A stretch of 64,000 nt of DNA from Ochrovirga pacifica (GTDB taxonomy: Bacteria > Bacteroidota > Bacteroidia > Flavobacteriales > Flavobacteriaceae). The notes below the pieces were generated by a model, which was not told the DNA's origin, did not search any database, and worked only from the letters and a program-made list of their open reading frames with translations. This document shows, piece after piece, positions 1 through 64,000 of this stretch (positions are counted from its first letter, which is position 1; each line of letters opens with the position of its first letter). The stretch covers positions 62,001 to 126,000 of the forward strand of contig NZ_AFPK01000063.1 of NCBI RefSeq assembly GCF_000220525.1. Reading direction: 5' to 3'. The translations under genes and the position numbers were made by a program.

Positions 1-624
1 GCTTGTCATACTTTAGATGCTCCTTTTTGGGCTTTGGAGTTGGGTTCTCCTAAAACGGTATTTGCAGAAATACCTAATGGAGAATTTAACCACAACAGTT
101 TTATGCCAAATAAGTCTAAGGTGATTTTTAAATTTCCTAAAAGAGGAAAAAAACCAAAAGTAACTATGACTTGGTATGAAGGTTTAGGGGCACCAGATAT
201 TGCAATAAGAAAAGAATGGGGTATTGAGAAACTACCTGCAGGAGGTGGAATGTTAATGATTGGTGATAAAAACACCGCTTTTCATGGAGCAAGACCTAAC
301 GATGGAAAGCTATTGATTCCAAATGCTGATTGGGAAGAATTTAAAAAGAACAAACATCAACAAACTATTGCAAGAATAGCAGAAGAAAAACCACATCAAG
401 AATGGATTGAAGCCATTAAAAATGATAGATTACCTGGTTCTAACTTTAATTATGCATCTGACTTAACAGAAATGGCTTTGGTCGGTGTAATTGCACAAAG
501 ATTTGGTGGTAAAATAAAATTTGATTCTGATAAGATGAAGATTACTAACAGAAAAGAACTTAATAAATATATTAAAGAACCTGTAAGAGAAGGATGGTCT
601 TACGGAGAAAATTTATGGAAATAA
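1..624 (+). CDS. Gfo/Idh/MocA-family oxidoreductase, C-terminal part (5' truncated by window edge)
   Basis: The frame is open from base 1, so this is the last 207 residues of a longer protein whose NAD(P)-binding Rossmann domain lies outside the window. The visible start (ACHTLDAPFWALELG) and the later GGGMLMIGDKNTAFHG and PHQEWIEAIKNDRLPGSNF stretches are typical of the C-terminal substrate domain of bacterial Gfo/Idh/MocA enzymes common in Bacteroidota. Family members oxidise or reduce sugars, inositols or sugar derivatives using NAD(P). The ThuA-like gene starts after a single intervening base, so the two are almost certainly co-transcribed and act on related substrates. The exact substrate cannot be read from the sequence. 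Confidence 0.85.
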   Translation, partial: ACHTLDAPFWALELGSPKTVFAEIPNGEFNHNSFMPNKSKVIFKFPKRGKKPKVTMTWYEGLGAPDIAIRKEWGIEKLPAGGGMLMIGDKNTAFHGARPNDGKLLIPNADWEEFKKNKHQQTIARIAEEKPHQEWIEAIKNDRLPGSNFNYASDLTEMALVGVIAQRFGGKIKFDSDKMKITNRKELNKYIKEPVREGWSYGENLWK

Positions 625-625
625 A

Positions 626-1600
626 ATGAAAATAAAACAATTATTTATTTGCTTAATACTATGCTTAGCTTGTGTAACACTTGGATTGGCTCAGCAGAAG
701 AAAATAAAAGCCTTAATTATTGATGGACAAAACAATCATGCAGTTTGGCCAAAATCTACCATTATGATGCAACAGTACCTAGAAGAAACTGGTCTGTTTG
801 CTGTTGATATTGCAAGAACCAAATACATTAACAACAGCAAAAGGTTTCACAACTGGTTAGATTATGCGCAGCAACCGTTTAAAAGTATTGAAGGTAAACC
901 CAAAACAGATCCTGACTTTAGTCCTAATTTTTCGGACTACGATGTGGTGATTTCAAACTTTGGATTTAAAGCTGCTCCTTGGTCTTCTGCAACTCAAAAA
1001 AAATTTGAAAAATACATGAAAAAAGGTGGAGGTTTTGTAAGTGTTCATGCTGCTGATAACTGTTTTCCAAACTGGGAGGCATACAACCAAATGATTGGTA
1101 TTGGTGGCTGGGGAGGAAGAACTGAAAAACATGGCCCTTATTTGTATGTAGACAAAAATAACAAAGTAGTTACTGACCATAGTCCAGGTCATGGAGGAAC
1201 TCATGGAAAAAGAGAAGAGTTTGTAGTCACTACCTTTAATGATAAGCACCCTATTACCAAAGGCTTTCCTCATCAATGGATGCACACGTCTGACGAATGT
1301 TATGCCAAACTAAGAGGTCCCGCAAAAAAAGTTAAAATACTAGCTACGGCAGTATCTACCAAAAAAGATCCTGCATTGGGACAAAAAGAACCTGTTGTTA
1401 TGACTATTAAATACAAAAAAGGAAGAATTTTTCATACTACTTTAGGGCATGATGAAACTGCATTTTCTTCAGTTGGTTTGATAACATTGATCCAAAGAGG
1501 AACCGAATGGGCTGCTACAGGAAAAGTTACACAAAAATTACCTAGTGACTTTCCAAATGCAGAAAAGAGTGTTGCTAGAAAGTTTTATTACCGAGAATAA
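626..1600 (+). CDS. ThuA-domain secreted protein
   Basis: 324 residues. A signal peptide of about 22 residues ends in ...LGLAQ, then a ThuA (trehalose-utilisation, class I glutamine-amidotransferase-like) fold: KALIIDGQNNHAVW near residue 28, a GGGFVSVHAADN turn near 135, and a terminal GHDETAF segment. ThuA-type proteins are often encoded beside Gfo/Idh/MocA dehydrogenases in carbohydrate loci; their reaction is mostly unestablished, though some act on keto-sugars. It follows the oxidoreductase with a 1-base gap and is closed by a strong hairpin terminator, so it is the last gene of that transcription unit. Periplasmic location is inferred from the signal peptide. Confidence 0.85.
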   Translation: MKIKQLFICLILCLACVTLGLAQQKKIKALIIDGQNNHAVWPKSTIMMQQYLEETGLFAVDIARTKYINNSKRFHNWLDYAQQPFKSIEGKPKTDPDFSPNFSDYDVVISNFGFKAAPWSSATQKKFEKYMKKGGGFVSVHAADNCFPNWEAYNQMIGIGGWGGRTEKHGPYLYVDKNNKVVTDHSPGHGGTHGKREEFVVTTFNDKHPITKGFPHQWMHTSDECYAKLRGPAKKVKILATAVSTKKDPALGQKEPVVMTIKYKKGRIFHTTLGHDETAFSSVGLITLIQRGTEWAATGKVTQKLPSDFPNAEKSVARKFYYRE

Positions 1601-1620
1601 GAAAAGTAAACTGTATTAAA

Positions 1621-1650
1621 AAGGCTTGCTAATTTTAGCAAGCCTTTTTG
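1621..1650 (+). terminator. Rho-independent terminator between thuA-like gene and efp
   Basis: Perfect 10-bp stem (AAGGCTTGCT / AGCAAGCCTT) with a 6-base AATTTT loop followed by a T-rich tail. It sits between two convergent genes and may serve both. Confidence 0.85.
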
Positions 1651-1675
1651 TTTTGTAAAGAAACAATAAAAACAG

Positions 1676-2242
1676 TTATTCCTTAATTCTTTCTTGGTAA
1701 CTACCTTTGGTAGTTTCTATTTTAATTTTATCTCCTTCGTTAATAAACAAAGGAACATTTACAGAAGCACCTGTTTCTACTGTTGCAGGTTTGGTTGCAT
1801 TTGTAGCTGTATTTCCTTTTACTCCAGGCTCTGTATATGTCACTTCTAAAATCACAGACTGAGGCATTTCTACAGCTAAAGGCATTTCATCTTCAGCTCT
1901 AACAATCACTGTTACTACTTCTCCTTCCTTTAATAAATCAGGAGCATCTAAAACCTCTCTTTCTAATGTAATTTGGTTGTAATCGTCTGTATTCATAAAA
2001 TGAAAAGTATCACCTTCTGCATACAAATATTGATATTTTCTTGTTTCAACCCTTACCTCTTCTATTTTGTGTCCGGCAGAGAATGTGTTGTCAATTTGTT
2101 TTCCTGTGGTTAAGCTCTTTAATTTTGTTCTAACAAAAGCAGGTCCTTTTCCTGGCTTTACATGTAAAAACTCAATTATTTTATAGGTATCGTGGTTAAA
2201 TACAATACACAATCCATTTCTAATATCTGATGTTGTTGCCAT
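1676..2242 (-). CDS. efp: Elongation factor P
   Basis: 188 residues, normal length for EF-P, with the three-domain beta-barrel pattern. EF-P binds between the P and E sites of the ribosome and relieves stalling at consecutive prolines. The domain I loop reads HVKPGKGPAF, putting a lysine at residue 32 at the tip that is modified in some bacteria; I see no modification gene here. The C-terminal NEGDKIKIETTKGSYQERI is characteristic. It lies 13 bases after lpxA as the last gene of the lipid A run. Confidence 0.97.
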   Translation of the reverse strand: MATTSDIRNGLCIVFNHDTYKIIEFLHVKPGKGPAFVRTKLKSLTTGKQIDNTFSAGHKIEEVRVETRKYQYLYAEGDTFHFMNTDDYNQITLEREVLDAPDLLKEGEVVTVIVRAEDEMPLAVEMPQSVILEVTYTEPGVKGNTATNATKPATVETGASVNVPLFINEGDKIKIETTKGSYQERIKE

Positions 2243-2255
2243 CTAAAATCTATTC

Positions 2256-3038
2256 TTAATTGTTAAAATATCCTTTCATAATACCACGTTGAGAGTTTTG
2301 TATAAATCGAATAATATCATCTCTCTCTTTGGTTGCTTCCATTTCGGCTTCAATAATTCTGATTGCCTGTGTGTTGTTGTATTTACTTTGAAATAAAATT
2401 CTGTAAATATTTTGAATTTCGTGAATTTTTTCTGGAGTAAATCCTCTTCTTCTTAAACCAACAGAATTTACACCTACATAAGATAAAGGTTCTCTAGCTG
2501 CTTTTACAAATGGAGGAACATCTTTTCTTACCAAAGATCCACCTGTTACAAACGCATGGTCTCCAATAGAACAGAATTGATGAATAGCTGTCATTCCAGC
2601 TAAAATTACACTATCTCCTATATTGGTGTGTCCTGCCAATGTACTTCCGTTAGAAAAAATACAGTTATTTCCAACAATGCAATCATGAGCTATATGGCAA
2701 TAAGCCATAATCAAACAGTTGTCTCCTACAACTGTTTTCATTCTATCGGTTGTTCCTTTGTTAATGGTAACACACTCTCTTATGGTAACATTGTTTCCAA
2801 TAATAGTTGCCGTTTCTTCACCGTTATACTTTAAGTCTTGTGGAATGGCTGATATTACTGCTCCAGGAAAAATTTTACAATTTTCACCAATTACAGCACC
2901 TTCCATTATTGTTACATTAGATCCAATCCAAGTTCCAGAACCGATAGTTACATTATTATGAATCGTAGTAAAAGGTTCAATTACCACGTTACGGGCAATT
3001 TTTGCACCTGGATGTATATAAGCTAATGGTTGATTCAT
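2256..3038 (-). CDS. lpxA: Acyl-ACP--UDP-N-acetylglucosamine O-acyltransferase
   Basis: 260 residues. A left-handed beta-helix of hexapeptide repeats (for example IAHDCIVGNNCIFSNGSTLAGH) fills the first 190 residues, followed by the LpxA helical tail (RRRGFTPEKIHEIQNIYRIL). It performs the first step of lipid A synthesis, O-acylation of UDP-GlcNAc at position 3 with a hydroxyacyl-ACP. The catalytic histidine of the AYCHIAHD segment is present. It starts 4 bases after lpxC-fabZ, so translation is probably coupled. Confidence 0.97.
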   Translation of the reverse strand: MNQPLAYIHPGAKIARNVVIEPFTTIHNNVTIGSGTWIGSNVTIMEGAVIGENCKIFPGAVISAIPQDLKYNGEETATIIGNNVTIRECVTINKGTTDRMKTVVGDNCLIMAYCHIAHDCIVGNNCIFSNGSTLAGHTNIGDSVILAGMTAIHQFCSIGDHAFVTGGSLVRKDVPPFVKAAREPLSYVGVNSVGLRRRGFTPEKIHEIQNIYRILFQSKYNNTQAIRIIEAEMEATKERDDIIRFIQNSQRGIMKGYFNN

Positions 3039-3042
3039 ATAT

Positions 3043-4431
3043 TTATTTTTTCTTTGATATTTGGGCCATTAATTCAGCCTCTACTACTATTTTTCCATTG
3101 GCATAACCAACAGATTTCATATGACAAATCCCTCTACGGATGGGAGTTATTAATTCTGCTTTAAAAATTAAAGTGTCTCCTGGTAATACTTTTTGTTTGA
3201 ACTTTACATTGTCCATTTTCATAAAGTACGTTAAGTAATTATCAGGATCAGGAACGGTGCTTAACACTAAAATCCCTCCACATTGAGCCATGGCCTCTAC
3301 TTGTAAAACTCCTGGCATTACAGGAGCATCAGGAAAATGTCCAACAAAAAAAGGTTCGTTCATTGTTACATTTTTCATTCCTACAACGTGTGAGTCTGAC
3401 AATTCTAAAATGCGATCAATTAACAAAAATGGAGGACGATGTGGAAGCAACTTCATGATGTCGTGAATATCCATCAAAGGAGGCTGGTTTAAATCGTAAG
3501 TAGGAACACTTTTTCTTTTTTCTTGTTTGATGATATTTGCCAAACGTTTTCCAAAAAGTGTGTTTACTTTATGTCCTGGTTTGTTCGCAATTACTTTTCC
3601 TCTTATACGGGTACCTACCAAAGCCAAATCACCAATAACATCTAACAATTTATGCTTGGCTGCTTCGTTTGCCCAATGCAATTCTAAATTGTCTAAAATT
3701 CCGTTAGGGGTTACTTTAATTTCGTCTTTCCCAAATGCTGTTTTTAAACGTTCTAAGGTGCTATCAGATATTTCTTTATCTACATAAACAATTGCATTGT
3801 TTAAATCTCCTCCTTTTATAAGATTGTGCTCTAACAACATTTCCAGTTCGTGTAAAAAACTAAAAGTTCTTGCTGCAGCTATTTCCTCTTTAAAATCAGA
3901 AAGTGTTTCTAAAGTTGCATTTTGGGTTCCTAAAATTTTAGTTCCAAAATCTACCATGGTTGTTACTTGGTACTCATCAGCAGGCATTAAAATAATTTCA
4001 CTTCCTGTTTCAGGATCTTTATAAGAAACCACATCTTTCACAATGTATTCATCTACCTCTGCTTCTTGCTCTACAATTCCAGCAGATTCTAGTGCTTCTA
4101 CAAAAAACTTAGAAGAACCGTCCATAATAGGTGGTTCTGAAGCATCGATTTCAATAATTAAGTTGTCAATCTGCAAACCAACAGCAGCTGCTAACACATG
4201 TTCAGACGTATTGATGCTCACTCCTTTTTTTTCCAAGTTGGTTCCGCGTTCTGTAGTTGTTACATATTCTACCTTGGCCTCAATACTTGGTTTCCCTTCT
4301 AAATCTACACGAACAAATGTATATCCATTGTTTTCTGGAGCTGGTTTAAAAACCATTGTTACATCTTTTCCTGTGTGTAGCCCTACACCTGTTAACGTAA
4401 CCTCTTTTTGGATTGTTTTTTGTTTTAGCAT
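3043..4431 (-). CDS. lpxC-fabZ: Bifunctional LpxC deacetylase / FabZ dehydratase fusion
   Basis: 462 residues, two enzymes in one chain. Residues 1 to about 305 are the zinc deacetylase LpxC, committing lipid A synthesis: SEHVLAAAVGL and HKLLDVIGDLAL carry the metal-binding histidines and aspartate. Residues about 320-462 are the hot-dog dehydratase FabZ: LLPHRPPFLLIDRI and GHFPDAPVMPGVLQVEAMAQ carry the catalytic His and Glu. The fusion is an established trait of Bacteroidota and joins fatty-acid elongation to lipid A supply. It lies 21 bases after lpxD and 4 bases before lpxA. Confidence 0.97.
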   Translation of the reverse strand: MLKQKTIQKEVTLTGVGLHTGKDVTMVFKPAPENNGYTFVRVDLEGKPSIEAKVEYVTTTERGTNLEKKGVSINTSEHVLAAAVGLQIDNLIIEIDASEPPIMDGSSKFFVEALESAGIVEQEAEVDEYIVKDVVSYKDPETGSEIILMPADEYQVTTMVDFGTKILGTQNATLETLSDFKEEIAAARTFSFLHELEMLLEHNLIKGGDLNNAIVYVDKEISDSTLERLKTAFGKDEIKVTPNGILDNLELHWANEAAKHKLLDVIGDLALVGTRIRGKVIANKPGHKVNTLFGKRLANIIKQEKRKSVPTYDLNQPPLMDIHDIMKLLPHRPPFLLIDRILELSDSHVVGMKNVTMNEPFFVGHFPDAPVMPGVLQVEAMAQCGGILVLSTVPDPDNYLTYFMKMDNVKFKQKVLPGDTLIFKAELITPIRRGICHMKSVGYANGKIVVEAELMAQISKKK

Positions 4432-4452
4432 TCTTTATACTTTTTTTAAAGC

Positions 4453-5457
4453 TTATTTATTTTTTAATTCTTTAACAATGGTAGGTAATTTTTTAAAATA
4501 GACATAAGATTTATTAAAATCACTATAATCCATAGCAGGAATTCCTCTTAATACTTCACCATCTTTAACATTTTTTCCAATTCCAGTTTTGGCAGAAATT
4601 TTCACATTATTTCCTATTTTAAGATGTCCAGCAACTCCTACTTGACCTCCAAACATACAGTTTTCCCCTACCGTGGTAGAACCAGCAATACCTGTTTGTG
4701 AAGCTATTACCGTATTTTTTCCAATTGTTACATTGTGAGCAATTTGCGTTAAATTGTCTATTTTAACTCCTTGCTCTATAACTGTAGATCCCATGGTTGC
4801 TCTGTCTATAGTTGTATTGGCTCCAATATCTACATGATCTTTTACAATTACATTTCCTATTTGCGGAATGGTTTTATAAGCTCCGCTTTCGGTGGGTGCA
4901 AAACCAAAACCGTCGGCACCAATTACTGCTCCTGCATGAATTTTACAATGATTTCCTATCTCGCAATCTGCATATACTTTAACTCCTGCGTACAAGGTAG
5001 TGTTGTCTTTAACTGTTACATTGTCTCCTATGTAGCAATTAGGATAAATTTTCACATTGTGTCCTATCTTTACATTGTGGCCTATATAAGTAAAGGCTCC
5101 AATGTAGGGATCGTCTCCTATACTAGAAGATTCTGAAATACTTACAGGTTGTTCTATTCCCGTTTTTTGATTTTTATACTCGTTGTAAAACTCTAACAAT
5201 TTGGTAAATGCCTGATAAGCATCTTCTACCCTTATCAAAGTAGCATTTATGGGTTGTGTAGGTACAAAATCTTTGTTTACAATAACAACAGATGCGTTGG
5301 TAGAATAAATGTAATTTGTGTATTTTGGGTTAGATAAGAATGTCATACTCCCCTGCTCTCCTTCTTCTATTTTAGACAAGGTAGAAACTGTTACAGACGG
5401 ATTCCCCTCTATTTCTCCTCCTAAAATTTCTGCGATCTGTGTTGCTTTAAATTCCAT
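4453..5457 (-). CDS. lpxD: UDP-3-O-(3-hydroxyacyl)glucosamine N-acyltransferase
   Basis: 334 residues. An N-terminal LpxD-specific uridine-binding domain (about 1-105) is followed by a long hexapeptide-repeat beta-helix with GADGFGFAP and [21 protein letters not shown], the classic LpxD active-site stretches. It adds the second hydroxyacyl chain in lipid A synthesis. It is 29 bases downstream of the HD-domain gene and 21 bases upstream of lpxC-fabZ, giving the order HD-lpxD-lpxC/fabZ-lpxA-efp that recurs in flavobacteria. Confidence 0.96.
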
Positions 5458-5486
5458 TACGGCAAAAGTAAAAAATTAAATTTTAT

Positions 5487-6719
5487 TTAACTTGATTTCA
5501 CAACTTTTGGATAGCAGACAAAGTGTTTTATCACGGGTTTTGTTAATGCCTGAATGTTTAATTGATCCGATGCTTTGATCAAATCTGTAATAGCACCATT
5601 TTTGTAATAGAGATAAATCTTTTTTTCTTTATCATTATACGCTTGATTTTCAACAGTGTCCTGAATGTAAAAGTATTTTAAATCTTCTGCCGTCCAACCG
5701 TTTTGTGTCATTTTATTTTTAATTTCATCTATTTCCAAAGTTGTAAAAGGAACATTACTCATTTTTACTTTTAACAACTTTCTGTTAATAATCATCTCTG
5801 AAAGGTGAGATAAAATAACATCATCATGACTGATCCAATCTTTTATTGCCGACAGCATGTCGTAATCGTCTAACCTAGAAAACGTTTTAAGAGTTTGCAA
5901 ATCAAAATTCTCATCAACATCTCTGTATAAGAAATAATGCAATGCTTTGCTAGATGGCAACACAACTCCTTGTTTAGCCAAGTATTTTGCTCTGGCTAAT
6001 AAGTTTACCAACATTTTTTCGGCAACCACACTGGTTTTGTGTAAATAAACTTGCCAATACATTAGCCTTCTACCTACAATAAACTTTTCTACAGAATAAA
6101 TTCCTTTTTCTTCTACCACCAATTGATCGTCTACGACGTGCAACATATCAATCAAACGTTCAGAACTAATATTCCCTTCGGCAACACCTGTGTAAAAACT
6201 ATCTCTTTTAAGATAATCCATACGATCTATATCTAGCTGACTGGAAACTAATTGATTTAAAAACTTACGCGGGTATTTTCCTTCAAAAATAGCAATAGCC
6301 AAGTCTAACTTTCCTTTAAACTCTTTGTTTAGTTCTTTCATAAACAATAAAGAAATAGTTTCATGACTCACTCCTTCTACAATACTATGTTCTAAGGCGT
6401 GCGAATAGGGTCCGTGACCTATGTCGTGTAAAAGAATGGCTATACAAACGGCATTTTTTTCCTCGTCACTTATCACCACTCCTTTATTTTTTAACACCCT
6501 AATTGCTTTTTGCATTAGGTGCATACACCCTACTGCATGATGAAAACGTGTATGATGAGCACCTGGATAAACTAAGTTAGACAATCCCATTTGAGTTATT
6601 CTTCTCAATCTCTGAAAATAGGGGTGCTCCATCAAATCAAAAATTAATTTGTTAGGAATTGTAATAAACCCATATATTGGATCGTTTATAATTTTAACTT
6701 TATTGTTTGGGCTTTTCAA
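5487..6719 (-). CDS. HD-domain phosphohydrolase (dNTPase-like)
   Basis: 410 residues. The HD metal site is visible in order: HHTRFHHAVGCMHL (about 55-68), LLHDIGHGPYSHALEH (HD pair followed by the second histidine) and QLDIDRMDYLKRDS, which holds the last aspartate and the extended dGTPase-like motif. Members act on nucleotides such as dNTPs or related phosphoesters, but the substrate of this branch is not known. It heads the lipid A gene run and is divergent from porX over 76 bases, so the two likely share a promoter region. Confidence 0.85.
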   Translation of the reverse strand: MKSPNNKVKIINDPIYGFITIPNKLIFDLMEHPYFQRLRRITQMGLSNLVYPGAHHTRFHHAVGCMHLMQKAIRVLKNKGVVISDEEKNAVCIAILLHDIGHGPYSHALEHSIVEGVSHETISLLFMKELNKEFKGKLDLAIAIFEGKYPRKFLNQLVSSQLDIDRMDYLKRDSFYTGVAEGNISSERLIDMLHVVDDQLVVEEKGIYSVEKFIVGRRLMYWQVYLHKTSVVAEKMLVNLLARAKYLAKQGVVLPSSKALHYFLYRDVDENFDLQTLKTFSRLDDYDMLSAIKDWISHDDVILSHLSEMIINRKLLKVKMSNVPFTTLEIDEIKNKMTQNGWTAEDLKYFYIQDTVENQAYNDKEKKIYLYYKNGAITDLIKASDQLNIQALTKPVIKHFVCYPKVVKSS

Positions 6720-6795
6720 ATTTTATAATTTTAGTTTCGCACAAAGATAAAAATCTAAATTCTTTATATTTAGTTAATCCTAGATTCTTATACGC

Positions 6796-8343
6796 ATGAC
6801 AACCATAGAAATTCTTTGGGTTGATGATGAAATCAACCACTTAAAACCTCATATTTTATTTCTTGAAAAAAAGAATTACAAAGTAACTCCTTGTACCAAC
6901 GGTGCCGATGCTTTGGATTTGATAGAGGAACAAAATTTTGACATTATTTTTTTAGATGAAAATATGCCCGGATTGTCCGGTTTAGAAACCTTGAGCGAAA
7001 TTAAAAACAGAAATGCAACCATTCCGGTGATTATGATAACCAAAAGCGAAGAAGAATATTTGATGGAAGAAGCCATTGGTTCTAAGATTGCTGATTATTT
7101 AATTAAGCCCGTCAATCCTAGTCAAATTTTATTAAGCCTTAAAAAAAACTTAGATCACAGTCGTTTGGTTAATGAGAGAGCAACTATTAATTATCAACAA
7201 GAATTTAGACAAATTGCCTTAGATTTGGCAAGCGTAAATTCTTACGATACATGGATTGATTTGTATAAAAAACTAATCCATTGGGAGCTAGAACTAGAGA
7301 ACGTAGACAACCCAGGCTTGTTAGAAATTTTAAGAGATCAAAAGCAAGAAGCCAATTCTGTCTTTTTTAAATTCATCAAAAAAAACTACCAAGATTGGTT
7401 CTACGAGATGGATGCACCTGTACTGTCTCATCAACTATTTTCTAAAGTAATTTTACCCGAAATAGAAAAACAAAAAACATTGGTTTTGGTGGTAGATAAT
7501 TTAAGGTACGACCAGTATTTTATGATTGAAAAAAACATTCAAAATCATTACAAAAAACTTTCTGAAACTCCTTTCTTTAGTATTTTACCAACCGCAACCC
7601 ACTATGCTAGAAATGCTATTTTTTCGGGTATGACTCCTTTAGAAATGTCTAAACATCACAAAGAATTTTGGAAAAATGAAAATGACGAAGGTGGAAAAAA
7701 CACACACGAAGAAGATTTCTTGAAAAGTCAACTAAAAAGATTGCGAAAAGAGTTGAGTTTCTCTTATCATAAAATTGTCAATCAAAAAACGGGAAGAGAA
7801 TTGTTGCAAAACTTTAACCAGATAAAACACAACGATTTTAATGTTGTGGTTTACAACTTTGTTGATATACTATCACACGCAAAAACAGACACTAAAGTTA
7901 TTAAAGAATTGGCTGCTAACGATAAAGCTTTTAGATCATTAACCGAAACTTGGTTTTTAAATTCTACCATGTTAGAATTAATTCAAAAAGCACAAAAAGA
8001 AAATATTCAACTTATCATTACCACCGACCACGGAACTATAAATTGTAACAAACATACACAAGTAATTGGCACCAAATCTATAGCCAGTAATTTAAGATAC
8101 AAAACAGGTAGAAGTTTAACCTATCAAGAAAAAGATGTGTACGCTGTTCACAATCCTAACAGTATTTTTTTACCGCAAGAACACTTAAACAGTTCTTTTA
8201 TTTTTGCTAAAGAAAATTTATTTTTTGTGTACCCTAATAATCAAAATCACTACACGCATTACTACAAAGATACTTATCAGCATGGAGGTGTTTCTTTAGA
8301 AGAAATGATTATTCCTTGTGTTACATTTACACCTAAAAACTAA
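6796..8343 (+). CDS. porX: PorX-type response regulator with PglZ domain
   Basis: 515 residues. Residues 1-120 are a receiver domain with phospho-acceptor Asp54 (FLDENMPGLSG), Thr82 and Lys104 of the KP motif. Residues about 200-515 are a PglZ / alkaline-phosphatase-fold domain (LVVDNLRYDQ, LPTATHYARN, ITTDHGTINC). This architecture is PorX, which with the PorY kinase controls the type IX secretion system of Bacteroidota and has nucleotide-phosphodiesterase activity in characterised members. A likely secretion client (sorting-tail protein at 29.9-30.9 kb) is in the same window. Confidence 0.93.
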   Translation: MTTIEILWVDDEINHLKPHILFLEKKNYKVTPCTNGADALDLIEEQNFDIIFLDENMPGLSGLETLSEIKNRNATIPVIMITKSEEEYLMEEAIGSKIADYLIKPVNPSQILLSLKKNLDHSRLVNERATINYQQEFRQIALDLASVNSYDTWIDLYKKLIHWELELENVDNPGLLEILRDQKQEANSVFFKFIKKNYQDWFYEMDAPVLSHQLFSKVILPEIEKQKTLVLVVDNLRYDQYFMIEKNIQNHYKKLSETPFFSILPTATHYARNAIFSGMTPLEMSKHHKEFWKNENDEGGKNTHEEDFLKSQLKRLRKELSFSYHKIVNQKTGRELLQNFNQIKHNDFNVVVYNFVDILSHAKTDTKVIKELAANDKAFRSLTETWFLNSTMLELIQKAQKENIQLIITTDHGTINCNKHTQVIGTKSIASNLRYKTGRSLTYQEKDVYAVHNPNSIFLPQEHLNSSFIFAKENLFFVYPNNQNHYTHYYKDTYQHGGVSLEEMIIPCVTFTPKN

Positions 8344-8344
8344 G

Positions 8345-8842
8345 ATGGAAAAACCAAAAATTTTAACCAGCAGTACCAAAATTCGTTTTCAAGATTGTGA
8401 TCCTTTTAATCACTTAAATAACGGTCGTTATGTAGATTATTTTATCAACCAACGAGAGGATCAAATTCTAAATGCATATGGAATTGATATTTTTAAGATG
8501 ATTAGAGAAGAACAGCTAGGCTGGGTTGTTTCTAGCACACAAATAGCTTATATATTGCCTGTTTTTACAATGGAAGAAATAGCTTTTGAATCGCAAACAA
8601 TTGATTTTTCTAAAAAACATTTGCGTGCAGAAATGCGCATGTTTAACAAAAACAAAACGGAGTTAAAAGCTTTGGCTTGGATGACTTTTGTGCATGTTGA
8701 TGTAAAAAAACAACGTCCTACACAACATAGTGAAACTTTGATGGATTTGTTTAAAGAAGTGGTGCTTCCTGTAAAGGAAACAACATTTGATGAACGAGAA
8801 CATCATATTAGAATGCTTAAGAAAAAAAAGGAAAAGAAGTAA
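8345..8842 (+). CDS. Hot-dog acyl-CoA thioesterase (4HBT family)
   Basis: 165 residues from the chosen ATG, which lies one base after the porX stop; a start 27 bases upstream is possible but would overlap porX and lacks a family match. The signature TKIRFQDCDPFNHLNNGRY, with Asp and His-Asn at the usual 4HBT positions, is clear. Members hydrolyse acyl-CoA or acyl-ACP thioesters. It is presumably translated from the porX transcript, and the unit ends at the hairpin just downstream. Confidence 0.85.
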   Translation: MEKPKILTSSTKIRFQDCDPFNHLNNGRYVDYFINQREDQILNAYGIDIFKMIREEQLGWVVSSTQIAYILPVFTMEEIAFESQTIDFSKKHLRAEMRMFNKNKTELKALAWMTFVHVDVKKQRPTQHSETLMDLFKEVVLPVKETTFDEREHHIRMLKKKKEKK

Positions 8843-8876
8843 CCATCAGATTCTTTAAACTTTGATATTTTTCATA

Positions 8877-8909
8877 AAAAAGCCTTGTAATTTTGTTACA
8901 AGGCTTTTT
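8877..8909 (+). terminator. Bidirectional rho-independent terminator between thioesterase gene and glnA
   Basis: A 14-bp perfect stem (AAAAAGCCTTGTAA pairing with TTACAAGGCTTTTT) with a 5-base loop. A-tract on one side and T-tract on the other let it stop transcription from both convergent genes. Confidence 0.88.
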
Positions 8910-8932
8910 ATTATATTTTAATACTTTACAAA

Positions 8933-9952
8933 TTAGCAAACTGTTTTTACAGTTTTGATAATACGTGCAGCAATTTTATATGGATCTCCGTTAGAAGCTG
9001 GTCTTCTGTCTTCTAACCATCCTTTGTAACCTTTTTCTACAGCGATAATTGGAATACGGATAGATGCTCCACGGTCAGAAACTCCCCAAGAGAAATCTGT
9101 AATGGCAGCAGTTTCGTGCTTTCCAGTTAAACGTTGGTCGTTAAATTCACCATAAACAGCAATGTGCTCTTTTACTACAGGACGGAAAGCTTCACAAATT
9201 TCTGCATATTTTTCTTTAGAACCGCAAGTTCTTAATACAGAGTTAGAGAAGTTTGCGTGCATTCCTGAACCATTCCAATCCATATCTTTTCCTAATGGTT
9301 TTGGGTGGTACTCAATGTAGTATCCGTAAGATTCTGTTAAACGGTCTAGTAAGTAACGTGCAATCCAGATTTCATCTCCAGCTTTTTTAGCTCCTTTAGC
9401 AAACAACTGGAACTCCCACTGTCCACATGCAACTTCTTGGTTGATTCCTTCAAAGTTCAATCCAGCTTCAATACATAAATCTGCATGCTCTTCAACCAAT
9501 TCACGTCCGTGAGTATTTCTTCCACCTACTGAACAGTAGTACATACCTTGTGGCTTTGGATATCCTCCTCTTGGGAATCCTAAAGGCAATTCTGTTTCAG
9601 TATCCATAATAAAGTATTCTTGCTCAAAACCAAACCAGAAATCGTCATTATCATCGTCAATAGTAGCTCTACCATTAGATTCGTGTGGAGTACCATCAGC
9701 ATTGTATACCTCAGTCATCACTAAGTATCCATTTACTCTTTGTGGATCTGGGTAAATAGCAACTGGCTTTAAAATACAGTCAGAAGAACCACCTTCTGCT
9801 TGTAATGTAGATGAACCATCAAAAGACCAGTTTCCAAGTTCTTCTAAGGTACCTTGAAAGTTTTCATGCTCCTCAACTTTGGTCTTGCTTCTTAAGTTTT
9901 GAGTTGGTGTGTATCCATCTAACCAGATATACTCTAATTTAATTTTAGCCAT
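8933..9952 (-). CDS. glnA: Glutamine synthetase, type II (eukaryote-like)
   Basis: 339 residues, much shorter than GSI (about 470) or GSIII (about 700), and matching the GSII family. Beta-grasp domain (KLEYIWLDGYTPTQNLRSKT, WSFDGSST) precedes the catalytic domain with FGFEQEYFIMD, NGSGMHANFSN and TGKHETAAITDFSWG, which supply metal, glutamate and ATP ligands. It makes glutamine from glutamate, ammonia and ATP. It is monocistronic, with its own promoter and a shared terminator. Confidence 0.95.
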   Translation of the reverse strand: MAKIKLEYIWLDGYTPTQNLRSKTKVEEHENFQGTLEELGNWSFDGSSTLQAEGGSSDCILKPVAIYPDPQRVNGYLVMTEVYNADGTPHESNGRATIDDDNDDFWFGFEQEYFIMDTETELPLGFPRGGYPKPQGMYYCSVGGRNTHGRELVEEHADLCIEAGLNFEGINQEVACGQWEFQLFAKGAKKAGDEIWIARYLLDRLTESYGYYIEYHPKPLGKDMDWNGSGMHANFSNSVLRTCGSKEKYAEICEAFRPVVKEHIAVYGEFNDQRLTGKHETAAITDFSWGVSDRGASIRIPIIAVEKGYKGWLEDRRPASNGDPYKIAARIIKTVKTVC

Positions 9953-10002
9953 AATAAAATATTAATTTAATAAAATGTTTATCTTCTTTTAATTAACCGA
10001 AA

Positions 10003-10032
10003 CAAATATATAACAATTATTGAAACATCCAA
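10003..10032 (-). promoter_or_regulatory. Bacteroidota-type promoter of glnA
   Basis: On the minus strand a TTG (10032-10030) is followed after 19 bases by TATATTTG (10010-10003), matching the -33 TTG / -7 TAnnTTTG pattern. It is about 50 bases upstream of the glnA start, leaving a short AT-rich leader. Confidence 0.55.
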
Positions 10033-10199
10033 CGAGCAAACTACGTATTTTTACGTAGCAGAGACAATTTTATATTAAAGATGATTTAACACATTCTTAA
10101 AACTGTTTTTTATCATACAAATAGGTTGTTCAAAAAATATGTGGTCGCTAAAATTCAAATACCTAAATTTGCAATTCCATAAAAACACGAAATTATATT

Positions 10200-11387
10200 A
10201 TGAGCTCGGAAGTAAGTAAAAGATACAGCCAAAGAGGAGTTTCGGCATCTAAAGAAGATGTACACAATGCTATTAAAAATGTAGACAAAGGATTATTTCC
10301 CAAAGCATTTTGCAAAATTGTACCTGATTATTTAACACAGGACGAAGATTATTGTTTGATTATGCATGCAGATGGTGCTGGTACCAAATCTTCTTTAGCT
10401 TATATGTATTGGAAAGAAACAGGGGATGCTTCTGTATGGAAAGGAATTGCTCAGGATGCTTTAATTATGAATATTGATGACCTACTTTGTGTAGGTGCAA
10501 CAGACAATATTTTATTATCTTCTACCATTGGTCGTAACAAAAATTTGATTCCTGGAGAAGTAATTTCTGAAATTATTAATGGAACCGAAGAGTTGTTGGC
10601 CGAGTTAAAAGATTTTGGAGTAACCATCCATTCTACCGGTGGAGAAACCGCTGATGTAGGAGATTTGGTAAGAACCATTATTGTAGACTCTACCGTTACT
10701 GCCAGAATGAAACGAAGTGATGTAGTAGACAATGCCAATATTAAAGAAGGAGATGTAATTGTAGGATTGTCTTCTTATGGACAAGCTTCTTACGAAAGTA
10801 TGTATAATGGAGGAATGGGATCTAATGGATTGACATCGGCTAGACACGATGTTTTTCACAAGTATTTAGCCGAAAAATATCCTGAAAGTTTTGATGCTGC
10901 TGTGCCTAGTGAACTGGTTTATTCTGGAAACACCAAACTTACAGACTCTGTAAAAGATGCTCCTATTGATGCAGGTAAATTGGTATTATCACCTACAAGA
11001 ACATATGCTCCCATTATTAAAGAAATACTTTCAAAATATACTCCTGAACAAATTCATGGGATGGTACATTGTTCTGGAGGAGCACAAACAAAAATTTTAC
11101 ACTTTGTAGAAAATTTACATATTGTAAAAGACAATCTATTTCCAATACCTCCTTTATTTCAATTGATTCAGGAAAATTCTGGAACTGATTGGAAAGAAAT
11201 GTATCAAGTTTTTAACATGGGACACCGAATGGAATTGTATGTTCCTAAAGAAATTGCGGATGATATTATTAAAATTTCATCATCCTTTAACGTTGATGCA
11301 CAAATTATTGGACGTGTTGAAACCGCTAAAGAAGCAGGAAAAAAATCATTAACTATAGAAAGTCCTTACGGAACATTTAATTATTAA
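10200..11387 (+). CDS. purM: Phosphoribosylformylglycinamidine cyclo-ligase (AIR synthase)
   Basis: 395 residues, somewhat longer than the enterobacterial enzyme but usual for Bacteroidota. The AIRS N-domain shows MHADGAGTKSSLAYMYW and the ATP-binding GVTIHSTGGETADVGD; the C-domain shows GMVHCSGGAQTKILHF. It makes aminoimidazole ribonucleotide in purine synthesis. A TAAATTTG element at 10164-10171 fits a -7 box, but I do not find a convincing TTG partner at the right distance. The gene ends at a strong hairpin. Confidence 0.93.
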   Translation: MSSEVSKRYSQRGVSASKEDVHNAIKNVDKGLFPKAFCKIVPDYLTQDEDYCLIMHADGAGTKSSLAYMYWKETGDASVWKGIAQDALIMNIDDLLCVGATDNILLSSTIGRNKNLIPGEVISEIINGTEELLAELKDFGVTIHSTGGETADVGDLVRTIIVDSTVTARMKRSDVVDNANIKEGDVIVGLSSYGQASYESMYNGGMGSNGLTSARHDVFHKYLAEKYPESFDAAVPSELVYSGNTKLTDSVKDAPIDAGKLVLSPTRTYAPIIKEILSKYTPEQIHGMVHCSGGAQTKILHFVENLHIVKDNLFPIPPLFQLIQENSGTDWKEMYQVFNMGHRMELYVPKEIADDIIKISSSFNVDAQIIGRVETAKEAGKKSLTIESPYGTFNY

Positions 11388-11414
11388 TTTATTGCTCTAT
11401 TAGGCAATTTATAC

Positions 11415-11450
11415 AAAACGCTCTTCTTTAAATTAAGAAGAGCGTTTTTG
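11415..11450 (+). terminator. Rho-independent terminator after purM
   Basis: A 14-bp perfect stem (AAAACGCTCTTCTT / AAGAAGAGCGTTTT) with a 6-base loop, continuing into a T-rich tail. Confidence 0.88.
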
Positions 11451-11527
11451 TTTGATTTCTTATCAAAAGAAATCTTTTTTTCTAGGTACAATTTCTTTAT
11501 TATTGTATTGTTAAGATAAAAAAGAGC

Positions 11528-12103
11528 ATGGACGATTTTCTTATAGGAATTGGAAAAAGAATCAAATCAATTAGAAAGAAAAAAGGAATTACAATTAGCA
11601 ACCTAGCTAGTACTGCTGGTGTTAGTAACGGACTGATTTCTAGAATAGAAAATGGAAGAACCATTCCATCACTACCTGTTTTATTAGAGTTGATAAGTGC
11701 TTTAGAGGTGGATGCAAGTAATTTTTTTGAAGGAGTAGAGAAAAAAACTGGAGCAAAATACATTCTTATAAAAAAAGAAGAAAAACAATTGCTTGAAAAG
11801 GAAATAGAAGCCGAAGGTTTTACTTATTTTCAAATCTTTGGAAAAAGCCTAAATGCTGTTGGTTTTGAAGCTGTTGTACTAACTATTTCTCCTAATTCTA
11901 AAAGAGAAAAAGTAATAACCGATGCATGGGAGTTTAAATATGTTTTATCTGGATCCTGTGTGTATTTAATAGACAACGAAGAAATTGAAGTAAACCAAGG
12001 AGACTCTCTATACTTTAATGGTAGATTGCCTCATGTTCCTATCAATAAAACAAGCACAGACTGCACCATGCTTGTCTTGTATTTTTACTCTGAAAATAAT
12101 TAG
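11528..12103 (+). CDS. XRE-family regulator with C-terminal cupin domain
   Basis: 191 residues. A lambda-repressor-like helix-turn-helix lies at about 8-62 (GITISNLASTAGVSNGLISR), and a cupin fold at about 115-190 (AWEFKYVLSGSCVYLIDNEE, GDSLYFNGRLPHVPIN). Such XRE-cupin proteins sense small ligands and control nearby catabolic genes. It lies tail-to-tail with the class III PLP enzyme, 9 bases apart, and is the only regulator beside the phosphonate-type locus, so it is the obvious candidate controller of that operon; this is inferred from position only. Confidence 0.85.
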   Translation: MDDFLIGIGKRIKSIRKKKGITISNLASTAGVSNGLISRIENGRTIPSLPVLLELISALEVDASNFFEGVEKKTGAKYILIKKEEKQLLEKEIEAEGFTYFQIFGKSLNAVGFEAVVLTISPNSKREKVITDAWEFKYVLSGSCVYLIDNEEIEVNQGDSLYFNGRLPHVPINKTSTDCTMLVLYFYSENN

Positions 12104-12112
12104 AAAAAAGCT

Positions 12113-13438
12113 CTATAGAAGCTGTAGTCCAGATTTTAAAGTTTGTAATGTATAATCAATTTCATCTTTGGTAATAATTAAAGATGGTTTTAGATTTAAT
12201 ATATTTCCTTGAATCAACTTAAAAGAAACCCCTCTTTCTAAGCAATAGTTCATTAACTGATGTGCTTTTTGCACAGCTCTTTTTTTAGTGTGTTTACTTT
12301 CTACCAAATCTACTCCTAGGTTTAAACCTAAACCTGTTATTGTCCCAACACACTCAAACTCTTCTTGCAACAAGCTTAATTCTTGTTTAAAATAACTTCC
12401 TAAAACTTGTGTTTTTGCTACAAGGTCTTGTTCTTCTATACAATCAATAACAGCTTTAGAAACAGCAGCACATAATGGATTTTTTTCGTGTGTATAATGA
12501 CCAATAGATTTATGAGAAATTACATCTAAGTCTTTTCTTCCTATAATACCTGCATAAGGTACTACTCCACCCCCAAAACCTTTACCTACGACCAATAGAT
12601 CTGGAGTTACAAAATGCTCTGAAGCAAACATTTTTCCTGTTCTTCCAAAAGCGGTATAGATTTCATCAAAAATTAAAAGAATATCATTCTTACTACATAT
12701 TTCTTTTACTCTTTGCCAATAATACTTTGTAGGAACAGTTGAATTGTAAAAAATAGGTTCTGTAATTAATGCTGCAATTTCTGTATTATTTTCTACTTGT
12801 AGTTCCAATTGTCTTAAATATTCATCGTCTATTTGTTGCGAATCTGTCCATCCCCAAGGATTTCTGTAATAATCTGGTAATTCTAGATGTATGGCTCCTG
12901 GCATCATAGGGCCTAAACCTTCTTTAAAATGTTTGTCTGCCCCAATTGAGATTGCCTGAAAACCAGCACCGTGAAAAGTGCCATAATACGATAGTGTTTT
13001 CCATTTTCCTGTGGTGTGTTTTGCCAACATAACAGCCATTTCAACAGCTTGAGAACCTCCTGGACAAAACAGTACTTTTTCCAATCCTTGCGGACTTATA
13101 TTGATAAGTTTTTCTGCAAGTGCAACTGCGGGTTCATTGGTAAATCGTCTTGGAGAAAATGACAATTGATTTTGAAATTGTTTTTGAATGGCTTCATAAA
13201 TTTTGGGATTGTTGTACCCAATGGTATGCACTCCGTTTCCGTGAAAATCTAAATATTTAGTACCATTCTCATCGTACAAATAAGCCCCTTCTGCTTTGCT
13301 AACCACATTAAAAACTGGAGTTGATAGAGATTGATGGTAGAAACTAGCAGCATCTCTGTCTAATAAATTTTGAGCTTGGCTAGACACCGATACTTGATTT
13401 CCTAAATTCCTTATATTTTCTCCTTGATTTACACTCAT
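12113..13438 (-). CDS. Class III PLP enzyme of phosphonate locus (PbfA-like lyase or aminotransferase)
   Basis: 441 residues with a complete class III aminotransferase fold: FHGNGVHTIGYNNP near residue 65, CPGGSQAVEMAVML (PLP phosphate site), FDEIYTAFGRTGKMF (PLP-pyridine Asp) and VGKGFGGGVVPYAG (Schiff-base Lys). By context it belongs to the set encoded beside PhnX-like hydrolases and FAD oxidoreductases. One such relative, PbfA, is known to be an ammonia-lyase on 1-hydroxy-2-aminoethylphosphonate rather than a transaminase. Either reaction would yield phosphonoacetaldehyde, the substrate for the next gene's family. Sequence alone does not separate the two. It is the last gene of the operon, 1 base after the HAD gene. 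Confidence 0.75.
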   Translation of the reverse strand: MSVNQGENIRNLGNQVSVSSQAQNLLDRDAASFYHQSLSTPVFNVVSKAEGAYLYDENGTKYLDFHGNGVHTIGYNNPKIYEAIQKQFQNQLSFSPRRFTNEPAVALAEKLINISPQGLEKVLFCPGGSQAVEMAVMLAKHTTGKWKTLSYYGTFHGAGFQAISIGADKHFKEGLGPMMPGAIHLELPDYYRNPWGWTDSQQIDDEYLRQLELQVENNTEIAALITEPIFYNSTVPTKYYWQRVKEICSKNDILLIFDEIYTAFGRTGKMFASEHFVTPDLLVVGKGFGGGVVPYAGIIGRKDLDVISHKSIGHYTHEKNPLCAAVSKAVIDCIEEQDLVAKTQVLGSYFKQELSLLQEEFECVGTITGLGLNLGVDLVESKHTKKRAVQKAHQLMNYCLERGVSFKLIQGNILNLKPSLIITKDEIDYTLQTLKSGLQLL

Positions 13439-13439
13439 C

Positions 13440-14123
13440 TTACTTCAAATTATTAATTACTGTATCTAATGCTGCCAAAGAATCTAAAATATAGTCTGGG
13501 TTTGCAGTTTCTAATTGCTCTTTGGTTTGTGCTCCCGATAAAACCCCCACGGTTACGCCACAATTTGCATTCTTTCCTTCTTGTATATCTACTGCAGAAT
13601 CTCCTGCTTTTAGCACCCAAGAAGGGTTTTCTATTCCAAATAATTCCATCGCTTTGTAAATCATATCAGGCTTTGGCCTTCCATTTTTCACATCATCAGC
13701 CGTTATTAATGCATCGTAGTGCTGTTCTTTTTTCCAGTTTAATTTTTCTAACAATTGATTGGCAACTAAACTATTGTATCCTGTGTTTAATACTAGTTTA
13801 ATATTTTTCGTTTTCAATTTTGTAAACATTGCTTCTACTCCATCAATTGCTTGTACATCCAAATTTTGGTAAGCCAAATCCAATGCCTTTTTAAACTCTT
13901 GAAAAATAATTTCAGAATTCAATTGGTCAGACAGCTTTAAAAATGACAAAACATCTTTAATTGCTTGATGTTTTTCTTTTCCTGCTCCTAATTGTAAAAC
14001 CAATTCTAGATTTACCTCTGTGGTATATTTATAAATCGTGTTGTATAGCGTTTTGTAAACCACATTTTTCTCATCAATTGTGGTTCCTGCCATATCAAAA
14101 ACCACCATTTTTATTTTTGTCAT
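13440..14123 (-). CDS. HAD hydrolase, phosphonoacetaldehyde hydrolase (PhnX)-like
   Basis: 227 residues. HAD motif I is VVFDMAGTTIDE (nucleophile Asp10, acid Asp at the PhnX-type MAGTT), motif II LNTGYNS, motif IV KAGDSAVDIQEGKNANCG. The cap segment GAGKEKHQ has a Lys three residues before a His, which from memory resembles the Schiff-base lysine region of PhnX; this needs an alignment. Phosphonatase-like HAD enzymes cleave the C-P bond of phosphonoacetaldehyde to acetaldehyde and phosphate. PhnX itself is about 270 residues, so this is a shorter cousin. It is 9 bases after the FAD gene. Confidence 0.75.
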   Translation of the reverse strand: MTKIKMVVFDMAGTTIDEKNVVYKTLYNTIYKYTTEVNLELVLQLGAGKEKHQAIKDVLSFLKLSDQLNSEIIFQEFKKALDLAYQNLDVQAIDGVEAMFTKLKTKNIKLVLNTGYNSLVANQLLEKLNWKKEQHYDALITADDVKNGRPKPDMIYKAMELFGIENPSWVLKAGDSAVDIQEGKNANCGVTVGVLSGAQTKEQLETANPDYILDSLAALDTVINNLK

Positions 14124-14132
14124 CTGTTCTTA

Positions 14133-15293
14133 TTATCTGTTAATTATGTTGTTTAAACTCATTTCTGAAAAAGCTGGACTTCCTGTCATTCCTTTACCTC
14201 CAATTCCTGTTACTATGTGAATGTTTTTTTCTATTTGCTGCTCAAAAACATCCTGTTCTTTACATTGCGAATACATCCCTACCCATCTTTTATCTATCTG
14301 ATAATTAGGCAAATTCATTATTTTCTTTGATTCTTCTATCATAAAATGGTCTAAGTCTTCATTTCTATCAAACCCTATTAAGTCTGCCTTAACTGCATCT
14401 TGATATTCATGAGAGTCTCCCAAAATCACAGAACCATCATTTACTTGTTTAAACAAAATATGCACCCCATATTGATTGTGGTATGCTTCTTTATTTTCCT
14501 TATCTTTTATACTTTGAAAAGAAGGACATTCATAAAAAGATTCATACCTTCTTATAGTCCAACCAGTTAAAACAGAAGGTGCTAGTGTATAGTTTTTTTG
14601 AGGTTTGGTACGTAACATTTGTAATTTAGACACCACCAAATCACTTTGATTAAATAATTCTGGAAACAAAATTTTAAAATCACTTCCGTTACAAACAATT
14701 GCTTTTGATGCTATAAACTTCTGATTGTTAGCTGTTGTTGCAAGTACTTCATTTCCTTTGTCTTCCAAATCTTTTACTGTGTTGTTAGAAAAAAATTCTA
14801 ATTGATATTTTTCAATCAATAACTTGCGAACTCTATGAATCATTAAGCTAGGATCTACATTCATTTCTTGCGGAAAGAACAAAGCTCCTTTTGCGTATTC
14901 CTTCTTTAAACCAGCACAGCATGCTATACTCTGTGCCTGTGTTAACAAATGAGATTCGTAATTATTACTTTTGTTTATTTGTGAAAGTTCTTCTATTAAC
15001 TGTAGTTCCTCGGTATCAGAAGCTATATAAATACTACCAGACTGCCTAATGGTAATGTCTGTTAGCTGACTGATTTCTTGATAAATTTCTAAACTTTTTC
15101 TTCCAATATTTTGCCACTTTAAGTCCATTCCCGAGGGTACTATTTGTCCAAAGTTTCGAACAGTAGCCCCTTGCGGAACCGTATTCTTTTCTAGAAGTAC
15201 TACTTTTAATCCTTTTTTTAAAGCATGATACGCATGAAACGTTCCTAAAATCCCTCCTCCTACAATAATTAGGTCGTATTTTTTATGATTCAT
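14133..15293 (-). CDS. FAD-dependent oxidoreductase, phosphonate-associated (TIGR03364 / PbfC type)
   Basis: 386 residues of the DAO fold: FAD-binding YDLIIVGGGILGTFHAYH at the N-terminus and GIGGKGMTGSPAFSE at the C-terminus. This clade is repeatedly found with PhnX-like HAD proteins, and characterised relatives oxidise 2-aminoethylphosphonate and N-methylated forms to phosphonoacetaldehyde. Family assignment is from memory of these motifs and from context. Its start overlaps the MFS gene end by 11 bases, so the two are translationally coupled. Confidence 0.75.
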   Translation of the reverse strand: MNHKKYDLIIVGGGILGTFHAYHALKKGLKVVLLEKNTVPQGATVRNFGQIVPSGMDLKWQNIGRKSLEIYQEISQLTDITIRQSGSIYIASDTEELQLIEELSQINKSNNYESHLLTQAQSIACCAGLKKEYAKGALFFPQEMNVDPSLMIHRVRKLLIEKYQLEFFSNNTVKDLEDKGNEVLATTANNQKFIASKAIVCNGSDFKILFPELFNQSDLVVSKLQMLRTKPQKNYTLAPSVLTGWTIRRYESFYECPSFQSIKDKENKEAYHNQYGVHILFKQVNDGSVILGDSHEYQDAVKADLIGFDRNEDLDHFMIEESKKIMNLPNYQIDKRWVGMYSQCKEQDVFEQQIEKNIHIVTGIGGKGMTGSPAFSEMSLNNIINR

Positions 15294-16557
15294 AAATGAT
15301 GTGTTTTGATTGAGCTGTTATTTTTTGTTTGTTCTTAAAAAAGAAAAATGAGAGCATTGCTACTACAATGGCTAAAACTGAAACCATCAGAATTAGATAA
15401 GAAAAGAAGTGTATGTACGAGCTGTTTTTCTCTCCGAAATTTTTGTAAAGCAAAATGCAAACACTACCTAAATAACCAAAAGCATCGGAGATATAAATTA
15501 AAAAGCCTACATTTCCTTGAATTTTAAAGGTGGCAATCATTCTATCGTAAAACAATCCCTGAAATGGTATGTAGCAAGCATACATTCCAAAACCAGTACT
15601 CATCATCCACCATACAGCATTGATTGTATTTGTATAAAAAAGAAAAGTGGCTAAGGCAATTAAAACTCCTCCAAAAAACAATACCCAATGGTAAATAGCA
15701 AAAGCTTTTTTGTTCTTTTTAATAGAACCTATCACTATCATTAATAACAGAACAGAAATTGCAATAGGTATTTCCGAAAAAGAATAAACAGTAATACTAT
15801 CTACATAACCTAAAGAATCCCAAATTTCTCGTGCAAAATTGTCTCTAAAGTCTCTAACCCCAGTGACAAAAACATAAAAAATAATTATTAATGTTAATGG
15901 AATTGCAAATTCTCTATACAGCAAAAAACGTTCATGCTTGTTTAACGGAGCTCTTTTAGACCTTAACTGCTCATCTTCTAAAGAAGGTTTTGGCAACTGC
16001 TCTAACAAATAAGCAAAAATTAATAAAGGAAATACAAATAAAGCTCCCACTATAAAGGGCATCCAAAAAGCATTGAAACCCCAAGTATCCATTACAAATT
16101 TACCTACAGATTTTACTACTCCTGAAGACACAATAAAGCTAGAGCATAGAATAACCCCTAAGATTTCGGTTGTTTTTCTTCCTTCTAAATATGAGAATAC
16201 AATTCCCCAAATCATTCCCAATGGCAAACCGTTTAAAAATAAACATAGAATATTGTACGGTGCTGGTACCAAGGCAAAGCCTAATAAGGCAAATTCTGCA
16301 AAAGTTATAAAACTTATTAAGTACAGAAAGCGTTTAGAGTTGGGCATTTCGGCAATCCATTTAATTCCTAAAAACTTAGAAAGTGTATACCCTATTACTT
16401 GAGCAATAACCAATAGAATTTTATAGTCAATTCCCCAAAATTGTATATCGGAAAAGGTGGCTACTGTAAAAGGTTTTCGGAAAGCATACATACAGAAATA
16501 GGCACCAAAAGCTGCTATTGCTGCTTGTAATATAAATTTTAAACGATTTATTTTCAT
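15283..16557 (-). CDS. MFS transporter (DUF5690-like), possible organophosphate or phosphonate carrier
   Basis: 424 residues with about 12 hydrophobic membrane segments. The first one carries YFCMYAFRKPFTV, reminiscent of the YxxRK motif of the organophosphate:phosphate antiporter group (GlpT/UhpT), and a RDFRDNFAREIW motif sits mid-protein. It fits an inner-membrane importer for the product released by the periplasmic phosphatases upstream. Substrate is inferred from context; position between phosphatases and cytoplasmic C-P enzymes supports it. Confidence 0.65.
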   Translation of the reverse strand: MKINRLKFILQAAIAAFGAYFCMYAFRKPFTVATFSDIQFWGIDYKILLVIAQVIGYTLSKFLGIKWIAEMPNSKRFLYLISFITFAEFALLGFALVPAPYNILCLFLNGLPLGMIWGIVFSYLEGRKTTEILGVILCSSFIVSSGVVKSVGKFVMDTWGFNAFWMPFIVGALFVFPLLIFAYLLEQLPKPSLEDEQLRSKRAPLNKHERFLLYREFAIPLTLIIIFYVFVTGVRDFRDNFAREIWDSLGYVDSITVYSFSEIPIAISVLLLMIVIGSIKKNKKAFAIYHWVLFFGGVLIALATFLFYTNTINAVWWMMSTGFGMYACYIPFQGLFYDRMIATFKIQGNVGFLIYISDAFGYLGSVCILLYKNFGEKNSSYIHFFSYLILMVSVLAIVVAMLSFFFFKNKQKITAQSKHIIYES

Positions 16558-16647
16558 TATAAAAAAAGGAAATAAGTAGCAGCTTTCTAAACTACGAAAG
16601 CTGCTTTTCTACTAAAACAAACTCAAAATTCAAATAAATGAAACTTA

Positions 16648-18237
16648 TTATTTTGTGGTGATAAAAGAAGCTGTATCAGACCAGTCACTCCAGTTTAAAA
16701 ACTGATCTCTGTATCTAACTCTCCAGTAATAAGTAGTGTTTGGCTCTAATCTTTCAAAAGATTCATCGGTTAAATCATCAAACTTTTGACGGTTTTCGTC
16801 ATAATACCAATTTTCAAACTGTTTCCAACTATTACTTGCTTCTTTAAAGGTTTTGTCTTTAGATAGTTGCCAATGTGAAGCTGCATGAAAAGCTCCCATT
16901 CGTTCTCCTTTAAACAAACTTGCTTTTAAAGTGGTTCCTATATAATTTACCATCTTGTTTACAGGAGACAACACTTGGGGTTTTTCTGGTTTTTTAGTGT
17001 TTTTAAAGACTGTAATCTCATCAGAAACCTCGTTGTTTTTTACGCCATCTTCTACGTTTCCTCTACTTATTCTTTTTAATGTTAATTTAGGATCTTCTGG
17101 ATTAGGATCTACCGTAACCATTACAAAACCATAAGCATCTTGAGTAACCGTAAATTCGTTATAATCTCTTCCTTGGTACTCTCCCCAGTTATCAATAGCC
17201 CCACCTGCAGAAGCTACATTTACCCATAAATGTTTGTGATCTCTAGATTGCCCTCTAGAATATCCATGCGTATGCCCAAAGAAATGCAAACTTGGTTTTC
17301 CTGATGTTTCTGTAAATTCTTCTAACATTTTCACCACTTTTCCTGTAGAATCTTCTTCACCTGGGATCCATAATTCCGATTTGTGTGGATGGTGTAGTTG
17401 AGCAAACACAAAATCAATGTCCTTATTCTCTGCAGTTTCTTTAAGTACTGTTGCTAACCATTGGTATTGTTCTTTTAAATCTCTGTACCCATGATTGGAA
17501 TTCAACCCAATAATTCTAGTATTTCCATAATCTTTATACCACCAGTGTTCGTGATAAGCAGGAGTTCCATTTTCTGGCAAAGAAAAATATTTAAAATAAA
17601 AATTAGAATTGCGTTCATGATTTCCTGGCACTGGGTATACTGGAACCTGCGAAAATAAATCTGCAGCTGGAGAAAAAAAATGATCTTTCCATTGATGGTA
17701 TTTTGCTCCATTTTCTACCAAATCTCCAGGAACCATTACCAAAGCTAAATTTTCGGGCAAACTTCCGTTAAACTCTTTTTCTAAATAAGCAATTACTCCC
17801 TGATTTACAATTTCAGAAAATTTATCAGGTTGTCTGTAATCGTACTGCATATCACTCATAGCAACCAAATTAAAGGTAGTTGCTTCACTAGAAAAAGGAG
17901 GGGTTTTAAATTCATGAATATCAGAAGTCAATTCTCCTGTTTTTACACGGTAATAATACTTGGTAAACTTTTTTAATCCAGTTAATTTTACTTCGTGCAA
18001 TCTTGCTGCTCCATAAGTTACTTTAGAACTGCTACCTGTAGTTGCATGTTTTAGTTTTTTGCGTGTTCCCCACTCTACCACACTCTCTTCCCCATCCGTA
18101 GTTTCCCACATAATTTTTATAGAGGTAGGTTCTGCATCTTGCAAGTATGGTTTTACCAAAAAATCTATTTTTTTCTGTGCAAACATACATTCTACAATTC
18201 CGATAAGTAACAACCCTAAGATTCTATTATTTTTCAT
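16648..18237 (-). CDS. Secreted purple-acid-type metallophosphoesterase with flanking FN3 domains
   Basis: 529 residues from ATG at 18237; a start 78 bases upstream would overlap the preceding gene and bury the signal peptide (MKNNRILGLLLIG...FAQ), so I chose the shorter form. Domains: signal peptide, FN3-like N-domain (25-110), metallophosphatase core with MSDMQYD, PGDLVENG, PGNHERN, LHHPHKS and FGHTHGYSRG as metal ligands in order, and a C-terminal FN3-like domain ending WSDWSDTASF. Likely periplasmic or surface phosphomonoesterase or diesterase in the substrate-processing step. Confidence 0.82.
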   Translation of the reverse strand: MKNNRILGLLLIGIVECMFAQKKIDFLVKPYLQDAEPTSIKIMWETTDGEESVVEWGTRKKLKHATTGSSSKVTYGAARLHEVKLTGLKKFTKYYYRVKTGELTSDIHEFKTPPFSSEATTFNLVAMSDMQYDYRQPDKFSEIVNQGVIAYLEKEFNGSLPENLALVMVPGDLVENGAKYHQWKDHFFSPAADLFSQVPVYPVPGNHERNSNFYFKYFSLPENGTPAYHEHWWYKDYGNTRIIGLNSNHGYRDLKEQYQWLATVLKETAENKDIDFVFAQLHHPHKSELWIPGEEDSTGKVVKMLEEFTETSGKPSLHFFGHTHGYSRGQSRDHKHLWVNVASAGGAIDNWGEYQGRDYNEFTVTQDAYGFVMVTVDPNPEDPKLTLKRISRGNVEDGVKNNEVSDEITVFKNTKKPEKPQVLSPVNKMVNYIGTTLKASLFKGERMGAFHAASHWQLSKDKTFKEASNSWKQFENWYYDENRQKFDDLTDESFERLEPNTTYYWRVRYRDQFLNWSDWSDTASFITTK

Positions 18238-18259
18238 TTTTAATTTCTTTTTGATGATT

Positions 18260-19525
18260 TTATCTTGAGATATACGGACCAAATTCAGACAAAACTTCTC
18301 TTGTTTCAGAAGCATCGTTTAGCACGTATATTTTGTAATGACTCCCTCCTTTAGCAACTCTTACCACTACATGTCCTTTTTGGCTTTTGTACTGATCCAA
18401 TTGACCTCCAATTACTTCTTTTGCTCCTCTAAGCATTACAGTAGAAAAAAGATCTCTTTCTCCTGGGTACAAAGCTTTAGAAGTAATTCTTCTTAACACT
18501 TCTTCTCCTGGATGATCTGCTGTCCAGTTTTGTTGAATCCATACCCTTGGACGAAGAGTACGAACGTAATAAGGGTTTTGTGAATCTCTATTTCCATGAT
18601 GATTGAGCGTGGCTACATCAACAGCACCTATAACAGGAGCTACATGAGACTCTACTGCATCTAAATCCATTTGTCCCAAACCATCAATTCCAGAAATATC
18701 TCCTCCAGTAAAGTAGTTAAATGGACCATAATCTATACGAATACAGTTGCTCAATGCATTTTCATTAGGAAAACTTCCTTTGGCAAACAATCGATAAGTT
18801 TTATTTTGTACTCCAGTCCAGATGACACCATTAGAAGCAATGTTTTGTATAGAAAAATCAGGATACGAATCAGGTTTTCTTGTTAGCACTATTTGCTTTT
18901 TTTCTCCTACATTCAACGTCTCATGTTTCATTCCTTTTTTTTCTTGATGCTCGATAAATTTCCAATATTCTTTTAGGGTAGGTATTAATTGGTATTTATC
19001 TTTTGCATATCGATCTAAAGATTGAATGCTTGAATCTTTTAAGTCTATTGGATCTGTATAACCTCTATCTATCATTTTTTTAATGGATAACATAGTTCCT
19101 ACTTCTGTAATTCCGGTTAATTGATATCCTCCTTTAGCAATGGTTCTTAATGTATCTACTTCGCCAAAATGATCGTCATGGTAATGTGTTATCAACGCAT
19201 AATCTAACTTTGTTTTTTGTTGATTGGGTGCAAATTGTTGTATGTAATCCACAATCCATTGTGGAGCGGTTTTGCTTGCATTTGGCATTAGTTTGGCATT
19301 TCTAGGGGAATGTGTTCTTGCATGTGTCTCCGACATATCTCCTGCATCAATCAACATTGTAGTACCATCTGGCATTACAACAAAGGCTGCATCTCCTCTA
19401 CCTGTATGAATATGGTGTATGTCTAAAAAACCTTCTTGCCAAACAGGAAGTTCAAGTTTTTGAGCATTCACCAAAAAACTAGTACAAAACAATACTATAA
19501 AGACTTCTAATTTTTTATACTGCAT
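18260..19525 (-). CDS. Secreted MBL-fold metallohydrolase
   Basis: 421 residues. Signal peptide ends ...FLVNAQ, and the metallo-beta-lactamase core has ALITHYHDDHFGEVD (zinc-binding HxHxDH) and GRGDAAFVVMPDGTTMLIDAGD, like ComEC/Rec2-type hydrolases. A late LNHHGN supplies another metal ligand. Many relatives are phosphodiesterases. It lies 8 bases after the alkaline-phosphatase-fold gene and 22 bases before the metallophosphatase, making three successive exported phosphoesterase-type proteins. Confidence 0.8.
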   Translation of the reverse strand: MQYKKLEVFIVLFCTSFLVNAQKLELPVWQEGFLDIHHIHTGRGDAAFVVMPDGTTMLIDAGDMSETHARTHSPRNAKLMPNASKTAPQWIVDYIQQFAPNQQKTKLDYALITHYHDDHFGEVDTLRTIAKGGYQLTGITEVGTMLSIKKMIDRGYTDPIDLKDSSIQSLDRYAKDKYQLIPTLKEYWKFIEHQEKKGMKHETLNVGEKKQIVLTRKPDSYPDFSIQNIASNGVIWTGVQNKTYRLFAKGSFPNENALSNCIRIDYGPFNYFTGGDISGIDGLGQMDLDAVESHVAPVIGAVDVATLNHHGNRDSQNPYYVRTLRPRVWIQQNWTADHPGEEVLRRITSKALYPGERDLFSTVMLRGAKEVIGGQLDQYKSQKGHVVVRVAKGGSHYKIYVLNDASETREVLSEFGPYISR

Positions 19526-19533
19526 GGTTAAAC

Positions 19534-21201
19534 TTATTTGGTTAAATGCAATTTATCTATAGGAATAATTTGTTTTAGTACTTCATTTCCTTTGTATTTT
19601 ACATCTAAATGGTAACCACCACCTCCATTAAAAAATTCAACTTTAATCAAGTGTTTTCCTTTGGTTAATTCTATAGAGCCACTTCTTTCCTGCACTCCAT
19701 GATCCCCATCATTATCTACAATCAAACGATTGTTTACGTATAACTTACTTCCATCGTCACTATTGGTAAAAAAATGATACTTTCCTGGCTTATCAATCTG
19801 CAAATAACTTTGATACACAATCGCTACTTGTTCCGATTTGATTCCTTCTTTTATCACATTCTTGTGAGAAAAATTAAGAGTAGCACCTTCTTTTATTACG
19901 CTTAAAGAATTAAAGTCAGGTAATTTTTCTAACTTTTGGCCGTAATAAATTTGATATTTTACAGGGTTTTCTTTGTCTTTAGGTGCTATTCTAAAATTCC
20001 CTAAAGTTAACTTACTTTTTTGCATGCCTTTTTCAAAAACAGCTGCTTTTATCAAACTTGTTTGTTTAATGTAAAACGTGTCTTTATATACGGTGCTATT
20101 TTCAAATGAGATTTCCTTTTGATTAATTACAAAACGTACTTCTCCTTTATTGCTAGGATTTTGCATTACTACAGCCACAGAATCTGCTTTGTAAACTCCT
20201 CCTGATGCTTCAAAATATCCCATATCAGGAAGTATTTTTGGAGCAACAGTTTGTTCTACACGTTGATAACGTAGTGTAGGTTTTGGGTTTCCAATAAAAG
20301 CTCCTTTTACAGGTCTTCCAATCCAAGCTTGTGGAGTTTCTAAACCAAAAGCATAAGCAACGGTAGCAGCATTGTCGTATTGATAAACGGTTTCTTCTAT
20401 AGCATATCCTTTTTTAATTCCGGCTCCAAACATCACAAATGGAATTTCAACTTCCGCCAAACTTTCTCCTCCATGCCCGTAGCCCAAACCTCCATGATCT
20501 GCCGAAACAATAAACAAGGTTTTGTTATACATTCCATTTTTTTTGGTAGCTTCTATTACCTTACTTATCAAAAGATCTGCTTTTTCTACAGATTTATAGT
20601 ATTCTGAACTTCCATGTCCCATGCTATGTCCTGCATGATCTACATGGTCTAAATGGACAAATGTAAAATCAGGTTGGTGCTTTTCTAAGTAAGAAATAAC
20701 ATCTTTTATAGTTCCATCTTCGTGGTCACCATCAATATCAAAATCAACTTCTTCTTTATCAAACAAACGTCCAAAACCATCCCAATCGTAAATAGCTCCT
20801 ATATGACTTTTAGGCTTTTGATCTCTTAATAGAGTAAAAATTGTTGGAAACCTTCCGTTTTTTGTTGCTACCATAGTAGGCAATACATGGTCTGTTATTT
20901 CCCAGCCGTTAGAAGTAACTCCGTGTTGTTCGGTATCAGCCCCCATTATCATGCTCGCCCAATTGGAACTTGAACTAGACGGAAGAACACTTCTTGCGTA
21001 CATAGTTGAAGCCCCATTGGCTATCATAGTGTCTAATGTTGGTGTATTTGCTTTTTGAATACCGTTTGGACTCATTCCATCAACTCCAATAACAATTACA
21101 TGATCTATTCCGTTAGGAATGTTATTGCTTTCTGTAGATTGGGTACAAGACCACAGGGATGTTGCCACCCCTATGATTGTACCTAACATTATTTTTTTCA
21201 T
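19534..21201 (-). CDS. Alkaline-phosphatase-fold lipoprotein with PA14 domain
   Basis: 555 residues from ATG at 21201; a start 24 bases upstream exists but overlaps susD. The lipobox TSLWSC places it as a lipoprotein. Residues about 25-330 are a nucleotide pyrophosphatase/phosphodiesterase-like domain: VIGVDGMSPNG, PSSSSSNWASMIMG (nucleophile region), HLDHVDHAGH and SADHGGLGYGHGG as metal ligands. Residues about 430-555 form a PA14 domain (YHFFTNSDDGSKLYVNNRL), a carbohydrate-binding module. The PA14 tail suggests the phosphate or phosphonate ester is attached to a glycan. It follows susD by 8 bases. Confidence 0.85.
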   Translation of the reverse strand: MKKIMLGTIIGVATSLWSCTQSTESNNIPNGIDHVIVIGVDGMSPNGIQKANTPTLDTMIANGASTMYARSVLPSSSSSNWASMIMGADTEQHGVTSNGWEITDHVLPTMVATKNGRFPTIFTLLRDQKPKSHIGAIYDWDGFGRLFDKEEVDFDIDGDHEDGTIKDVISYLEKHQPDFTFVHLDHVDHAGHSMGHGSSEYYKSVEKADLLISKVIEATKKNGMYNKTLFIVSADHGGLGYGHGGESLAEVEIPFVMFGAGIKKGYAIEETVYQYDNAATVAYAFGLETPQAWIGRPVKGAFIGNPKPTLRYQRVEQTVAPKILPDMGYFEASGGVYKADSVAVVMQNPSNKGEVRFVINQKEISFENSTVYKDTFYIKQTSLIKAAVFEKGMQKSKLTLGNFRIAPKDKENPVKYQIYYGQKLEKLPDFNSLSVIKEGATLNFSHKNVIKEGIKSEQVAIVYQSYLQIDKPGKYHFFTNSDDGSKLYVNNRLIVDNDGDHGVQERSGSIELTKGKHLIKVEFFNGGGGYHLDVKYKGNEVLKQIIPIDKLHLTK

Positions 21202-21209
21202 ATGTTTAA

Positions 21210-22664
21210 TTAATTTTCCCACCAAACTTTGGTTGTAATTTCATCTTCTCCTATTCTACTTACCGCTTGGTTATAGTTTTCAGCATTTAAAGCTTGTTCT
21301 TTACTTGGGTATTCAAACCTACTAGGATAGGTTGCATAAAAAGCATCAGGACCTGGAGCAATGGTATTCGGAAATCCTGTTCTTTTAAATTCAATAAACC
21401 CTTGAAAGTCTGTGTAAAAAAGAGAGATGTATTTTTGATTGGCAATTATTTCTAATGTATTATCGAAAGCCACTTCTGCTCTTGTTAGATAATCCACAGG
21501 CATGTCTATACCCCAATAATTAAAGTTAGAAGTAATTCCTTCTTGATACAATGTAGCTGCATCTGTAGCTATCCAACCTCTTTGTGCTGCTTCGGCTAAA
21601 ATAAATTTCACTTCACCATGCAACATCAATCTAGCTTGATTTGCATTGGGTTGTAAATAAAAATAATCTAACCTAAACTTTGATAAAAAAGCATCTCCTC
21701 CTTTGTATTCATAAGCAGGTCCATCTACAATTCCGTTTTGCATTCCCTCATAAACAGGAGTTCCTTTTTCAACAGAGTTGGCCGTAGGATCTGCAAAAAA
21801 CTCTAACCTAGGATCGTCTAATCTTTTTAACAAGCCTACAAAGTTTTCAGAAATACGATATTCATTATAAGATCCTACTCTATAAACTGATTCTTCTGTT
21901 ACAGGATGTGCATCAGGATTTGCATTTAAAAAGGTTAAGGCTGCATTGTCATCATTAGATTCCATTACTGGATATTGTGATGGATTGTTGTATATAGCTG
22001 CAATTTCAGAAGCTGCTTTAGAAGCATTAACTTCACTTAACCTTAACGCCAATCGCAATCTTAGAGAGTTTGCAAATTTTCTCCATTTTTGCAAATCTCC
22101 ATCAAACAATAAATCTCCTCTAATTGCTAAAGAACTTTCTGACAATGTAATATTGGCTTCTTCCAACAACTGTAACATACCATTGTAAATTTCTTCTTGC
22201 GTATCGTATACAGGAGTTCCATTGCCTTCTGCTGCTTGGTTTACTTCGCTAAAAGGAATATCTCCCCAGATATCGGTTAATAAGCTAAACAACCACGCTT
22301 GCATTACTTTAGAAACCCCTTGGTAGCTTGTATTTTCTTCTGCTATGGCAATTTTTTCTAATTCTTTGGCATCTCTAATAGCCAAAAAGTAAGTATTCCA
22401 TGTTCCTGACTGGTCGCCCCAATCAAACAAATCAAAAGAAGTAAATACAATTCTTGCTCCGTATTGCCCCATCAAATTACCTTCGCTCCACGCAGCACTT
22501 ACAGAGGTTCTAATTGCATTTCTTTGCAAATTGGTTAATAATAATTCTGGATTTTTATTGATGTTTAAGGCAACATCAGGATTGTCGTTTGATACATCAA
22601 ACTCTTCACAACTGGTACACATCAGTCCAATTGCCAATAAAGTTAAAAAGGCTATTTTTTTCAT
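21210..22664 (-). CDS. SusD/RagB-family outer-membrane substrate-binding lipoprotein
   Basis: 484 residues. Lipobox ...MCTSC then SusD-like TPR scaffold; QYGARIVFTSFDLFDWG, LFSLLTDIWGDIPFSEV and the C-terminal RFEYPSKEQALNAENYNQAV are family hallmarks. It sits as a lid on the TonB-dependent channel encoded 20 bases upstream and captures the ligand at the cell surface. The ligand cannot be read from sequence; the neighbours point to a phosphorylated or phosphonylated molecule. Confidence 0.92.
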   Translation of the reverse strand: MKKIAFLTLLAIGLMCTSCEEFDVSNDNPDVALNINKNPELLLTNLQRNAIRTSVSAAWSEGNLMGQYGARIVFTSFDLFDWGDQSGTWNTYFLAIRDAKELEKIAIAEENTSYQGVSKVMQAWLFSLLTDIWGDIPFSEVNQAAEGNGTPVYDTQEEIYNGMLQLLEEANITLSESSLAIRGDLLFDGDLQKWRKFANSLRLRLALRLSEVNASKAASEIAAIYNNPSQYPVMESNDDNAALTFLNANPDAHPVTEESVYRVGSYNEYRISENFVGLLKRLDDPRLEFFADPTANSVEKGTPVYEGMQNGIVDGPAYEYKGGDAFLSKFRLDYFYLQPNANQARLMLHGEVKFILAEAAQRGWIATDAATLYQEGITSNFNYWGIDMPVDYLTRAEVAFDNTLEIIANQKYISLFYTDFQGFIEFKRTGFPNTIAPGPDAFYATYPSRFEYPSKEQALNAENYNQAVSRIGEDEITTKVWWEN

Positions 22665-22684
22665 TTTAATCTTCTTTTGGTGGG

Positions 22685-25600
22685 TTAAAATTTAGCATCT
22701 AATGCAAATCCGAAACTTCTTGTTGTAGGTACCGTAGCATTTTCTACACCAGGTACGTATTTACCACTTCCAAAGGATAACAATTCTGGATCTCCGTGGT
22801 TAAAGTCTTTTGCCCACAACCATAAATTGTTTCCGATTACTGAGAACGTTAAACTGCTTAAGCTTAAGTCTTTGGTCCATTTGGATGGTAAATTGTATGT
22901 CAACCTTGCTTCTCTAAGCTTTACAAACGTTGCATCATACATCCCTTCGGTGTCGTTGCTTCTTCTGTATCTGTTGTTGTGGTATGCGTTTGCAGGTACA
23001 ATTTTAGTATTAGGAACATAGGTTCCGTCTTCTAACTGCATTACACCAGCTCCAATTACTCCATCAGTTTTAGTAACTCCAGCATCGTCTACATAACTTA
23101 ATCCTGAGTCTGTAATTCCATCGTGTGCTCCTCCAAATTCTGGAGCTCTACCCCATAAAGTTTCTTTAATATTTCCTGATGTTGCTGCAATTAACCTTGT
23201 TCTAGAAAGCATATCTCCACCTTGTCTCCAATCAAACAAAAAGCTTAATTTAAAATTTTTGTACTGTATAGCGTTGTTCCATCCTAAAGTAAAATCTGGA
23301 TTAAAGTTTCCTATCTTTCTAAGGGTATTGTCTTGTTGTACCAAACCTTCGTTAAAGATTACTTCTCCGTAGTATGGACTTTCTTTATCTTCTACTTTTT
23401 TAAGACCTGTACCCCACATATCACCCAAAGAACCTCCTTTTTCTGCAACTAAAGTAATTCCATTTCCTCCGTATACGTATTGATCTACTCCGTCTACTAA
23501 TTCTAAAATTTCATTTCTGTTTAATCCAAAATTAAAGGTGGTATTCCACTTTAAATCTTCTGTTTTGTATGGTGTAATGTCTAGTAAAATTTCTAATCCT
23601 TGGTTTCTAATTTTACCAGCGTTTATAATTCTAGAGGTTTTTCCAGAAGTTGATGGCAATTCAATTCCTAAAATTTGGTTTTTAGACACGGTATTGTAGT
23701 AGGTTGCATCCAAAGAAATTCTGTTAGATAAGAATCTTAAATCTGTTCCTAATTCTACCGAAGTTTGTATTTCTGGTTTTAAGTCTGCATTGGCCAATTG
23801 ATTTGATGGACTAGCTGTAGGGTTTGTTCCTACTGGAGCTCCTAAAATATAAGGATCTGCTAATCTAAACGGATTGGTATCACTACCTACTTGTGCCCAT
23901 CCTGCTCTAACCTTAGCAAAAGAAAGTACATCATTAGTGTTGGCTTGTTTTAAAATAGCCGCCAAAGATGCCGAAGGATAAAAGTAAGAGTTGTTTTGAG
24001 ATGGCAATGTAGAAGACCAATCATTTCTTGCAGTAATATCTAAGAAATAAGTATCATCCCATTCCATATGAGCAAACCCATACAGAGAGTTGATTTGTTT
24101 TTCTGGACGATCTGAACGTTGTACCAAAGCTCCATCAGCATTGTTAAAAGAATAGATTCCTGGTAACAATAACTTGTTGGCCATTAAAGAATTGAAATGA
24201 TTTCTTTGTATCATTTGGTTCCCCCCAAAGTTGAAGCTTATCCCTAATTTTTCTTGAAACGTTTTGTTGTAAGTTAACAAAAAGTCCATATTGGTTTCTT
24301 CAAAATTGATTTTATCTTCTCTATATTGTCCGTTTGGAAAACGTTGAGTAGAATAGGCTCTTTTCATAAAACGATACTCCGAGAAAAAATCTCTACCTCC
24401 ACGTAACATTAATTTTAAATCTTTTGTAAAATCGTACGTAGCCGATATGTTTCCAATAATTCTATCCTTAGACAAACCATTCGTGTTTTCGTACATGGTA
24501 AAGTATGGGTTGTCGTGATAGTTGTAATTGTAGTTGTACTGCTGAAACCCTTCTAAACCAGGCTGCCAGTAATCTTTTAAACTTCTTACATCAACATTTT
24601 GTCCCCACCAAGTAAACAAATACATCACTGATTCTGTTCCATATCCATTTACGTGACGGTTGTCAGAATCCGTTTTGATATAGTTTACTTTTGAAGATAT
24701 TTTTAACTTATCTCCTATTTGATAATCTCCTGATAAAGACACTGTATTTCTTCGCAGATCTGTATTTGGTAAAATACCTTTGTTGTCTAAATTAGTGTAT
24801 CCTACTCGGTAATTTCCTTTGTCATTAGAACCGTAAAACGAAATGCTGTTGGTAGCTGTAGTTCCAGTTTCTAAAAAGTTTTCTAAAGGGTTTCCTGCAT
24901 ATACAAAAGGGGTTGGAGTAATGGTTCCTCTTCTGTTTAAGTCTACTCCTGAGGGTCCTAAAATAAAATCCAATCCATGTACATCTCCTCCTCTTAAACC
25001 ATTGCTAGTAGGAGAATCGTGTTGTGCAATCAATCGTCCATCCATACGCGGTCCCCAAGATTCATCTACGCCATCATAAGTTCCGTTTCCATATCCATCA
25101 ACAAAAGAAAAATCAAAGTTTTTACCCTGACCGTATACATTTTGATATTCTGGAACTTTAAGAGCGTTTTCGAAAGTAAGTTTAGAGCTCACAGAAACAC
25201 CAAACTTTTGTCCTTTTCCTGATTTGGTAGTAATGATAATTGCTCCGTTGGCAGCTCTAGAACCATACAGTGCTGTTGCGTTTGCTCCTTTTAACACCGA
25301 TACAGACTCTACATCTTCTGGATTGATTTCTGCCCCTCCGTTACCAAAATCTATGTTCATATTGCTTGCACCTCCTAAGGTATTGGTTCTTGTATCAGTG
25401 GTATTGTTAATAGGAATACCATCAACTACAAATAACGGTTGATTGTCTCCTGCCATAGAAGAATACCCTCTTATTACCACCGATGAAGACTGCCCCGCTC
25501 CTGTACCATTGGTTACCACCTGAACCCCTGCAGTTCTACCTGATAGGGTACTTACAAAGTTAGTGCTGGTAGATTGAGACAACTCTTCTCCTTCTACTTT

Positions 25601-25993
25601 TTGAAAAGCATATCCTAAAGATTTCTCATCTCTAGCAATGTTTAAAGCTGTTACCACAACTTCATCTAAAGACTCTAAATTTGCTTTTAAAGCAATGGTA
25701 CCTAAGTCTTTTATTTCACCTCCAGCTAGTTTTAACGTCATTGATTTTGTTTCGAAACCAATAGAAGAAAATTCTAACTGAATACTTCCTGATGGTACTT
25801 TTTCTAATAGAAAATTTCCATCAAAATTAGTCATAGTACCTTTTGCAGTACCTTTTACTAACACATTTACTCCAATTAAAGGAGAAGATGTAGCATCGAC
25901 CACCACACCTTTTACTCCGCTTCTTTGAGCAAATGCATTTCCGTAAAATAGAATACCAATTAAAATAACTAGTACTTTGCAATTTGTTTTCAT
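22685..25993 (-). CDS. SusC/RagA-family TonB-linked outer-membrane channel
   Basis: 1102 residues. Signal peptide (...NAFAQ), a carboxypeptidase-regulatory-like domain (about 25-105), plug with FVVDGIPINNTTDTRTN and the SusC signature VLKGANATALYGSRAANGAI, then a long beta-barrel ending in ...FGFALDAKF with aromatic last residue. Imports large ligands using TonB energy. First gene of the nine-gene run; 720 bases of non-coding DNA lie upstream and must contain its promoter. Confidence 0.95.
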   Translation of the reverse strand: MKTNCKVLVILIGILFYGNAFAQRSGVKGVVVDATSSPLIGVNVLVKGTAKGTMTNFDGNFLLEKVPSGSIQLEFSSIGFETKSMTLKLAGGEIKDLGTIALKANLESLDEVVVTALNIARDEKSLGYAFQKVEGEELSQSTSTNFVSTLSGRTAGVQVVTNGTGAGQSSSVVIRGYSSMAGDNQPLFVVDGIPINNTTDTRTNTLGGASNMNIDFGNGGAEINPEDVESVSVLKGANATALYGSRAANGAIIITTKSGKGQKFGVSVSSKLTFENALKVPEYQNVYGQGKNFDFSFVDGYGNGTYDGVDESWGPRMDGRLIAQHDSPTSNGLRGGDVHGLDFILGPSGVDLNRRGTITPTPFVYAGNPLENFLETGTTATNSISFYGSNDKGNYRVGYTNLDNKGILPNTDLRRNTVSLSGDYQIGDKLKISSKVNYIKTDSDNRHVNGYGTESVMYLFTWWGQNVDVRSLKDYWQPGLEGFQQYNYNYNYHDNPYFTMYENTNGLSKDRIIGNISATYDFTKDLKLMLRGGRDFFSEYRFMKRAYSTQRFPNGQYREDKINFEETNMDFLLTYNKTFQEKLGISFNFGGNQMIQRNHFNSLMANKLLLPGIYSFNNADGALVQRSDRPEKQINSLYGFAHMEWDDTYFLDITARNDWSSTLPSQNNSYFYPSASLAAILKQANTNDVLSFAKVRAGWAQVGSDTNPFRLADPYILGAPVGTNPTASPSNQLANADLKPEIQTSVELGTDLRFLSNRISLDATYYNTVSKNQILGIELPSTSGKTSRIINAGKIRNQGLEILLDITPYKTEDLKWNTTFNFGLNRNEILELVDGVDQYVYGGNGITLVAEKGGSLGDMWGTGLKKVEDKESPYYGEVIFNEGLVQQDNTLRKIGNFNPDFTLGWNNAIQYKNFKLSFLFDWRQGGDMLSRTRLIAATSGNIKETLWGRAPEFGGAHDGITDSGLSYVDDAGVTKTDGVIGAGVMQLEDGTYVPNTKIVPANAYHNNRYRRSNDTEGMYDATFVKLREARLTYNLPSKWTKDLSLSSLTFSVIGNNLWLWAKDFNHGDPELLSFGSGKYVPGVENATVPTTRSFGFALDAKF

Positions 25994-26713
25994 TGTTTAG
26001 TTTTTACATTAATTAAAATTTGCATTTCAAAACAACTCAATATTTTACCATATGTAAAAAATGATATGTTATCAAAAAATGATGAAAACGAAACTTAAAC
26101 GTAAACCTAACATTAAGAATGTTAACGTAGAACTTAACAATTAACAATCATAAGTACCAAAAAGCTAGTGTTTACTAGTTATTATGAATTGTATGCTTTT
26201 TGTAAAACGAAATTTTATATTTAATCATTTGTTTACTTAGAGTATGTTGAAGTAAAAAATAAAAGCATTGATTTTACAAATAGTAAATATTACCTTGTAT
26301 AGATATCGTTTTTTACCCATCAACAGAAAACGATAAAAATCATATTTTAGAAAAAGGATGCTGCTTATTTTTGTATACACCTACCCATATTACAAAAAAC
26401 AATAAGATGTTACAAAACCACAACAAATTACTTAGAAATACCTTATATTTTTTTATTAAAAGAATGTTGATGAAATTTAAAAATTATCAGAAATACACCG
26501 TTCTATACAATTTGCACTTAATTAGCTAGTTTTTTAGATTATTTTTAGCTTGATAAGTATTCCTTATAGGCATTTATGAAGGTGTCATGAAGAATGTATA
26601 GAAATAATTAAAGTACTATATTTTTAAGTTTTTTGTTTTTATGATAAAAATCATACTAGTAGGTTTTTGACTATTGTATCTTTAGATATCTAAACCCCAT
26701 AAATAGCCCCACT
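25994..26713. other. Long AT-rich intergenic region upstream of susC
   Basis: 720 bases with no gene. It must hold the susC promoter and that of the small gene at 26.7 kb. I see short inverted motifs (ATGATaaaaATCAT at about 26640-26653) and repeated AAACGAT words, but no clear TTG/TAnnTTTG pair on either strand and no recognised riboswitch. Confidence 0.5.
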
Positions 26714-27088
26714 ATGAAACCGAAGACTAAACTTTATTACTGTAAAACTAAATTAGATGCTTATTTTCTAAAAAACATCATACAGAAAATACGTACTATT
26801 CCTGTAGAAATTGTTTATGAGTCTACGGGATATGTATTGTTAGTAAAGCCAGAACATTACAGAATTGCTAATGTTATTGTTGGTAATGAAAAATACGTGC
26901 TACCCAGTAATTACTTAAAAAGATTAAAAAAAGAAAAAGAAGAAAATCTGGCAATTACCTCCAACCCTAACACCCATATATTTTCCGATGTTGTTCTAAA
27001 CCTTAAAAATAAAATGTGTGCTTTGCATCATGTACTTCAGTCGCATTCTTTGAATACTATTCATCATAATTTACATATGGTGAATTAA
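26714..27088 (+). CDS. Hypothetical protein, 124 aa
   Basis: 124 residues, not recognised. The first 70 residues are compact and mixed alpha/beta (LYYCKTKLDAYFLKNIIQKI ... GYVLLVKPEHYRIANVIV), like small cytoplasmic domains that follow a ferredoxin-type pattern; the tail is His-rich. It stands alone between two long non-coding stretches. No function can be assigned, and its reality rests on length and ordinary codon use. Confidence 0.5.
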   Translation: MKPKTKLYYCKTKLDAYFLKNIIQKIRTIPVEIVYESTGYVLLVKPEHYRIANVIVGNEKYVLPSNYLKRLKKEKEENLAITSNPNTHIFSDVVLNLKNKMCALHHVLQSHSLNTIHHNLHMVN

Positions 27089-27223
27089 CCCCTTTGTTTT
27101 AGGAATAATGTTAGAATGGAGTTAAGACTTTTTAGTTTTAGCTTCATTCTTTTTTGTTTTAAATCTTTATTTGCTATTCATTAAAGCAAAAGCTATTGTA
27201 AATCAACACGTTAAAAACAAGAC

Positions 27224-27262
27224 ACCGAAATCGTTTTCGGCTAAAACGAAAACGATTTCGGT
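27224..27262. repeat. Perfect 16-bp inverted repeat with self-similar arms
   Basis: Arm ACCGAAATCGTTTTCG (27224-27239), 7-base loop, then its exact complement (27247-27262). No T-tract follows, so it is a poor terminator. Each arm is itself nearly palindromic (CGAAATCGTTTTCG against its own complement differs at two positions), like a pair of LacI/GalR-type operators. Confidence 0.7.
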
Positions 27263-27399
27263 ATTAAACATCTCTTTTTCAATAAATTAACACATTAATT
27301 TTGGAGTAAAATAAGCAAAAAGTTACTTTCTAAAAATATTATTTAAGTCTATTACTTAAAGCAACCCTACCCTTAAATTACATTTACCTCTATGCTATG

Positions 27400-27434
27400 A
27401 GAAGTCAAAATGTAATATTTTGACTTCTTTTTTA
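27400..27434 (+). terminator. Rho-independent terminator, 12-bp stem
   Basis: AGAAGTCAAAAT (27400-27411), 5-base loop, exact complement (27417-27428), then TTTTTT. Oriented to stop plus-strand transcripts from the 26.7-kb gene before they reach the opposing flavodoxin-like gene. Confidence 0.8.
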
Positions 27435-27446
27435 ATTGGTTGAAGT

Positions 27447-28181
27447 TTAACGATATTCAGGATTTTCAAAATTCCATTGTTCCCCAGATTGCCAATCTTT
27501 AATAGAATTTCCGTAATTGCTGTAACCTTTTTGTTGCTTTAATATGGTTGCCAAATGCAATAAATTGTAGGTCATAAACGTAATATTTTTGTTAGTAAAA
27601 TCACTATCAAAACCTGCAGGGTTTTTGAGTTGTTTTCCTTGCCATTCAACATCTCCGTAACTAGGTCCTGGTCCAATTTTACCAATCCATCCGCAATCTG
27701 CCTGTGGTGGAATAGAATATCCTATATGTTGCATCGCATACAAAATTCCCATAGCAGCATGTTTCAATCCGTCCTCATTTCCTGTAATCATTGTTCCTGC
27801 TACTTTACCGTAGTACACATATTGTCCTTTTTCGTTTCTTTGGCCGCTCATGGCATACAATCGTTCAATAAGTTTTTGAGCCATCGAAGATTTTTCTCCT
27901 AACCAAATAGGCGTTCCTATTACTAATATATCTGCTTTTTCTACTTTTTTGAATATGCTTGGCCACTCATCTTCTCTCCATCCGTGCTCGGTCATGTCTG
28001 GGTATACTCCACTTGCTATTTCATGGTCTACTAAACGAATTTCATCAACAGTTACTTTTTCGTTCATCATGATATTCTTGGAAACCTGAATTAAAGTAGC
28101 TGTATGACTTTTGGCGGGGGATTTTTTTAAAGTACAATTGATATAAAGACAGTTTAATTGACTAAAGTCTGGTTTGTTCAT
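27447..28181 (-). CDS. Flavodoxin-like NAD(P)H-dependent oxidoreductase
   Basis: 244 residues of a flavodoxin fold: N-terminal LNCLYINCTLKKSPAKSHT phosphate loop, mid DILVIGTPIWLGEKSSMAQK and GKVAGTMITGNEDG are typical FMN-reductase segments. Cytoplasmic, no signal peptide. Such enzymes reduce quinones, FMN or nitro/azo compounds; the substrate is unknown. It is followed by a hairpin and appears to be a single-gene unit. Confidence 0.8.
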   Translation of the reverse strand: MNKPDFSQLNCLYINCTLKKSPAKSHTATLIQVSKNIMMNEKVTVDEIRLVDHEIASGVYPDMTEHGWREDEWPSIFKKVEKADILVIGTPIWLGEKSSMAQKLIERLYAMSGQRNEKGQYVYYGKVAGTMITGNEDGLKHAAMGILYAMQHIGYSIPPQADCGWIGKIGPGPSYGDVEWQGKQLKNPAGFDSDFTNKNITFMTYNLLHLATILKQQKGYSNYGNSIKDWQSGEQWNFENPEYR

Positions 28182-28470
28182 AGCGTTTTTCTTTTCCTTA
28201 ATTTTGTTTTGTTTGTTGATAAAATTACAGATTTAAAAAAAAATCTTCTCACACCATTTGTTGATTTTAAACAATTTTCTTTTTTAATATGATAACTCTT
28301 TTTAAATTCAACAAAAAACTGTTACACACTTTCTCCTATATAATTACTTTCAGTTTTTTTGTTTACAGCAAATTCATAAAAGAACAAGGAAAATAATGGA
28401 TAGGATTTTTCTGTTTTTTATCAGTAATTGCAACTTAACTCTCCCCTACTAATTTGCTCTTAAAACAGTA

Positions 28471-28923
28471 TTATTTATTTACTTGATAATTACCTGCTTC
28501 AATTTGAAACGTTTTCATTAGTCTTGTCCAAGTATTTATCTGAGCAATTCCCATGGTCAACATGGCTATTTCTTTCTTTTTAAAATGCTTTTCTATAACC
28601 TTATAGTCTTCGTCCCCTATAGGTTTTCCATTTAGTTTGGTTAATTTTTCGGTAAAATGCAATACTGCTTTTTCTTTTTCCGTAAAATCACGAGATTCTT
28701 CCCAAACCATTAGTAAAGATAAACGTTGATTGGTTTCGCCAAGATGTATTAGTTCTTTGTAATGCATATCTATACAATATGCACAGCCGTTTAATTGGGC
28801 TACTCTTAACCGCATTAGTTCTAATACTTGCATTTCTATGGTTGAATTGTTGATGTATTGTTCTAGCTCCATCAATTTACCAATCATTTCTCTAGGAATT
28901 TCTTTAAAGCCTATTCGCTCCAT
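28471..28923 (-). CDS. Carboxymuconolactone decarboxylase / AhpD-like protein
   Basis: 150 residues with the AhpD core: LMRLRVAQLNGCAYCIDMHY contains the CxxC pair and downstream His. Family members are alkylhydroperoxidases or decarboxylases, and CxxCxxxH versions act in peroxide defence. It starts 64 bases after the Crp/Fnr gene, so a regulator-target pair is likely. Confidence 0.88.
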   Translation of the reverse strand: MERIGFKEIPREMIGKLMELEQYINNSTIEMQVLELMRLRVAQLNGCAYCIDMHYKELIHLGETNQRLSLLMVWEESRDFTEKEKAVLHFTEKLTKLNGKPIGDEDYKVIEKHFKKKEIAMLTMGIAQINTWTRLMKTFQIEAGNYQVNK

Positions 28924-28987
28924 TTTTGTTTTGTTTTAAATTCAAAACAAAGATAGTTTCAGAAAAAAACAATAAAATTAAGATATC

Positions 28988-29569
28988 TTAAGAAACGTGT
29001 TTTGATTTTATAGCACTTAGGTGTTCTGGAGTTATTTCTAAATACGAAGCAATCATATATTGTGGAACGCGTTGTATAAAATCAGGAAAAGCTGAGGAAA
29101 ATTGCTGATACCTATTTTTACTATCTAAACTAAGATAAAATTCACTATGCTTTTGAATTGCAATAAGCCAGTTTTCTGTTATTTTTCTAAAAACACGTTC
29201 TAACTTAGGAATGTTAGAAAAAGATTTTTCAAGTTCTGAATTGCTTATCTGTAAGATTGTAGTGTCTTCTAACGCTTGAATATAACTTTTTGAAGGTATT
29301 TCTTCTTTATAACTACTCCAATGGGTAAGCCACCAATGCTCTATTGCAAACTGAGTTATTTTTTCGTTTCCTTTATTATCTATATAAAAAACTCTAATCA
29401 ACCCATTTGTAACAAAGTACTGATGCTTGCACGTTTTTCCAGCTTCTAAAATGTATTCCGATTTTTTAAACTTTCTTTCTTCAAACTGTTTGTAAAAATC
29501 GTCAATTTCTAAAGTTGATATATCTGCATAACGCTTTAAATATAAAGCCAATTGCTCTTTCGCTTTCAA
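28988..29569 (-). CDS. Crp/Fnr-family transcriptional regulator
   Basis: 193 residues. Cyclic-nucleotide-binding-like beta-roll at about 25-120 (RKFKKSEYILEAGKTCKHQYFVTNG, shortened pattern of CRP) and a C-terminal winged helix with PQYMIASYLEITPEHLSAIK as the recognition segment. Flavobacterial members usually lack a known ligand. It probably controls the adjacent AhpD-like gene. Confidence 0.85.
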   Translation of the reverse strand: MKAKEQLALYLKRYADISTLEIDDFYKQFEERKFKKSEYILEAGKTCKHQYFVTNGLIRVFYIDNKGNEKITQFAIEHWWLTHWSSYKEEIPSKSYIQALEDTTILQISNSELEKSFSNIPKLERVFRKITENWLIAIQKHSEFYLSLDSKNRYQQFSSAFPDFIQRVPQYMIASYLEITPEHLSAIKSKHVS

Positions 29570-29884
29570 TTTGTAATGTTTTATGATTGTTAATTTGTAT
29601 TAGGATAGTTGCTTGTAAACATTATAAAAACAAACCTATATAGATTTAAATAACTACCAACTAAAATTAAAGAACTTTGTATAATTAAAAAAAGTTTTTG
29701 TTTTGGGAATACTTAAAATGCTTCTTTATCCTTTCTATCAAAAAAATGTTTTCTTTTTTAAAGGTTGTGCATAATTACGAAAACTGTTAAAAACCTATAA
29801 TCAACCATTTATAAAACAAAAAACAGTCTTTTTTAAGACTGTTTTTAATTGCACTAAGCTGTAGTTCTGTAAAAACAACGCTTT
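29570..29884. other. Intergenic region with one terminator
   Basis: 315 AT-rich bases. Besides the hairpin that ends the beta-propeller gene I see nothing definite; the promoter of the Crp/Fnr gene should lie just above 29.57 kb. Confidence 0.4.
29819..29846 (-). terminator. Rho-independent terminator of beta-propeller gene
   Basis: AAAAACAGTCTT pairs with AAGACTGTTTTT over a 4-base loop. Read on the minus strand the stem is followed by a T-rich tract, 39 bases after the gene's stop. Confidence 0.8.
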
Positions 29885-30928
29885 TTATTTCTTACTAAAT
29901 TTAAAAGTGGTTCCGTTATTCAATACCAATACGTACAACCCTTCAGATAAATTTCTTACATCTATTTTTTTTCCATCAGAAATATTCCCTTTCTTAATTT
30001 CAGATCCTAAAATATTATAAATTCTATACGATTCTTCAGTTTTTAAATTTAATAGCTGAATAAAATCACTGGTTGGGTTAGCAAACATCTTAATTTTTTG
30101 TGTTTTTACATTAGTTGTTGCCGATAGCGTAGCAAACGAAAATTTAGATATTCTATTCCCATAAGCTTCTGATATGTAAAGTTCATTTTCATTTAATATT
30201 AACCCAACAGGTCCATCAAGTTCAGTAATTATATCTGTAACTGTTGGGGTTGTTCCTGAAAAATCTATTTTAGATACTTTATTCTCTCCAAAACTTGTTA
30301 CATAAAGCTCCTGTCCTTTAAATACCATTGCAGAAACATTACTTACTCTATCTATAATCTCCGTAACTGTTGGTGTAGCTTCCAAAAGGTTTATTTTAGA
30401 AATTTTATCATTAGACATTTCACATACGTAAAGGTCATTGTCTTTTAAGACCAAATCAATAGGACTTTCTAAATCAGTTACAAAGTCTATAGCTGTTGGG
30501 GTGGTTGCAGAAAGGTCTATTTTAGAAATTTTATTAGTATCATATTCAATTACGTAAAGCATATTTTCTTTAACAACCATTTCTGTGGGGGTTCTTAATC
30601 CTGTAACAATATCGGTAAGTGTTGGACTGGTTGCAGAAAGATCTATTTTAGAAATTTTACCACCTCCGGCTTGACTTATATAGAGCTCATCACCATTTAA
30701 AGTTAAGCCCCAAGGGCCATCTAAGTCCGTTAAAAATTCGGTAGCTGTTGGGTTGCTTGCCGAAATATCAAGCTTAGATATCCTTGCACCATTCAATTCT
30801 GCTATATATAAGTTGTTTCCGTGTAGAGCTAATCCAACGGGGTTAGCGACTTCTGTTATAACTTCGGTTTGTGCGCTTGTATAGAAAAATGCAAATAATA
30901 ATACTGTTAAGAGGTAGATTTTTTTCAT
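29885..30928 (-). CDS. Secreted beta-propeller protein with type IX sorting tail
   Basis: 347 residues. Signal peptide ...FYTSAQ; six repeats of about 44 residues (pattern GxLYIxExxxxKISKIDLSATTPT) filling residues 25-265, like NHL/SMP-30 propellers; then a type A Por-secretion C-terminal domain from about 275 (MFANPTSDFIQL, YRIYNILGSEIKKG, LSEGLYVLVL). The tail directs export by the type IX system that PorX regulates. Function of the propeller is unknown. Confidence 0.85.
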   Translation of the reverse strand: MKKIYLLTVLLFAFFYTSAQTEVITEVANPVGLALHGNNLYIAELNGARISKLDISASNPTATEFLTDLDGPWGLTLNGDELYISQAGGGKISKIDLSATSPTLTDIVTGLRTPTEMVVKENMLYVIEYDTNKISKIDLSATTPTAIDFVTDLESPIDLVLKDNDLYVCEMSNDKISKINLLEATPTVTEIIDRVSNVSAMVFKGQELYVTSFGENKVSKIDFSGTTPTVTDIITELDGPVGLILNENELYISEAYGNRISKFSFATLSATTNVKTQKIKMFANPTSDFIQLLNLKTEESYRIYNILGSEIKKGNISDGKKIDVRNLSEGLYVLVLNNGTTFKFSKK

Positions 30929-31083
30929 TGTTTAATATTTGTAAATAATTTTAAAAACCGTAAAAATAATGCAAACATTAAATGAATTCTCTACTCCCTA
31001 AATTGATCTTCATCAAATTAAGAATCTTTAAAATTGTAACGATCTTGGTTTAAGCTAGGTATCAATTAGTTAAACTTGCCATA

Positions 31084-31115
31084 AATAAAAAAACAGTTCT
31101 TAAAAAGAACTGTTT
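31084..31115 (-). terminator. Rho-independent terminator of map
   Basis: AAACAGTTCTT (31091-31101) pairs with AAGAACTGTTT (31105-31115). On the minus strand it is followed by a run of seven T. It lies 51 bases after the map stop. Confidence 0.8.
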
Positions 31116-31165
31116 GTGTTGAATCATACTACTAATTTGTAATAGGTACACTACATGCTCCTATT

Positions 31166-31930
31166 TTACCTCCAAATTCCGTTAGCTTCCGTTAAAATTG
31201 TTGGTTTGTTGTCTGTTACCAATATCGTTTGTTCGTGTTGTGTAACATAACCTCCCTTATCCCCTACCAAAGTCCAACCATCATTCAATTCTACAGCGAT
31301 GGTAGATCGGGTTGCAATAAAAGTCTCTATAGCAACGGTAGTGTTTTTCTTAAACCTTTCTCTGTTGGTTTTAACTCTATAATTTAAAATATTTTCTGGT
31401 TCTTCATGCAGACTTCTTCCTACCCCATGACCAGCTAAGTTTTTAATTACCTTATAACCGTGTTTTTTTGCTTCCGTTTCTATTATATATCCTATTTCAG
31501 AAATTTTAACTCCTCCTTTAATCTTATGGATGGCTTTGTGCAAAATATTTTTAGAAGCATCTACAAGAGGTTGGTGATTGTAAATGTCTTTGCCAAGAAC
31601 AAAAGAACCTCCATTATCTGACCAAAATCCATTCAATTCTGCAGATACATCAATATTAATCAAGTCTCCTTCTTTTAAAATTTTTGTTTCAGATGGAATT
31701 CCATGAGCTGCTTCTTCATTTACACTAATACAAGTATATCCAGGAAAACCGTAAGTTTCATAAGGAGCTGATTTTGCTCCGTAACTTTTTAAAATCTCTC
31801 CTGCGTATGCATCCAGTTCTTTGGTAGACATGCCAACTTTTGCATAGGCTCTCATTAGTTTTAGTGTCGTTCCTACAACTTCACTTACTTTTTTCATTCC
31901 TACTAATTCTGATTCTTTTGTTATAGACAT
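31166..31930 (-). CDS. map: Type I methionine aminopeptidase
   Basis: 254 residues from ATG at 31930. An in-frame start 81 bases upstream would add a hydrophobic stretch unlike this family, so I reject it. Metal ligands appear in order: DVSAELNGFWSDNGG (two Asp), AGHGVGRSLHEEP (His), VAIETF (Glu) and HEQTILVTD (Glu). Removes initiator methionine in the cytosol. Such stand-alone maps often are second copies; the classical ribosomal-operon copy would be elsewhere. Confidence 0.93.
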   Translation of the reverse strand: MSITKESELVGMKKVSEVVGTTLKLMRAYAKVGMSTKELDAYAGEILKSYGAKSAPYETYGFPGYTCISVNEEAAHGIPSETKILKEGDLINIDVSAELNGFWSDNGGSFVLGKDIYNHQPLVDASKNILHKAIHKIKGGVKISEIGYIIETEAKKHGYKVIKNLAGHGVGRSLHEEPENILNYRVKTNRERFKKNTTVAIETFIATRSTIAVELNDGWTLVGDKGGYVTQHEQTILVTDNKPTILTEANGIWR

Positions 31931-32038
31931 CTTTTGGTTGTTTTTATTGGCTGTAAGTGTATTTAAAAGTTGTAAAAGTACTATTAACCTTAAGAAACCA
32001 CAATACAACACTCTATTTTTATGTTTGTATTTGATGCT

Positions 32039-32908
32039 TTAAGATAGTGGCTGAATAGGAATGTAAATCTCGGTTTTAAGCTTAGACTCTTCGGTACGTT
32101 GCGGATTGTTACGATACCTTTCCCTTAAAGGTTCATCTCTTAGTTGGTATGGACTATTAAGTAGCCATTCGTTAAAAATAAAATCATAAACTTGTGATAA
32201 GTTTTTATAACTGCCTGTGTAATGAAACATGGCAAACATTCCTGCATTTAAGGTTTTAACACCAACGCTTCCCTTAGGTTTTGCAGGTTTATGAATTACC
32301 AAACAAGCATCATAGCGTATTTTTTCCTGTTCTGTTAAATTTGGATCGTCGTACGATATGCCAATATGCTCTATTCCCGCTGTAAATAACTTTTGATTTT
32401 TTACTTCGCCCCAAAGTTGCTCCCAAGCAGTTGCATAATCTAACTCTTGATAAGGGCCTTGAAGCTTACAATACAAAACATTTTTAGGTTCTAATTGTAC
32501 CATTTTTGGTTTTTTGATGTTCAGTTTTGTTTCCATGCGAATTGTTTGTTTGTGGGTTGCTATTTTTCCATTTCTATACTCCGTTGGCGATATGCCAAAA
32601 TGATTTTTAAACTGTTTTGATAAAGAAGAAGGTGTTTCGTAACCAACACTATAAGCAATTTGTTCAATAGCCTTGCCTGTGTACTGAAGTTGCTGTGCTG
32701 CCTGTTCTAAGCGTACCCTAACAATGTAAGCACCTATAGGTTCTTTTAGCATTGCCTTCATTATTTTATGAAAATGATAAGCAGAAAAGTGAGACAATTT
32801 AGACAACTCATTCAACGTAATTTTTGCATCCAAATGAGTTTGAATGTACTCTGTTACAATATTTAACCTTTCTATATAAAACTCTTTGTTGGATGTTTTT
32901 TTGTGCAT
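32039..32908 (-). CDS. AraC-family regulator with GyrI-like effector domain
   Basis: 289 residues. Two helix-turn-helix motifs at about 18-110 (ITLNELSKLSHFSAYHFHKI and IEQIAYSVGYETPSSLSKQF, then FGISPTEYR), followed by a GyrI-like ligand domain at about 130-289, which ends in YIPIQ. This order is that of Rob/SoxS-type multidrug-sensing activators. It lies 27 bases upstream of the longer map frame; control of map is not implied. Confidence 0.88.
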   Translation of the reverse strand: MHKKTSNKEFYIERLNIVTEYIQTHLDAKITLNELSKLSHFSAYHFHKIMKAMLKEPIGAYIVRVRLEQAAQQLQYTGKAIEQIAYSVGYETPSSLSKQFKNHFGISPTEYRNGKIATHKQTIRMETKLNIKKPKMVQLEPKNVLYCKLQGPYQELDYATAWEQLWGEVKNQKLFTAGIEHIGISYDDPNLTEQEKIRYDACLVIHKPAKPKGSVGVKTLNAGMFAMFHYTGSYKNLSQVYDFIFNEWLLNSPYQLRDEPLRERYRNNPQRTEESKLKTEIYIPIQPLS

Positions 32909-33037
32909 CTTCTTTTTTTATACACACAAAAATACTTTAAAACAGATACCTATGCTTTTCCAATCTTGCGATGTTTGTACTGTACAACCACTGGTGCCAT
33001 TTTTAATTAGGCTAAAAAATATTTTTATATAAACTAC

Positions 33038-33097
33038 AAACAGCCCTTATAGGGCTGTTTGAGTTATTGTATATGAAAGTTGTAGCAATTGCTACAA
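33038..33097. repeat. Hairpin plus 18-bp palindrome downstream of GNAT gene
   Basis: AAACAGCCCT-tat-AGGGCTGTTT (33038-33060) is a perfect 10-bp stem without a T-tail. Twenty bases further TTGTAGCAATTGCTACAA (33080-33097) is a perfect palindrome. The pair may end the GNAT transcript or be a protein-binding site. Confidence 0.55.
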
Positions 33098-33133
33098 AGA
33101 TTGTTATTATTGTTATTACTTAATACAACCTGT

Positions 33134-33592
33134 TCACACTCTTTTTTTTCTGCTATAAACATTAGGATTGTGCTTTTCCATATATATTTCAGGCTTAGGT
33201 AACTCCGTAAATCCAAATTTTTTATAAAGCCATTCAGCAGTGTCAGTCAGCAAAATCCAACGTCTTAACCCTTGAAGATTTGGATGTTCCATTATTTCAT
33301 GTATCAGCCATTTACTCAATCCATTTCCTCTGTATTTTTCTAAGATATAGACATCTCCTAAATATGCAATAGTAGCATAGTCAGAAATTATTCTAGCAAA
33401 TCCAATTTGTTCGTTTTTAAAGTAAAGTCCAAAATTTAAAGAGTTTTCAATAGATGTTTTTAAGGTATGGATAGGAATCCCTTTGGCCCAGTCGGTTTCA
33501 TTTGAAAGGAATTTATGAATACTTTCAATATCTAATTTCTTTTTGTCTGTAGAAATAGTAAAGTCGTTTTTATAAGATTCTCTAAGTTCCAA
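33134..33592 (-). CDS. GNAT-family N-acetyltransferase
   Basis: 152 residues. The acetyl-CoA pyrophosphate loop is YRGNGLSKWLIHEIM near residue 92, preceded by the beta-strand YLGDVYILEKYR and followed by LLTDTAEWLYKKFGF, all typical of GNAT. Acetylates an amine of unknown identity. It is at the distal end of the cassette region and might itself be cassette-borne, but I see no intact junction next to it. Confidence 0.87.
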   Translation of the reverse strand: MELRESYKNDFTISTDKKKLDIESIHKFLSNETDWAKGIPIHTLKTSIENSLNFGLYFKNEQIGFARIISDYATIAYLGDVYILEKYRGNGLSKWLIHEIMEHPNLQGLRRWILLTDTAEWLYKKFGFTELPKPEIYMEKHNPNVYSRKKRV

Positions 33593-33687
33593 TTCGGTTT
33601 ATTTTAGGTAGTTTGTTATGTGTTTGCATATAAATAGAAGCTGACGATAGGAAGCTATCACTTATAATATTTTGTATTGGGTGTAGT

Positions 33688-33975
33688 TTATTCTTTAAAT
33701 AGTTCTGCAGGATTCATTTTAAATTGTAACATTTGAGCAGTTTTTCTACCTCCATCACCACCTTTTCTTTGCATTGTAATTCTACCTATTTTAAAATTCC
33801 CTCTATTAGTTATCTCTATTTCTCCATTACCAAAAAAGTTCAAACAATAGTTCATTGGTTTTAAAATCCACCTTGCAGAATTATCTACTTTTTGAGCAAC
33901 TAACATCCATTCAGCAGAAAACTTACCTCTTCCTTTTAAAATATCACTTACAATAAGTGATTTGTTGTTGGACAT
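33688..33975 (-). CDS. Hypothetical protein, 95 aa
   Basis: 95 residues, not recognised with confidence. Mixed alpha/beta with WMLVAQKVDNSARWILKPMN, FFGNGEIEITNRG and a basic ITMQRKGGDGGRKTA stretch; the last part feels like the C-terminus of some type II restriction endonucleases, which I cannot verify. It starts 11 bases after the lipoprotein gene and shares its cassette. It could be a small DNA-binding protein or a domain fragment. Confidence 0.5.
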   Translation of the reverse strand: MSNNKSLIVSDILKGRGKFSAEWMLVAQKVDNSARWILKPMNYCLNFFGNGEIEITNRGNFKIGRITMQRKGGDGGRKTAQMLQFKMNPAELFKE

Positions 33976-33986
33976 AGTTTTTATAA

Positions 33987-34436
33987 TTAATTATTCATTT
34001 CCAAGTTTGTTTCATTTATTTTCAATCTAGCTTTTCCTGTCATAAAAAGAGGGTATTCTAGCACAATATCTACTATGTTATTCTCAATATTAAATATATT
34101 TTCTGTTTTAAACCTATCCTTTCCAATGTAATTATAATATGTAACTAATTTATATTTTCCATTATCAAGTTGGATATTGTTTGTAGTAAACCACTTGTAT
34201 TCTTTTTTTTTAATTAGTTTATTTCTGACTAATTGGTTTTCGGAATGGTCATATATTTCAATAGTTGTTTTGTTACTGCCCAAAGCTCTAGGAGCTTCAT
34301 TTATAGTTATTTGTATTCCTTTGGAAATCCTAATATTTTTAGCATCAATTAATTGATTTTTTTTAGGCGAAATTACAATACAAGAATTGCAAAATACAAG
34401 AATTGATAGTAAAAATATTCTTTTCAAATTTTTCAT
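33987..34436 (-). CDS. Hypothetical lipoprotein, 149 aa
   Basis: 149 residues with a lipobox (LVFCNSC) and a beta-rich remainder (KGIQITINEAPRALGSNKTT). No family recognised. It begins just behind an attC-like junction (34446-34577), consistent with the first gene of a cassette that also contains the 95-aa gene. Confidence 0.55.
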   Translation of the reverse strand: MKNLKRIFLLSILVFCNSCIVISPKKNQLIDAKNIRISKGIQITINEAPRALGSNKTTIEIYDHSENQLVRNKLIKKKEYKWFTTNNIQLDNGKYKLVTYYNYIGKDRFKTENIFNIENNIVDIVLEYPLFMTGKARLKINETNLEMNN

Positions 34437-34445
34437 TTTAATTGC

Positions 34446-34577
34446 ATTCTACTTTTTTGCCTATAATTTTATTGCATGGTTTAGTACTTAACTTTGCAAG
34501 AACACACCCAACTGAAAATCTTCCCAAATTTTCAGAAGTAGGCAGGAACAAGCAATTACTTATAGCCATTGTAGTTT
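34446..34577 (-). repeat. attC-like junction, partly decayed (site 1)
   Basis: Imperfect palindrome between the lipoprotein and serine-hydrolase genes. Left arm CTACttttTTGCCTATAA and right arm TTATAGCCATTGTAG pair in part. It is clearly related to site 2 (35.69-35.81 kb): both share TTTTATTGC, CAGAAGTAGG and CAAGCAATTACTTATAG. The outer cores no longer match the AAC/GTT rule, so it is probably inactive. Confidence 0.55.
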
Positions 34578-34581
34578 GCCG

Positions 34582-35658
34582 TTATTTTATTCTTTTTATG
34601 ATGTTTAAAGCCAACTCTTCAAGTTTATCATCTATTCCTTTAGATAAAACTGTACCTTCAAAACTTGCGTTCGATAAAACAGCAATTCCGATGTTTGATT
34701 CTGGGAAAATCATAAACCAATTCTGCATTCCCCAAATTCCACCGTGATGTCTATAACATACTTCATTTTCTATTTCAACAATATTCCAATGATAACCAAT
34801 ATCAAAATCGTATTGAGTTTTGAAAAAGTTTTTGTGAGATTCTCGAACTTCTGGGATTGAATCGTTTAAATGATATTTAATGTACTTGATTAAATCTTTT
34901 GTGTTTGAGTGAATTCCAGAAATCCCACCCCAAAGATTATTTTGATAATGTGCTTGCGGTTCCTTCTCTCCATTGTAACCTTGTATCAACAAATTTTGGT
35001 CGTTTGTATTTAGAACAAACTTCGTATTTGTCATTTTGTTAGGTTCTAAAATATATTGGTGAATAAGCTTTTGGTACGGAACTCCATACGTTTTTTCAAG
35101 AATGTATGCAGTTATTTCAGGAGCGGTATTTGAATAATGGAATTCTGTTCCAGGTTTCGAACTAATTTCTACTTCATGCAACCCAGTCCAAAATGCTTTC
35201 TTGCTTTCATCGGTAGGTGGAAAGTTTGGAAAACCACCTGTATGAGTTAGTAAGTCTTTTATTGTAATTATTTCTCCATCGTACTCAAAATTGGGATATG
35301 CTTCTGGTAAATAAGTACGAATATCATCATCAAGCGATATTTTGCCATCAAGAACTGCTTTTGCTGCCATTGTACCAGTAAAGGTTTTAGTAACCGAAGC
35401 CAGTTCGTAAAGTGTAGTGTCGGTTGGTGGGTTTTTCTTGTTTGGATTTTGTTCTCCAAAATGATACGTAGCTTCTTTTCCCTTATTGTAGATTGCTATT
35501 GAAACGGAATGAATTCTGTCATCATCTAAAAAATCAGTAGCAAAATGCTCTACAATTTTCTCTGGGTTATTTTTCTTAAATGATTTATTTCCATTGCAAC
35601 TGATTATTAAAAAAGTTACAAATCCAAGAAGTATTGTTTTCTGAATGTTTCTTATCAA
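34582..35658 (-). CDS. Serine hydrolase, beta-lactamase class C / PBP4-like lipoprotein
   Basis: 358 residues. Lipobox FLIISC, then a serine beta-lactamase fold: ASVTKTF holds the SxxK nucleophile, YSNTAPEI the YxN motif and RHHGGIWG the third (HxG) motif. Families with this pattern include esterases, D-amino-peptidases and penicillin-binding proteins; resistance should not be assumed. It lies between two related attC-like junctions and so is probably cassette-borne. Confidence 0.85.
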   Translation of the reverse strand: MIRNIQKTILLGFVTFLIISCNGNKSFKKNNPEKIVEHFATDFLDDDRIHSVSIAIYNKGKEATYHFGEQNPNKKNPPTDTTLYELASVTKTFTGTMAAKAVLDGKISLDDDIRTYLPEAYPNFEYDGEIITIKDLLTHTGGFPNFPPTDESKKAFWTGLHEVEISSKPGTEFHYSNTAPEITAYILEKTYGVPYQKLIHQYILEPNKMTNTKFVLNTNDQNLLIQGYNGEKEPQAHYQNNLWGGISGIHSNTKDLIKYIKYHLNDSIPEVRESHKNFFKTQYDFDIGYHWNIVEIENEVCYRHHGGIWGMQNWFMIFPESNIGIAVLSNASFEGTVLSKGIDDKLEELALNIIKRIK

Positions 35659-35685
35659 TGTTTTTGGTTTTTAGCGATTGTACAT

Positions 35686-35813
35686 TAAGTTCTAGTGTAT
35701 GATTTTATTGCTGGTTTAAGTGATAAAGTTAGCAAATAAATTACTGATAAAAAGTCATTTAGGATTTTTAGAAGTAGGTAATAACAAGCAATTACTTATA
35801 GGCATTGTTGTGT
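35686..35813 (-). repeat. attC-like junction between serine hydrolase and TrkH (site 2)
   Basis: On the minus strand it begins with ACACAAC (35813-35807), which is the exact complement of GTTGTGT at the start of the TrkH cassette. The other end is decayed and homologous to site 1. The interior has paired arms (CAATGCCTATAAGTAATTGC against GCAATAAAATCATACAC). Confidence 0.7.
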
Positions 35814-35847
35814 GGCGTTTTTTCTATTTTTCTTATTTTTAATTTTT

Positions 35848-37200
35848 TCATACAGCCAAATCATCAGTTCTGATTTTTTTAGAATCGTTCTCTTTTTGTT
35901 TCAACAGAGCAAATCCAAAAGTTAGAACTCCAACACGTCCAATAAACATTAAAATAATTATCAATGTTTTCCCAATGTTAGATAAATCTCCAGTAATTCC
36001 TGTGCTTAATCCAACTGTTCCTAAAGCGGATGCTACTTCAAATAATATACTATCGAAAGAAAAGTTTTCAAAGTAAGAAAGTAAAAATGAAAACAAGAAA
36101 ATTAAACTCGTGTAAAGCATAAAAGTAGATGTCGCAACATATATTCTCTCAAACGGAATGAGTCGGTTTAAAAATGTGATTTTTTTCTGACCAAACAATC
36201 GGCTTTTCAATATTGATAGCATTGCCGTTAATGTCGTTATTTTCATTCCTCCTGCCGTTCCCGAAGGCGAAGCTCCTATATACATAAGAAAGGTTACAAG
36301 TAATAATATTGGTAAGGATAATTCACCCATAGGTATCGTGTTAAACCCAACTGTTGTCATAGCTGACATTGCTTGAAAAAAAGAGGTCATTAGTGAACTA
36401 TTTGAGCCCAGAATAGATGATGACTCTGTTATATAAATAAGAGAAGTACCTAAAAAAAGTAAAATCAAAAAACCATAAATAATAATTCTAGTTGTAAAGG
36501 AAATTTCTTTTGATTTACCCCTAATTCGATACCACAAATCTGTAATTACAATAAAACCCAAAGAACCAGAAATTGCTAATACAGAAATAATTGTATTTAT
36601 AAAAGTATTGTCTTGATAGCTTTCAAATCCATCATCAAACAATCCGAATCCAGCTGTACAAAACGATGAAACACTATGAAAAATTGAAAACCAAATTGCT
36701 TTTAAACTTCCCATTTTAGAATCGGTAAAGGCAAAGTAGAAAAGTATAGCTCCAATAGTTTCCATGATTAGGGTAAAAACAATAACGCTTTTGATGAAAT
36801 CTTTTATTTGAATTGTATTAGGTAAAGTAAATTCCACTCCTATTAATTTACTATGCCAATGGGTTATTTTTTTTGTGGTAAATATTAAATAGTATGTCGT
36901 TAGCGTCATATATCCAATTCCGCCAATTTGTATTAATGCCATAATAACAAACTGACCCAAAAAATTATAGGAATCGAAAACGCTTATAGTTACAAGTCCA
37001 GTAGTTGAAATAGCAGAAGTCGATATAAACAAATTATCTAAAAACGATATGTCGGTTTTGTGAAATAATGGGATGGATAGTAAGATGAATCCAATAAGTG
37101 TATACAAAAAGAATCCCCAAACTAAATTCATTTGTGGTGATTTACTAATTTGGAATTTTAGGTACCAATTAGATATTTTCTTGTATGTTTTATTTTCCAT
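35848..37200 (-). CDS. trkH: TrkH-family potassium uptake protein
   Basis: 450 residues with about 10-12 membrane helices and the four repeated pore loops of Trk/Ktr channels: STTGLVTISVF, SSFCTAGFGLFDDG, SAMTTVGFNTIPMG and SALGTVGLSTGITG each carry the selectivity-filter glycine. It carries K+ (or Na+) across the inner membrane. No TrkA regulatory partner is adjacent, which is unusual. The gene occupies a complete cassette whose end cores match (GTTGTGT / ACACAAC). Confidence 0.93.
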   Translation of the reverse strand: MENKTYKKISNWYLKFQISKSPQMNLVWGFFLYTLIGFILLSIPLFHKTDISFLDNLFISTSAISTTGLVTISVFDSYNFLGQFVIMALIQIGGIGYMTLTTYYLIFTTKKITHWHSKLIGVEFTLPNTIQIKDFIKSVIVFTLIMETIGAILFYFAFTDSKMGSLKAIWFSIFHSVSSFCTAGFGLFDDGFESYQDNTFINTIISVLAISGSLGFIVITDLWYRIRGKSKEISFTTRIIIYGFLILLFLGTSLIYITESSSILGSNSSLMTSFFQAMSAMTTVGFNTIPMGELSLPILLLVTFLMYIGASPSGTAGGMKITTLTAMLSILKSRLFGQKKITFLNRLIPFERIYVATSTFMLYTSLIFLFSFLLSYFENFSFDSILFEVASALGTVGLSTGITGDLSNIGKTLIIILMFIGRVGVLTFGFALLKQKENDSKKIRTDDLAV

Positions 37201-37232
37201 TCTTTGTATTCAGATTTTTGTTTATAAATGAC

Positions 37233-37365
37233 ACACAACAATCTCGTATAACCGTCAGTTACGGGATTAAAGTTAATGATTTTCGGTTAAGCACTGACGT
37301 TAGCAATTCCGAGTGGATTCGGACGTAGTTAAATCCGCAGTAATTGCGGTTATACATTGTTAGGC
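37233..37365 (-). repeat. attC-like site after the 37.4-kb gene (site 3)
   Basis: 133-bp imperfect palindrome. On the minus strand it runs from GCCTAAC (37365-37359) to GTTGTGT (37239-37233). Inner arms pair well: AACAATGTATAACCG with CGGTTATACgaGATTGTT. The left core complements the GTTAGGC that opens the same cassette at 37.87 kb. The right core opens the TrkH cassette. Confidence 0.8.
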
Positions 37366-37369
37366 AAAG

Positions 37370-37843
37370 TTATTTTTTAAATTTAATTTTATTGAGAATT
37401 TTTTCCATCCAAGAGTCAAACTGTCCAGAGTAATTATAGAGAACAAATTGAAAAGAATTCGTGTCACAAATTCTCATAAAATTATGGCTATACCAAAAAC
37501 CAGTATTTCCTTTTCCGTCCCAAAATTCGCCCTTCCTTAATGCATAATACCATTTTGTGCCATTAATGACTAATGTATCGGATTTAATAAATTTTGTTGT
37601 TTCTGAGTCATCCACAAATCCATTTTTATAGGTTTGGATAAAATTTTTACCACTGATATATTCAGTCAATCCTTGACCTTTTTCTCCGACTTTTTCATTT
37701 TTTTCATTATGAATTAAACTGTATTCGTATTTCCAGTTTTCAGGCAGGATTAATGAAATTTTTCCATTCTCAAGAGAATAATTGTTTTGAGAATGAATTT
37801 TAATAATTGAGAATAATATAAGTATGTGTATAAAGATTTTCAA
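37370..37843 (-). CDS. Hypothetical exported protein, 157 aa
   Basis: 157 residues with a signal peptide (...IIKIHSQ) and a beta-rich, tryptophan-containing body (ILPENWKYEYSLIHN, YALRKGEFWDGKG). Not recognised; possibly periplasmic. It is the only gene of a cassette bounded by GTTAGGC and GCCTAAC, and its ATG lies about 25 bases inside the cassette, as is usual for integron cargo. Confidence 0.6.
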   Translation of the reverse strand: MKIFIHILILFSIIKIHSQNNYSLENGKISLILPENWKYEYSLIHNEKNEKVGEKGQGLTEYISGKNFIQTYKNGFVDDSETTKFIKSDTLVINGTKWYYALRKGEFWDGKGNTGFWYSHNFMRICDTNSFQFVLYNYSGQFDSWMEKILNKIKFKK

Positions 37844-37868
37844 ATGCGTGTTGTTTTATGTTAATTTT

Positions 37869-38068
37869 GCCTAACGGTTTTGACTAGCTTTTGTGCCGGA
37901 AGAAAATCGACAAGATTTTCAAACACGCAACTAAGCCGAAGCTTTTTGTTTGGATTTGTATCTTTTGGTTAAACTAAGCCAAATCAACAAGATTTGGCGA
38001 CTTAGTAAATATAGACAAAACTTTGGAAAAGAACCTAAGCCCACATTAACTATGAGCAGGTGTTGTAG
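37869..38068 (-). repeat. attC-like site, long form (site 4)
   Basis: 200 bp. On the minus strand it runs from CTACAAC (38068-38062) to GTTAGGC (37875-37869). The two outer cores do not pair with each other, but each pairs with the far end of its own cassette. Internal stems include CAAATCAACAAGATTTG. Confidence 0.78.
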
Positions 38069-38090
38069 TAAGTTTATTAAGTTCTACAGT

Positions 38091-38510
38091 TTATTGATTT
38101 TTCAATCTTTTCTTTATTCTTTTTTTATAATTACCTAATTCAATTTTCGTTAGCACATGTATAGGATCTTTTTTAGACATTAATTTTAATTCATCTTCAG
38201 AAAAACCTATTATTATTTTACGAGCTATAGATTCATAACCTTTCGGTTTTGTAACAATTTTCCCAATATTAACATTGTTATTATTATCTATTCTAAAAAA
38301 AGAAACTATCCTAATAACCGCTCTGTTTTCTATATTTAATTTTTGAGATAATTGGTCAACTTTTAGATTTAACTCAGTGTTATTTATTATTCTCTCAAAA
38401 TCCACTTTTTTATTAAGTTCAGAAAAAGGTTTTATGATTTTAGGTACAATTTTTTGAGAAAAGGATTCATTTCCAATTATAATTAAGAATATCAGTATTA
38501 CTTTTTTCAT
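38091..38510 (-). CDS. Hypothetical exported protein, 139 aa
   Basis: 139 residues, signal peptide (...GNESFSQ), then a helical, lysine-rich domain ending in NYKKRIKKRLKNQ. Not recognised. Its ATG starts 6 bases behind GTTGTAG, the cassette's left core, leaving almost no leader, so expression must come from upstream transcription or an embedded promoter. Bounded by GTTGTAG and CTACAAC. Confidence 0.6.
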   Translation of the reverse strand: MKKVILIFLIIIGNESFSQKIVPKIIKPFSELNKKVDFERIINNTELNLKVDQLSQKLNIENRAVIRIVSFFRIDNNNNVNIGKIVTKPKGYESIARKIIIGFSEDELKLMSKKDPIHVLTKIELGNYKKRIKKRLKNQ

Positions 38511-38516
38511 AATTTA

Positions 38517-38647
38517 CTACAACGGTCTTGTATATGAAAAGTAGCGGGTTTTACACGCTAACTTTTCGGATTATAACAGACCTTTAATTTATTCATTTTC
38601 TTTTAATTAAGCGATTAAGCCGCTATTTTTTATATACGTTGTTGTGC
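38517..38647 (-). repeat. attC-like site after HerA gene (site 5)
   Basis: 131 bp. On the minus strand it runs from GCACAAC (38647-38641) to GTTGTAG (38523-38517). Arms pair as CGTATATAAAAAATAGCGG with CCGCTACTTTTCATATACaAG. The left core complements the GTTGTGC found at 40734-40728, 2.1 kb away, at the other end of the HerA cassette. Confidence 0.8.
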
Positions 38648-38659
38648 TTTCGTGCATTT

Positions 38660-40645
38660 TTATTCAACCTGTCTTTCTAGATTTACAATCATCGGTAAAT
38701 TCGAACGAATTGCTTTACCTGTTACAATTGCATGATATCGTTTTAAATTTGGCAAAGCTTGAACTAAATCCCTTCCAATATAGTTTCCTAAAAAGTTAAA
38801 ACTAGTATCATCAAAAGCTTGGTAACATACGATGGTATTGCATTGTGTAAGAACTGTTTTTGATACATTCGCGGTTCTTTGAGCGATAACCAATAAACCA
38901 ACACCATATTTACGCCCTTGCAATGCTACCTGTCCCATTTTGTTTACCACTGCCTTGCTATCCCAATCATTAACACCCATAAAATTGCCTTCTGGAACTA
39001 TTGTGTGAGCTTCTTCAAGCACGAGACAAATTCTCATAGGAGTATTTGCTTCATAGGCTTCTTTTGCTTTAGAGAATATTAAACTGATAAAGTTTTCAGT
39101 AGATTGAATAACACCAACTGTATTACTAACAGTTGGGAGTTCAACTAGTCCGATAGAATCATCTTGAGCTGCTAGAAAAGCATCTAAATTACCACTGTTG
39201 AGTGAAGTTAATTGTAGTTTCTTTTTCCATTCTCCTGTGAAGTCAATGCAAATGACTTTAGTATCTGTTTTAAGCTGGTCAATTATTTCTCTCGCAAGGA
39301 ATGATTTTCCTGACCCTGTTACTCCAATTAATGCTGTGTGATGACTTATAGCTTCATGTAAGTTAATTACTGAAGGAAGAGTTGTGCTTGGAATTGTACC
39401 CAATTCAAAGTCAGGATATTGATACTGGTCAACTTCGATATCACTAGTGTCTGCTTTGAAAATAGGTGTGTTTATTGATGGAACCCACCCAAATTTTTGA
39501 AAGGAAAGAACATCATTTTGCCATTCTCCTAGCTGAATCGCTTCTCCTTCAATAAAACCTGATTCATTTTTACTTTCCAACTTTTCTAGTTCTGTAGAGC
39601 CACTTACTACCTGATAAAATAATCTACGACTACCTACTTTTAACTCCAATAAATCTCCTTCTTGAATATCGTCAGTTTGCTTTGAGTATTCGAATTTTAT
39701 AGTTCCAATAGATGATTTTTCAATTACAACACCAACAAAATCTGAAATTTTTAAAGAATCCGCCAAATTACGAATCTCATCAGGTTCTATGGTTTTATAA
39801 ACTACATTGCGTTTTAAGTTTGATAAATCATTTTGTGTTGTACCTAGTTGAAGAATTTTTATCCACTTCTCTTGATTTAACAAATATGTGTCGAATACTA
39901 TGCCTGCAATTGCATATGAATCGGAGTCTTGCATTGAATACTTGAAGGTTACAATGTCAAACCGTTTAATACTTTTACTTCTATCCTCAAAAAGCTTGGT
40001 AAGAAATATTTTCTTCGATTGAACCCCAAATATTTCCCCGATTGCATTTGATTGAAGAGTTGTTGTTTCTCTAATGAACGTATTATGAAGTGATTTTGGG
40101 TCGATAATTAATATTAATCCCCAAAGAATAATCATTGTAAAAAGATAGCTATCACTAACTTCTGCTATTATGTCGGATTTGTATAGAATAAGTATGGAGA
40201 TGAAAACAAAAGAGTAGATAACTTTTCCCCGACCGAAAAACACTGCTATATTCTTAATTTTATTTGATAGCTTATTTTTAAAAGAATCTGGGCTTTCATT
40301 TTCAGAAGCAAGGGCAATTGCAACAATTGAAAGGACAATAAGAATGCCTATCAAAGCAATTGTTACATACCAAATAGTGTCATTTTTAAATGATGATTGA
40401 ATTGACAAATAAACCAGAAGTAGTGGTATTGAATTAGTAATTATGTTTTTTGGTGATGAGTAATACGGTTCAATAAAAAGGGTTGAGAAGAACAACATAA
40501 AAAGTCCTGAATAGAACCAAACATTTTTTGTTGAAGTATCGGGTAGTATTGAATCTGTAAGTAAATAATGCAATCCACAGAACAATACTATGGTAACTAA
40601 TAATAGAATGAATCTATTTGTCAAAAAGAATTTTATCTTGTTCAT
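38660..40645 (-). CDS. Membrane-anchored HerA/FtsK-like ATPase (DUF87)
   Basis: 661 residues. About six hydrophobic segments in residues 1-190, a beta-barrel-like middle (190-430), then a HerA-type ATPase: GVTGSGKSFLA (Walker A, about 455), CLVLEEAH (Walker B), GVGLLVIAQRTANV (sensor/arginine region). HerA-like hexamers translocate DNA and appear in repair, conjugation and several phage-defence systems; here there is no NurA, Sir2 or nuclease neighbour. The N-terminal membrane anchor is distinctive. It is cargo of a complete cassette and has a leader of about 80 bases. Confidence 0.85.
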   Translation of the reverse strand: MNKIKFFLTNRFILLLVTIVLFCGLHYLLTDSILPDTSTKNVWFYSGLFMLFFSTLFIEPYYSSPKNIITNSIPLLLVYLSIQSSFKNDTIWYVTIALIGILIVLSIVAIALASENESPDSFKNKLSNKIKNIAVFFGRGKVIYSFVFISILILYKSDIIAEVSDSYLFTMIILWGLILIIDPKSLHNTFIRETTTLQSNAIGEIFGVQSKKIFLTKLFEDRSKSIKRFDIVTFKYSMQDSDSYAIAGIVFDTYLLNQEKWIKILQLGTTQNDLSNLKRNVVYKTIEPDEIRNLADSLKISDFVGVVIEKSSIGTIKFEYSKQTDDIQEGDLLELKVGSRRLFYQVVSGSTELEKLESKNESGFIEGEAIQLGEWQNDVLSFQKFGWVPSINTPIFKADTSDIEVDQYQYPDFELGTIPSTTLPSVINLHEAISHHTALIGVTGSGKSFLAREIIDQLKTDTKVICIDFTGEWKKKLQLTSLNSGNLDAFLAAQDDSIGLVELPTVSNTVGVIQSTENFISLIFSKAKEAYEANTPMRICLVLEEAHTIVPEGNFMGVNDWDSKAVVNKMGQVALQGRKYGVGLLVIAQRTANVSKTVLTQCNTIVCYQAFDDTSFNFLGNYIGRDLVQALPNLKRYHAIVTGKAIRSNLPMIVNLERQVE

Positions 40646-40727
40646 AGCTTTATTGTCTTTCTGTTCAAGGGTGAATTGTTCTTTTTAAGTTTATCATTAG
40701 TAGTCTCGTTGGTTTTTTCAGCATGAA

Positions 40728-40734
40728 GCACAAC
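40728..40734 (-). other. Left core of the HerA cassette
   Basis: GTTGTGC on the minus strand, the exact complement of GCACAAC at 38647-38641. It marks the last recognisable boundary of the array; no integrase gene or obvious attI follows within the next kilobase. Confidence 0.65.
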
Positions 40735-40983
40735 GTCTAATAACAACGTAATTTATTATACCATTCCAAATATAACAGAATTCCATGTAAAAGCACCTAA
40801 AACAAACAACAAATGTTAAAATAACACAGAATTGTCCCCTAATCTATATTCTTTTTTCTGTTTGTAGTGCTTGTTAGCCTTCTGCCTAAAAAACATTGTG
40901 TTTTTAGGGTATTCTAACACCTGTAGGGACCACAGGTTCAAGCAGCTGCAAGCTAAGCAATTCCTAGCAAACTACCTAAAAGC

Positions 40984-41123
40984 TGACACACAGTGACACA
41001 CCCTGACACACGTTGGCACAACATGAACTTTTTTGACACAGCGTGACACATCCTGACACACAGTGACACACGATGACACATCGTGACACGCTCTGAAACA
41101 ACCTGACCGAGATTGACACAAAA
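40984..41123. repeat. Tandem 10-nt repeat, 14 units, consensus TGACACAnnn
   Basis: Fourteen consecutive 10-base units start with TGA at exact 10-base intervals from 40984; nine keep TGACACA intact, the others differ at a few positions (one is TGAACTTTTT). The last three bases vary. There is no coding frame that explains it, and the period is close to one turn of the DNA helix. Confidence 0.85.
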
Positions 41124-41424
41124 ATTCGATTTTTTAGGGGTTTTGTTCGAGTCTCCTTCGGGTTTTCTTCGGGAATCACTCTGGGTTATTTTTTAAAAAT
41201 GGACATTTCAGGGAACAATCCCGAACAAAACTCAAACCAAACCCATGGCATGCCCCCAAAACAAACGCGCAAACCGCAATTGTTTTAAAAAAATAAGTTC
41301 ATTGCTAGCTGTTTACCCAAAAAAGCAACTCTTTTGCATAAAACAACAGCCTTTGGTCTTAAATTAAAAGATTATTGTTCTATGCCTAAAATCCCATTTC
41401 GGATGTAGATCTTATAAAAAACAA

Positions 41425-41456
41425 AACCCTTTAAAATCCTAAGCTTTTAAAGGGTT
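41425..41456 (-). terminator. tRNA-type rho-independent terminator
   Basis: AACCCTTTAAAA pairs perfectly with TTTTAAAGGGTT over an 8-base loop; on the minus strand a T-rich tail follows. It lies directly behind the tRNA 3' fragment, as terminators do behind intact tRNA genes. Confidence 0.75.
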
Positions 41457-41459
41457 GTT

Positions 41460-41482
41460 GCAGTGAGAGTGGGATTCGAACC
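41460..41482 (-). other. Truncated tRNA 3' end (putative attachment-site scar)
   Basis: On the minus strand GGTTCGAATCCCACTCTCACTGC reads as the T-loop, distal T-stem and acceptor strand of a tRNA. The upstream bases (GATAA) cannot complete the T-stem, so this is not a working tRNA. Such 22-23-nt fragments arise when an element integrates in a tRNA gene. Orientation implies the element lies at higher coordinates. Confidence 0.5.
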
Positions 41483-41648
41483 TTATCACTAACCCTGCTG
41501 TAAATCAATAGTTTGTTAGCTTTCAATAAAATGTGTTGACCGAATTGTGAACCTAAAAAATAATTCTTTTTAGTAGATTTTGACTATCATCGAACTATAC
41601 AAATTTACGAATTAACAACCTATAAATCAACACAAAACACAACAAATT

Positions 41649-41852
41649 CTATGATACTTGTTTCAAATAATCCTTGATAATTTCTATGTCTATACCTGTG
41701 TATTCGGAGAACTCTTGATGGGTGATAAATTGATAAGGCTGCTTGTCAAAATGGGCTCTTATTTCGTTTAAAAGCCTCCTACTGTAACGTTCACTTCTTC
41801 CAGTAATGCACTGAATGTCTTTTGGATAGATACATGCTCTTATAATTTTCAT
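41649..41852 (-). CDS. Small HTH-like protein, 67 aa
   Basis: 67 residues; DIQCITGRSERYSRRLLNEI looks like a helix-turn-helix, followed by FITHQEFSEYTGID. This resembles a small, widespread flavobacterial family of unknown function; recognised by pattern only. It faces the 42.0-kb gene across 150 bases, so it could regulate that cluster. Confidence 0.55.
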   Translation of the reverse strand: MKIIRACIYPKDIQCITGRSERYSRRLLNEIRAHFDKQPYQFITHQEFSEYTGIDIEIIKDYLKQVS

Positions 41853-42000
41853 TTTTTTAATACTTTAACTATGCTTTATCTATAGGGTTAATATCCTCCT
41901 TTTCGGAAAGAAAGGCTTTTAACGGTCTGTATAACCATCTATTTTTGAATTCTATATAAGATACTCATTCTTTTGTTATAAATCTTAAAATCATAGAATT

Positions 42001-42756
42001 ATGGCAAAACAAACTGGAATTATTAAACTGAAAGGAACTATTGGAGATATTTCTTTTTACAAAACAACCGATGGGCATTTGGCTCGTGAAAAAGGTGGTG
42101 TGGATGCACAACGTATCAAAACAGATCCTGCTTTTCAAAGAACGCGTGAAAACGGTTCTGAGTTTGGAACCGCTGGTAAAGGTGGAAAACTTTTACGTAA
42201 CTCTATCCGAATTCTTTTACAGAATGCAAAAGACAAACGTGTATCAAGTAGATTGACTGCTGCTGTTTTAAAGGTAGTAAAAACAGATACGACACATGCT
42301 CGTGGAGAAAGAACCATCCAAGATGGAACATTTGGATTGCTAAGCAATTTTGAGTTTAACATCAATGGGAAATTAGGGGCTACATTGTTTGCTACACATA
42401 CCCATGCTTTTGACCGCGTGACTGGAGAGGGAACGATTGACATTCCTGCATTTAAACCAACGACTCATATTGCAGCTCCTTCTGGAACCACTCATTTTAA
42501 AATTGTGACTGGTGTTGCGGAATTGGATTTTGTGAACGAAACTTTTGTGTTTGACAATGATGAAACTGCTATTTTACCTTATGATAGCAACGATACTGCT
42601 GTGATTGATTTATCAGCAACTATCACAGCCAATTCAACCTTACCCGTTGTACAGGTGTTAGGTGTTGAATTCTATCAAGAAGTGAATGGTGAAATGTATT
42701 CATTAAAAAATGGTTCTTACAACGCTTTAGCGGTGAAACTAGCGGACAAAGTGTAA
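42001..42756 (+). CDS. Conserved hypothetical protein of DUF5675 cluster, 251 aa
   Basis: 251 residues. The N-terminus (MAKQTGIIKLKGTIGDISFY) and HLAREKGGVDAQRI recall a family I have seen across flavobacterial genomes without assigned function; the C-terminal half is beta-rich and could be a structural or coat-like domain. No signal peptide. It is 4 bases before the DUF5675 gene and clearly in the same operon. Confidence 0.65.
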   Translation: MAKQTGIIKLKGTIGDISFYKTTDGHLAREKGGVDAQRIKTDPAFQRTRENGSEFGTAGKGGKLLRNSIRILLQNAKDKRVSSRLTAAVLKVVKTDTTHARGERTIQDGTFGLLSNFEFNINGKLGATLFATHTHAFDRVTGEGTIDIPAFKPTTHIAAPSGTTHFKIVTGVAELDFVNETFVFDNDETAILPYDSNDTAVIDLSATITANSTLPVVQVLGVEFYQEVNGEMYSLKNGSYNALAVKLADKV

Positions 42757-42760
42757 TCTT

Positions 42761-43156
42761 ATGGAGATCAATTTACATAGGACCTATTACAAAGAGGGCA
42801 CCAATGGTGCTCTCTTTATCAAAGAACAGTTTTTTGGATTCTGTATCGAGTTGCCCTGGTTGGATAATCGTAGAAATGTTTCTTGTGTTCCAGAAGGAGT
42901 CTATGTATTAAAAGCTAGGTATTCACAAAAGTTTGGTCATCATTTGATTTTGGAAAACGTTCAAAATAGGACACTTATTTTGATTCATCCTGCGAATGAT
43001 GCTTTGCAAGAATTAAGGGGTTGTATCGCTCCTGTAACTGGTTTATCAGGCATAGGAAAAGGTACTTCTTCCAGATTATTGTTCCACAAATTGGTTTCTA
43101 AATGTTATCAAGCTTTTGATAGGAAAGAAACGGTTTTATTAATTATTAAATCATAA
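42761..43156 (+). CDS. DUF5675-family protein
   Basis: 131 residues. The family core is visible: FCIELPWLDNRRNVSCVPEGVY, then LILIHPANDALQELRGCIAP, where His, Asn and the GCI cysteine are arranged as in L,D-transpeptidase-like active sites. DUF5675 proteins occur in phages and Bacteroidota islands, and the layout suggests a cell-wall or lysis-related role; this is inference. Two membrane peptides follow. Confidence 0.75.
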   Translation: MEINLHRTYYKEGTNGALFIKEQFFGFCIELPWLDNRRNVSCVPEGVYVLKARYSQKFGHHLILENVQNRTLILIHPANDALQELRGCIAPVTGLSGIGKGTSSRLLFHKLVSKCYQAFDRKETVLLIIKS

Positions 43157-43249
43157 AAAGTAAAAAATAAGAGTCTCTACACATTAGAGTTTCTATTCAT
43201 TTTTTTCTTGATACTTCGACAAGCTCAGCACAGGTGCAAAATGAACCAA

Positions 43250-43387
43250 AAAATCAAGACTTCAAGAACATTGCTAAAAAGCGAACCTCATCCACTAAAA
43301 CAAATGAACTCGCTAACACTCAAACAGCATTTGTTTTAACGCGAATTTCAGTTGCTTTTATAACGCAATAACCTTGTATGTCGATAT
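43250..43387. repeat. Direct repeat, copy 1
   Basis: About 140 bases matching 43855-44006, including TCAAGACTTCAAGAACATTG, CTAAAACAAATGAACTCGCT, CTCAAACAGCATTTGTTTT and ACGCAATAACCTTGTATGTC. AAAACAAATG and CATTTGTTTT form an inverted pair inside it. It precedes the 69-aa gene. A REP-like element (ACTTCGACAAGCTCAGCACAGG) lies just upstream. Confidence 0.7.
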
Positions 43388-43411
43388 TATTAAACCTTAA
43401 AAATTAAAATC

Positions 43412-43621
43412 ATGAATATTCAAAAAAGAATCACAGAACCGACACCAAAGTTTTTTAGAAAACTTAGAAATATAGGATTAGCACTTGCTGCAGCAAGTGG
43501 GGCCATCTTGGCAGCTCCCATCGCATTGCCTGCTGCTATTATAAGCATAGCAGGATATGTAGCCGTTGCCGGAACGGTGGCCACTGCGGTGAGTCAAGCA
43601 GTAGTATCAGACAAAAACTAA
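43412..43621 (+). CDS. Small two-helix membrane protein, 69 aa
   Basis: 69 residues: a basic start (MNIQKRITEPTPKFFRKLR) and two short Ala/Val/Gly-rich hydrophobic segments (LALAAASGAILAAPIALPAA and SIAGYVAVAGTVATA). Size and topology are holin-like, but no family is recognised. It is 5 bases ahead of another tiny membrane gene. Confidence 0.6.
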   Translation: MNIQKRITEPTPKFFRKLRNIGLALAAASGAILAAPIALPAAIISIAGYVAVAGTVATAVSQAVVSDKN

Positions 43622-43625
43622 CATC

Positions 43626-43793
43626 ATGGGGAATCTTCAATTGAAATCGACTGTTTTCGGAGGTACGTTGTTTAGTACCGTAGCAAATATTCAACCTCAT
43701 GATGTTTATTTCACGATTATCATGGCTGTGATTGGTGCTGTGGTGAGTTTTTTTGTTTCACTTTTGTTAAAATGGATATCTGGAAAGCTATAA
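43626..43793 (+). CDS. Tiny membrane protein, 55 aa
   Basis: 55 residues; a single hydrophobic segment (FTIIMAVIGAVVSFFVSLLL) between a polar start and KWISGKL. Starts 5 bases after the 69-aa gene stop with no room for another promoter, so it is a coupled partner. With the preceding gene it resembles a paired holin arrangement. Confidence 0.55.
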   Translation: MGNLQLKSTVFGGTLFSTVANIQPHDVYFTIIMAVIGAVVSFFVSLLLKWISGKL

Positions 43794-43854
43794 AAACAGT
43801 TCTTATATGAAGGTTTCTATGTTCTTTTGTCTTGACACAAAAGAACCCAAAAGT

Positions 43855-44006
43855 CAAGACTTCATGAACATTGCTAAAATTCTAACCTCATCCTCTAAAA
43901 CAAATGAACTCGCTACTTCCTGAAATGAATTTAGGACTTCGCTCAAACAGCATTTGTTTTTACGAGTCTTTCGATTGAATTTATTACGCAATAACCTTGT
44001 ATGTCA
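43855..44006. repeat. Direct repeat, copy 2
   Basis: Second copy of the 43250-43387 sequence, with a 14-bp longer centre (TTAGGACTTCGCT). It follows the 55-aa gene. The two copies bracket the two membrane-peptide genes. Confidence 0.7.
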
Positions 44007-44096
44007 AGTTTACCACTATTAACGATTGAGGTTCAATTCTTTTGCGTAAGATTTTTTTGAAGTGAATTGATGTAGTTTATTAAAGAACTATATTTT

Positions 44097-44128
44097 AAAA
44101 CCTCCTGGAGAAACATCAGGAGGTTTTT
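44097..44128 (+). terminator. Rho-independent terminator between the two operons
   Basis: AAAACCTCCTG pairs with CAGGAGGTTTT over a 9-base loop, followed by TTGTG. Located between the 55-aa gene and the opposing DUF6943-like gene. Confidence 0.8.
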
Positions 44129-44132
44129 GTGT

Positions 44133-44555
44133 TTATTCTAGAGGATAAAATTTAAAACAAGCTTGTATGTAGGCTTTTTTCATTTGTCTGATTTTTTCAA
44201 GGTTTTCTGACAAACGGGTTTGTTCTTTTTGCAACACCTCAACAATCTGAATGTGCTTGTCTACCTCAACCATTGAATTTAATCCATTTCTTAATGTGTT
44301 TGAACAATCTTTTATCGTTATGAATGGAATAACACTTCCTTTTAAATAATAAGTGTAAAAACCACCTATTTGAAGCATCATACTCAAATTGAAAAGTTTG
44401 TTTTTGACTTCTTCTGTTTTTGTGGTAATGATAAAACAGTTCGGGCATGGGTTGTGTAGTGGCTTGCCACTGTTCAGCCCTTTGTTCAAAATAAAAAAAT
44501 GAGGTTTTTCATACGTTTTACCTACTCGGTGAGTTTTGATTTCAAAATAAAGCAT
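44133..44555 (-). CDS. DUF6943-like protein
   Basis: 140 residues. IKTHRVGKTYEKPHFFILNKGLNSGKP and NPCPNCFIITT (CxxC) match my memory of the DUF6943 family found near small phage-like clusters in Bacteroidota; the C-terminal half is a coiled-coil-like helix (VDKHIQIVEVLQKEQTRLSE). Function unknown. It points toward the cluster and away from the long non-coding block that follows. Confidence 0.65.
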   Translation of the reverse strand: MLYFEIKTHRVGKTYEKPHFFILNKGLNSGKPLHNPCPNCFIITTKTEEVKNKLFNLSMMLQIGGFYTYYLKGSVIPFITIKDCSNTLRNGLNSMVEVDKHIQIVEVLQKEQTRLSENLEKIRQMKKAYIQACFKFYPLE

Positions 44556-45751
44556 AGCTATCCAATTTAAATTTGTGCATCGCTACGCTCCGCCAATATT
44601 TTTTTTGGAAAAAAGATGCCTTTGTATTTGTTGCTGTGGCAGATGCTGTCAAGGTTTTTGATAAAAAGTTTGGTGTTTAAATCTGATGGTTTTGGAAAAA
44701 GTTGGTCAAAGTTTTTATCAAAACCCGTAGGGCTTGACCTTTACTGCATTAAGTGCTGGATGGAGGAAAGCAACGATATTAGCCATCTTTTATCCAAATA
44801 ATAGATTTTAACCTCTCTTTTTAATCGGTTTGAACAAGTTCTTTTTGATGTAAGCCTGCTCTTTTATTTTAAAATGTATATGTAGTTGAGTTTTTGTTTT
44901 TTAGACTTAAAGCGTTGGGAATGTAGTGCAACGGAATGGACAACGTTTTGATTTATTATGGGATGTTTACAACAGGAGAACGATGTTTCTATGGGTTGTT
45001 TTGAAATATCGAATAGGTATAGAAACTAAAAGGTTTTGTACATGGAACATGGTGGAATGTACAAGTCCTTGTTTGGATTGAATTTGATACTTCTATAGAT
45101 TGAAAAAAGTATGCTTGATCAGAATAGAAAACAGGTAAAACAGCCTTGAGCCAAACGGTGGGATGGCTATGCAATGAGTGTAACGGATTGCAGAGACAGC
45201 ACAAGCGATAGCGAGCCGCCTAGCGAGTGGAGCTAGTGGTGGTACAAAAAAACAGCCTGACAATCGGAAGGTGTTTTGTAGCTATGTGTGTAGTGGAACG
45301 TCGGGATTTTGTAAATTTTCTATACAAAAACCCAGAGTGAAACGAAACTTACACAAGGTGACTTATTTATTGGCTAGAGCCTTAGCGGTTGGTGATGTGG
45401 TTGGGAAAGGCGGAGGCAAATTATAAAAAGACACCGTAGCCACTAGCGACCAGCAGGCGAGCAAAATTATGGCAATGGTTGGCTGTGTTGCTGCTGCATG
45501 TAATGGAACGAAGTATGAGTGCAATGGAATGCAGGTGCATAAGCAGACAAGGGAATTGCCGTGAGGATTGATTGAGGAACGCAACAAACATGACAAACTT
45601 GTAGCGTAGCGGAAACCCATAGGGCAAGTATACGCTTTTTTATAGCCATTGAAATGATAGTAGAAAAGTTAAAAAAAGGGTATGCTTGGTTTGGCAGGTT
45701 TGTTTGCTGACGATTGAATGACGAACTCCGCTTTACCGTTAATTAATGATT
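44556..45751. other. Long non-coding block with hairpins, candidate structured RNA
   Basis: 1.2 kb without a credible gene, and of higher G content than its surroundings. Hairpins read from sequence: GTACAT/ATGTAC (45038-45062), GCAAT/ATTGC (45171-45191), CTAGC/GCTAG (45220-45236) and GGGATTTTGTA with TACAAAAACCC (45303-45333, one mismatch). Motifs such as AGCGATAGCGAGCCGCC and TAGCGTAGCGGAAACCCAT recall similar non-coding blocks beside such clusters in other flavobacteria (from memory). Strand and borders are uncertain. Confidence 0.5.
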
Positions 45752-47215
45752 TTAGAATAATTCAAAGCTGATATTATTTGTAAGGTTATTAATGACTTGA
45801 AATTCTTTTTTATAATTGGGATTATTAAAGGATTTACCAGATGCAGAAAATGATTTAAAAATAAGTCTTTTTATTAAACTTTCTACATCCATCGGCAAAA
45901 GGAAGTATCTTATGTTATCATAAGATTCATACATGGTTTTATAACCCTGTAAACCAACAACACCATTATTATCTTTTAATTTATTTGTATAAAATGATTT
46001 AAAAAACTTTTCACCATCTTTAAAGTAAATTATACCAACTATCATTTTAGGTTTTGCTACCAAAATATCATTAACAGAATTTCCTTCATAAATCCCATTT
46101 TGATATAATTCACGATTTTTTTTCAACAATTCACTAACTTTTACTCTATTGATGTAGCCAGATTCATTATAACAAATCAATAAATATTCATTTTTAGAAG
46201 TAATAGAAGCATGGAAATCAAAACTATTAACTAGGTTATCTGTTAGATTATATTCACCATTGCCTCTTAAATTAAAATATTTAATTACTTTTTCTTTTTT
46301 GGCGATTCTTACAGGAGACTTTTTTTCTTTGAGTTTAACCGGAACTTTAGGAGCCACCATAAAGTTATTACTATTCAATAAATTGTTCTGTTTTTCAATT
46401 TTTAGTCTTGAAACTTTTTTACCTATTTGAATGCCTCTTGCTCTGTTGAAAATAGTCTCTTTAAATTGTTCTAATTTTTGATAAATCTCTTCTTTCGATA
46501 AATAACTTAAAACAGTAAGCCCCCCTAATTGATTTAAAGTTTTAATCATTTGTTGAGCAATTGCTTCAGAACCAATCCTTTTACCCTCAAAAGCTTGATC
46601 TTTATATTTATGATAAAAATCTAATACTGCATGCATTACTTTCTTATCTCTAATAATTTGGTACGATCCTATATTCTTATCTCTCAAATTTCTCTCAGAA
46701 AGAAATATTTTACTGTAGAAATATTTATCTGATAAAGTCTCATCTATGGTTAAATGAATCGCCCACCATAAACCAGCTATAGGCGATTTTATCAGACTAT
46801 TTTGAGAAGGTTCAATTGATAAAAAAAATCTTTCAATTTCATCTTTTTGTTTTTTATCATCTTCTTCCCATTTTTTAATCCATCTATCTTTTATATACTT
46901 AAAGAAAGGATCTAAATTAAGATATAACCAGAATAAATTATTTGAAGCTTGAACACGATCAAGAGGAAGTGATTCATATATAATTTTTGCTAGTGAAAAT
47001 TCATCCTTTTGATTTTCATTGTATTTTGAATAAAATAGATCCAACGAAGATTTATCTATTACAGGATAATTGTCATCTTCTGTATAGTTAATACTATTAA
47101 AATCAAATTGATCGTTTTGAAATTTGATTAAAAAATTATTTAGTTCATTATAATTTTTAAATTCCTGTCTTAAAGAGGTAAGACTTTCTGTTGTGATTAA
47201 TTTACTCATCTTCAT
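45752..47215 (-). CDS. Uncharacterised protein of GHKL-linked defence module, 487 aa
   Basis: 487 residues. A central SPIAGLWWAIHLTIDETLSD with following KIFLSERNLRD region resembles DUF6339-type proteins that accompany restriction systems, a match I hold only from memory. N-terminal 100 residues are helical, the C-terminal third is beta/alpha with FDFHASITSKNEYLLICY. No catalytic motif is clear. Its start overlaps the 256-aa gene by 14 bases, so translation is coupled. Last gene of the operon. Confidence 0.6.
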   Translation of the reverse strand: MKMSKLITTESLTSLRQEFKNYNELNNFLIKFQNDQFDFNSINYTEDDNYPVIDKSSLDLFYSKYNENQKDEFSLAKIIYESLPLDRVQASNNLFWLYLNLDPFFKYIKDRWIKKWEEDDKKQKDEIERFFLSIEPSQNSLIKSPIAGLWWAIHLTIDETLSDKYFYSKIFLSERNLRDKNIGSYQIIRDKKVMHAVLDFYHKYKDQAFEGKRIGSEAIAQQMIKTLNQLGGLTVLSYLSKEEIYQKLEQFKETIFNRARGIQIGKKVSRLKIEKQNNLLNSNNFMVAPKVPVKLKEKKSPVRIAKKEKVIKYFNLRGNGEYNLTDNLVNSFDFHASITSKNEYLLICYNESGYINRVKVSELLKKNRELYQNGIYEGNSVNDILVAKPKMIVGIIYFKDGEKFFKSFYTNKLKDNNGVVGLQGYKTMYESYDNIRYFLLPMDVESLIKRLIFKSFSASGKSFNNPNYKKEFQVINNLTNNISFELF

Positions 47216-47972
47216 TTTGTTTTTCTACAGCAATTAAATGATTCACTAAACTAATACTTGGATTTTTTAGCATATCTGAAATAAATTTTAAATGGTCTTT
47301 TTCATTAGGAAATCCTGTTTCTTGTGAAGAATATTTTCTCCATTTTGATAGTAATGCTTTGTGCCAAAGTAAATGATCTAAATTAGATCCTTCTTTAAGA
47401 TATTTACATGCTTCTAGAAGAGCAATTTGTGCAAATTGTGAAGTTAACACCTCTTTTACTAATTTGTCATTTTGTTTTTTAACTAAAAACTCATATTGTT
47501 TTTTAGGTATTTGTATTACAATAGTATTGCCCGCTGTTGCAATTGTTAGTTGATTATTTTCAGAAGTTTCAAAGGAAATCAATCCTTTACTTCTGTTATC
47601 AATATCTTTTTTGTGAGAACCAAAATGTGCTATTGGCATCCCTTTTTGTATTTGTTGTCCTTCCCATATTATATTTTTGTTAGCTACGACTAAGACATCA
47701 ATGTTAAAATTAACAGCTACATTTTTCCGAGGTATTTGAATGATTACAAGTGTATCATTTTTAGCTTTGAAAACTTTTCTAAACATTGTTGCTGAACAAT
47801 TAACCTCAGCAATTACATCTATATTAGATTTAATTGTTTTGTATTTATTATCGCTAATAAAATAGTCTGGTAATCTTATTTCATACTCAAAATTAATAGA
47901 AGAATGAGGTAATTCACTTAATTCAATGGTATGTATTTCTACACTATATGGAAAACTAGTAGCCTGTTTCAT
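47202..47972 (-). CDS. Uncharacterised protein of GHKL-linked defence module, 256 aa
   Basis: 256 residues, no recognised family. N-terminal half is beta-rich (YSVEIHTIELSELPHSSINF), the C-terminal half helical (SQFAQIALLEACKYLKEGSN). It could be an adaptor between its neighbours. Four bases separate it from the ATPase gene, and it overlaps the next gene, so the three are translated as a unit. Confidence 0.6.
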   Translation of the reverse strand: MKQATSFPYSVEIHTIELSELPHSSINFEYEIRLPDYFISDNKYKTIKSNIDVIAEVNCSATMFRKVFKAKNDTLVIIQIPRKNVAVNFNIDVLVVANKNIIWEGQQIQKGMPIAHFGSHKKDIDNRSKGLISFETSENNQLTIATAGNTIVIQIPKKQYEFLVKKQNDKLVKEVLTSQFAQIALLEACKYLKEGSNLDHLLWHKALLSKWRKYSSQETGFPNEKDHLKFISDMLKNPSISLVNHLIAVEKQNEDE

Positions 47973-47976
47973 CTAT

Positions 47977-49611
47977 TTATTTGTTTATTGAAGTAATAGA
48001 GGGAGCCACCAAGTATGGACAATCTAACTCTATGTTTTTAATAATATTATCGCCTTTTTTTACATCTAATGTTATGATGTTGTCATTTATATAACCCATT
48101 GAAGCTTTAAGAATATTTACAACATCTTTACTCGAATCTGTACCAATACTAATTTTAAATTTTTGATTTTTAATTGTTTTATTTGCATTAAAAATAAGAT
48201 CGTATTTATATTTATTATTTTCTAGTCTTGCTCTAAAACTATGTTTCCCTATAACTCTATCTCTTGGAACATCATTTTTAATAGATACTATATTAGAAAC
48301 CTCTTTCTTGTTTGTACCCGATGTAGTACCACCAGAAAAACTAAATAAATTGTCTAGTTTATCAATTGTAAATGAGCTTTTATTCCCTAGCCCCGCATAC
48401 AATGCATACATATCTTTAATAAAGTTTTTAACTTGTTCTAGTGTCTTTTTAGCTTGCACTGTTAGGTTGTGATTAATTTTAGGGCTCCACATATCGTGAG
48501 CATCGTTTTCAATTTCTTTTAAAAATTTATTTCCTTCATCATTATCACATAAAAACAAACCTGCAAATCCAGAATCTAAATTATTTTCTTTATAGATTAA
48601 CATTTTTGTTTGCCTAAATCTAGCCACGGCACCTAAATTAAACTCTTCATTTTTATGTAACCATAACTTACATTCCCCTATATTATCTATTACCTTAGTA
48701 TAACATTTTCCATTTATATAAGTTTCATAATAGGCTCTAGGATTTTGTCTATCTCCTGTTTTATAATCTCTATAATCTGGAAAATAATCCATCATATATT
48801 TTTGAACATTATCTGTATTTAATTTTTGACCTTCTACAATTACCTCTAACTGATTATCTACAATAGCATACCAATAATTACGAAGTACTTCTTTAATTAC
48901 TTCGTCTGTAAAATTATTTATTTGCCAAAATCCAATTATAAAAACAGACGTACCTAATTGTTCTCTTTTAAATAAATCAGGTATTTCATTATTTTTTTTA
49001 AGTTCAATATCTCCATAAAAGCCTTTGTAATAACTTTGTTCTTGAAGATTATTAGGGTTTGTATGTGTAGCAAGTTTGGCAGCTGCCCTAAACCTATTAC
49101 CTTCATTATTTTTTGTAGAAACTAACATGGTACGTAAATAGGAACTAGCGTAATATACTGCTTTACCAACCCCTTTACTTCCTTGAGAAGAAGCATTGGT
49201 TTTGTTGGATTTAAAAATACCTTGTGTTAAACTTTCAAACGACTTTTTAGTCATTCCTGTAGTGTTGTAGTCTGATATTTCTAAATAGGTATAAAAATCA
49301 TTGTCCGAAAATTCTTTGATATGTCTTTTTACTTCTTCATTTTCAGAATTGTCATTTTCACTATTCACACAAGCATTGATATGACTTTCAATCTCAGTAA
49401 ACTCTGGTAGCGTATTTTTTTTAACTATTCCTGTTTTAATAATCACTTTAACAGGTTGGTTGGTTATTTTATGATCCTTTGCATCACATGAATTTTGAAT
49501 GGCTTCACGTACTATTGATTTAGCAGGATTCATACCGAATTTTTCAATGTCATTATCTTTAAAACCAACAATATCTAGTTCATTTGTATGTTTTGCAAAT
49601 TTCCATTTCAT
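47977..49611 (-). CDS. GHKL-fold ATPase
   Basis: 544 residues. The Bergerat ATP-binding fold is clear in the first 250: N-box REAIQNSCDAKD near 35, LEISDYNTTGM (Asp-x-Gly), SSQGSKGVGKAVYYASS (GxxGxGK lid) and LGTSVFIIGF. The rest is a beta/alpha transducer-like region of unknown fold. GHKL ATPases of this build occur in several antiphage systems (MutL/MORC-like) as nucleotide-driven clamps. It starts 70 bases after hsdS, in the same direction. Confidence 0.8.
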   Translation of the reverse strand: MKWKFAKHTNELDIVGFKDNDIEKFGMNPAKSIVREAIQNSCDAKDHKITNQPVKVIIKTGIVKKNTLPEFTEIESHINACVNSENDNSENEEVKRHIKEFSDNDFYTYLEISDYNTTGMTKKSFESLTQGIFKSNKTNASSQGSKGVGKAVYYASSYLRTMLVSTKNNEGNRFRAAAKLATHTNPNNLQEQSYYKGFYGDIELKKNNEIPDLFKREQLGTSVFIIGFWQINNFTDEVIKEVLRNYWYAIVDNQLEVIVEGQKLNTDNVQKYMMDYFPDYRDYKTGDRQNPRAYYETYINGKCYTKVIDNIGECKLWLHKNEEFNLGAVARFRQTKMLIYKENNLDSGFAGLFLCDNDEGNKFLKEIENDAHDMWSPKINHNLTVQAKKTLEQVKNFIKDMYALYAGLGNKSSFTIDKLDNLFSFSGGTTSGTNKKEVSNIVSIKNDVPRDRVIGKHSFRARLENNKYKYDLIFNANKTIKNQKFKISIGTDSSKDVVNILKASMGYINDNIITLDVKKGDNIIKNIELDCPYLVAPSITSINK

Positions 49612-49681
49612 ATTTTTCTTTATTTTCTTTCAATTATATACTTTAACACCTCTTTTCTATAACATATACAGAATATCTATA

Positions 49682-50962
49682 TTATTTTTTATTCCCATAT
49701 TGAACAGATTCCTCTGCCACCATGCCTAACTCTTTTTCTGCTCCACCAATCGTTACCTGCCCATTCATTAACATAGGCAACAACCAATCTCTTAATTCTG
49801 AGAGTTTTTGGTTTTCTTCATTATTAGAAATAATTTTACTTAAAGTGGATTTGAAAAAAATATTTGCTTGTTGTTGAATTTTATCTGTTGCTTTTAAAAT
49901 TTTTAAATCATTAATATCTCTGGCACTTAAATGAGCTACAGTTGTTCGTGATACATTTTTCTCTCTAGCTTTAATATATGGCTCTATTGAATATTTAGTT
50001 TGAATTTCGGAAATAGAATTAGAAGATGTTCTTATTCTTAAACATCTTTGATTTAAATAACAACCTTCTTTATTCCAATAATTTATATGAAAATTACCAT
50101 CCATTCCAACTAATAAATCTCCTTTTTCCAATTTGTATTTCTCATGAACCTCCTCGGTTGAGAAATTTGAAATTGTACAATTTAAAATATCTCGTATCCT
50201 TATTACTGGTACTCCCTCAGATTCTGAATTAAATAATGTTGTACTGAAAGGAAATCCATACTGTAAATCCATTTCATCTATCAAATAATTCACTTCCCAC
50301 CCCTCAGGAATTTCTCTTTTTATATCTTCATTAAACTCCATTTTACCACCAGATGATTTGTAGGGTTTTCCGTTGGCATCGGGAAAATCAAACTGGACAA
50401 ACCAATAGTCGTACAGGGTTTTGGCCATGGCTTCTAACTCCGCATTTATTTTGTTGTTGATTTCTATTTTGGCATCTAAATCGGATAAAACTTTGGCGAT
50501 TTGTTTTTGGGTAGTTGGAATATTGATTTTGAGATTTTGCATCGCTTCTTTAGTTAAAGCGTTTCTTGTACCACCAACCCCACATATCTGCATTAAATAT
50601 GGTTTAAGATTAATTAAAAAATAATTCACAAATCTTGAATCATATTCTGGTTTACATCGAATTATGCTGACATGTTGATTTACTCTAGCAGGTAAAACAT
50701 TATTTGGAACCAAACAAGTTCTAGCAATTGAATCTCCTGTTATATTAAAAAGAATATCTCCTTCTTCAACAGTTACATTGTTTAATTTTTTAGCTTGTTC
50801 CTCATCTATAAAAGCTAAACCATTTTTTGAAAAAGAAAAATCATATACATTTTGACTCCTAATTAAAGAAATACCCTCATTTTTATATGCACTTTGTCCT
50901 CCTTTAGGAGTTGCTCCACTTCCTATTTTTAAAGTAATTTCTTCTAAAGTTTTAGTTTTCAT
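49682..50962 (-). CDS. hsdS: Type I restriction enzyme specificity subunit
   Basis: 426 residues with two target-recognition domains. TRD1 begins with LEEITLKIGSGATPKGG, and TRD2 with EIPEGWEVNYLIDEM, separated and ended by helical spacers (QKQIAKVLSDLDAKIEINNK). It selects the asymmetric DNA sequence for methylation and cleavage. It overlaps the hsdM end by 11 bases, consistent with translational coupling. The target sequence cannot be read from it. Confidence 0.93.
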   Translation of the reverse strand: MKTKTLEEITLKIGSGATPKGGQSAYKNEGISLIRSQNVYDFSFSKNGLAFIDEEQAKKLNNVTVEEGDILFNITGDSIARTCLVPNNVLPARVNQHVSIIRCKPEYDSRFVNYFLINLKPYLMQICGVGGTRNALTKEAMQNLKINIPTTQKQIAKVLSDLDAKIEINNKINAELEAMAKTLYDYWFVQFDFPDANGKPYKSSGGKMEFNEDIKREIPEGWEVNYLIDEMDLQYGFPFSTTLFNSESEGVPVIRIRDILNCTISNFSTEEVHEKYKLEKGDLLVGMDGNFHINYWNKEGCYLNQRCLRIRTSSNSISEIQTKYSIEPYIKAREKNVSRTTVAHLSARDINDLKILKATDKIQQQANIFFKSTLSKIISNNEENQKLSELRDWLLPMLMNGQVTIGGAEKELGMVAEESVQYGNKK

Positions 50963-52580
50963 ACTTCAAACCTTTTAAATTCTTCTGGATTTCCACTTCT
51001 AAAGTTTTAGACTCTGCAAATAGATTTTCTAAATTGCTTTCAAATTCATTCATTTTGGTGGCAAATTCTTCTGCTGTAATGTCTGTATATTCAATTTTTA
51101 CTTCAAAATACTGTCCTGCACTCAGGCTGTAGTTTTTGGCTTTTATTTCCTCATAAGAAACCACTACAGAAAAATCATCTTCTGCTTTTTTGGAGTTAAA
51201 AATGTTGATAATTTTTTCTTCTTCAAGCTCACTTAACACCGTTTTTTGGTTTTTACCCTCTTTAACCGTAGTTCCTAAGTTAGAAGCGTCTATCAACACT
51301 ACATCTCCTGTATTGGCTTTGTCTAAAAACAGAATAGATATGTTGGTACCTGTGGTAGCAAAAATATTAGAAGGCATGGAAACCACTCCTGCCAACATTT
51401 TACTTTGCACCATTTTTTGTCTAATCTTTTTATCTATACCACTTTGTGCCGTAATAAAACCTGTAGGTACTACAATGGCTGCTTTTCCTTTGGTTTCTTC
51501 TAAAGAATACATAATGTGTTGTAAAAACATTAGGTAAATAGCCATAGATTCTTTCTTTTTGGCAGGTACTTTAGGAATTCCTGCAAAAAAGCGTTCGTGG
51601 TTTTCTTTGGTGTCTAAATCTGCACTGTAATCAGAAAAATCTAATTTAAACGGAGGATTAGAAACTATATAATCGAACTTTTTTAATTGTCCGTTGGCAT
51701 CCTTATGGTAAGGGTCTAAAATGGTATTTCCTTTTACAATGTGTGGAATGGAATGCACCAAATTGTTTAACACCAAGTTTAAACGCAACAGGTTAGATGA
51801 TTTTTGAGAAATGTCTTGAGAGTAAATAGAACACTTGTCTTCTCCAATTTGGTGGGCTAAATTCATTAATAATGTCCCCGAACCTGCAGAAGGATCGTAA
51901 CAGGTTACATTGCTAACGCTTTTGTTCACCAAACAACGAGCCATGATTTTGGCTACGGCATGGGGAGTAAAATACTCTGCATATTTCCCTCCGCTGTTAG
52001 AGTTGTAATCTTTGATTAAATATTCAAAAATAGCTGCAAAAAAATCGAATTTTTCTGTAAAAATTTGCTCAAAACTAAAACCTGCTAGTTTGTTGATAAT
52101 GGCTTTGCAAAAACCATCTCTATCATCGGTAACATACTTGCTTAGGTTTTCAAACAACACAATTTTTTCACCTCCGTGGGTTACTACCGAGAAAATAGCA
52201 CTGTTGCTTTCTGCTACAGCTAACAAGGTATTGTCAAACAATTCAGAAAAATTGTCTTCGTTTTGTTTGCTGTGTAAATACGATATAAACTGATGGGGTT
52301 GTATGACTGCTGTACTTTCGTTAAGCTCATAGGTTAACATTTCAAAATCCTCATCGCTTAGTTTGGCAATTTCCTGTTCAGGATTTTTGGCATTGGCTAG
52401 ATTAGGGTCTGCTTTTTTTAATTCATAAATAAACTTATCGTTTAAGAATTTGTATAAAAATACTTGGGTGATGATTTTGAATTCGTTTCCATCATTTCCT
52501 AAACCATAGTTGGCACAAACACTTTTTAAGTCGTCTATCAATGCTTTGGTTTGGGTTTCAAAAGCTAATACTGTTGTCAT
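50952..52580 (-). CDS. hsdM: Type I restriction enzyme DNA-methyltransferase subunit
   Basis: 542 residues. HsdM_N helical domain (1-150), then an N6-adenine methylase: YDPSAGSGTLLMNLAHQIG (SAM-binding motif I) and DYIVSNPPFKLDF (NPPF motif IV). Makes m6A on host DNA and, with HsdS and HsdR, forms the restriction complex. It lies 192 bases after hsdR, with REP-like repeats between. Confidence 0.95.
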   Translation of the reverse strand: MTTVLAFETQTKALIDDLKSVCANYGLGNDGNEFKIITQVFLYKFLNDKFIYELKKADPNLANAKNPEQEIAKLSDEDFEMLTYELNESTAVIQPHQFISYLHSKQNEDNFSELFDNTLLAVAESNSAIFSVVTHGGEKIVLFENLSKYVTDDRDGFCKAIINKLAGFSFEQIFTEKFDFFAAIFEYLIKDYNSNSGGKYAEYFTPHAVAKIMARCLVNKSVSNVTCYDPSAGSGTLLMNLAHQIGEDKCSIYSQDISQKSSNLLRLNLVLNNLVHSIPHIVKGNTILDPYHKDANGQLKKFDYIVSNPPFKLDFSDYSADLDTKENHERFFAGIPKVPAKKKESMAIYLMFLQHIMYSLEETKGKAAIVVPTGFITAQSGIDKKIRQKMVQSKMLAGVVSMPSNIFATTGTNISILFLDKANTGDVVLIDASNLGTTVKEGKNQKTVLSELEEEKIINIFNSKKAEDDFSVVVSYEEIKAKNYSLSAGQYFEVKIEYTDITAEEFATKMNEFESNLENLFAESKTLEVEIQKNLKGLKYEN

Positions 52581-52605
52581 TTTTTTATTTTGTGTTTTTT
52601 ATAGT

Positions 52606-52770
52606 TGTTCTCGATACTCTTTCTCATGCTTCGAAAGAACTCGAACTGACATTCTTTTTTTCTTAGAATTGCATCTCGACTCTACTTCGATAAACTCAGC
52701 ACAGGCTGATGATTCCTCCTTTTATTCTCGATACATCCTGAAACGAGTTCAGGACACTCGAATTGACATT
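52606..52770. repeat. REP-like repeats between hsdR and hsdM
   Basis: Two related imperfect units starting TTCTCGATAC and ending CTCGAAnTGACATT. The second has a TCCTGAA-acgag-TTCAGGA hairpin (52736-52754). Between them is an ACTTCGATAAACTCAGCACAGGC stretch also seen (ACTTCGACAAGCTCAGCACAGG) at about 43.22 kb. Confidence 0.7.
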
Positions 52771-52772
52771 GA

Positions 52773-55700
52773 TTATCCTACGTTACCGTAATATTCATTC
52801 ATATATTCTTTTACAATGATTTGTTGTACACGTTTGGTGTCTTCTATATTCATAGTAATCTGTTGTTTTTTCTTAAATTCTGTAACTATTAAACGTCTCA
52901 TGAGTTTCTCCACGTAATTTTCGTTTTCTAACAAATTGGTATTTTGTAACAATTCATTATCAATGGCATTTTTTAAACCAGATAAAGCCTCAAACAATTG
53001 CTGTTCGGAATCAGTTAAAGGATCTTTTTCTAGTAATCTTTTGTGTAAACGCGTATATTTTTCATCGTTGTTATACTTGGCTTTTAACAACTGATTTTTA
53101 CGTTCTAATTCTCTAGCCTTATCGTAAATTTTATTCAATTCTATGATGTTGGCTTCCATGTCTTCTTTGGTTACCTCGTTTAAATTTTTCTTTTTAAACA
53201 AACGTTCCAATTCTTCTTTTAAAGAAATAAACTGAGGATCTTTTTGATCAAAATTCCCACCTAGCCCTTCTCTTGTTTTACGAAGTGTATCTTTTAGTGC
53301 ATCTGCCAAAACCATTTCTTCTTCCTTTACTTTGGTAAAAGCAAAAATAACATCCTCTAAAGCTTCGTTTAACAAGTTGGTAGCATCTACATTGTTTTCT
53401 AAAGTTTCTTTGGTGTTGATTAAAGCCAAACGTCTATTGGCTTCGTTAGACAAGACATTTAAGGTTCTAAAATCTAATTTTTCTAACAATTCATAATTCC
53501 CAGACAAACGGATTAAGTTGTACAAACTTTTGGCATTGTTTAAAGCCTTGGCAATTTCTTGTATTTGCTTTTTATTGTTTATTTGGTCTATTTGCTGTCT
53601 GAATACTTCTTTATTTTGGGTATCGTAATAAAACAAGACCTCTTTTATTTGCTTAATTTCTTGTTGAACTTCTTCCTCCGATTTAAAGAGTGCTGAGTAA
53701 TGCTGTAATTCATCACCCAATTCCGATTGTAACTCTTTAAAATAGTCTTGATTGGTTTTGTCAAACTCTTTTTGTATGTCTGCAAAATCTACTACATAGC
53801 CATATTTAAACTCCTTATAAGTTCTGTTTACTCTGGTTAAGGTTTGTAATAAGTTATGTGCTTTGATCACACGACCTATGTATAGTTTTTTTAAACGTTT
53901 GGCATCAAAACCAGTTAATAGCATGTTGAATACAAACAAGATGTCAATTTTTCCTGCTTTGTAATCTTCTACCCATTGTTTGCGTTGTTCTTTGTCACCA
54001 ATATCATGAAGAATGACCTGTGCTCTTTTTACCTTTCTTAATGCAGCTTGTTGTTTTCCATAAGCTTCTGCATCTTCGGCAACCATAGACAAAACTTCTG
54101 TATTTGCATATTTGCTATCAAAAATTTCTTGCATCATTTTGGCTTGTTTGGACGAATCGCAAACCACCATAGCACCAATTGAATTGTCATTCATGGATAA
54201 ACGTGCCTTTTCAAAATCTGTTACAATATAATGCAACATAGGCTCTACAAAACTTCTATGTGCATAAGCATCCTCAGCTTTAATGTTTCCTTTTAATGTT
54301 GAAATATCTTTTAAAATATCTTGTAGCTGTAATTTATAAGACGTTTCAATTTCTTCACGAATCAACCTTAACGTATAACCATCTTTGATGGATGAATTGT
54401 AGTAATACTTGTGTATATATTCTCCAAACAAGGTTTTAGAATTGTATTCTTCACCCAAAAGGGGGGTTCCTGTTAGTCCTATTTTAATAGCATGCTTATC
54501 CGACTGCTCTAAATTGGCTAAAAAACTACCTTTTGGATTGTAACTACGGTGCACTTCGTCTAAGAAAAATACACGTTGTATGTTTAAATTGTAATCGTTG
54601 TTTTTAATAACATCCGGATCGTCTTTAAACTTTTGAATATTGACTACCGTTATTTCTGCTTTACCAGAGTCGTTGTGTATGGCTAAATTAGATTTGATGT
54701 CTTTGGCAAAAGCATCTCTAGAGTTTATTTGATGTACCACCAAACCACGAGCTTTAAATTCTCTAGCAGCTTGAATCAACAAATCCAATCTATCTACAAT
54801 AAAATAGAATTTAGGAACGATGCTTTTCTTTCTAAAATAATGCGTTAAATGTTTTACATTGTAATAGGTTAAAGCTGTTTTACCACTTCCTTGAGTATGC
54901 CAAATAATTCCGTTTTTAATTCCATTTTCAATTTTATCCTCAATAGCTTTTGTAGCAAACAATTGAGGATACCTCATGATATGTTTTTGTAACCCTGTAC
55001 TTTCTTTTACATAAGCAAAAGCAAATTCTAACAGAAATAACAAACGTGGTTTTTGAAGTAAGGATGTACAAATACTATTGGTGGGTGTTTTTGGACTTTT
55101 ATTGGTTACAAATTCAGGAGCATTTTTAATACTCAATAAATTATTGTCTTTTAATACTTCATTTTCTTCTTGCTCTGTGACAGGTTTTAATAAAGACTTT
55201 AAATTAAACTCTTGTTCTTCCCTAAAATAATTAAAAATAGGTTTGTGATAAGAAGTAGCAGAATAAAAAGCTCCTTGTAAAGGAATGGTAGCTTCATCAT
55301 CATATTCCATATTGTTTGAAAAGATTAACAATTGAGAAATATTGATAAACTTTCTAAACTTCTTGTTTTGGAATCGGGATTGCATTCGTACATGCTCGTC
55401 TTGAATTCCTTGAAGATTATTAGGCTTTTTTACTTCTATAAACACCAATGGCATTCCATTAACCAGTAAAATGATATCTGGCCTAAACACTTCATCATCT
55501 TTTTGATATGGTAATTCTGTAACAACATGGAAGCTATTGTTTTCTATGGTGTCAAAGTCTATAAGCCTAACACCAGAACGAGCCGTTAACTTTTCAAAAA
55601 AAGCTCTTCCTAAATCTTCATTTTCTAAGGATAGAGAGATTTCTGTATACAGTCTATCAATCTCAGTTGTATTTAAATGAGGATTAATTTTCTGAATTTG

Positions 55701-55835
55701 TGTTTTGAATATTTCAGTAAAAATATTGGTGCTCAAGTCCCATATCTGATCTTTTAATGATAGATATTTATATCCTAAACTAATGAGATGTAATATTGTG
55801 GGAATTTTTACCCTAGAGTCTTCGTTAAACTTCAT
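52773..55835 (-). CDS. hsdR: Type I restriction enzyme endonuclease/translocase subunit
   Basis: 1020 residues. N-terminal PD-(D/E)XK nuclease: FRPDIILLVNGMPLVFIEVK. Then SF2 translocase: IIWHTQGSGKTALTYY (Walker A), RVFFLDEVHRSY (DExH), KIGLTGTPLLGEE, MLLTGFDAKRLKKLYIGR. C-terminal long helical segments. Moves along DNA and cuts non-methylated foreign DNA. It is first in the operon hsdR-hsdM-hsdS-ATPase-256-487. Confidence 0.95.
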   Translation of the reverse strand: MKFNEDSRVKIPTILHLISLGYKYLSLKDQIWDLSTNIFTEIFKTQIQKINPHLNTTEIDRLYTEISLSLENEDLGRAFFEKLTARSGVRLIDFDTIENNSFHVVTELPYQKDDEVFRPDIILLVNGMPLVFIEVKKPNNLQGIQDEHVRMQSRFQNKKFRKFINISQLLIFSNNMEYDDEATIPLQGAFYSATSYHKPIFNYFREEQEFNLKSLLKPVTEQEENEVLKDNNLLSIKNAPEFVTNKSPKTPTNSICTSLLQKPRLLFLLEFAFAYVKESTGLQKHIMRYPQLFATKAIEDKIENGIKNGIIWHTQGSGKTALTYYNVKHLTHYFRKKSIVPKFYFIVDRLDLLIQAAREFKARGLVVHQINSRDAFAKDIKSNLAIHNDSGKAEITVVNIQKFKDDPDVIKNNDYNLNIQRVFFLDEVHRSYNPKGSFLANLEQSDKHAIKIGLTGTPLLGEEYNSKTLFGEYIHKYYYNSSIKDGYTLRLIREEIETSYKLQLQDILKDISTLKGNIKAEDAYAHRSFVEPMLHYIVTDFEKARLSMNDNSIGAMVVCDSSKQAKMMQEIFDSKYANTEVLSMVAEDAEAYGKQQAALRKVKRAQVILHDIGDKEQRKQWVEDYKAGKIDILFVFNMLLTGFDAKRLKKLYIGRVIKAHNLLQTLTRVNRTYKEFKYGYVVDFADIQKEFDKTNQDYFKELQSELGDELQHYSALFKSEEEVQQEIKQIKEVLFYYDTQNKEVFRQQIDQINNKKQIQEIAKALNNAKSLYNLIRLSGNYELLEKLDFRTLNVLSNEANRRLALINTKETLENNVDATNLLNEALEDVIFAFTKVKEEEMVLADALKDTLRKTREGLGGNFDQKDPQFISLKEELERLFKKKNLNEVTKEDMEANIIELNKIYDKARELERKNQLLKAKYNNDEKYTRLHKRLLEKDPLTDSEQQLFEALSGLKNAIDNELLQNTNLLENENYVEKLMRRLIVTEFKKKQQITMNIEDTKRVQQIIVKEYMNEYYGNVG

Positions 55836-56105
55836 TCTTCTTATTTACATAGCCGTATAAGATGCTAAATATACAAAGTACTTTCGTAAATTCTATAGTG
55901 ATTTATTGGTATTTGTTAGGGTTTGAAGTTTATATTTGTATGGATTGCATTTGTTTGGTATTTGGTAAAAAGACTTTGGGTTGAAAATAGAAGGCGTTTA
56001 GTGAGTGTTTTTTTAACTAGACCATTGATACAAAGCACACACTTACCATCACTTACATGTTGTTTTTATTTCTTTTAGGGTAAGTATTATGATTTACATT
56101 CACAA

Positions 56106-56520
56106 TTATGAAACTCCTAAGTATTTATCTACTTGTTGTTTTGCTTTACGATTTTCTAATTCTTTTGCCACTGCTCAAGGGACACATACTTTATTAACCG
56201 GGTTTAAAAATGTGCTTAAAGATTTTGACAAAATTATGGCCACAGGAATTCCTACAATAGTGATGAAAAGAGCCATAATTTGAAAAATTGTAACAATGGC
56301 TAAAGCCAAACCAAAAGGGAAGTATAAAATGGAAACTATGACACCATAAGCTTTCCACGCTTTATTTTGTTCGTTTTTTAAGTTGCTACGGCTTACCATT
56401 TCATTTGAAAAGGGGTTTAGTAATAACCTTGATAATTGAACCAACCCTAGACCTATTGGAGCTCCAACAATCGTTAGGATTAAGATGGAACCTATGATTA
56501 ATGTTTGCTAATTTTCTCAT
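56106..56520 (-). pseudogene. Decayed YccF-like membrane protein gene (repeat copy 1)
   Basis: A reconstructed reading from MRKLAN at 56520 needs a frameshift near 56500 (the following frame reads TLIIGSILILTIVGAPIGLG), and a TGA interrupts ...NPVNKVCVP before AVAKELENRK. In copy 2 the same codon is AGA. The intact product has two membrane-helix pairs with GIPVAII turns like YccF. Confidence 0.7.
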
Positions 56521-56678
56521 TGTTTTATTTGCTTGAATTTGATGTAAAATAATCACTTATATGTGTAATCTATCTGCATACAAAAAATTAAATGCTGTTA
56601 TTTGATATTAAGTACTCACAACTATAATATCTAAAGTATTTTTGTTATTTGCCTAATCTCATAATCACTATAAGAACA

Positions 56679-56913
56679 CTAAGTATTTATTCCACGATTG
56701 TAGTTCCCTTTTTGAATAGGTGTTTGGTACAAATTATACATTTCGTGAATGACTTCTTCTAAATTAAGATCGGCTAAAGATTCTAAAGTGATAACTAGAT
56801 TGTCGTAAACTTTTTCATGAGCTTCTAATAGATATTTATTCAATATTTCGAGTATTCTTATTACAAAAGCTTCTTTGAATTCACAGAACCTTAATTCTAT
56901 TTTATGAGGTAAG
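56679..56913 (-). pseudogene. Gene remnant (repeat copy 1)
   Basis: On the minus strand the frame reads LPHKIELRFCEFKEAF, then ...NKYLLEAHEKVYDNL and GNYNRGINT before a stop (TAG) where copy 2 has TGG. There is no start codon, and it runs out of frame upstream. Unknown family. Confidence 0.55.
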
Positions 56914-56914
56914 C

Positions 56915-57205
56915 TTAATTTTGAGTTTCTGTTATCTTATCGTCTCGAATGATACAGATACGTATGATATGATCTTGTTCATGAGGTTTTCCTCTTTCAA
57001 AAATCACCAATTCCACTTTTTATTTTTTTCTGTATCTGGATCTTGGTATACTACAGAGAAATCCCTCTCCATATCTTCTAACTCAAAACCATACCCTTCA
57101 TTCAGCTTAACAACCACTTATCTCTTTTGCGCTGATTTTTTTTACAGCACCTGACACCAAACAAATAAGTTGATTATCCTCTAACACAATTTCTTTATCA
57201 CTCAT
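56915..57205 (-). pseudogene. Frameshifted small gene coupled to abiEii
   Basis: Its ATG overlaps the AbiEii stop (TAATG), so it was translationally coupled. It reads MSDKEIVLEDNQLICLVSGA, hits a stop (57107-57109), then continues in other frames as VVKLNEGYGFELEDMERD and VIFERGKPHEQDHIIRI up to a TAA at 56915. At least two frameshifts. Unknown family. Confidence 0.65.
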
Positions 57206-58050
57206 TATTTTTCTATTTCTTTAACAATATTTTCATAACACGCTACCACTTGTTCATAAGGGTAAATTCTGTTTGTTTCCATTACTTGATTTATTAGTAG
57301 GCTTTCTTCTTTTAAATCTAATTCTCTTTTTACTATTTTAATTACTTCTTCTTTTACTTCTGTACTTTCTTCTAATATTTGCCATAAGTGTTTTCCTAAT
57401 ATTTTTGCACCTGCAGCTATTTCTGAAAAATCATTAACTTCATATATTTCAGTATAAAACTCTATTGCTTGTGTTTGATGTATAGAAAGATAATTTGCCA
57501 TGATAAAACACATATCATCAGCATCTTTGTTTCCTTTTTTAGCTCTGTCTTTCCATGCAAATATTTTTAATAAAAATATTCCTGATAAATTAGCAACTTC
57601 TATTTCTAGCTCTTGATCAATTACAATTTTTTTGGTCGCATTAGCAACCTCATTAAATCCTAAGACAGACATGGCAAAATCTTCCGTTGGAGGCCAATAT
57701 ATTTTGCAATCTTCTCGCATTATATCTCCATAAGGAACTATATCTATTTGAAATGTTTTATTATATAAAAATCGTTGGTTTTGTTGTGTATCTTTTTCAA
57801 ATAATCCTGAAGTAATTAATAAGTTTTCTATTTTTTTATATTCCTCCCAATTGTTTACTGCTATCGCTATGTCTAAATCATAAGTTAATCTACCTGAAGT
57901 TTCATTATGAATCTCCATAATAATATCTCTTGCAGTTGCTCCAATTACATAAAAATGTATATTTTCAGGACTAAAACAAGATTGTAAATCGACCAATAAC
58001 GGTTTAAGTAAAGGATGACTTAGTTTATCAGTGTTGATTTTATATTCCAT
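57205..58050 (-). CDS. abiEii: AbiEii-type nucleotidyltransferase toxin
   Basis: 281 residues. Nucleotidyltransferase core: VIGATARDI with YDLDIAIAV (Asp-x-Asp), then a second acidic strand IDIVPYGD and a helical C-terminal domain. AbiEii toxins transfer nucleotides to target RNA (tRNA acceptor in related members) and cause bacteriostasis. It overlaps the AbiEi gene by 11 bases. Together they form a type IV-like abortive-infection toxin-antitoxin pair. Confidence 0.82.
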   Translation of the reverse strand: MEYKINTDKLSHPLLKPLLVDLQSCFSPENIHFYVIGATARDIIMEIHNETSGRLTYDLDIAIAVNNWEEYKKIENLLITSGLFEKDTQQNQRFLYNKTFQIDIVPYGDIMREDCKIYWPPTEDFAMSVLGFNEVANATKKIVIDQELEIEVANLSGIFLLKIFAWKDRAKKGNKDADDMCFIMANYLSIHQTQAIEFYTEIYEVNDFSEIAAGAKILGKHLWQILEESTEVKEEVIKIVKRELDLKEESLLINQVMETNRIYPYEQVVACYENIVKEIEK

Positions 58051-59023
58051 CTAGTCCTATCATTTGAGCTATTTCAATATTTCTACCAAAACCACTATTC
58101 ATTAAATCTGTATATACTAGTAACTTAGGGGCTAATTGACTACTATTAAAACTATTAATATTCCAAAATTTTTGATATACATCTATATTTCCATGCTCAT
58201 CTGGAATCATTTTATACTCTTTACTAAGTTCTGACAAGGGTAATTGAGTATAAATAATATGTTTTTCTGGTCTCAAATTATTTGTCAAGATAGAAGCTGC
58301 GGTTTCTCCACTTAAACAAACTTCTCTATTGTTATTGTTTATTCTAAAACCATTAGATTCATTTCCTATAAATTTCATTCTTTTCCTAAAGATTCTAGGT
58401 CTCAAAACATCATTATATGAAAACATCCACTTCTCTAACAATTCTTTCTTATTTTTTAAGACTCTTTTAGTTTGTGTTTTCACTATAAAATTTAATTCTT
58501 CTAATTCTTTCATTACATTGCTTACAGACCCAATAGAAACTCCTGTTTCCTCAGCAATCTCTCTATAAGACTTCATTAAGAAGTCTTGATTATTTAATAA
58601 ATAAAAAATTATTTTAATTCCAGTTTCTTGAAAAGCTCTTGATTGGTTTTTCTTTTCTGTTGTCTTTCTTTTTTGACCATCTATAAAAACAAAGATACTC
58701 CTGTAGCTTATAAAAGCATTTCCTGAAACATCAATATAGTTGATGTTTCTCTCTCTAAATTCGTTCATGATTGATTTTGAAATATACTTAGCCACTACAA
58801 CCACTGGTTTTGATGTATTTGACCGTAACTCATTAACAGCACCTAGAATCATCCCAAAATTCGAATTTCGAATATCCGCTTTTAAACAAACTACAAATTG
58901 CTCTTCAAAAAAACTTAATACAGCATCGTATTCAGGCCTAGTACTATTAACCTCTATATTTCTTTTTATCAAATTTTCTAGTTGGTAAATAGACTCATAC
59001 AAGAAATCATTATCTTTATACAT
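58040..59023 (-). CDS. abiEi: AbiEi-type antitoxin/repressor
   Basis: 327 residues. N-terminal half (1-130) has VVVVAKYISKSIMNEFRERN, mid-protein winged helix (SYREIAEETGVSIGSVSNVM near 160-180), C-terminal antitoxin part (GETAASILTNN). AbiEi-like proteins repress their own operon and block the toxin's effect. Just upstream are three GAACA/TGTTC half-sites, fitting self-regulation. First gene of the pair; ATG follows a short leader. Confidence 0.8.
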   Translation of the reverse strand: MYKDNDFLYESIYQLENLIKRNIEVNSTRPEYDAVLSFFEEQFVVCLKADIRNSNFGMILGAVNELRSNTSKPVVVVAKYISKSIMNEFRERNINYIDVSGNAFISYRSIFVFIDGQKRKTTEKKNQSRAFQETGIKIIFYLLNNQDFLMKSYREIAEETGVSIGSVSNVMKELEELNFIVKTQTKRVLKNKKELLEKWMFSYNDVLRPRIFRKRMKFIGNESNGFRINNNNREVCLSGETAASILTNNLRPEKHIIYTQLPLSELSKEYKMIPDEHGNIDVYQKFWNINSFNSSQLAPKLLVYTDLMNSGFGRNIEIAQMIGLDGI

Positions 59024-59360
59024 AACTAACTGTTCAATAATTTAACATGTTCATTGTCACTGAACACTCAAATATAATGAACATCAGAAACATAGTAAAG
59101 GAATAACTATTCTTTTTAAAAAAAATATTTTTATGCTATGTTGAGAAAATCTGAATAATATAAAATGTTTTACTCTGAAATTATATTATAGGAAATAAAT
59201 AAATGATTAAACGATCTTTTATCTCACTAATTTTTATCAAAAGCTACTAAATTAAATAGTTATTCGAATTTTTGATCGTTCTAATTCATACAAAACTACC
59301 TGTTCACTTCTTTTTAACTGAATTTTATTAGAAGTCATTTTGATTATTGTTTTAGGAAAT
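59024..59360. other. AbiE upstream region
   Basis: 337 AT-rich bases. Apart from the candidate operator I see no gene or terminator. It must hold the abiE promoter on the minus strand. Confidence 0.45.
59047..59084 (-). promoter_or_regulatory. Candidate AbiEi operator
   Basis: ATGTTCATT (59047-59055) and AATGAACAT (59076-59084) are exact inverted repeats, with a further TGAACA at 59061-59066 between them. They sit 24-61 bases upstream of abiEi, matching the known habit of AbiEi to bind inverted repeats in its own promoter. Confidence 0.55.
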
Positions 59361-59786
59361 TCATGCATTTGTTTCTAGTATATTTCCATTATTAACCATA
59401 TGATATTTAGGTTCTTTATTCGATTTTTTTAACCACCATCTACACATAGAACTTTCAAACTGTAGCCATACTTGTCCTTTGTTATAAAACACCAGTCTAT
59501 CTTTATCATATACCTCAATATCTTTGTCAAACAACATATTATTCTCTTGAGCTTGATTCAGAAATTGCTCTATTTTTTGAGGTAATATCATCTGATGCCA
59601 ATCTATCTCAGGGATAAAGTATTGGCCTACAATTACCTCTATTTTGTTTCTATTCTTTCTAAATAGTTTCCACGTGTATCGTGATTTTGACATGTCAAAA
59701 TCACAAGTACACAGTTTGAATTCCCTTTCTAAGTCACACATTTTTTTTAAGTTTTGAGAGTAGATATTACTATTCATATTTAGCAT
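59361..59786 (-). CDS. Hypothetical protein, 141 aa
   Basis: 141 residues, not recognised. Starts as ATG overlapping the YccF-like stop (TAATG). Composition is soluble, with CDLEREFKLCTCDFD and VWLQFESSMCRWWLKKS. The second Met three codons in is an alternative start. It depends on the decayed upstream gene for coupling. Confidence 0.5.
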   Translation of the reverse strand: MLNMNSNIYSQNLKKMCDLEREFKLCTCDFDMSKSRYTWKLFRKNRNKIEVIVGQYFIPEIDWHQMILPQKIEQFLNQAQENNMLFDKDIEVYDKDRLVFYNKGQVWLQFESSMCRWWLKKSNKEPKYHMVNNGNILETNA

Positions 59787-60181
59787 TAAGACACACCTAA
59801 ATATTTATCTATTTGTTGTTTTGCTTTACGATTTTCTAGTTCTTTGGCAACAGCTCTAGGTACACATACTTTATTAACCGGATTAAAAAACGTACTTAAA
59901 GATTTTGACAAAATGATGGCTACAGGAATACCTACAATAGTGATGAAAAGTGCCATCATTTGAAATATTGTAAAAATGGCTAAGGTCAAGCCAAACGGAA
60001 AATATAGAATAGAAACAATGATACCTTTATATTTTTCATTTGGTGTATTTTCATCTAGCCACTGCATCTTTTCATGTTCAGTAGGGATGCCACCATAGGT
60101 TTTTATTAGTTTTTACTCACTCTGTGCATAAGAAAAGCTTATAAATAGGATTAGTAATGAGATTAAAAAATTTGTTTTCAT
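59786..60181 (-). pseudogene. YccF-like small membrane protein with early stop (repeat copy 2)
   Basis: From 60181 an in-frame signal-like start MKTNFLISLLILFISFSYAQ is stopped by TAA at 60115-60113, after which the frame stays open to 59786 (131 codons in all). An internal ATG at 60067 gives a 93-residue product with FGLTLAIFTIFQMMALFITI and GIPVAIILSKSLSTFFNP, the two YccF-type helices. It may be read from the internal start. Confidence 0.6.
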
Positions 60182-60566
60182 AAGTGTTATTTGTTTGAAT
60201 TTGATGTAAAATAATTACTTAAATGTGTAACCTATCTGCATACAAAAAAATTAAATGCTGTTATTTGATACTAAATACTTACAACTATCATGTTTAAGGT
60301 GTGTTTTTGTTTACTTAAGCTCATAATCACTATAAGAACACCAAGTATTTATACCACGATTGTAGTTCCCTTTTCTAATAGGTATTTGATATAAATTGTA
60401 CATTTTATGGATGACTTCTTCTAAATTAAGATCGGCTAAAGACTCTTCGGTGATGATTAAATTGTCGTAAACTTTTTCATGAGCTTCTTATAGATATTTA
60501 TTCAATGTTTCGAGTATTCTTATTGCAAAACTTCTTTGAATTCACAGAACCTTAATTCTATTTATG
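59786..60566. repeat. Long direct repeat, copy 2
   Basis: Same orientation as 56106-56914, see there. This copy has small indels in A-runs and a TAA replacing a leucine codon around 60490 in the second remnant. Confidence 0.8.
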
Positions 60567-60765
60567 AGGTAAGCTTAAGTTTTGAGCATCTAGTATTAAC
60601 TTATTTATTGTCATTAATGGTTTGTCTGGACTAATGATTGTTGAAGCACCCACCAAATATGGTATTGTTAAACCGTTTTCATAACCATTATCCCATAGTA
60701 GCATGTTAAAACTTGGTGCCATTGTGGGGTGTTGGTGTACATTGTGAAAACGTATCTTTTTAGTA
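60311..60765 (-). pseudogene. Longer gene remnant (repeat copy 2)
   Basis: The frame starting upstream reads RFHNVHQHPTMAPSFNMLLW, later KPLMTINKLILDAQNLSLPH, then breaks at an A-run where copy 1 has one more base; further parts (YDNLIITEESLADLNLEEVI, NRGINTWCSYSDYELK) follow in shifted frames. Family unknown. Part could be translated from 60722 (54 aa). Confidence 0.55.
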
Positions 60766-61689
60766 TTATTTATACACTTGTGAATTTAAATGTAAATACG
60801 TTTCAGTATCGTTAGAGAAAAATAAATTGTTGTCTTTAATGATAAAATATTTTATGGTTTTATTTAAATCATAATTGTGAAATATCATTTCATCTTCATG
60901 TGCAATGGTAATTTTTTTATTTTTTGGCACATTAAAGAAAAGAAGGCCTGGTTCAAGATTATTGTTAGACATTTTTTCTAAAGAAAGAATACTGTCTATT
61001 TTTAGAAATTCAGCCGAATTTATAACGCTTTCATCAATATCGTTTTTAAAGATAGCTGGGTGTGATATACTATGTATAGAAATAACAGCCTTATTTGGTA
61101 TACTATCTTGGATATAGTTTGCTTTTATCTTAAATACTTTCTTACCCTTTTGTTTTTTAAACATTATAGATTTATAAGTTTGAAAAGTTATTAGGTACTG
61201 GTTATTTGATTGTTCTTTTTCCCATTTACCAACAAAACAAGTTTTTAGTATATTGGTGTAAATTTTGTTTGGATTATTAAAGTATTTTTCTCTGTATGAA
61301 TCTAGATTGTATTTGTTTTTTATAATAGGATGAGTTTCTATGTATATCGCATATCCTCCATTTTTAGACTCGTTTAACCCATCTAGATACAGGTATGTTT
61401 CTTCTACTACTTGTCTTTTATTATAGCTTATTGTATCTTGAAAACTAAGTGCTTGCGTGTAATTTAAGTATTCGGTGTTAGTGTACACACCATCATCAAC
61501 GAAGTGAACAGTTTCCTCAAAAATTCTAAGTTGAAATAAATTTTCATTCTCTATTTTAATAGCAATAGTGTCTGGATTTTTAAAGTTCACCAATTTAAGT
61601 TTACCTATTCTTCTATACCCACTACCACTTAAACAACTGGTTAAAAAAAACACTAATGTTACAACACTAAAATAAATTACCTTTTTCAT
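60766..61689 (-). CDS. Hypothetical lipoprotein, 307 aa
   Basis: 307 residues, lipobox FFLTSC at 14-19, remainder mixed beta with KLKVFK-like lysine-rich strands, not recognised. Overlaps the upstream exported protein by 4 bases (ATGA), so both are one unit. Likely envelope-located. Confidence 0.6.
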   Translation of the reverse strand: MKKVIYFSVVTLVFFLTSCLSGSGYRRIGKLKLVNFKNPDTIAIKIENENLFQLRIFEETVHFVDDGVYTNTEYLNYTQALSFQDTISYNKRQVVEETYLYLDGLNESKNGGYAIYIETHPIIKNKYNLDSYREKYFNNPNKIYTNILKTCFVGKWEKEQSNNQYLITFQTYKSIMFKKQKGKKVFKIKANYIQDSIPNKAVISIHSISHPAIFKNDIDESVINSAEFLKIDSILSLEKMSNNNLEPGLLFFNVPKNKKITIAHEDEMIFHNYDLNKTIKYFIIKDNNLFFSNDTETYLHLNSQVYK

Positions 61690-62672
61690 AATGATAGGTT
61701 TATATGATTATAGTCTACACCAAACGTCTTTGTTCTTGGTTTTGGCCTTGGATGGAATGGATTATGAGACATGTTATAATGAATCCACTTTTGAATATCC
61801 CAATAATAGGGTTGATAAAAAGAGTAATGGACTCTTATTTGGTTTTTGATATTTAGCTGATATTGGATCCTGCCTTGATTGTAAAATTGTTGTTTTTTGT
61901 TTTTATATATGATATTGTCTAGTTTTAGCAAGTCAACCGTTTCATATAAATTGGATTGGTAACCTGTATAATTATCATATCTTATGACGTAATCTGTAAA
62001 AAAAGCATGATCATCTTTAAAATATAACCCTAGGGATCCACCGCCAGACCAATACCTATCATAACCATCACCCAAGCCTATTTTTTTATAAGGAGGCCCA
62101 TCATTATAATATGCTAATCTAAAATTTAATACCGATATGCTACCTATACCAACTTGTTGATTCCTATTATGACCAATTCCATTTACAAATGTAGTTCCGA
62201 GACTAAGAGAATAATCCAAAGGATCTAATAAGCTATTGTAATTATTCCCTAACCCAACAAAAACAGGTTTCCCAGACACTTTATTACTGGCATGAAAACC
62301 AGATAAAACCATAAGACTATTGCGTATTTCGAATATAAATTTTCCTTTTTCTGTATCGAGAACAGAAGAGGCTAAGCCACCTCTAAAAATTTCAACTAAT
62401 GATTGAGCTCCAATAAGCGAATGAAAGTTATCTATCCTAACTAAACCTTTGATATAAGATAAGGAAGTAAATATTCGAAAACTGGAATTATCCCTTATTC
62501 CAAGATCTAGTATAGCACCAACATTAAAGGATAACTTGGATTTGTTATGATCTAAGATATCACTCCTATATTGATTTAAACTATTTTCAATATTACTATA
62601 TCCTAAAAAATTACTTTGTCCTAAAGCTACTTGGAAACAAAATAAAGTAATTATTATTAATATATATTTCAT
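61686..62672 (-). CDS. Hypothetical exported, beta-rich protein (possible outer-membrane barrel), 328 aa
   Basis: 328 residues from ATG at 62672; an upstream ATG (62717) would precede the signal peptide (MKYILIIITLFCFQVALGQ) and is not used. Alternating hydrophobic strands such as SFRIFTSLSYIKGLVRIDNF and YFKDDHAFFTDYVIRYDNYT suggest a beta-barrel; the C-terminus HPRPKPRTKTFGVDYNHI is rich in basic residues. No family recognised. Confidence 0.6.
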   Translation of the reverse strand: MKYILIIITLFCFQVALGQSNFLGYSNIENSLNQYRSDILDHNKSKLSFNVGAILDLGIRDNSSFRIFTSLSYIKGLVRIDNFHSLIGAQSLVEIFRGGLASSVLDTEKGKFIFEIRNSLMVLSGFHASNKVSGKPVFVGLGNNYNSLLDPLDYSLSLGTTFVNGIGHNRNQQVGIGSISVLNFRLAYYNDGPPYKKIGLGDGYDRYWSGGGSLGLYFKDDHAFFTDYVIRYDNYTGYQSNLYETVDLLKLDNIIYKNKKQQFYNQGRIQYQLNIKNQIRVHYSFYQPYYWDIQKWIHYNMSHNPFHPRPKPRTKTFGVDYNHINLSL

Positions 62673-62800
62673 AGCATCATTTTTCCTATAAATATACCAT
62701 ATTATACTGAATATCAAATAGTATACAGTATAATATGATTACAAATAAAATGCATACCGAATTCATCTATGCATCCTGAGCACACTTATCAACAATTTAT

Positions 62801-62829
62801 TTGCAATCAATTCATATCCTTTAACTTTG
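62801..62829 (+). promoter_or_regulatory. Bacteroidota-type promoter of the polymerase gene
   Basis: TTG (62801-62803), 18-base spacer, TAACTTTG (62822-62829) matches the -33/-7 pattern. The ATG at 62835 follows only 5 bases later, so the transcript may be leaderless or nearly so. Confidence 0.55.
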
Positions 62830-62834
62830 TATTT

Positions 62835-64000
62835 ATGTATGCACTTGTAGATTGTAATAATTTTTATGCTAGTTGTGAGCGTGTGTTTAGACCTCAGCTA
62901 AATGGAAAGCCTATTGCGGTGCTATCAAATAACGATGGTTGTGTGATTGCACGAAGTAATGAGGTAAAGCCTTATGTACCTTTGGGTGCACCCGCATTTA
63001 AGTTTAAAGAGGTGTTTAGACAACATAATGTTCATGTATTTAGTAGCAACTATGCTTTGTATGGAGATTTGAGCAATAGAGTGATGAACGTATTGCGAAC
63101 TTTTACTCTAGATGTAGAAATCTATTCTATTGATGAGGCTTTTTTAGAATTTAAAGGTTTTGAACATTATGATTTACAATCTTACGGTGTAACTATCAGA
63201 GGAACTGTATTGCAGCACACTGGTATTCCGGTTAGTATTGGATTTGCTCCGACTAAAGCTTTGAGTAAGATTGCCAATAAGATTGCAAAGAAGTTTTCTG
63301 ATAGAACTAACGGTTCTTATGTGATAGATTCTGAAGAAAAAAGAATTAAGGCTTTAAAATGGACAAAGATTGAAGATGTTTGGGGCATTGGAAGAAAGTT
63401 TTCACAAAGATTACAAGCTAGAAAAGTGATGACTGCTTATGATTTTACTCAACTGCATGACCAGTATGTACGTAAGGAATTTTCTATTGTTGGTTTGCGT
63501 TTGAAACATGAATTGGAAGGGAAATCGAGATTGGCTTTGGAGGAAGTAAAAAATAAAAAAGCGATTGCTACTACACGTAGTTTTGATAGAGATATTGAAC
63601 AGTATGCTGTTTTAAAAGAACGTGTGGCAACTTTTGCTTGTTCTTGCGCGGAGAAATTAAGAGTCCAACAAAGTAATTGTACCACCATTATGGTGTTTGT
63701 ATTGACCAATCGATACAAAGACAATCAGCCGCAATATAGTCGAAATGTGAATATACAATTGCCTTACCCAACCTCATCTAGTATTACCATTAGTCAGTAT
63801 GCACAAAAGGCTTTGAAAGCTATTTATAAAGAGGGTTATGCTTATAAGAAAGCAGGTGTGATTGTGATGGGAATTCGACCAGACAATGAAACGCAGTTGA
63901 ACTTGTTTGTGAATGAGAATCCGAAACATGATGCTTTAATGAAAACTATTGATAAAATAAACAATCAATTAGGAGTACATAAACTAAAAGTAGGTGGACA
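62835..64000 (+). CDS. umuC: DNA polymerase V subunit UmuC-like (3' end beyond window)
   Basis: 388 complete codons, of the usual about 420. Y-family palm and finger motifs: MYALVDCNNFYASCERVF (first metal Asp), PIAVLSNNDGCVIARS, YSIDEAFLEF (catalytic Asp-Glu), then the thumb GIPVSIGFAPTKALSKIANK and VWGIGRKF. Translesion synthesis in the SOS response. No umuD is encoded just upstream, unlike typical umuDC. Frame runs off the right edge. Confidence 0.93.
   Translation, partial: MYALVDCNNFYASCERVFRPQLNGKPIAVLSNNDGCVIARSNEVKPYVPLGAPAFKFKEVFRQHNVHVFSSNYALYGDLSNRVMNVLRTFTLDVEIYSIDEAFLEFKGFEHYDLQSYGVTIRGTVLQHTGIPVSIGFAPTKALSKIANKIAKKFSDRTNGSYVIDSEEKRIKALKWTKIEDVWGIGRKFSQRLQARKVMTAYDFTQLHDQYVRKEFSIVGLRLKHELEGKSRLALEEVKNKKAIATTRSFDRDIEQYAVLKERVATFACSCAEKLRVQQSNCTTIMVFVLTNRYKDNQPQYSRNVNIQLPYPTSSSITISQYAQKALKAIYKEGYAYKKAGVIVMGIRPDNETQLNLFVNENPKHDALMKTIDKINNQLGVHKLKVGG

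Follow-up and report, generated by a model that had tools for sequence, protein, structure and literature searches.

A nine-gene SusC/SusD locus of Ochrovirga pacifica with a candidate route for the use of ester-bound aminophosphonates

Dissolved phosphonate in the sea is largely bound in high-molecular-weight matter and, to our knowledge, the known phosphonate uptake systems take free, small phosphonates. A locus of Ochrovirga pacifica, whose genome is of the marine-type Bacteroidota, raises the question of whether a SusC/SusD pair, exported hydrolases and cytoplasmic enzymes could together make bound aminophosphonates available to the cell. It lies in a stretch of 64,000 nucleotides of contig NZ_AFPK01000063.1 (the window, whose numbering is used throughout), at 12113-25993 on the minus strand, and comprises nine genes: a susC/susD pair, three for exported hydrolases, one for an MFS-fold carrier and three for cytoplasmic enzymes. 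These genes, a neighbouring regulator and a hairpin are as follows.

11528-12103, plus strand: XRE (helix-turn-helix)-cupin regulator (PF01381 and PF07883, above cut-off)
12113-13438, minus strand: PbfA, of the R-HAEP ammonia-lyase family (NF049939, 581.6 bits against a cut-off of 525)
13440-14123, minus strand: PhnX-like HAD hydrolase (TIGR03351, 222.3 against 218.9, a narrow pass)
14133-15293, minus strand: FAD-dependent aminophosphonate oxidase of the PbfD type (TIGR03364, 397.3 against 285.1)
15283-16557, minus strand: DUF5690 MFS-fold carrier (PF18943, 538.1 bits against 25)
16578-16605, no strand: hairpin with a 10-bp stem, inside the gap between the metallophosphatase and carrier genes, of a kind found near chance level in the region
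16648-18237, minus strand: exported calcineurin-like metallophosphoesterase with a purple-acid-phosphatase N domain (PF00149, PF16656; ORF to 18315)
18260-19525, minus strand: exported metallo-beta-lactamase (MBL)-fold hydrolase (PF00753)
19534-21201, minus strand: type I phosphodiesterase of the alkaline phosphatase superfamily, a lipoprotein with a PA14 domain (PF01663, PF07691; ORF to 21225)
21210-22664, minus strand: SusD-like lipoprotein (PF12771, 309.6 bits)
22685-25993, minus strand: SusC-like TonB-dependent transporter (TIGR04056, 654.8 against 368)

The profile matches bear out the gene content and coordinates given in an earlier note on this DNA (SusCD, three exported esterase-type enzymes, an MFS carrier and three cytoplasmic enzymes). 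The note had also described 11528-25993 as a single-strand run, which holds for 12113-25993 but not for 11528-12103, on the opposite strand. Its description of small gaps and overlaps is partly correct: most gaps within the run measure 1-25 bp, but the 11 bp shared by the carrier and FAD genes are the sole true short overlap, and one sizeable gap, of about 90 bp, separates the metallophosphatase from the carrier. The metallophosphatase/MBL and phosphodiesterase/SusD overlaps are gone when internal ATGs at about 18237 and 21201, each just ahead of the signal peptide, are taken as starts, a choice made by eye, as was the identification of the metallophosphoesterase signal peptide. Because the gap of about 90 bp also holds the hairpin, the run may be two transcripts, one for uptake and processing and one for import and catabolism.

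The attribution of the three cytoplasmic enzymes to aminoethylphosphonate metabolism in the earlier note is supported, since the curated models for PbfA, TIGR03364 and TIGR03351 were all passed; the latter two are "hypothetical equivalog" models. PbfD1 belongs to TIGR03364, and PbfD enzymes oxidise N-methyl-AEP, with PbfD2 also oxidising AEP (PMC10590968). In the family alignment of PbfA, the PLP lysine K286 and the active-site aspartate D258 are invariant. The window protein belongs to a divergent subgroup, also present in loci L232 and L233, and PbfA proteins of other such loci score 634-727 bits with the same model. The HAD protein falls below the cut-off of the canonical PhnX model (TIGR01422, 106.7 against 220). 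Its D10 and Lys51, corresponding to D12 and the Schiff-base K53 of Bacillus cereus PhnX, are invariant in 86 of 86 relatives, and from its sequence we propose that it is a phosphonoacetaldehyde hydrolase. A first pairwise alignment had suggested that PhnX His56 was kept; the family alignment overturned this, with alanine at that position in the window protein and in 79 of the 86 relatives. PhnW, canonical PhnX, PhnJ and PhnE were not found in this genome, hence the locus must stand alone; it appears to be the only visible phosphonate route of the genome, one in which PhnW would not be required. The contrast drawn earlier with ABC importers also holds, PhnE being the importer subunit that was looked for.

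The carrier had been called organophosphate-like; its family, DUF5690 (PF18943), had been missed. The predicted model (pLDDT 90) is closest to SLC37A4/G6PT of the organophosphate:Pi family (Z 33.4), with other MFS proteins at Z 31. The DUF5690 profile matched none of the sequences of solved structures, and comparison with GlpT gave no match by BLASTP and a probability of 1% by hhalign. R27-K28 aligns with R45-K46 in helix 1 of GlpT, but the helix-7 arginine is four residues (one turn) off, so the three phosphate-binding residues of GlpT are not assigned to DUF5690. DUF5690 is found in 28 of 295 genomes overall but in 19 of the 21 non-self genomes that carry TIGR03364 (p=3.5e-21), and its neighbours include PhnW, PhnY and PhnA (L184), PhnW and PbfA (L189), PhnW, a PhnX-type HAD, PbfA and the same phosphodiesterase (L128) and, in Rhodanobacter, PhnF/I/J/N of C-P lyase. 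About ten DUF5690 loci (L073 and L118 among them) have no phosphonate gene in view, which counts against a phosphonate reading. We propose that the carrier is an aminophosphonate importer of the inner membrane; DUF5690, an uncharacterised family, is likely to be a new aminophosphonate carrier family and is perhaps the most novel part of the locus.

Among the exported enzymes, the phosphodiesterase has a fold closest to NPP/ENPP, and its residues D49, S85, D196, H200, D243, H244 and H251, with catalytic roles assigned by comparison with NPP, are invariant in 18 loci. The motifs HxHDDH, GGD and NHHG of the MBL hydrolase are invariant, and the nearest solved structures are those of the pneumococcal phosphorylcholine esterase Pce/CbpE, matched weakly over two short stretches (26-30 bits, E 2e-6 to 2e-5). 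The metallophosphoesterase matched a purple acid phosphatase in a PDB search (E=1.7e-5).

Our preferred reading, to which we give roughly two chances in three, is that the locus encodes a full set of functions for using an ester-bound aminophosphonate. The molecule crossing the outer membrane through SusC-SusD would bear an aminophosphonate and could be a phosphonylated glycan, the head group of a phosphonolipid or an oligomer. Its phosphonate ester would be cleaved by the three exported hydrolases, chiefly the PA14 phosphodiesterase and the MBL enzyme, to AEP, N-methyl-AEP or R-HAEP, which the DUF5690 carrier would move across the inner membrane. Judging by family, phosphonoacetaldehyde would be formed from AEP or N-methyl-AEP by the PbfD-type oxidase and from R-HAEP by PbfA, and would be split by the PhnX-like HAD into acetaldehyde and phosphate. 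The esterases, together with GH92 neighbours found in relatives' loci, point towards a large phosphonate-containing molecule as the putative substrate. Counting against this pathway, free AEP, a small molecule, should get through porins, so SusCD need not serve it; the departures of the HAD from canonical PhnX and the occurrence of the phosphodiesterase in some relatives away from aminophosphonate genes (L229-L231, below) also weigh against it. The XRE-cupin protein, whose orthologue adjoins the module in 58 of 78 DUF5690 loci, probably senses substrate or product, and probably ties expression of the locus to the substrate. A common operator upstream of xre/susC was also sought: a GTAAA-N5-TTTAC palindrome is present in 8 loci, probably by shared descent, and is absent from the window.

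The earlier note proposed co-occurrence of the nine genes across Bacteroidota as a check; the set of SusCD, esterase, carrier and catabolic genes does recur there. Genes for the MFS carrier, FAD oxidase, HAD hydrolase and SusCD stand together in 24 named loci from at least 10 genera or families, all 24 with an esterase of the alkaline phosphatase superfamily, and such loci are present in culturable strains of Zobellia, Maribacter, Flagellimonas and Galbibacter and in Leeuwenhoekiella blandensis MED217. The clustering is not due to chance, since genes of these types are found side by side in genus after genus. Gene order varies, SusCD flanks the module on one side in some loci and on the other side in others, and the module-linked SusD proteins form several lineages at 45% identity; the pairing has therefore been formed or rearranged on more than one occasion. 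This bears on the very improbable view that SusCD and the esterases are functionally unlinked to the catabolic genes and lie beside them through chance or common inheritance. In favour of this view, Bacteroidota commonly have SusCD pairs, and in many loci of Chryseobacterium, Flavobacterium and Tenacibaculum the module is accompanied by another kind of TonB receptor, with SusD absent. It is opposed by the presence of SusCD, in differing orders and with several SusD lineages, in 24 of the 57 named loci with the three-gene module, and by the fact that, where SusCD is missing, a different TonB receptor and a phosphodiesterase-domain protein are mostly present.

It is unlikely, if less so, that the locus is a general organic-phosphorus locus of the PUS (phosphate utilisation system) type. 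Phosphodiesters such as lipid head groups, nucleic acids, teichoic acids or phosphomannans would then be what SusCD and the three hydrolases handle, with free aminophosphonates either a side product or a distinct substrate dealt with by the second half of the run. Described PusCD loci do act on phosphodiesters (PMC8115612), the hairpin divides the nine-gene run in two, and the phosphodiesterase has no recognised aminophosphonate gene nearby in relatives L229-L231, standing in L229 with SusCD and GH92 mannosidases. However, SusCD and an esterase of this type are found repeatedly alongside phosphonate enzymes of unrelated pathway variants (L128, L067 and L234, the last with SusCD, phosphodiesterase, PbfA, PhnA, PhnY and PhnW), and in L233 a SusC-SusD-phosphodiesterase-MBL-metallophosphatase cassette lies between two PbfA genes even without the FAD/HAD/carrier module. 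That the cytoplasmic enzymes act on other amines or ethanolamine phosphate, so that this is not a phosphonate locus, is improbable. Class III PLP enzymes and FAD amine oxidases form broad superfamilies, two of the models are hypothetical equivalogs, PbfA is divergent and the HAD lacks His56; yet three distinct curated aminophosphonate-associated models were passed together, and Phn-HD oxygenase, PhnW, PhnA and PhnY occupy the same place in relatives' loci.

Several known systems come close to the window locus or to parts of it. The PUS loci share with the window locus a SusCD-type pair and exported phosphomono- and diesterases; PUSI and PUSII target phosphodiesters and phosphomonoesters and are induced by phosphate starvation (PMC8115612), whereas the enzymes of the window locus make up a complete predicted route for aminophosphonates, with named steps, and are accompanied by a DUF5690 carrier and by the XRE-cupin regulator. 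The PbfD2-PhnX pathway (Zangelmi et al. 2023, PMC10590968) also combines an FAD oxidase with a HAD hydrolase, releasing phosphate from AEP or N-methyl-AEP without PhnW; the window locus differs in its TIGR03351 hydrolase, which is not a canonical PhnX, and in the addition of PbfA, outer-membrane uptake and esterases. In the PbfA accessory pathway (Zangelmi et al. 2021, PMC8154272), the PLP ammonia-lyase similarly routes R-HAEP to phosphonoacetaldehyde hydrolysis, but the window locus has no PhnW and its enzyme is of the divergent subgroup. The GlpT-like 2AEP permease AepP (Murphy et al. 2021, PMC8316502) is likewise a single MFS-type carrier adjoining AEP catabolic genes; it is about 28% identical to GlpT, while DUF5690 resembles the OPA family at most by fold. 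Pce/CbpE acts on a glycan, from which it removes a zwitterionic phosphoester, but ComEC-type MBL domains were matched by the window enzyme too, so that a shared function is only a lead.

The earlier impression that SusCD-driven phosphonate use was new must be qualified: PusCD complexes co-localised with phosphonate-degrading enzymes were reported in a Flavobacterium study (Lidbury et al. 2021, PMC8115612), and an AepP-type carrier also from a Bacteroidetes strain (PMC8316502). Hence the idea is not wholly new. A search of open-access journal papers returned nothing on DUF5690 and no detailed account of a SusCD-phosphonate locus. More tentatively than for the single locus, these data may reflect a widespread Bacteroidota outer-membrane-to-cytoplasm "phosphonate PUL" dedicated to such compounds, namely polymer- or lipid-bound aminophosphonates, with DUF5690 as a new carrier family serving at least three C-P cleavage chemistries. 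If the proposed route is correct, DUF5690 would gain a function, the sugar-uptake machinery of the phylum would be paired with a phosphorus pathway, and the SusCD-coupled route would be a mechanism by which abundant polymer degraders could draw directly on bound phosphonate.

The locus of Ochrovirga pacifica, whose 3.4 Mb genome is Flavobacteriaceae-like, contains nine genes on the minus strand, from SusC to a class III PLP enzyme, and a convergent regulator gene beyond the latter. Related loci were found in Flavobacteriaceae. Upstream of SusC, the long intergenic region contains an 18-bp near-perfect hairpin at 27222-27264 (CCGAAATCGTTTTCG).

Features of the locus and basis of each assignment
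22685-25993, minus strand: SusC, first gene of the run (matched by a curated model)
minus strand: SusD (Pfam)
minus strand: type I phosphodiesterase with a PA14 domain (Pfam)
minus strand: MBL-fold hydrolase (Pfam)
minus strand: calcineurin-like esterase with a purple-acid-phosphatase N domain (Pfam)
15283-16557, minus strand: DUF5690, an MFS-fold protein (Pfam, PF18943)
minus strand: PbfD-type FAD aminophosphonate oxidase (curated model TIGR03364, 397.3 bits, cut-off 285.1)
minus strand: PhnX-like HAD hydrolase (curated model TIGR03351, 222.3 bits, cut-off 218.9)
12113-13438, minus strand: PbfA, the class III PLP enzyme, last gene of the run (curated model, 581.6 bits, cut-off 525)
11528-12103, convergent to the nine-gene run: XRE-cupin regulator

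The three cytoplasmic enzymes can be placed in known aminophosphonate chemistry. PbfD enzymes, of which PbfD1 is annotated by TIGR03364, oxidize N-methyl-aminoethylphosphonate to phosphonoacetaldehyde, PbfD2 also accepts aminoethylphosphonate (AEP), and pbfD frequently clusters with phnX without phnW (PMC10590968). PbfA forms phosphonoacetaldehyde from R-1-hydroxy-AEP (PMC8154272). In the window, the PbfD-type oxidase and PbfA would both deliver phosphonoacetaldehyde to the HAD hydrolase. The HAD scores below the cut-off of the canonical PhnX model; across 86 relatives, the nucleophile and the lysine equivalent to K53 of Bacillus cereus PhnX are invariant, and His56 of PhnX is not conserved. 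A search of the genome for canonical PhnX, PhnW, PhnE and PhnJ found none reaching its own family cut-off. Hence the HAD is the sole visible C-P hydrolase of its type, and DUF5690 is the likely importer of the system. That the locus serves aminophosphonate catabolism is considered likely (about 0.85).

The association between DUF5690 and the oxidase extends to other genomes. Among 296 Bacteroidota genomes, TIGR03364 is over cut-off in 22 and DUF5690 in 29, with 20 genomes common to both. When the genome of the window is excluded, DUF5690 occurs in 19 of 21 TIGR03364 genomes versus 28 of 295 overall (Fisher p=3.5e-21, kinship among genomes being ignored). Eighty named loci, picked by similarity to DUF5690, were then considered, and the following counts are valid for that sample. 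A clear DUF5690 gene was found by a local test in 78 of the 80, and the FAD oxidase and HAD are also present in 57 of these 78. The earlier note had read the uptake and catabolic genes as one pathway, and their co-occurrence across Bacteroidota is borne out: 24 of the 57 loci also contain SusC and SusD, and all 24 a phosphodiesterase-type esterase, which is window-like in 17 and of a shorter, 360-residue type in seven (a representative matches PF01663). These loci include those of Muricauda/Flagellimonas, Zobellia, Maribacter, Leeuwenhoekiella, Galbibacter, Sediminicola, Euzebyella, Fulvivirga, Flavisolibacter and Cyclobacteriaceae. Gene order varies, SusCD preceding the carrier in the window and Leeuwenhoekiella and following the regulator in Muricauda and Zobellia, and at 45% identity the SusD proteins form several groups. 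The loci of Chryseobacterium, Flavobacterium and Tenacibaculum encode a different TonB receptor (TIGR01782) and a phosphodiesterase with a laminin-G domain.

DUF5690 genes adjoin dissimilar C-P chemistries. Their neighbours include TIGR03364 with the HAD, a Phn-HD oxygenase (TIGR03276 over cut-off), PhnW-PhnY-PhnA (locus L184) and, in locus L128, PhnW, a PhnX-type HAD, PbfA and the same type of phosphodiesterase as in the window. In Rhodanobacter, DUF5690 adjoins PhnF/PhnI/PhnJ/PhnN. This C-P lyase arrangement is seen in seven loci of Rhodanobacter and Dyella (L130, L132, L135, L137, L140, L143 and L144, approximately 9800-17000), where DUF5690 may substitute for the PhnCDE importer. About 10 DUF5690 loci show no visible phosphonate gene, so the family may be broader. 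Three Chitinophaga loci (L131, L133, L139) combine an XRE-cupin gene, SusC, SusD and DUF5690 without any tested catabolic gene. Near DUF5690 in L050 and L193 lies an alcohol dehydrogenase that scores just under the cut-off of TIGR03366, a model associated with phosphonate catabolism, and the same enzyme is assigned by sequence clustering alone in L049 and L051.

The structure of DUF5690, predicted with confidence (pLDDT 90), has as best fold match the organophosphate:phosphate carrier SLC37A4/G6PT, with a small lead over other MFS proteins, and BLAST detects no similarity between DUF5690 and GlpT. In this respect DUF5690 is unlike the carrier adjoining PhnWYA in a Flavobacteriaceae locus (L234), which is 27% identical to GlpT and resembles the 2AEP permease AepP (PMC8316502).

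At the surface, alkaline-phosphatase-superfamily residues of the phosphodiesterase are conserved in 18 loci. Its fold is nearest to NPP/ENPP, the phosphocholine-releasing ENPP7 ranking fifth, and the nearest solved relatives of the MBL enzyme, by a weak match, are pneumococcal phosphorylcholine esterases. In locus L233, the five-gene uptake cassette (identity to the window: SusC 47%, SusD 41%, phosphodiesterase 56%, MBL 65%, metallophosphatase 67%) sits between two PbfA genes, and a GH92 alpha-mannosidase gene (15812-18082) adjoins the second. In locus L229, the neighbours of a window-like phosphodiesterase are SusCD and two GH92 genes (1810-9312), and no aminophosphonate gene is visible, hence the esterase is not necessarily phosphonate-specific. 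Together, these neighbourhoods suggest that one class of substrate may be glycans that carry phosph(on)ate and are perhaps rich in mannose.

The PbfA paralogues of L233 (1614-2957 and 14454-15803) belong to different subgroups. The second shares the divergent type of the window enzyme and perhaps has a different substrate or stereochemistry. A separate cluster in the window's own genome (L243 and L244, contig C16) contains three GH92 genes, close to which an apparent SusCD pair, an apparent GH99-like gene and an apparent sulfatase gene were recognized by eye.

Uptake of a bound phosphonate by SusCD is plausible and somewhat more likely than not. SusCD-driven phosphonate use is not wholly new: the concept was foreshadowed by one sentence in Lidbury et al. 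(PMC8115612). The interest of the locus lies in its putative DUF5690 carrier and in its putative bound-phosphonate substrate.

What the first reader, a model, noticed from the sequence alone, without database searches (positions are those of the whole stretch)
33987..40734. Integron-like cassette array with self-matching cassette cores and no integrase
On the minus strand four consecutive cassettes have end cores that are exact reverse complements: TrkH (GTTGTGT 37239 / ACACAAC 35813), 37.4-kb gene (GTTAGGC 37875 / GCCTAAC 37365), 38.1-kb gene (GTTGTAG 38523 / CTACAAC 38068) and HerA (GTTGTGC 40734 / GCACAAC 38647). The two cores within a single junction do not match (for example GCCTAAC with GTTGTGT). 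That is precisely what site-specific excision and insertion at attC sites leaves behind, since each cassette brings its own core. The AAC/GTT triplets are intact in all. No integron integrase is visible, so it would be a CALIN-type cluster. I saw this directly; family name is inference.
Basis: partly seen in the sequence, partly recalled or inferred. Interest (0 to 1): 0.85.

Follow-up and report, generated by a model that had tools for sequence, protein, structure and literature searches.

The report
Integron-like gene arrays without integron integrase
The window holds part of a mobile gene-cassette array built like a bacterial integron, but the enzyme that sits beside such arrays in this family of marine bacteria lacks the domain thought essential in every known integron enzyme, so these bacteria seem to run a parallel gene-capturing machine that has largely gone unnoticed.

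Summary
Four minus-strand cassettes in the window (HerA, two small genes, TrkH) begin and end with complementary cores (8-9 of 9 nt), while cores within one junction do not match. A fifth cassette is decayed. The junctions belong to a family of ~145-215 nt hairpin sites with strong covariation. They space cassettes across Flavobacteriaceae and beyond: two chromosomes carry about 85-110 in one orientation.

In 238 cassettes, positions 4-7 of start and end agree in 207, against 13 within junctions and 11.7 by shuffling. Complementarity runs ~14 nt, twice the classical 7-nt integron core, with a fixed G.T wobble on the better-folding bottom strand.

The recombinase is absent from the window but present in the genome at a contig edge (C44), where the contig stops inside its attI-like site. 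In 16 genome loci, plus 80 named loci (252 of 253 sites), sites lie 3' of this gene and codirectional with it.

The enzyme is a tyrosine recombinase related to IntI. It lacks the IntI-specific insertion (89-90 versus 131 residues) and has an extra N-terminal domain.

So it works like an integron but fails the defining IntI test. I found no description of it in the library searched. Recombination itself is untested.

The parts
38524..40734 (-). Cassette 1: HerA-type ATPase gene (661 aa, DUF87); starts GTTGTGCTTCATGC, ends ...GCACAAC
   Evidence: Sequence; Pfam DUF87; core match 9/9 read from the strings printed. First cassette of this cluster; rare gene, one 36% relative in 397 family genomes
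38510..38654 (-). Recombination site S1 (attC-like), closing cassette 1
   Evidence: Covariance model R1, 105.9 bits, E 9.5e-20 (C15:100510-100654)
37876..38523 (-). Cassette 2: 139-aa ORF of unknown function
   Evidence: Cores GTTGTAG / CTACAAC; no Pfam match
37862..38078 (-). Recombination site S2, long variant (~215 nt), closing cassette 2
   Evidence: 82-87% identical to sites in C21, C27 and C68 of the same genome
37240..37875 (-). Cassette 3: 157-aa ORF of unknown function
   Evidence: Cores GTTAGGC / GCCTAAC, 9/9
37226..37372 (-). Recombination site S3, closing cassette 3; the query that found the family-wide repeat
   Evidence: DNA match in 94 of 149 family genomes, up to 95-96% identity over 120-140 nt; R1 91.1 bits
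35689..37239 (-). Cassette 4: TrkH potassium transporter (450 aa)
   Evidence: Pfam TrkH E 1.5e-49; cores 8/9
35675..35820 (-). Recombination site S4, closing cassette 4; right core decayed (no GTT)
   Evidence: R1 43.5 bits
34453..35688 (-). Cassette 5, decayed: serine beta-lactamase-family protein (358 aa)
   Evidence: Pfam Beta-lactamase E 5.7e-53; cores only 5/9
34439..34584 (-). Recombination site S5, decayed; last recognisable site of the cluster
   Evidence: R1 56.6 bits
40735..40826 (-). 5' boundary element before cassette 1 (...ACGTTGTTATTAGAC|GTTGTGC); not the usual attI-like site
   Evidence: 73% identical over 92 nt to the sequence before the only cassette at C43:108991-109076 of the same genome

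Best explanation
The stretch is an integrase-less outpost of an integron-like cassette system. Each cassette is one gene plus a ~145-215 nt site. Shown: the two ends of a cassette are complementary over ~14 nt, as expected if they were joined in a circle and opened at the GTT core. The sites form a conserved hairpin whose bottom strand folds better, because fixed positions are G.T wobbles there and A.C mismatches on top. Arrays lie in one orientation 3' of a dedicated tyrosine recombinase and its conserved attI-like site (TATAAC..|GTT). Inferred: the recombinase excises cassettes as circles at the folded bottom strand of the sites and inserts them at its attI-like site. The window cluster, four live cassettes and one decayed, was placed away from the platform by off-target insertion or by rearrangement of a larger array, and is served in trans by the recombinase on contig C44. 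The recombinase is a relative of IntI that lacks the IntI-specific domain, so hairpin recognition must be done differently.
For: Self-matching ends: 207/238 against 13 within junctions and 11.7 shuffled; 18/18 in the own genome. Structure: 97.6% of cells paired, 113 double-changed cells, covariation 0.447 against 0.115 +/- 0.013 shuffled, none of 500 as high; bottom strand more stable in 210/215 circle-form sites, no bias in random segments. Platform: all sites 3' of and codirectional with the recombinase in 16 genome loci; in 80 named loci 252 of 253 sites lie downstream and 253 of 253 are codirectional. attI-like motif right after the gene in 64 of 73 loci; in most of 16 platforms the first cassette's own core sits at that site. 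Own genome: C44 ends ...GATATAACCC directly after the recombinase gene. Mobility: 16 families of near-identical cassettes at different array positions; neighbours of the copies differ in 565 of 629 comparisons; sites also on plasmids and a phage. Enzyme: catalytic R, K, H, R, H, Y conserved; ArgI-His spacing 89-90 against 131 in IntI; fold close to VchIntIA, Z 19.5. Outside support: one attC from Polaribacter phage P12002L recombined with attI1 under IntI1, bottom strand only (PMC9892861); that phage carries an array of sites of this family.
Against: No recombination has been shown for this recombinase. No second genome of the genus was held, so cassette gain or loss at this very locus was not seen. 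The link from C44 to the array contigs rests on a contig edge, and the full array size in this genome is unknown. The 5' boundary of the window cluster is not the usual attI-like site. Some non-flavobacterial genomes with such sites also carry a true IntI, so in them either enzyme could act. The tested phage site is not proven to be one of my hits (its sequence is in a supplement I could not read).
Confidence: 0.86

Rival explanations
1. A classical integron-derived CALIN: cassettes moved by an ordinary IntI integrase elsewhere, with attC sites that are merely divergent.
For: Same logic of cassette ends, GTT core and hairpin. Canonical IntI is common in the wider GTDB phylum (105 of 395 genomes), and some of those genomes carry R1-type sites. 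One attC of a Polaribacter phage array worked with IntI1 (PMC9892861).
Against: No IntI over the cut-off in this genome or in the genomes of its family in that sample. In the family every platform examined has the other recombinase exactly where IntI would be, with its own conserved attI-like site. The core is ~14 nt instead of 7.
Confidence: 0.07
2. The sites are structured RNA elements or terminators at gene ends, spread by homologous recombination; the complementary ends have a transcript-level role.
For: Sites lie 3' of genes and fold well.
Against: The complementarity links the start of a cassette with its end across the gene, not the two cores that lie next to each other in one junction. 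The better-folding strand is the bottom strand, opposite to the cassette transcript. The tie to a recombinase and its attI-like site is almost absolute.
Confidence: 0.02
3. Host XerC/XerD act on the sites, and the adjacent recombinase is incidental.
For: XerC/XerD-like genes are present (contigs C51, C60), and Xer-related proteins serve several mobile elements (PMC8138268).
Against: The platform recombinase forms a group with IntI that is separate from flavobacterial Xer (100/99), and its gene is at the array head wherever tested.
Confidence: 0.03

Closest known systems
Chromosomal integron / superintegron (IntI + attI + attC cassette array)
   Same: Single-gene cassettes in one orientation, imperfect palindromic sites, core with GTT, cassette-end complementarity, bottom-strand bias, an attI-like site beside a tyrosine recombinase, large arrays of ~100 cassettes, dispersed integrase-less clusters
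   Different: Recombinase lacks the IntI-specific domain and has an extra N-terminal domain; core ~14 nt with a fixed G.T wobble; the gene is codirectional with the array and lies 5' of it; attI-like motif TATAAC..|GTT
CALIN (cluster of attC sites lacking an integrase)
   Same: Two or more cassette sites with no recombinase next to them, as in this window
   Different: Standard attC models were not available here; the recombinase of the genome is not IntI
Xer recombinases (XerA, XerC/D) and dif
   Same: Same catalytic fold and motifs; NCBIfam NF040815 'recomb_XerA_Arch' is the best-scoring model, at its cut-off
   Different: Tied to cassette arrays and a hairpin site family; extra N-terminal domain; groups with IntI rather than flavobacterial XerC/D
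Phage attC clusters, Polaribacter phage P12002L (PMC9892861)
   Same: Published CALIN; R1 finds at least nine sites of this family there, all on one strand; one published site recombined with attI1
   Different: Described as a standard integron CALIN; no link made to a dedicated flavobacterial recombinase in the passages read

Membership tests
Integron (strict) | Tyrosine recombinase with the IntI-specific additional domain around patch III (criterion stated in PMC9668308) | tested here: not met
   TIGR02249 match covers profile 7-181 and 238-313 only, 210.6 bits below the cut-off 265; ArgI-to-His spacing 89-90 in 53 family members, 131 in all 20 IntI
Integron (strict) | Cassette sites with conserved secondary structure and an AAC...GTT core | tested here: met
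   Covariation 0.447 against 0.115 shuffled; AAC and GTT in 257 and 255 of 257 sites
Integron (strict) | Cassette end complementary to the same cassette's start, not to its neighbour | tested here: met
   207/238 against 13/238
Integron (strict) | attI site beside the integrase gene, receiving the first cassette | tested here: met
   Motif in 64 of 73 loci; first cassette's own core found there in most of 16 platforms; own contig C44 ends inside it. Function not tested
Integron (strict) | Recombinase excises and integrates cassettes | not testable with these tools
   Needs an experiment; only static evidence
CALIN | Two or more attC sites by the standard covariance model, no intI nearby | tested here: inconclusive
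   Four sites with my own model plus one by DNA similarity, and no recombinase on C15; the IntegronFinder model was not available
Xer/dif system | XerC/XerD orthologue acting at a chromosomal dif site | tested here: not met
   Scores 172-175 bits against XerC/XerD cut-offs of 335/330; separate XerC/XerD-like genes exist in the genome; tree split 100/99

The most novel reading that the evidence does not exclude
Bacteroidota run a second cassette-capture system, parallel to integrons. Its recombinase lacks the domain held to be essential for integron recombination, and it distinguishes the strands of a folded site by wobble/mismatch pairs and a 14-nt core. IntI may even have arisen from within this recombinase family; in the tree IntI branches inside it, but with weak support (80/82).
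Probability: 0.7. Interest if true: 0.92.

Novelty: new variant of a known kind. Interest (0 to 1): 0.82.

Why it matters
Integrons are the textbook gene-capture platform, and their enzyme is recognised by one extra domain. Surveys that require that domain report almost no integrons in Bacteroidetes: the IntegronFinder 2.0 paper names one complete integron, in Salinibacter ruber (PMC9024848), and a Tenacibaculum genome was reported integron-free (PMC10013915), although two other Tenacibaculum genomes show such platforms here. If these arrays are mobilised by the recombinase described, a large pool of cassette genes in marine bacteria has gone uncounted, the role of the IntI-specific domain becomes directly testable, and the origin of integrons can be studied. 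The system also occurs on plasmids, one of which carries erm(F).

Tried and rejected
Rfam at gathering thresholds gave no match in the window. Single-site DNA searches of plasmids with S3 and of phages with one site found nothing; a second site type did find plasmids, and the covariance model found the phage array.

Folding the in-array junctions one by one gave only moderate z-scores, because half of the R box belongs to the next cassette. Joining each site to its own cassette start made the structure clear.

A search for shared cassettes between the fetched genomes found none at 70% or more over 75% of length, so mobility rests on within-genome copies. The genus search returned only the window's own genome, so same-locus comparison was impossible. 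The HerA gene is too rare to trace.

A first profile missed the long variant at 37862-38078; it was recovered by DNA similarity. A PDB comparison covered only residues 80-343 of the recombinase model, so the N-terminal domain was not identified. Literature: ten searches, none described this system; preprints and most subscription papers are not held.
Full report
**Observation.** Over nine positions, HerA and both small cassettes match 9/9 and TrkH 8/9 (for the 37.4-kb gene and TrkH; the other two read from the sequence and the strings). The two cores within one junction do not match. Two further junctions downstream (34439-34584, 35675-35820) are decayed members of the same kind, so the cluster is five cassettes with the last one dead.

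**A site family.** Junction 37225-37385 used as DNA query matched 94 of 149 genomes of the same family, one per genus, with up to 95-96% identity over 120-140 nt and several same-strand copies within tens of kilobases. Iterated profile searching of 20 fetched stretches plus the window gave 268 sites. Two complete chromosomes, G068 (about 533-611 kb) and G113 (about 164-241 kb), hold roughly 85-110 sites each, all in one orientation; the median cassette length over all arrays is 618 nt.

**Cassette-end test.** In 238 cassettes, positions 4-7 of the start and of the reverse-complemented own end are all identical in 207. The same test within a junction gives 13, and shuffling gives 11.7. Agreement is 0.89-0.95 at each of positions 4-9, falls at 10, is 0.18 at position 11 (0.09 in unique cassettes), and returns to 0.67-0.73 at 12-14 (0.74-0.82 in unique cassettes). 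The start has A at position 11 where the end calls for G: an A.C mismatch on the top strand and a G.T wobble on the bottom strand. The classical integron core is 7 nt (general knowledge), so this core is about twice as long. In the window's own genome, 18 of 18 complete cassettes on contigs C21, C27, C28, C68 and C72 match 8-9 of 9.

**Structure.** On 39 diverse sites, a 19-pair stem has 97.6% of cells paired, 113 double-changed cells and a covariation score of 0.447, against 0.115 +/- 0.013 in shuffles; sliding the partner destroys it. Two positions are almost always G.U (38/39 and 30/39). With each site joined to its own cassette start, the bottom strand folds better in 210 of 215 (mean -29.3 against -25.0 kcal/mol); random segments show no bias. 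Caveat: the structure was drawn by hand from this alignment, so pairing percentages lean towards it; the shuffle and slide controls are the guard.

**The recombinase.** No match to TIGR02249 or to the platform recombinase lies on C15, the window's contig. The genome's best IntI-like protein is on C44 (386 aa). In G068 and G113 its relatives sit at the head of the large array. In 16 genome loci every detected site lies 3' of the gene and in its direction (with coordinates). An independent set of 80 named loci gave 253 sites: all codirectional and 252 downstream; the exception is L320:5269-5414. The set includes Polaribacter, Lutibacter, Winogradskyella, Tenacibaculum, Leeuwenhoekiella blandensis and Formosa. 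Right after the stop codon a motif TATAAC..|GTT occurs in 64 of 73 loci, and in most of the 16 platforms the first cassette's own core is found at that place. Contig C44 of the window's genome ends in ...AAAGATATAACCC, within this motif, so its array is presumably on the small contigs that begin or end inside sites.

**What the enzyme is.** All six catalytic positions are conserved. The distance from the first catalytic Arg to the His is 89-90 residues in 53 family members, 131 in 20 IntI and 92-96 in Xer. The missing stretch is the IntI-specific domain that the archaeal integron paper calls a defining characteristic (PMC9668308). NCBIfam puts the proteins at the cut-off of NF040815 and well below that of TIGR02249. 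The predicted model aligns with VchIntIA over 254 residues at 3.3 A, Z 19.5, and with archaeal Xer at Z 22. An N-terminal domain of about 60 residues (strands and two helices) is not covered by these matches. In a tree, IntI is one clade (100/100) and IntI plus the new family are separated from flavobacterial Xer (100/99). IntI falls inside the new family only with weak support (80/82), and the Xer outgroup is narrow and long-branched, so descent is open. PMC8138268 notes that the insertion is not fully conserved in its 'integron-like' subgroup, so some of these proteins may already sit there unrecognised.

**Distribution.** In a sample of 395 GTDB Bacteroidota genomes, 105 have IntI over the cut-off, none of them in the window's family; 102 match the site model and 113 the recombinase query. 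In one other family (f24) short recombinases without the N-terminal domain lie beside arrays but appear divergent from them, and true IntI genes occur in some of the same genomes. Which enzyme acts there is open. Plasmids carry the system: Chryseobacterium (recombinase and three sites), Persicobacter pPP2 (28 sites in 23.5 kb) and Flagellimonas (a dihydrofolate reductase-family cassette between two sites, beside a recombinase and erm(F)).

**Mobility evidence.** 177 of 183 cassettes with an ORF of 60 aa or more have it in array direction. Sixteen families of near-identical cassettes occur at different positions; neighbours of the copies differ in 565 of 629 comparisons. These are static traces, not observed events. 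One family of 24 copies dominates the comparison count.

**Outside evidence.** PMC9892861 cloned two attC sites of Polaribacter phage P12002L; one recombined with attI1 under IntI1, bottom strand only. My model finds at least nine sites in that region, all on one strand, at E below 1e-5. I could not confirm from coordinates that the tested site is one of them.

**The window cluster.** Its first cassette is preceded not by the usual attI-like site but by a 92-nt element that also precedes the single cassette on C43 (73% identity). I read these as secondary insertion places; this is inference.

**Verdict.** It works like an integron (strong). It is not a member of the integron family as now defined, because the recombinase fails the IntI test. 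I found no prior description in the library, which holds no preprints, so novelty is provisional.

Noticed in passing
L354 (NZ_CP092416.1, Flagellimonas marinaquae plasmid), 3220-6140: A mobilizable plasmid carries the recombinase, erm(F) and a dihydrofolate reductase-family gene lying between two sites of this family.
   Followed up: partly
L271 (NZ_CP041688.1, Chryseobacterium plasmid), 7974-16680: A plasmid-borne recombinase of this family followed by cassettes and three codirectional sites.
   Followed up: partly
L353 (Persicobacter psychrovividus plasmid pPP2): 28 sites in 23.5 kb, all in one orientation, outside the flavobacteria.
   Followed up: partly
L352 (Polaribacter phage P12002L), 29998-39720: An array of at least nine sites on one strand, several with short hairpins (67-79 nt); the annotated methyltransferase genes there lie on the other strand, opposite to the usual cassette direction.
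   Followed up: partly
window 40735-40826: The element before the first cassette recurs before the only cassette on C43 (108991-109076); its nature (secondary insertion site or another kind of attI) is unexplained.
   Followed up: partly
window 40983-41130: Degenerate decamer repeats around TGACACA; the surrounding ~200 nt recur at C35:36172-36381 (86%) and C46:3947-4137 (79%) of the same genome.
   Followed up: no
window 41458-41482: 25 nt identical to C12:18019-18043; the text (GAGTGGGATTCGAACC) looks like a tRNA 3' end, perhaps a remnant of an attachment site.
   Followed up: no
window 41599-43159: Related copies of a ~1.5-kb unit with a DUF5675 gene at C34 (83%), C9 (82%) and C10 (70%).
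   Followed up: no
window 33688-33975: Only the last 92 positions of the R.HinP1I restriction endonuclease family (profile 117-208): a truncated gene.
   Followed up: no
window 30143-30787: Five 126-nt tandem repeats inside a secreted NHL-repeat protein gene with a Por secretion tail.
   Followed up: no
G439:C44, G431:C33, G446:C4, G561:C17: Family f24: short recombinases (~280 aa, no N-terminal domain) beside arrays of such sites, apparently divergent from them; some of these genomes also have a true IntI.
   Followed up: partly
L210 and L338 (G118, Christiangramia sabulilitoris): Platforms whose sites score low with the model and have higher G+C, suggesting site types specific to a lineage.
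   Followed up: no
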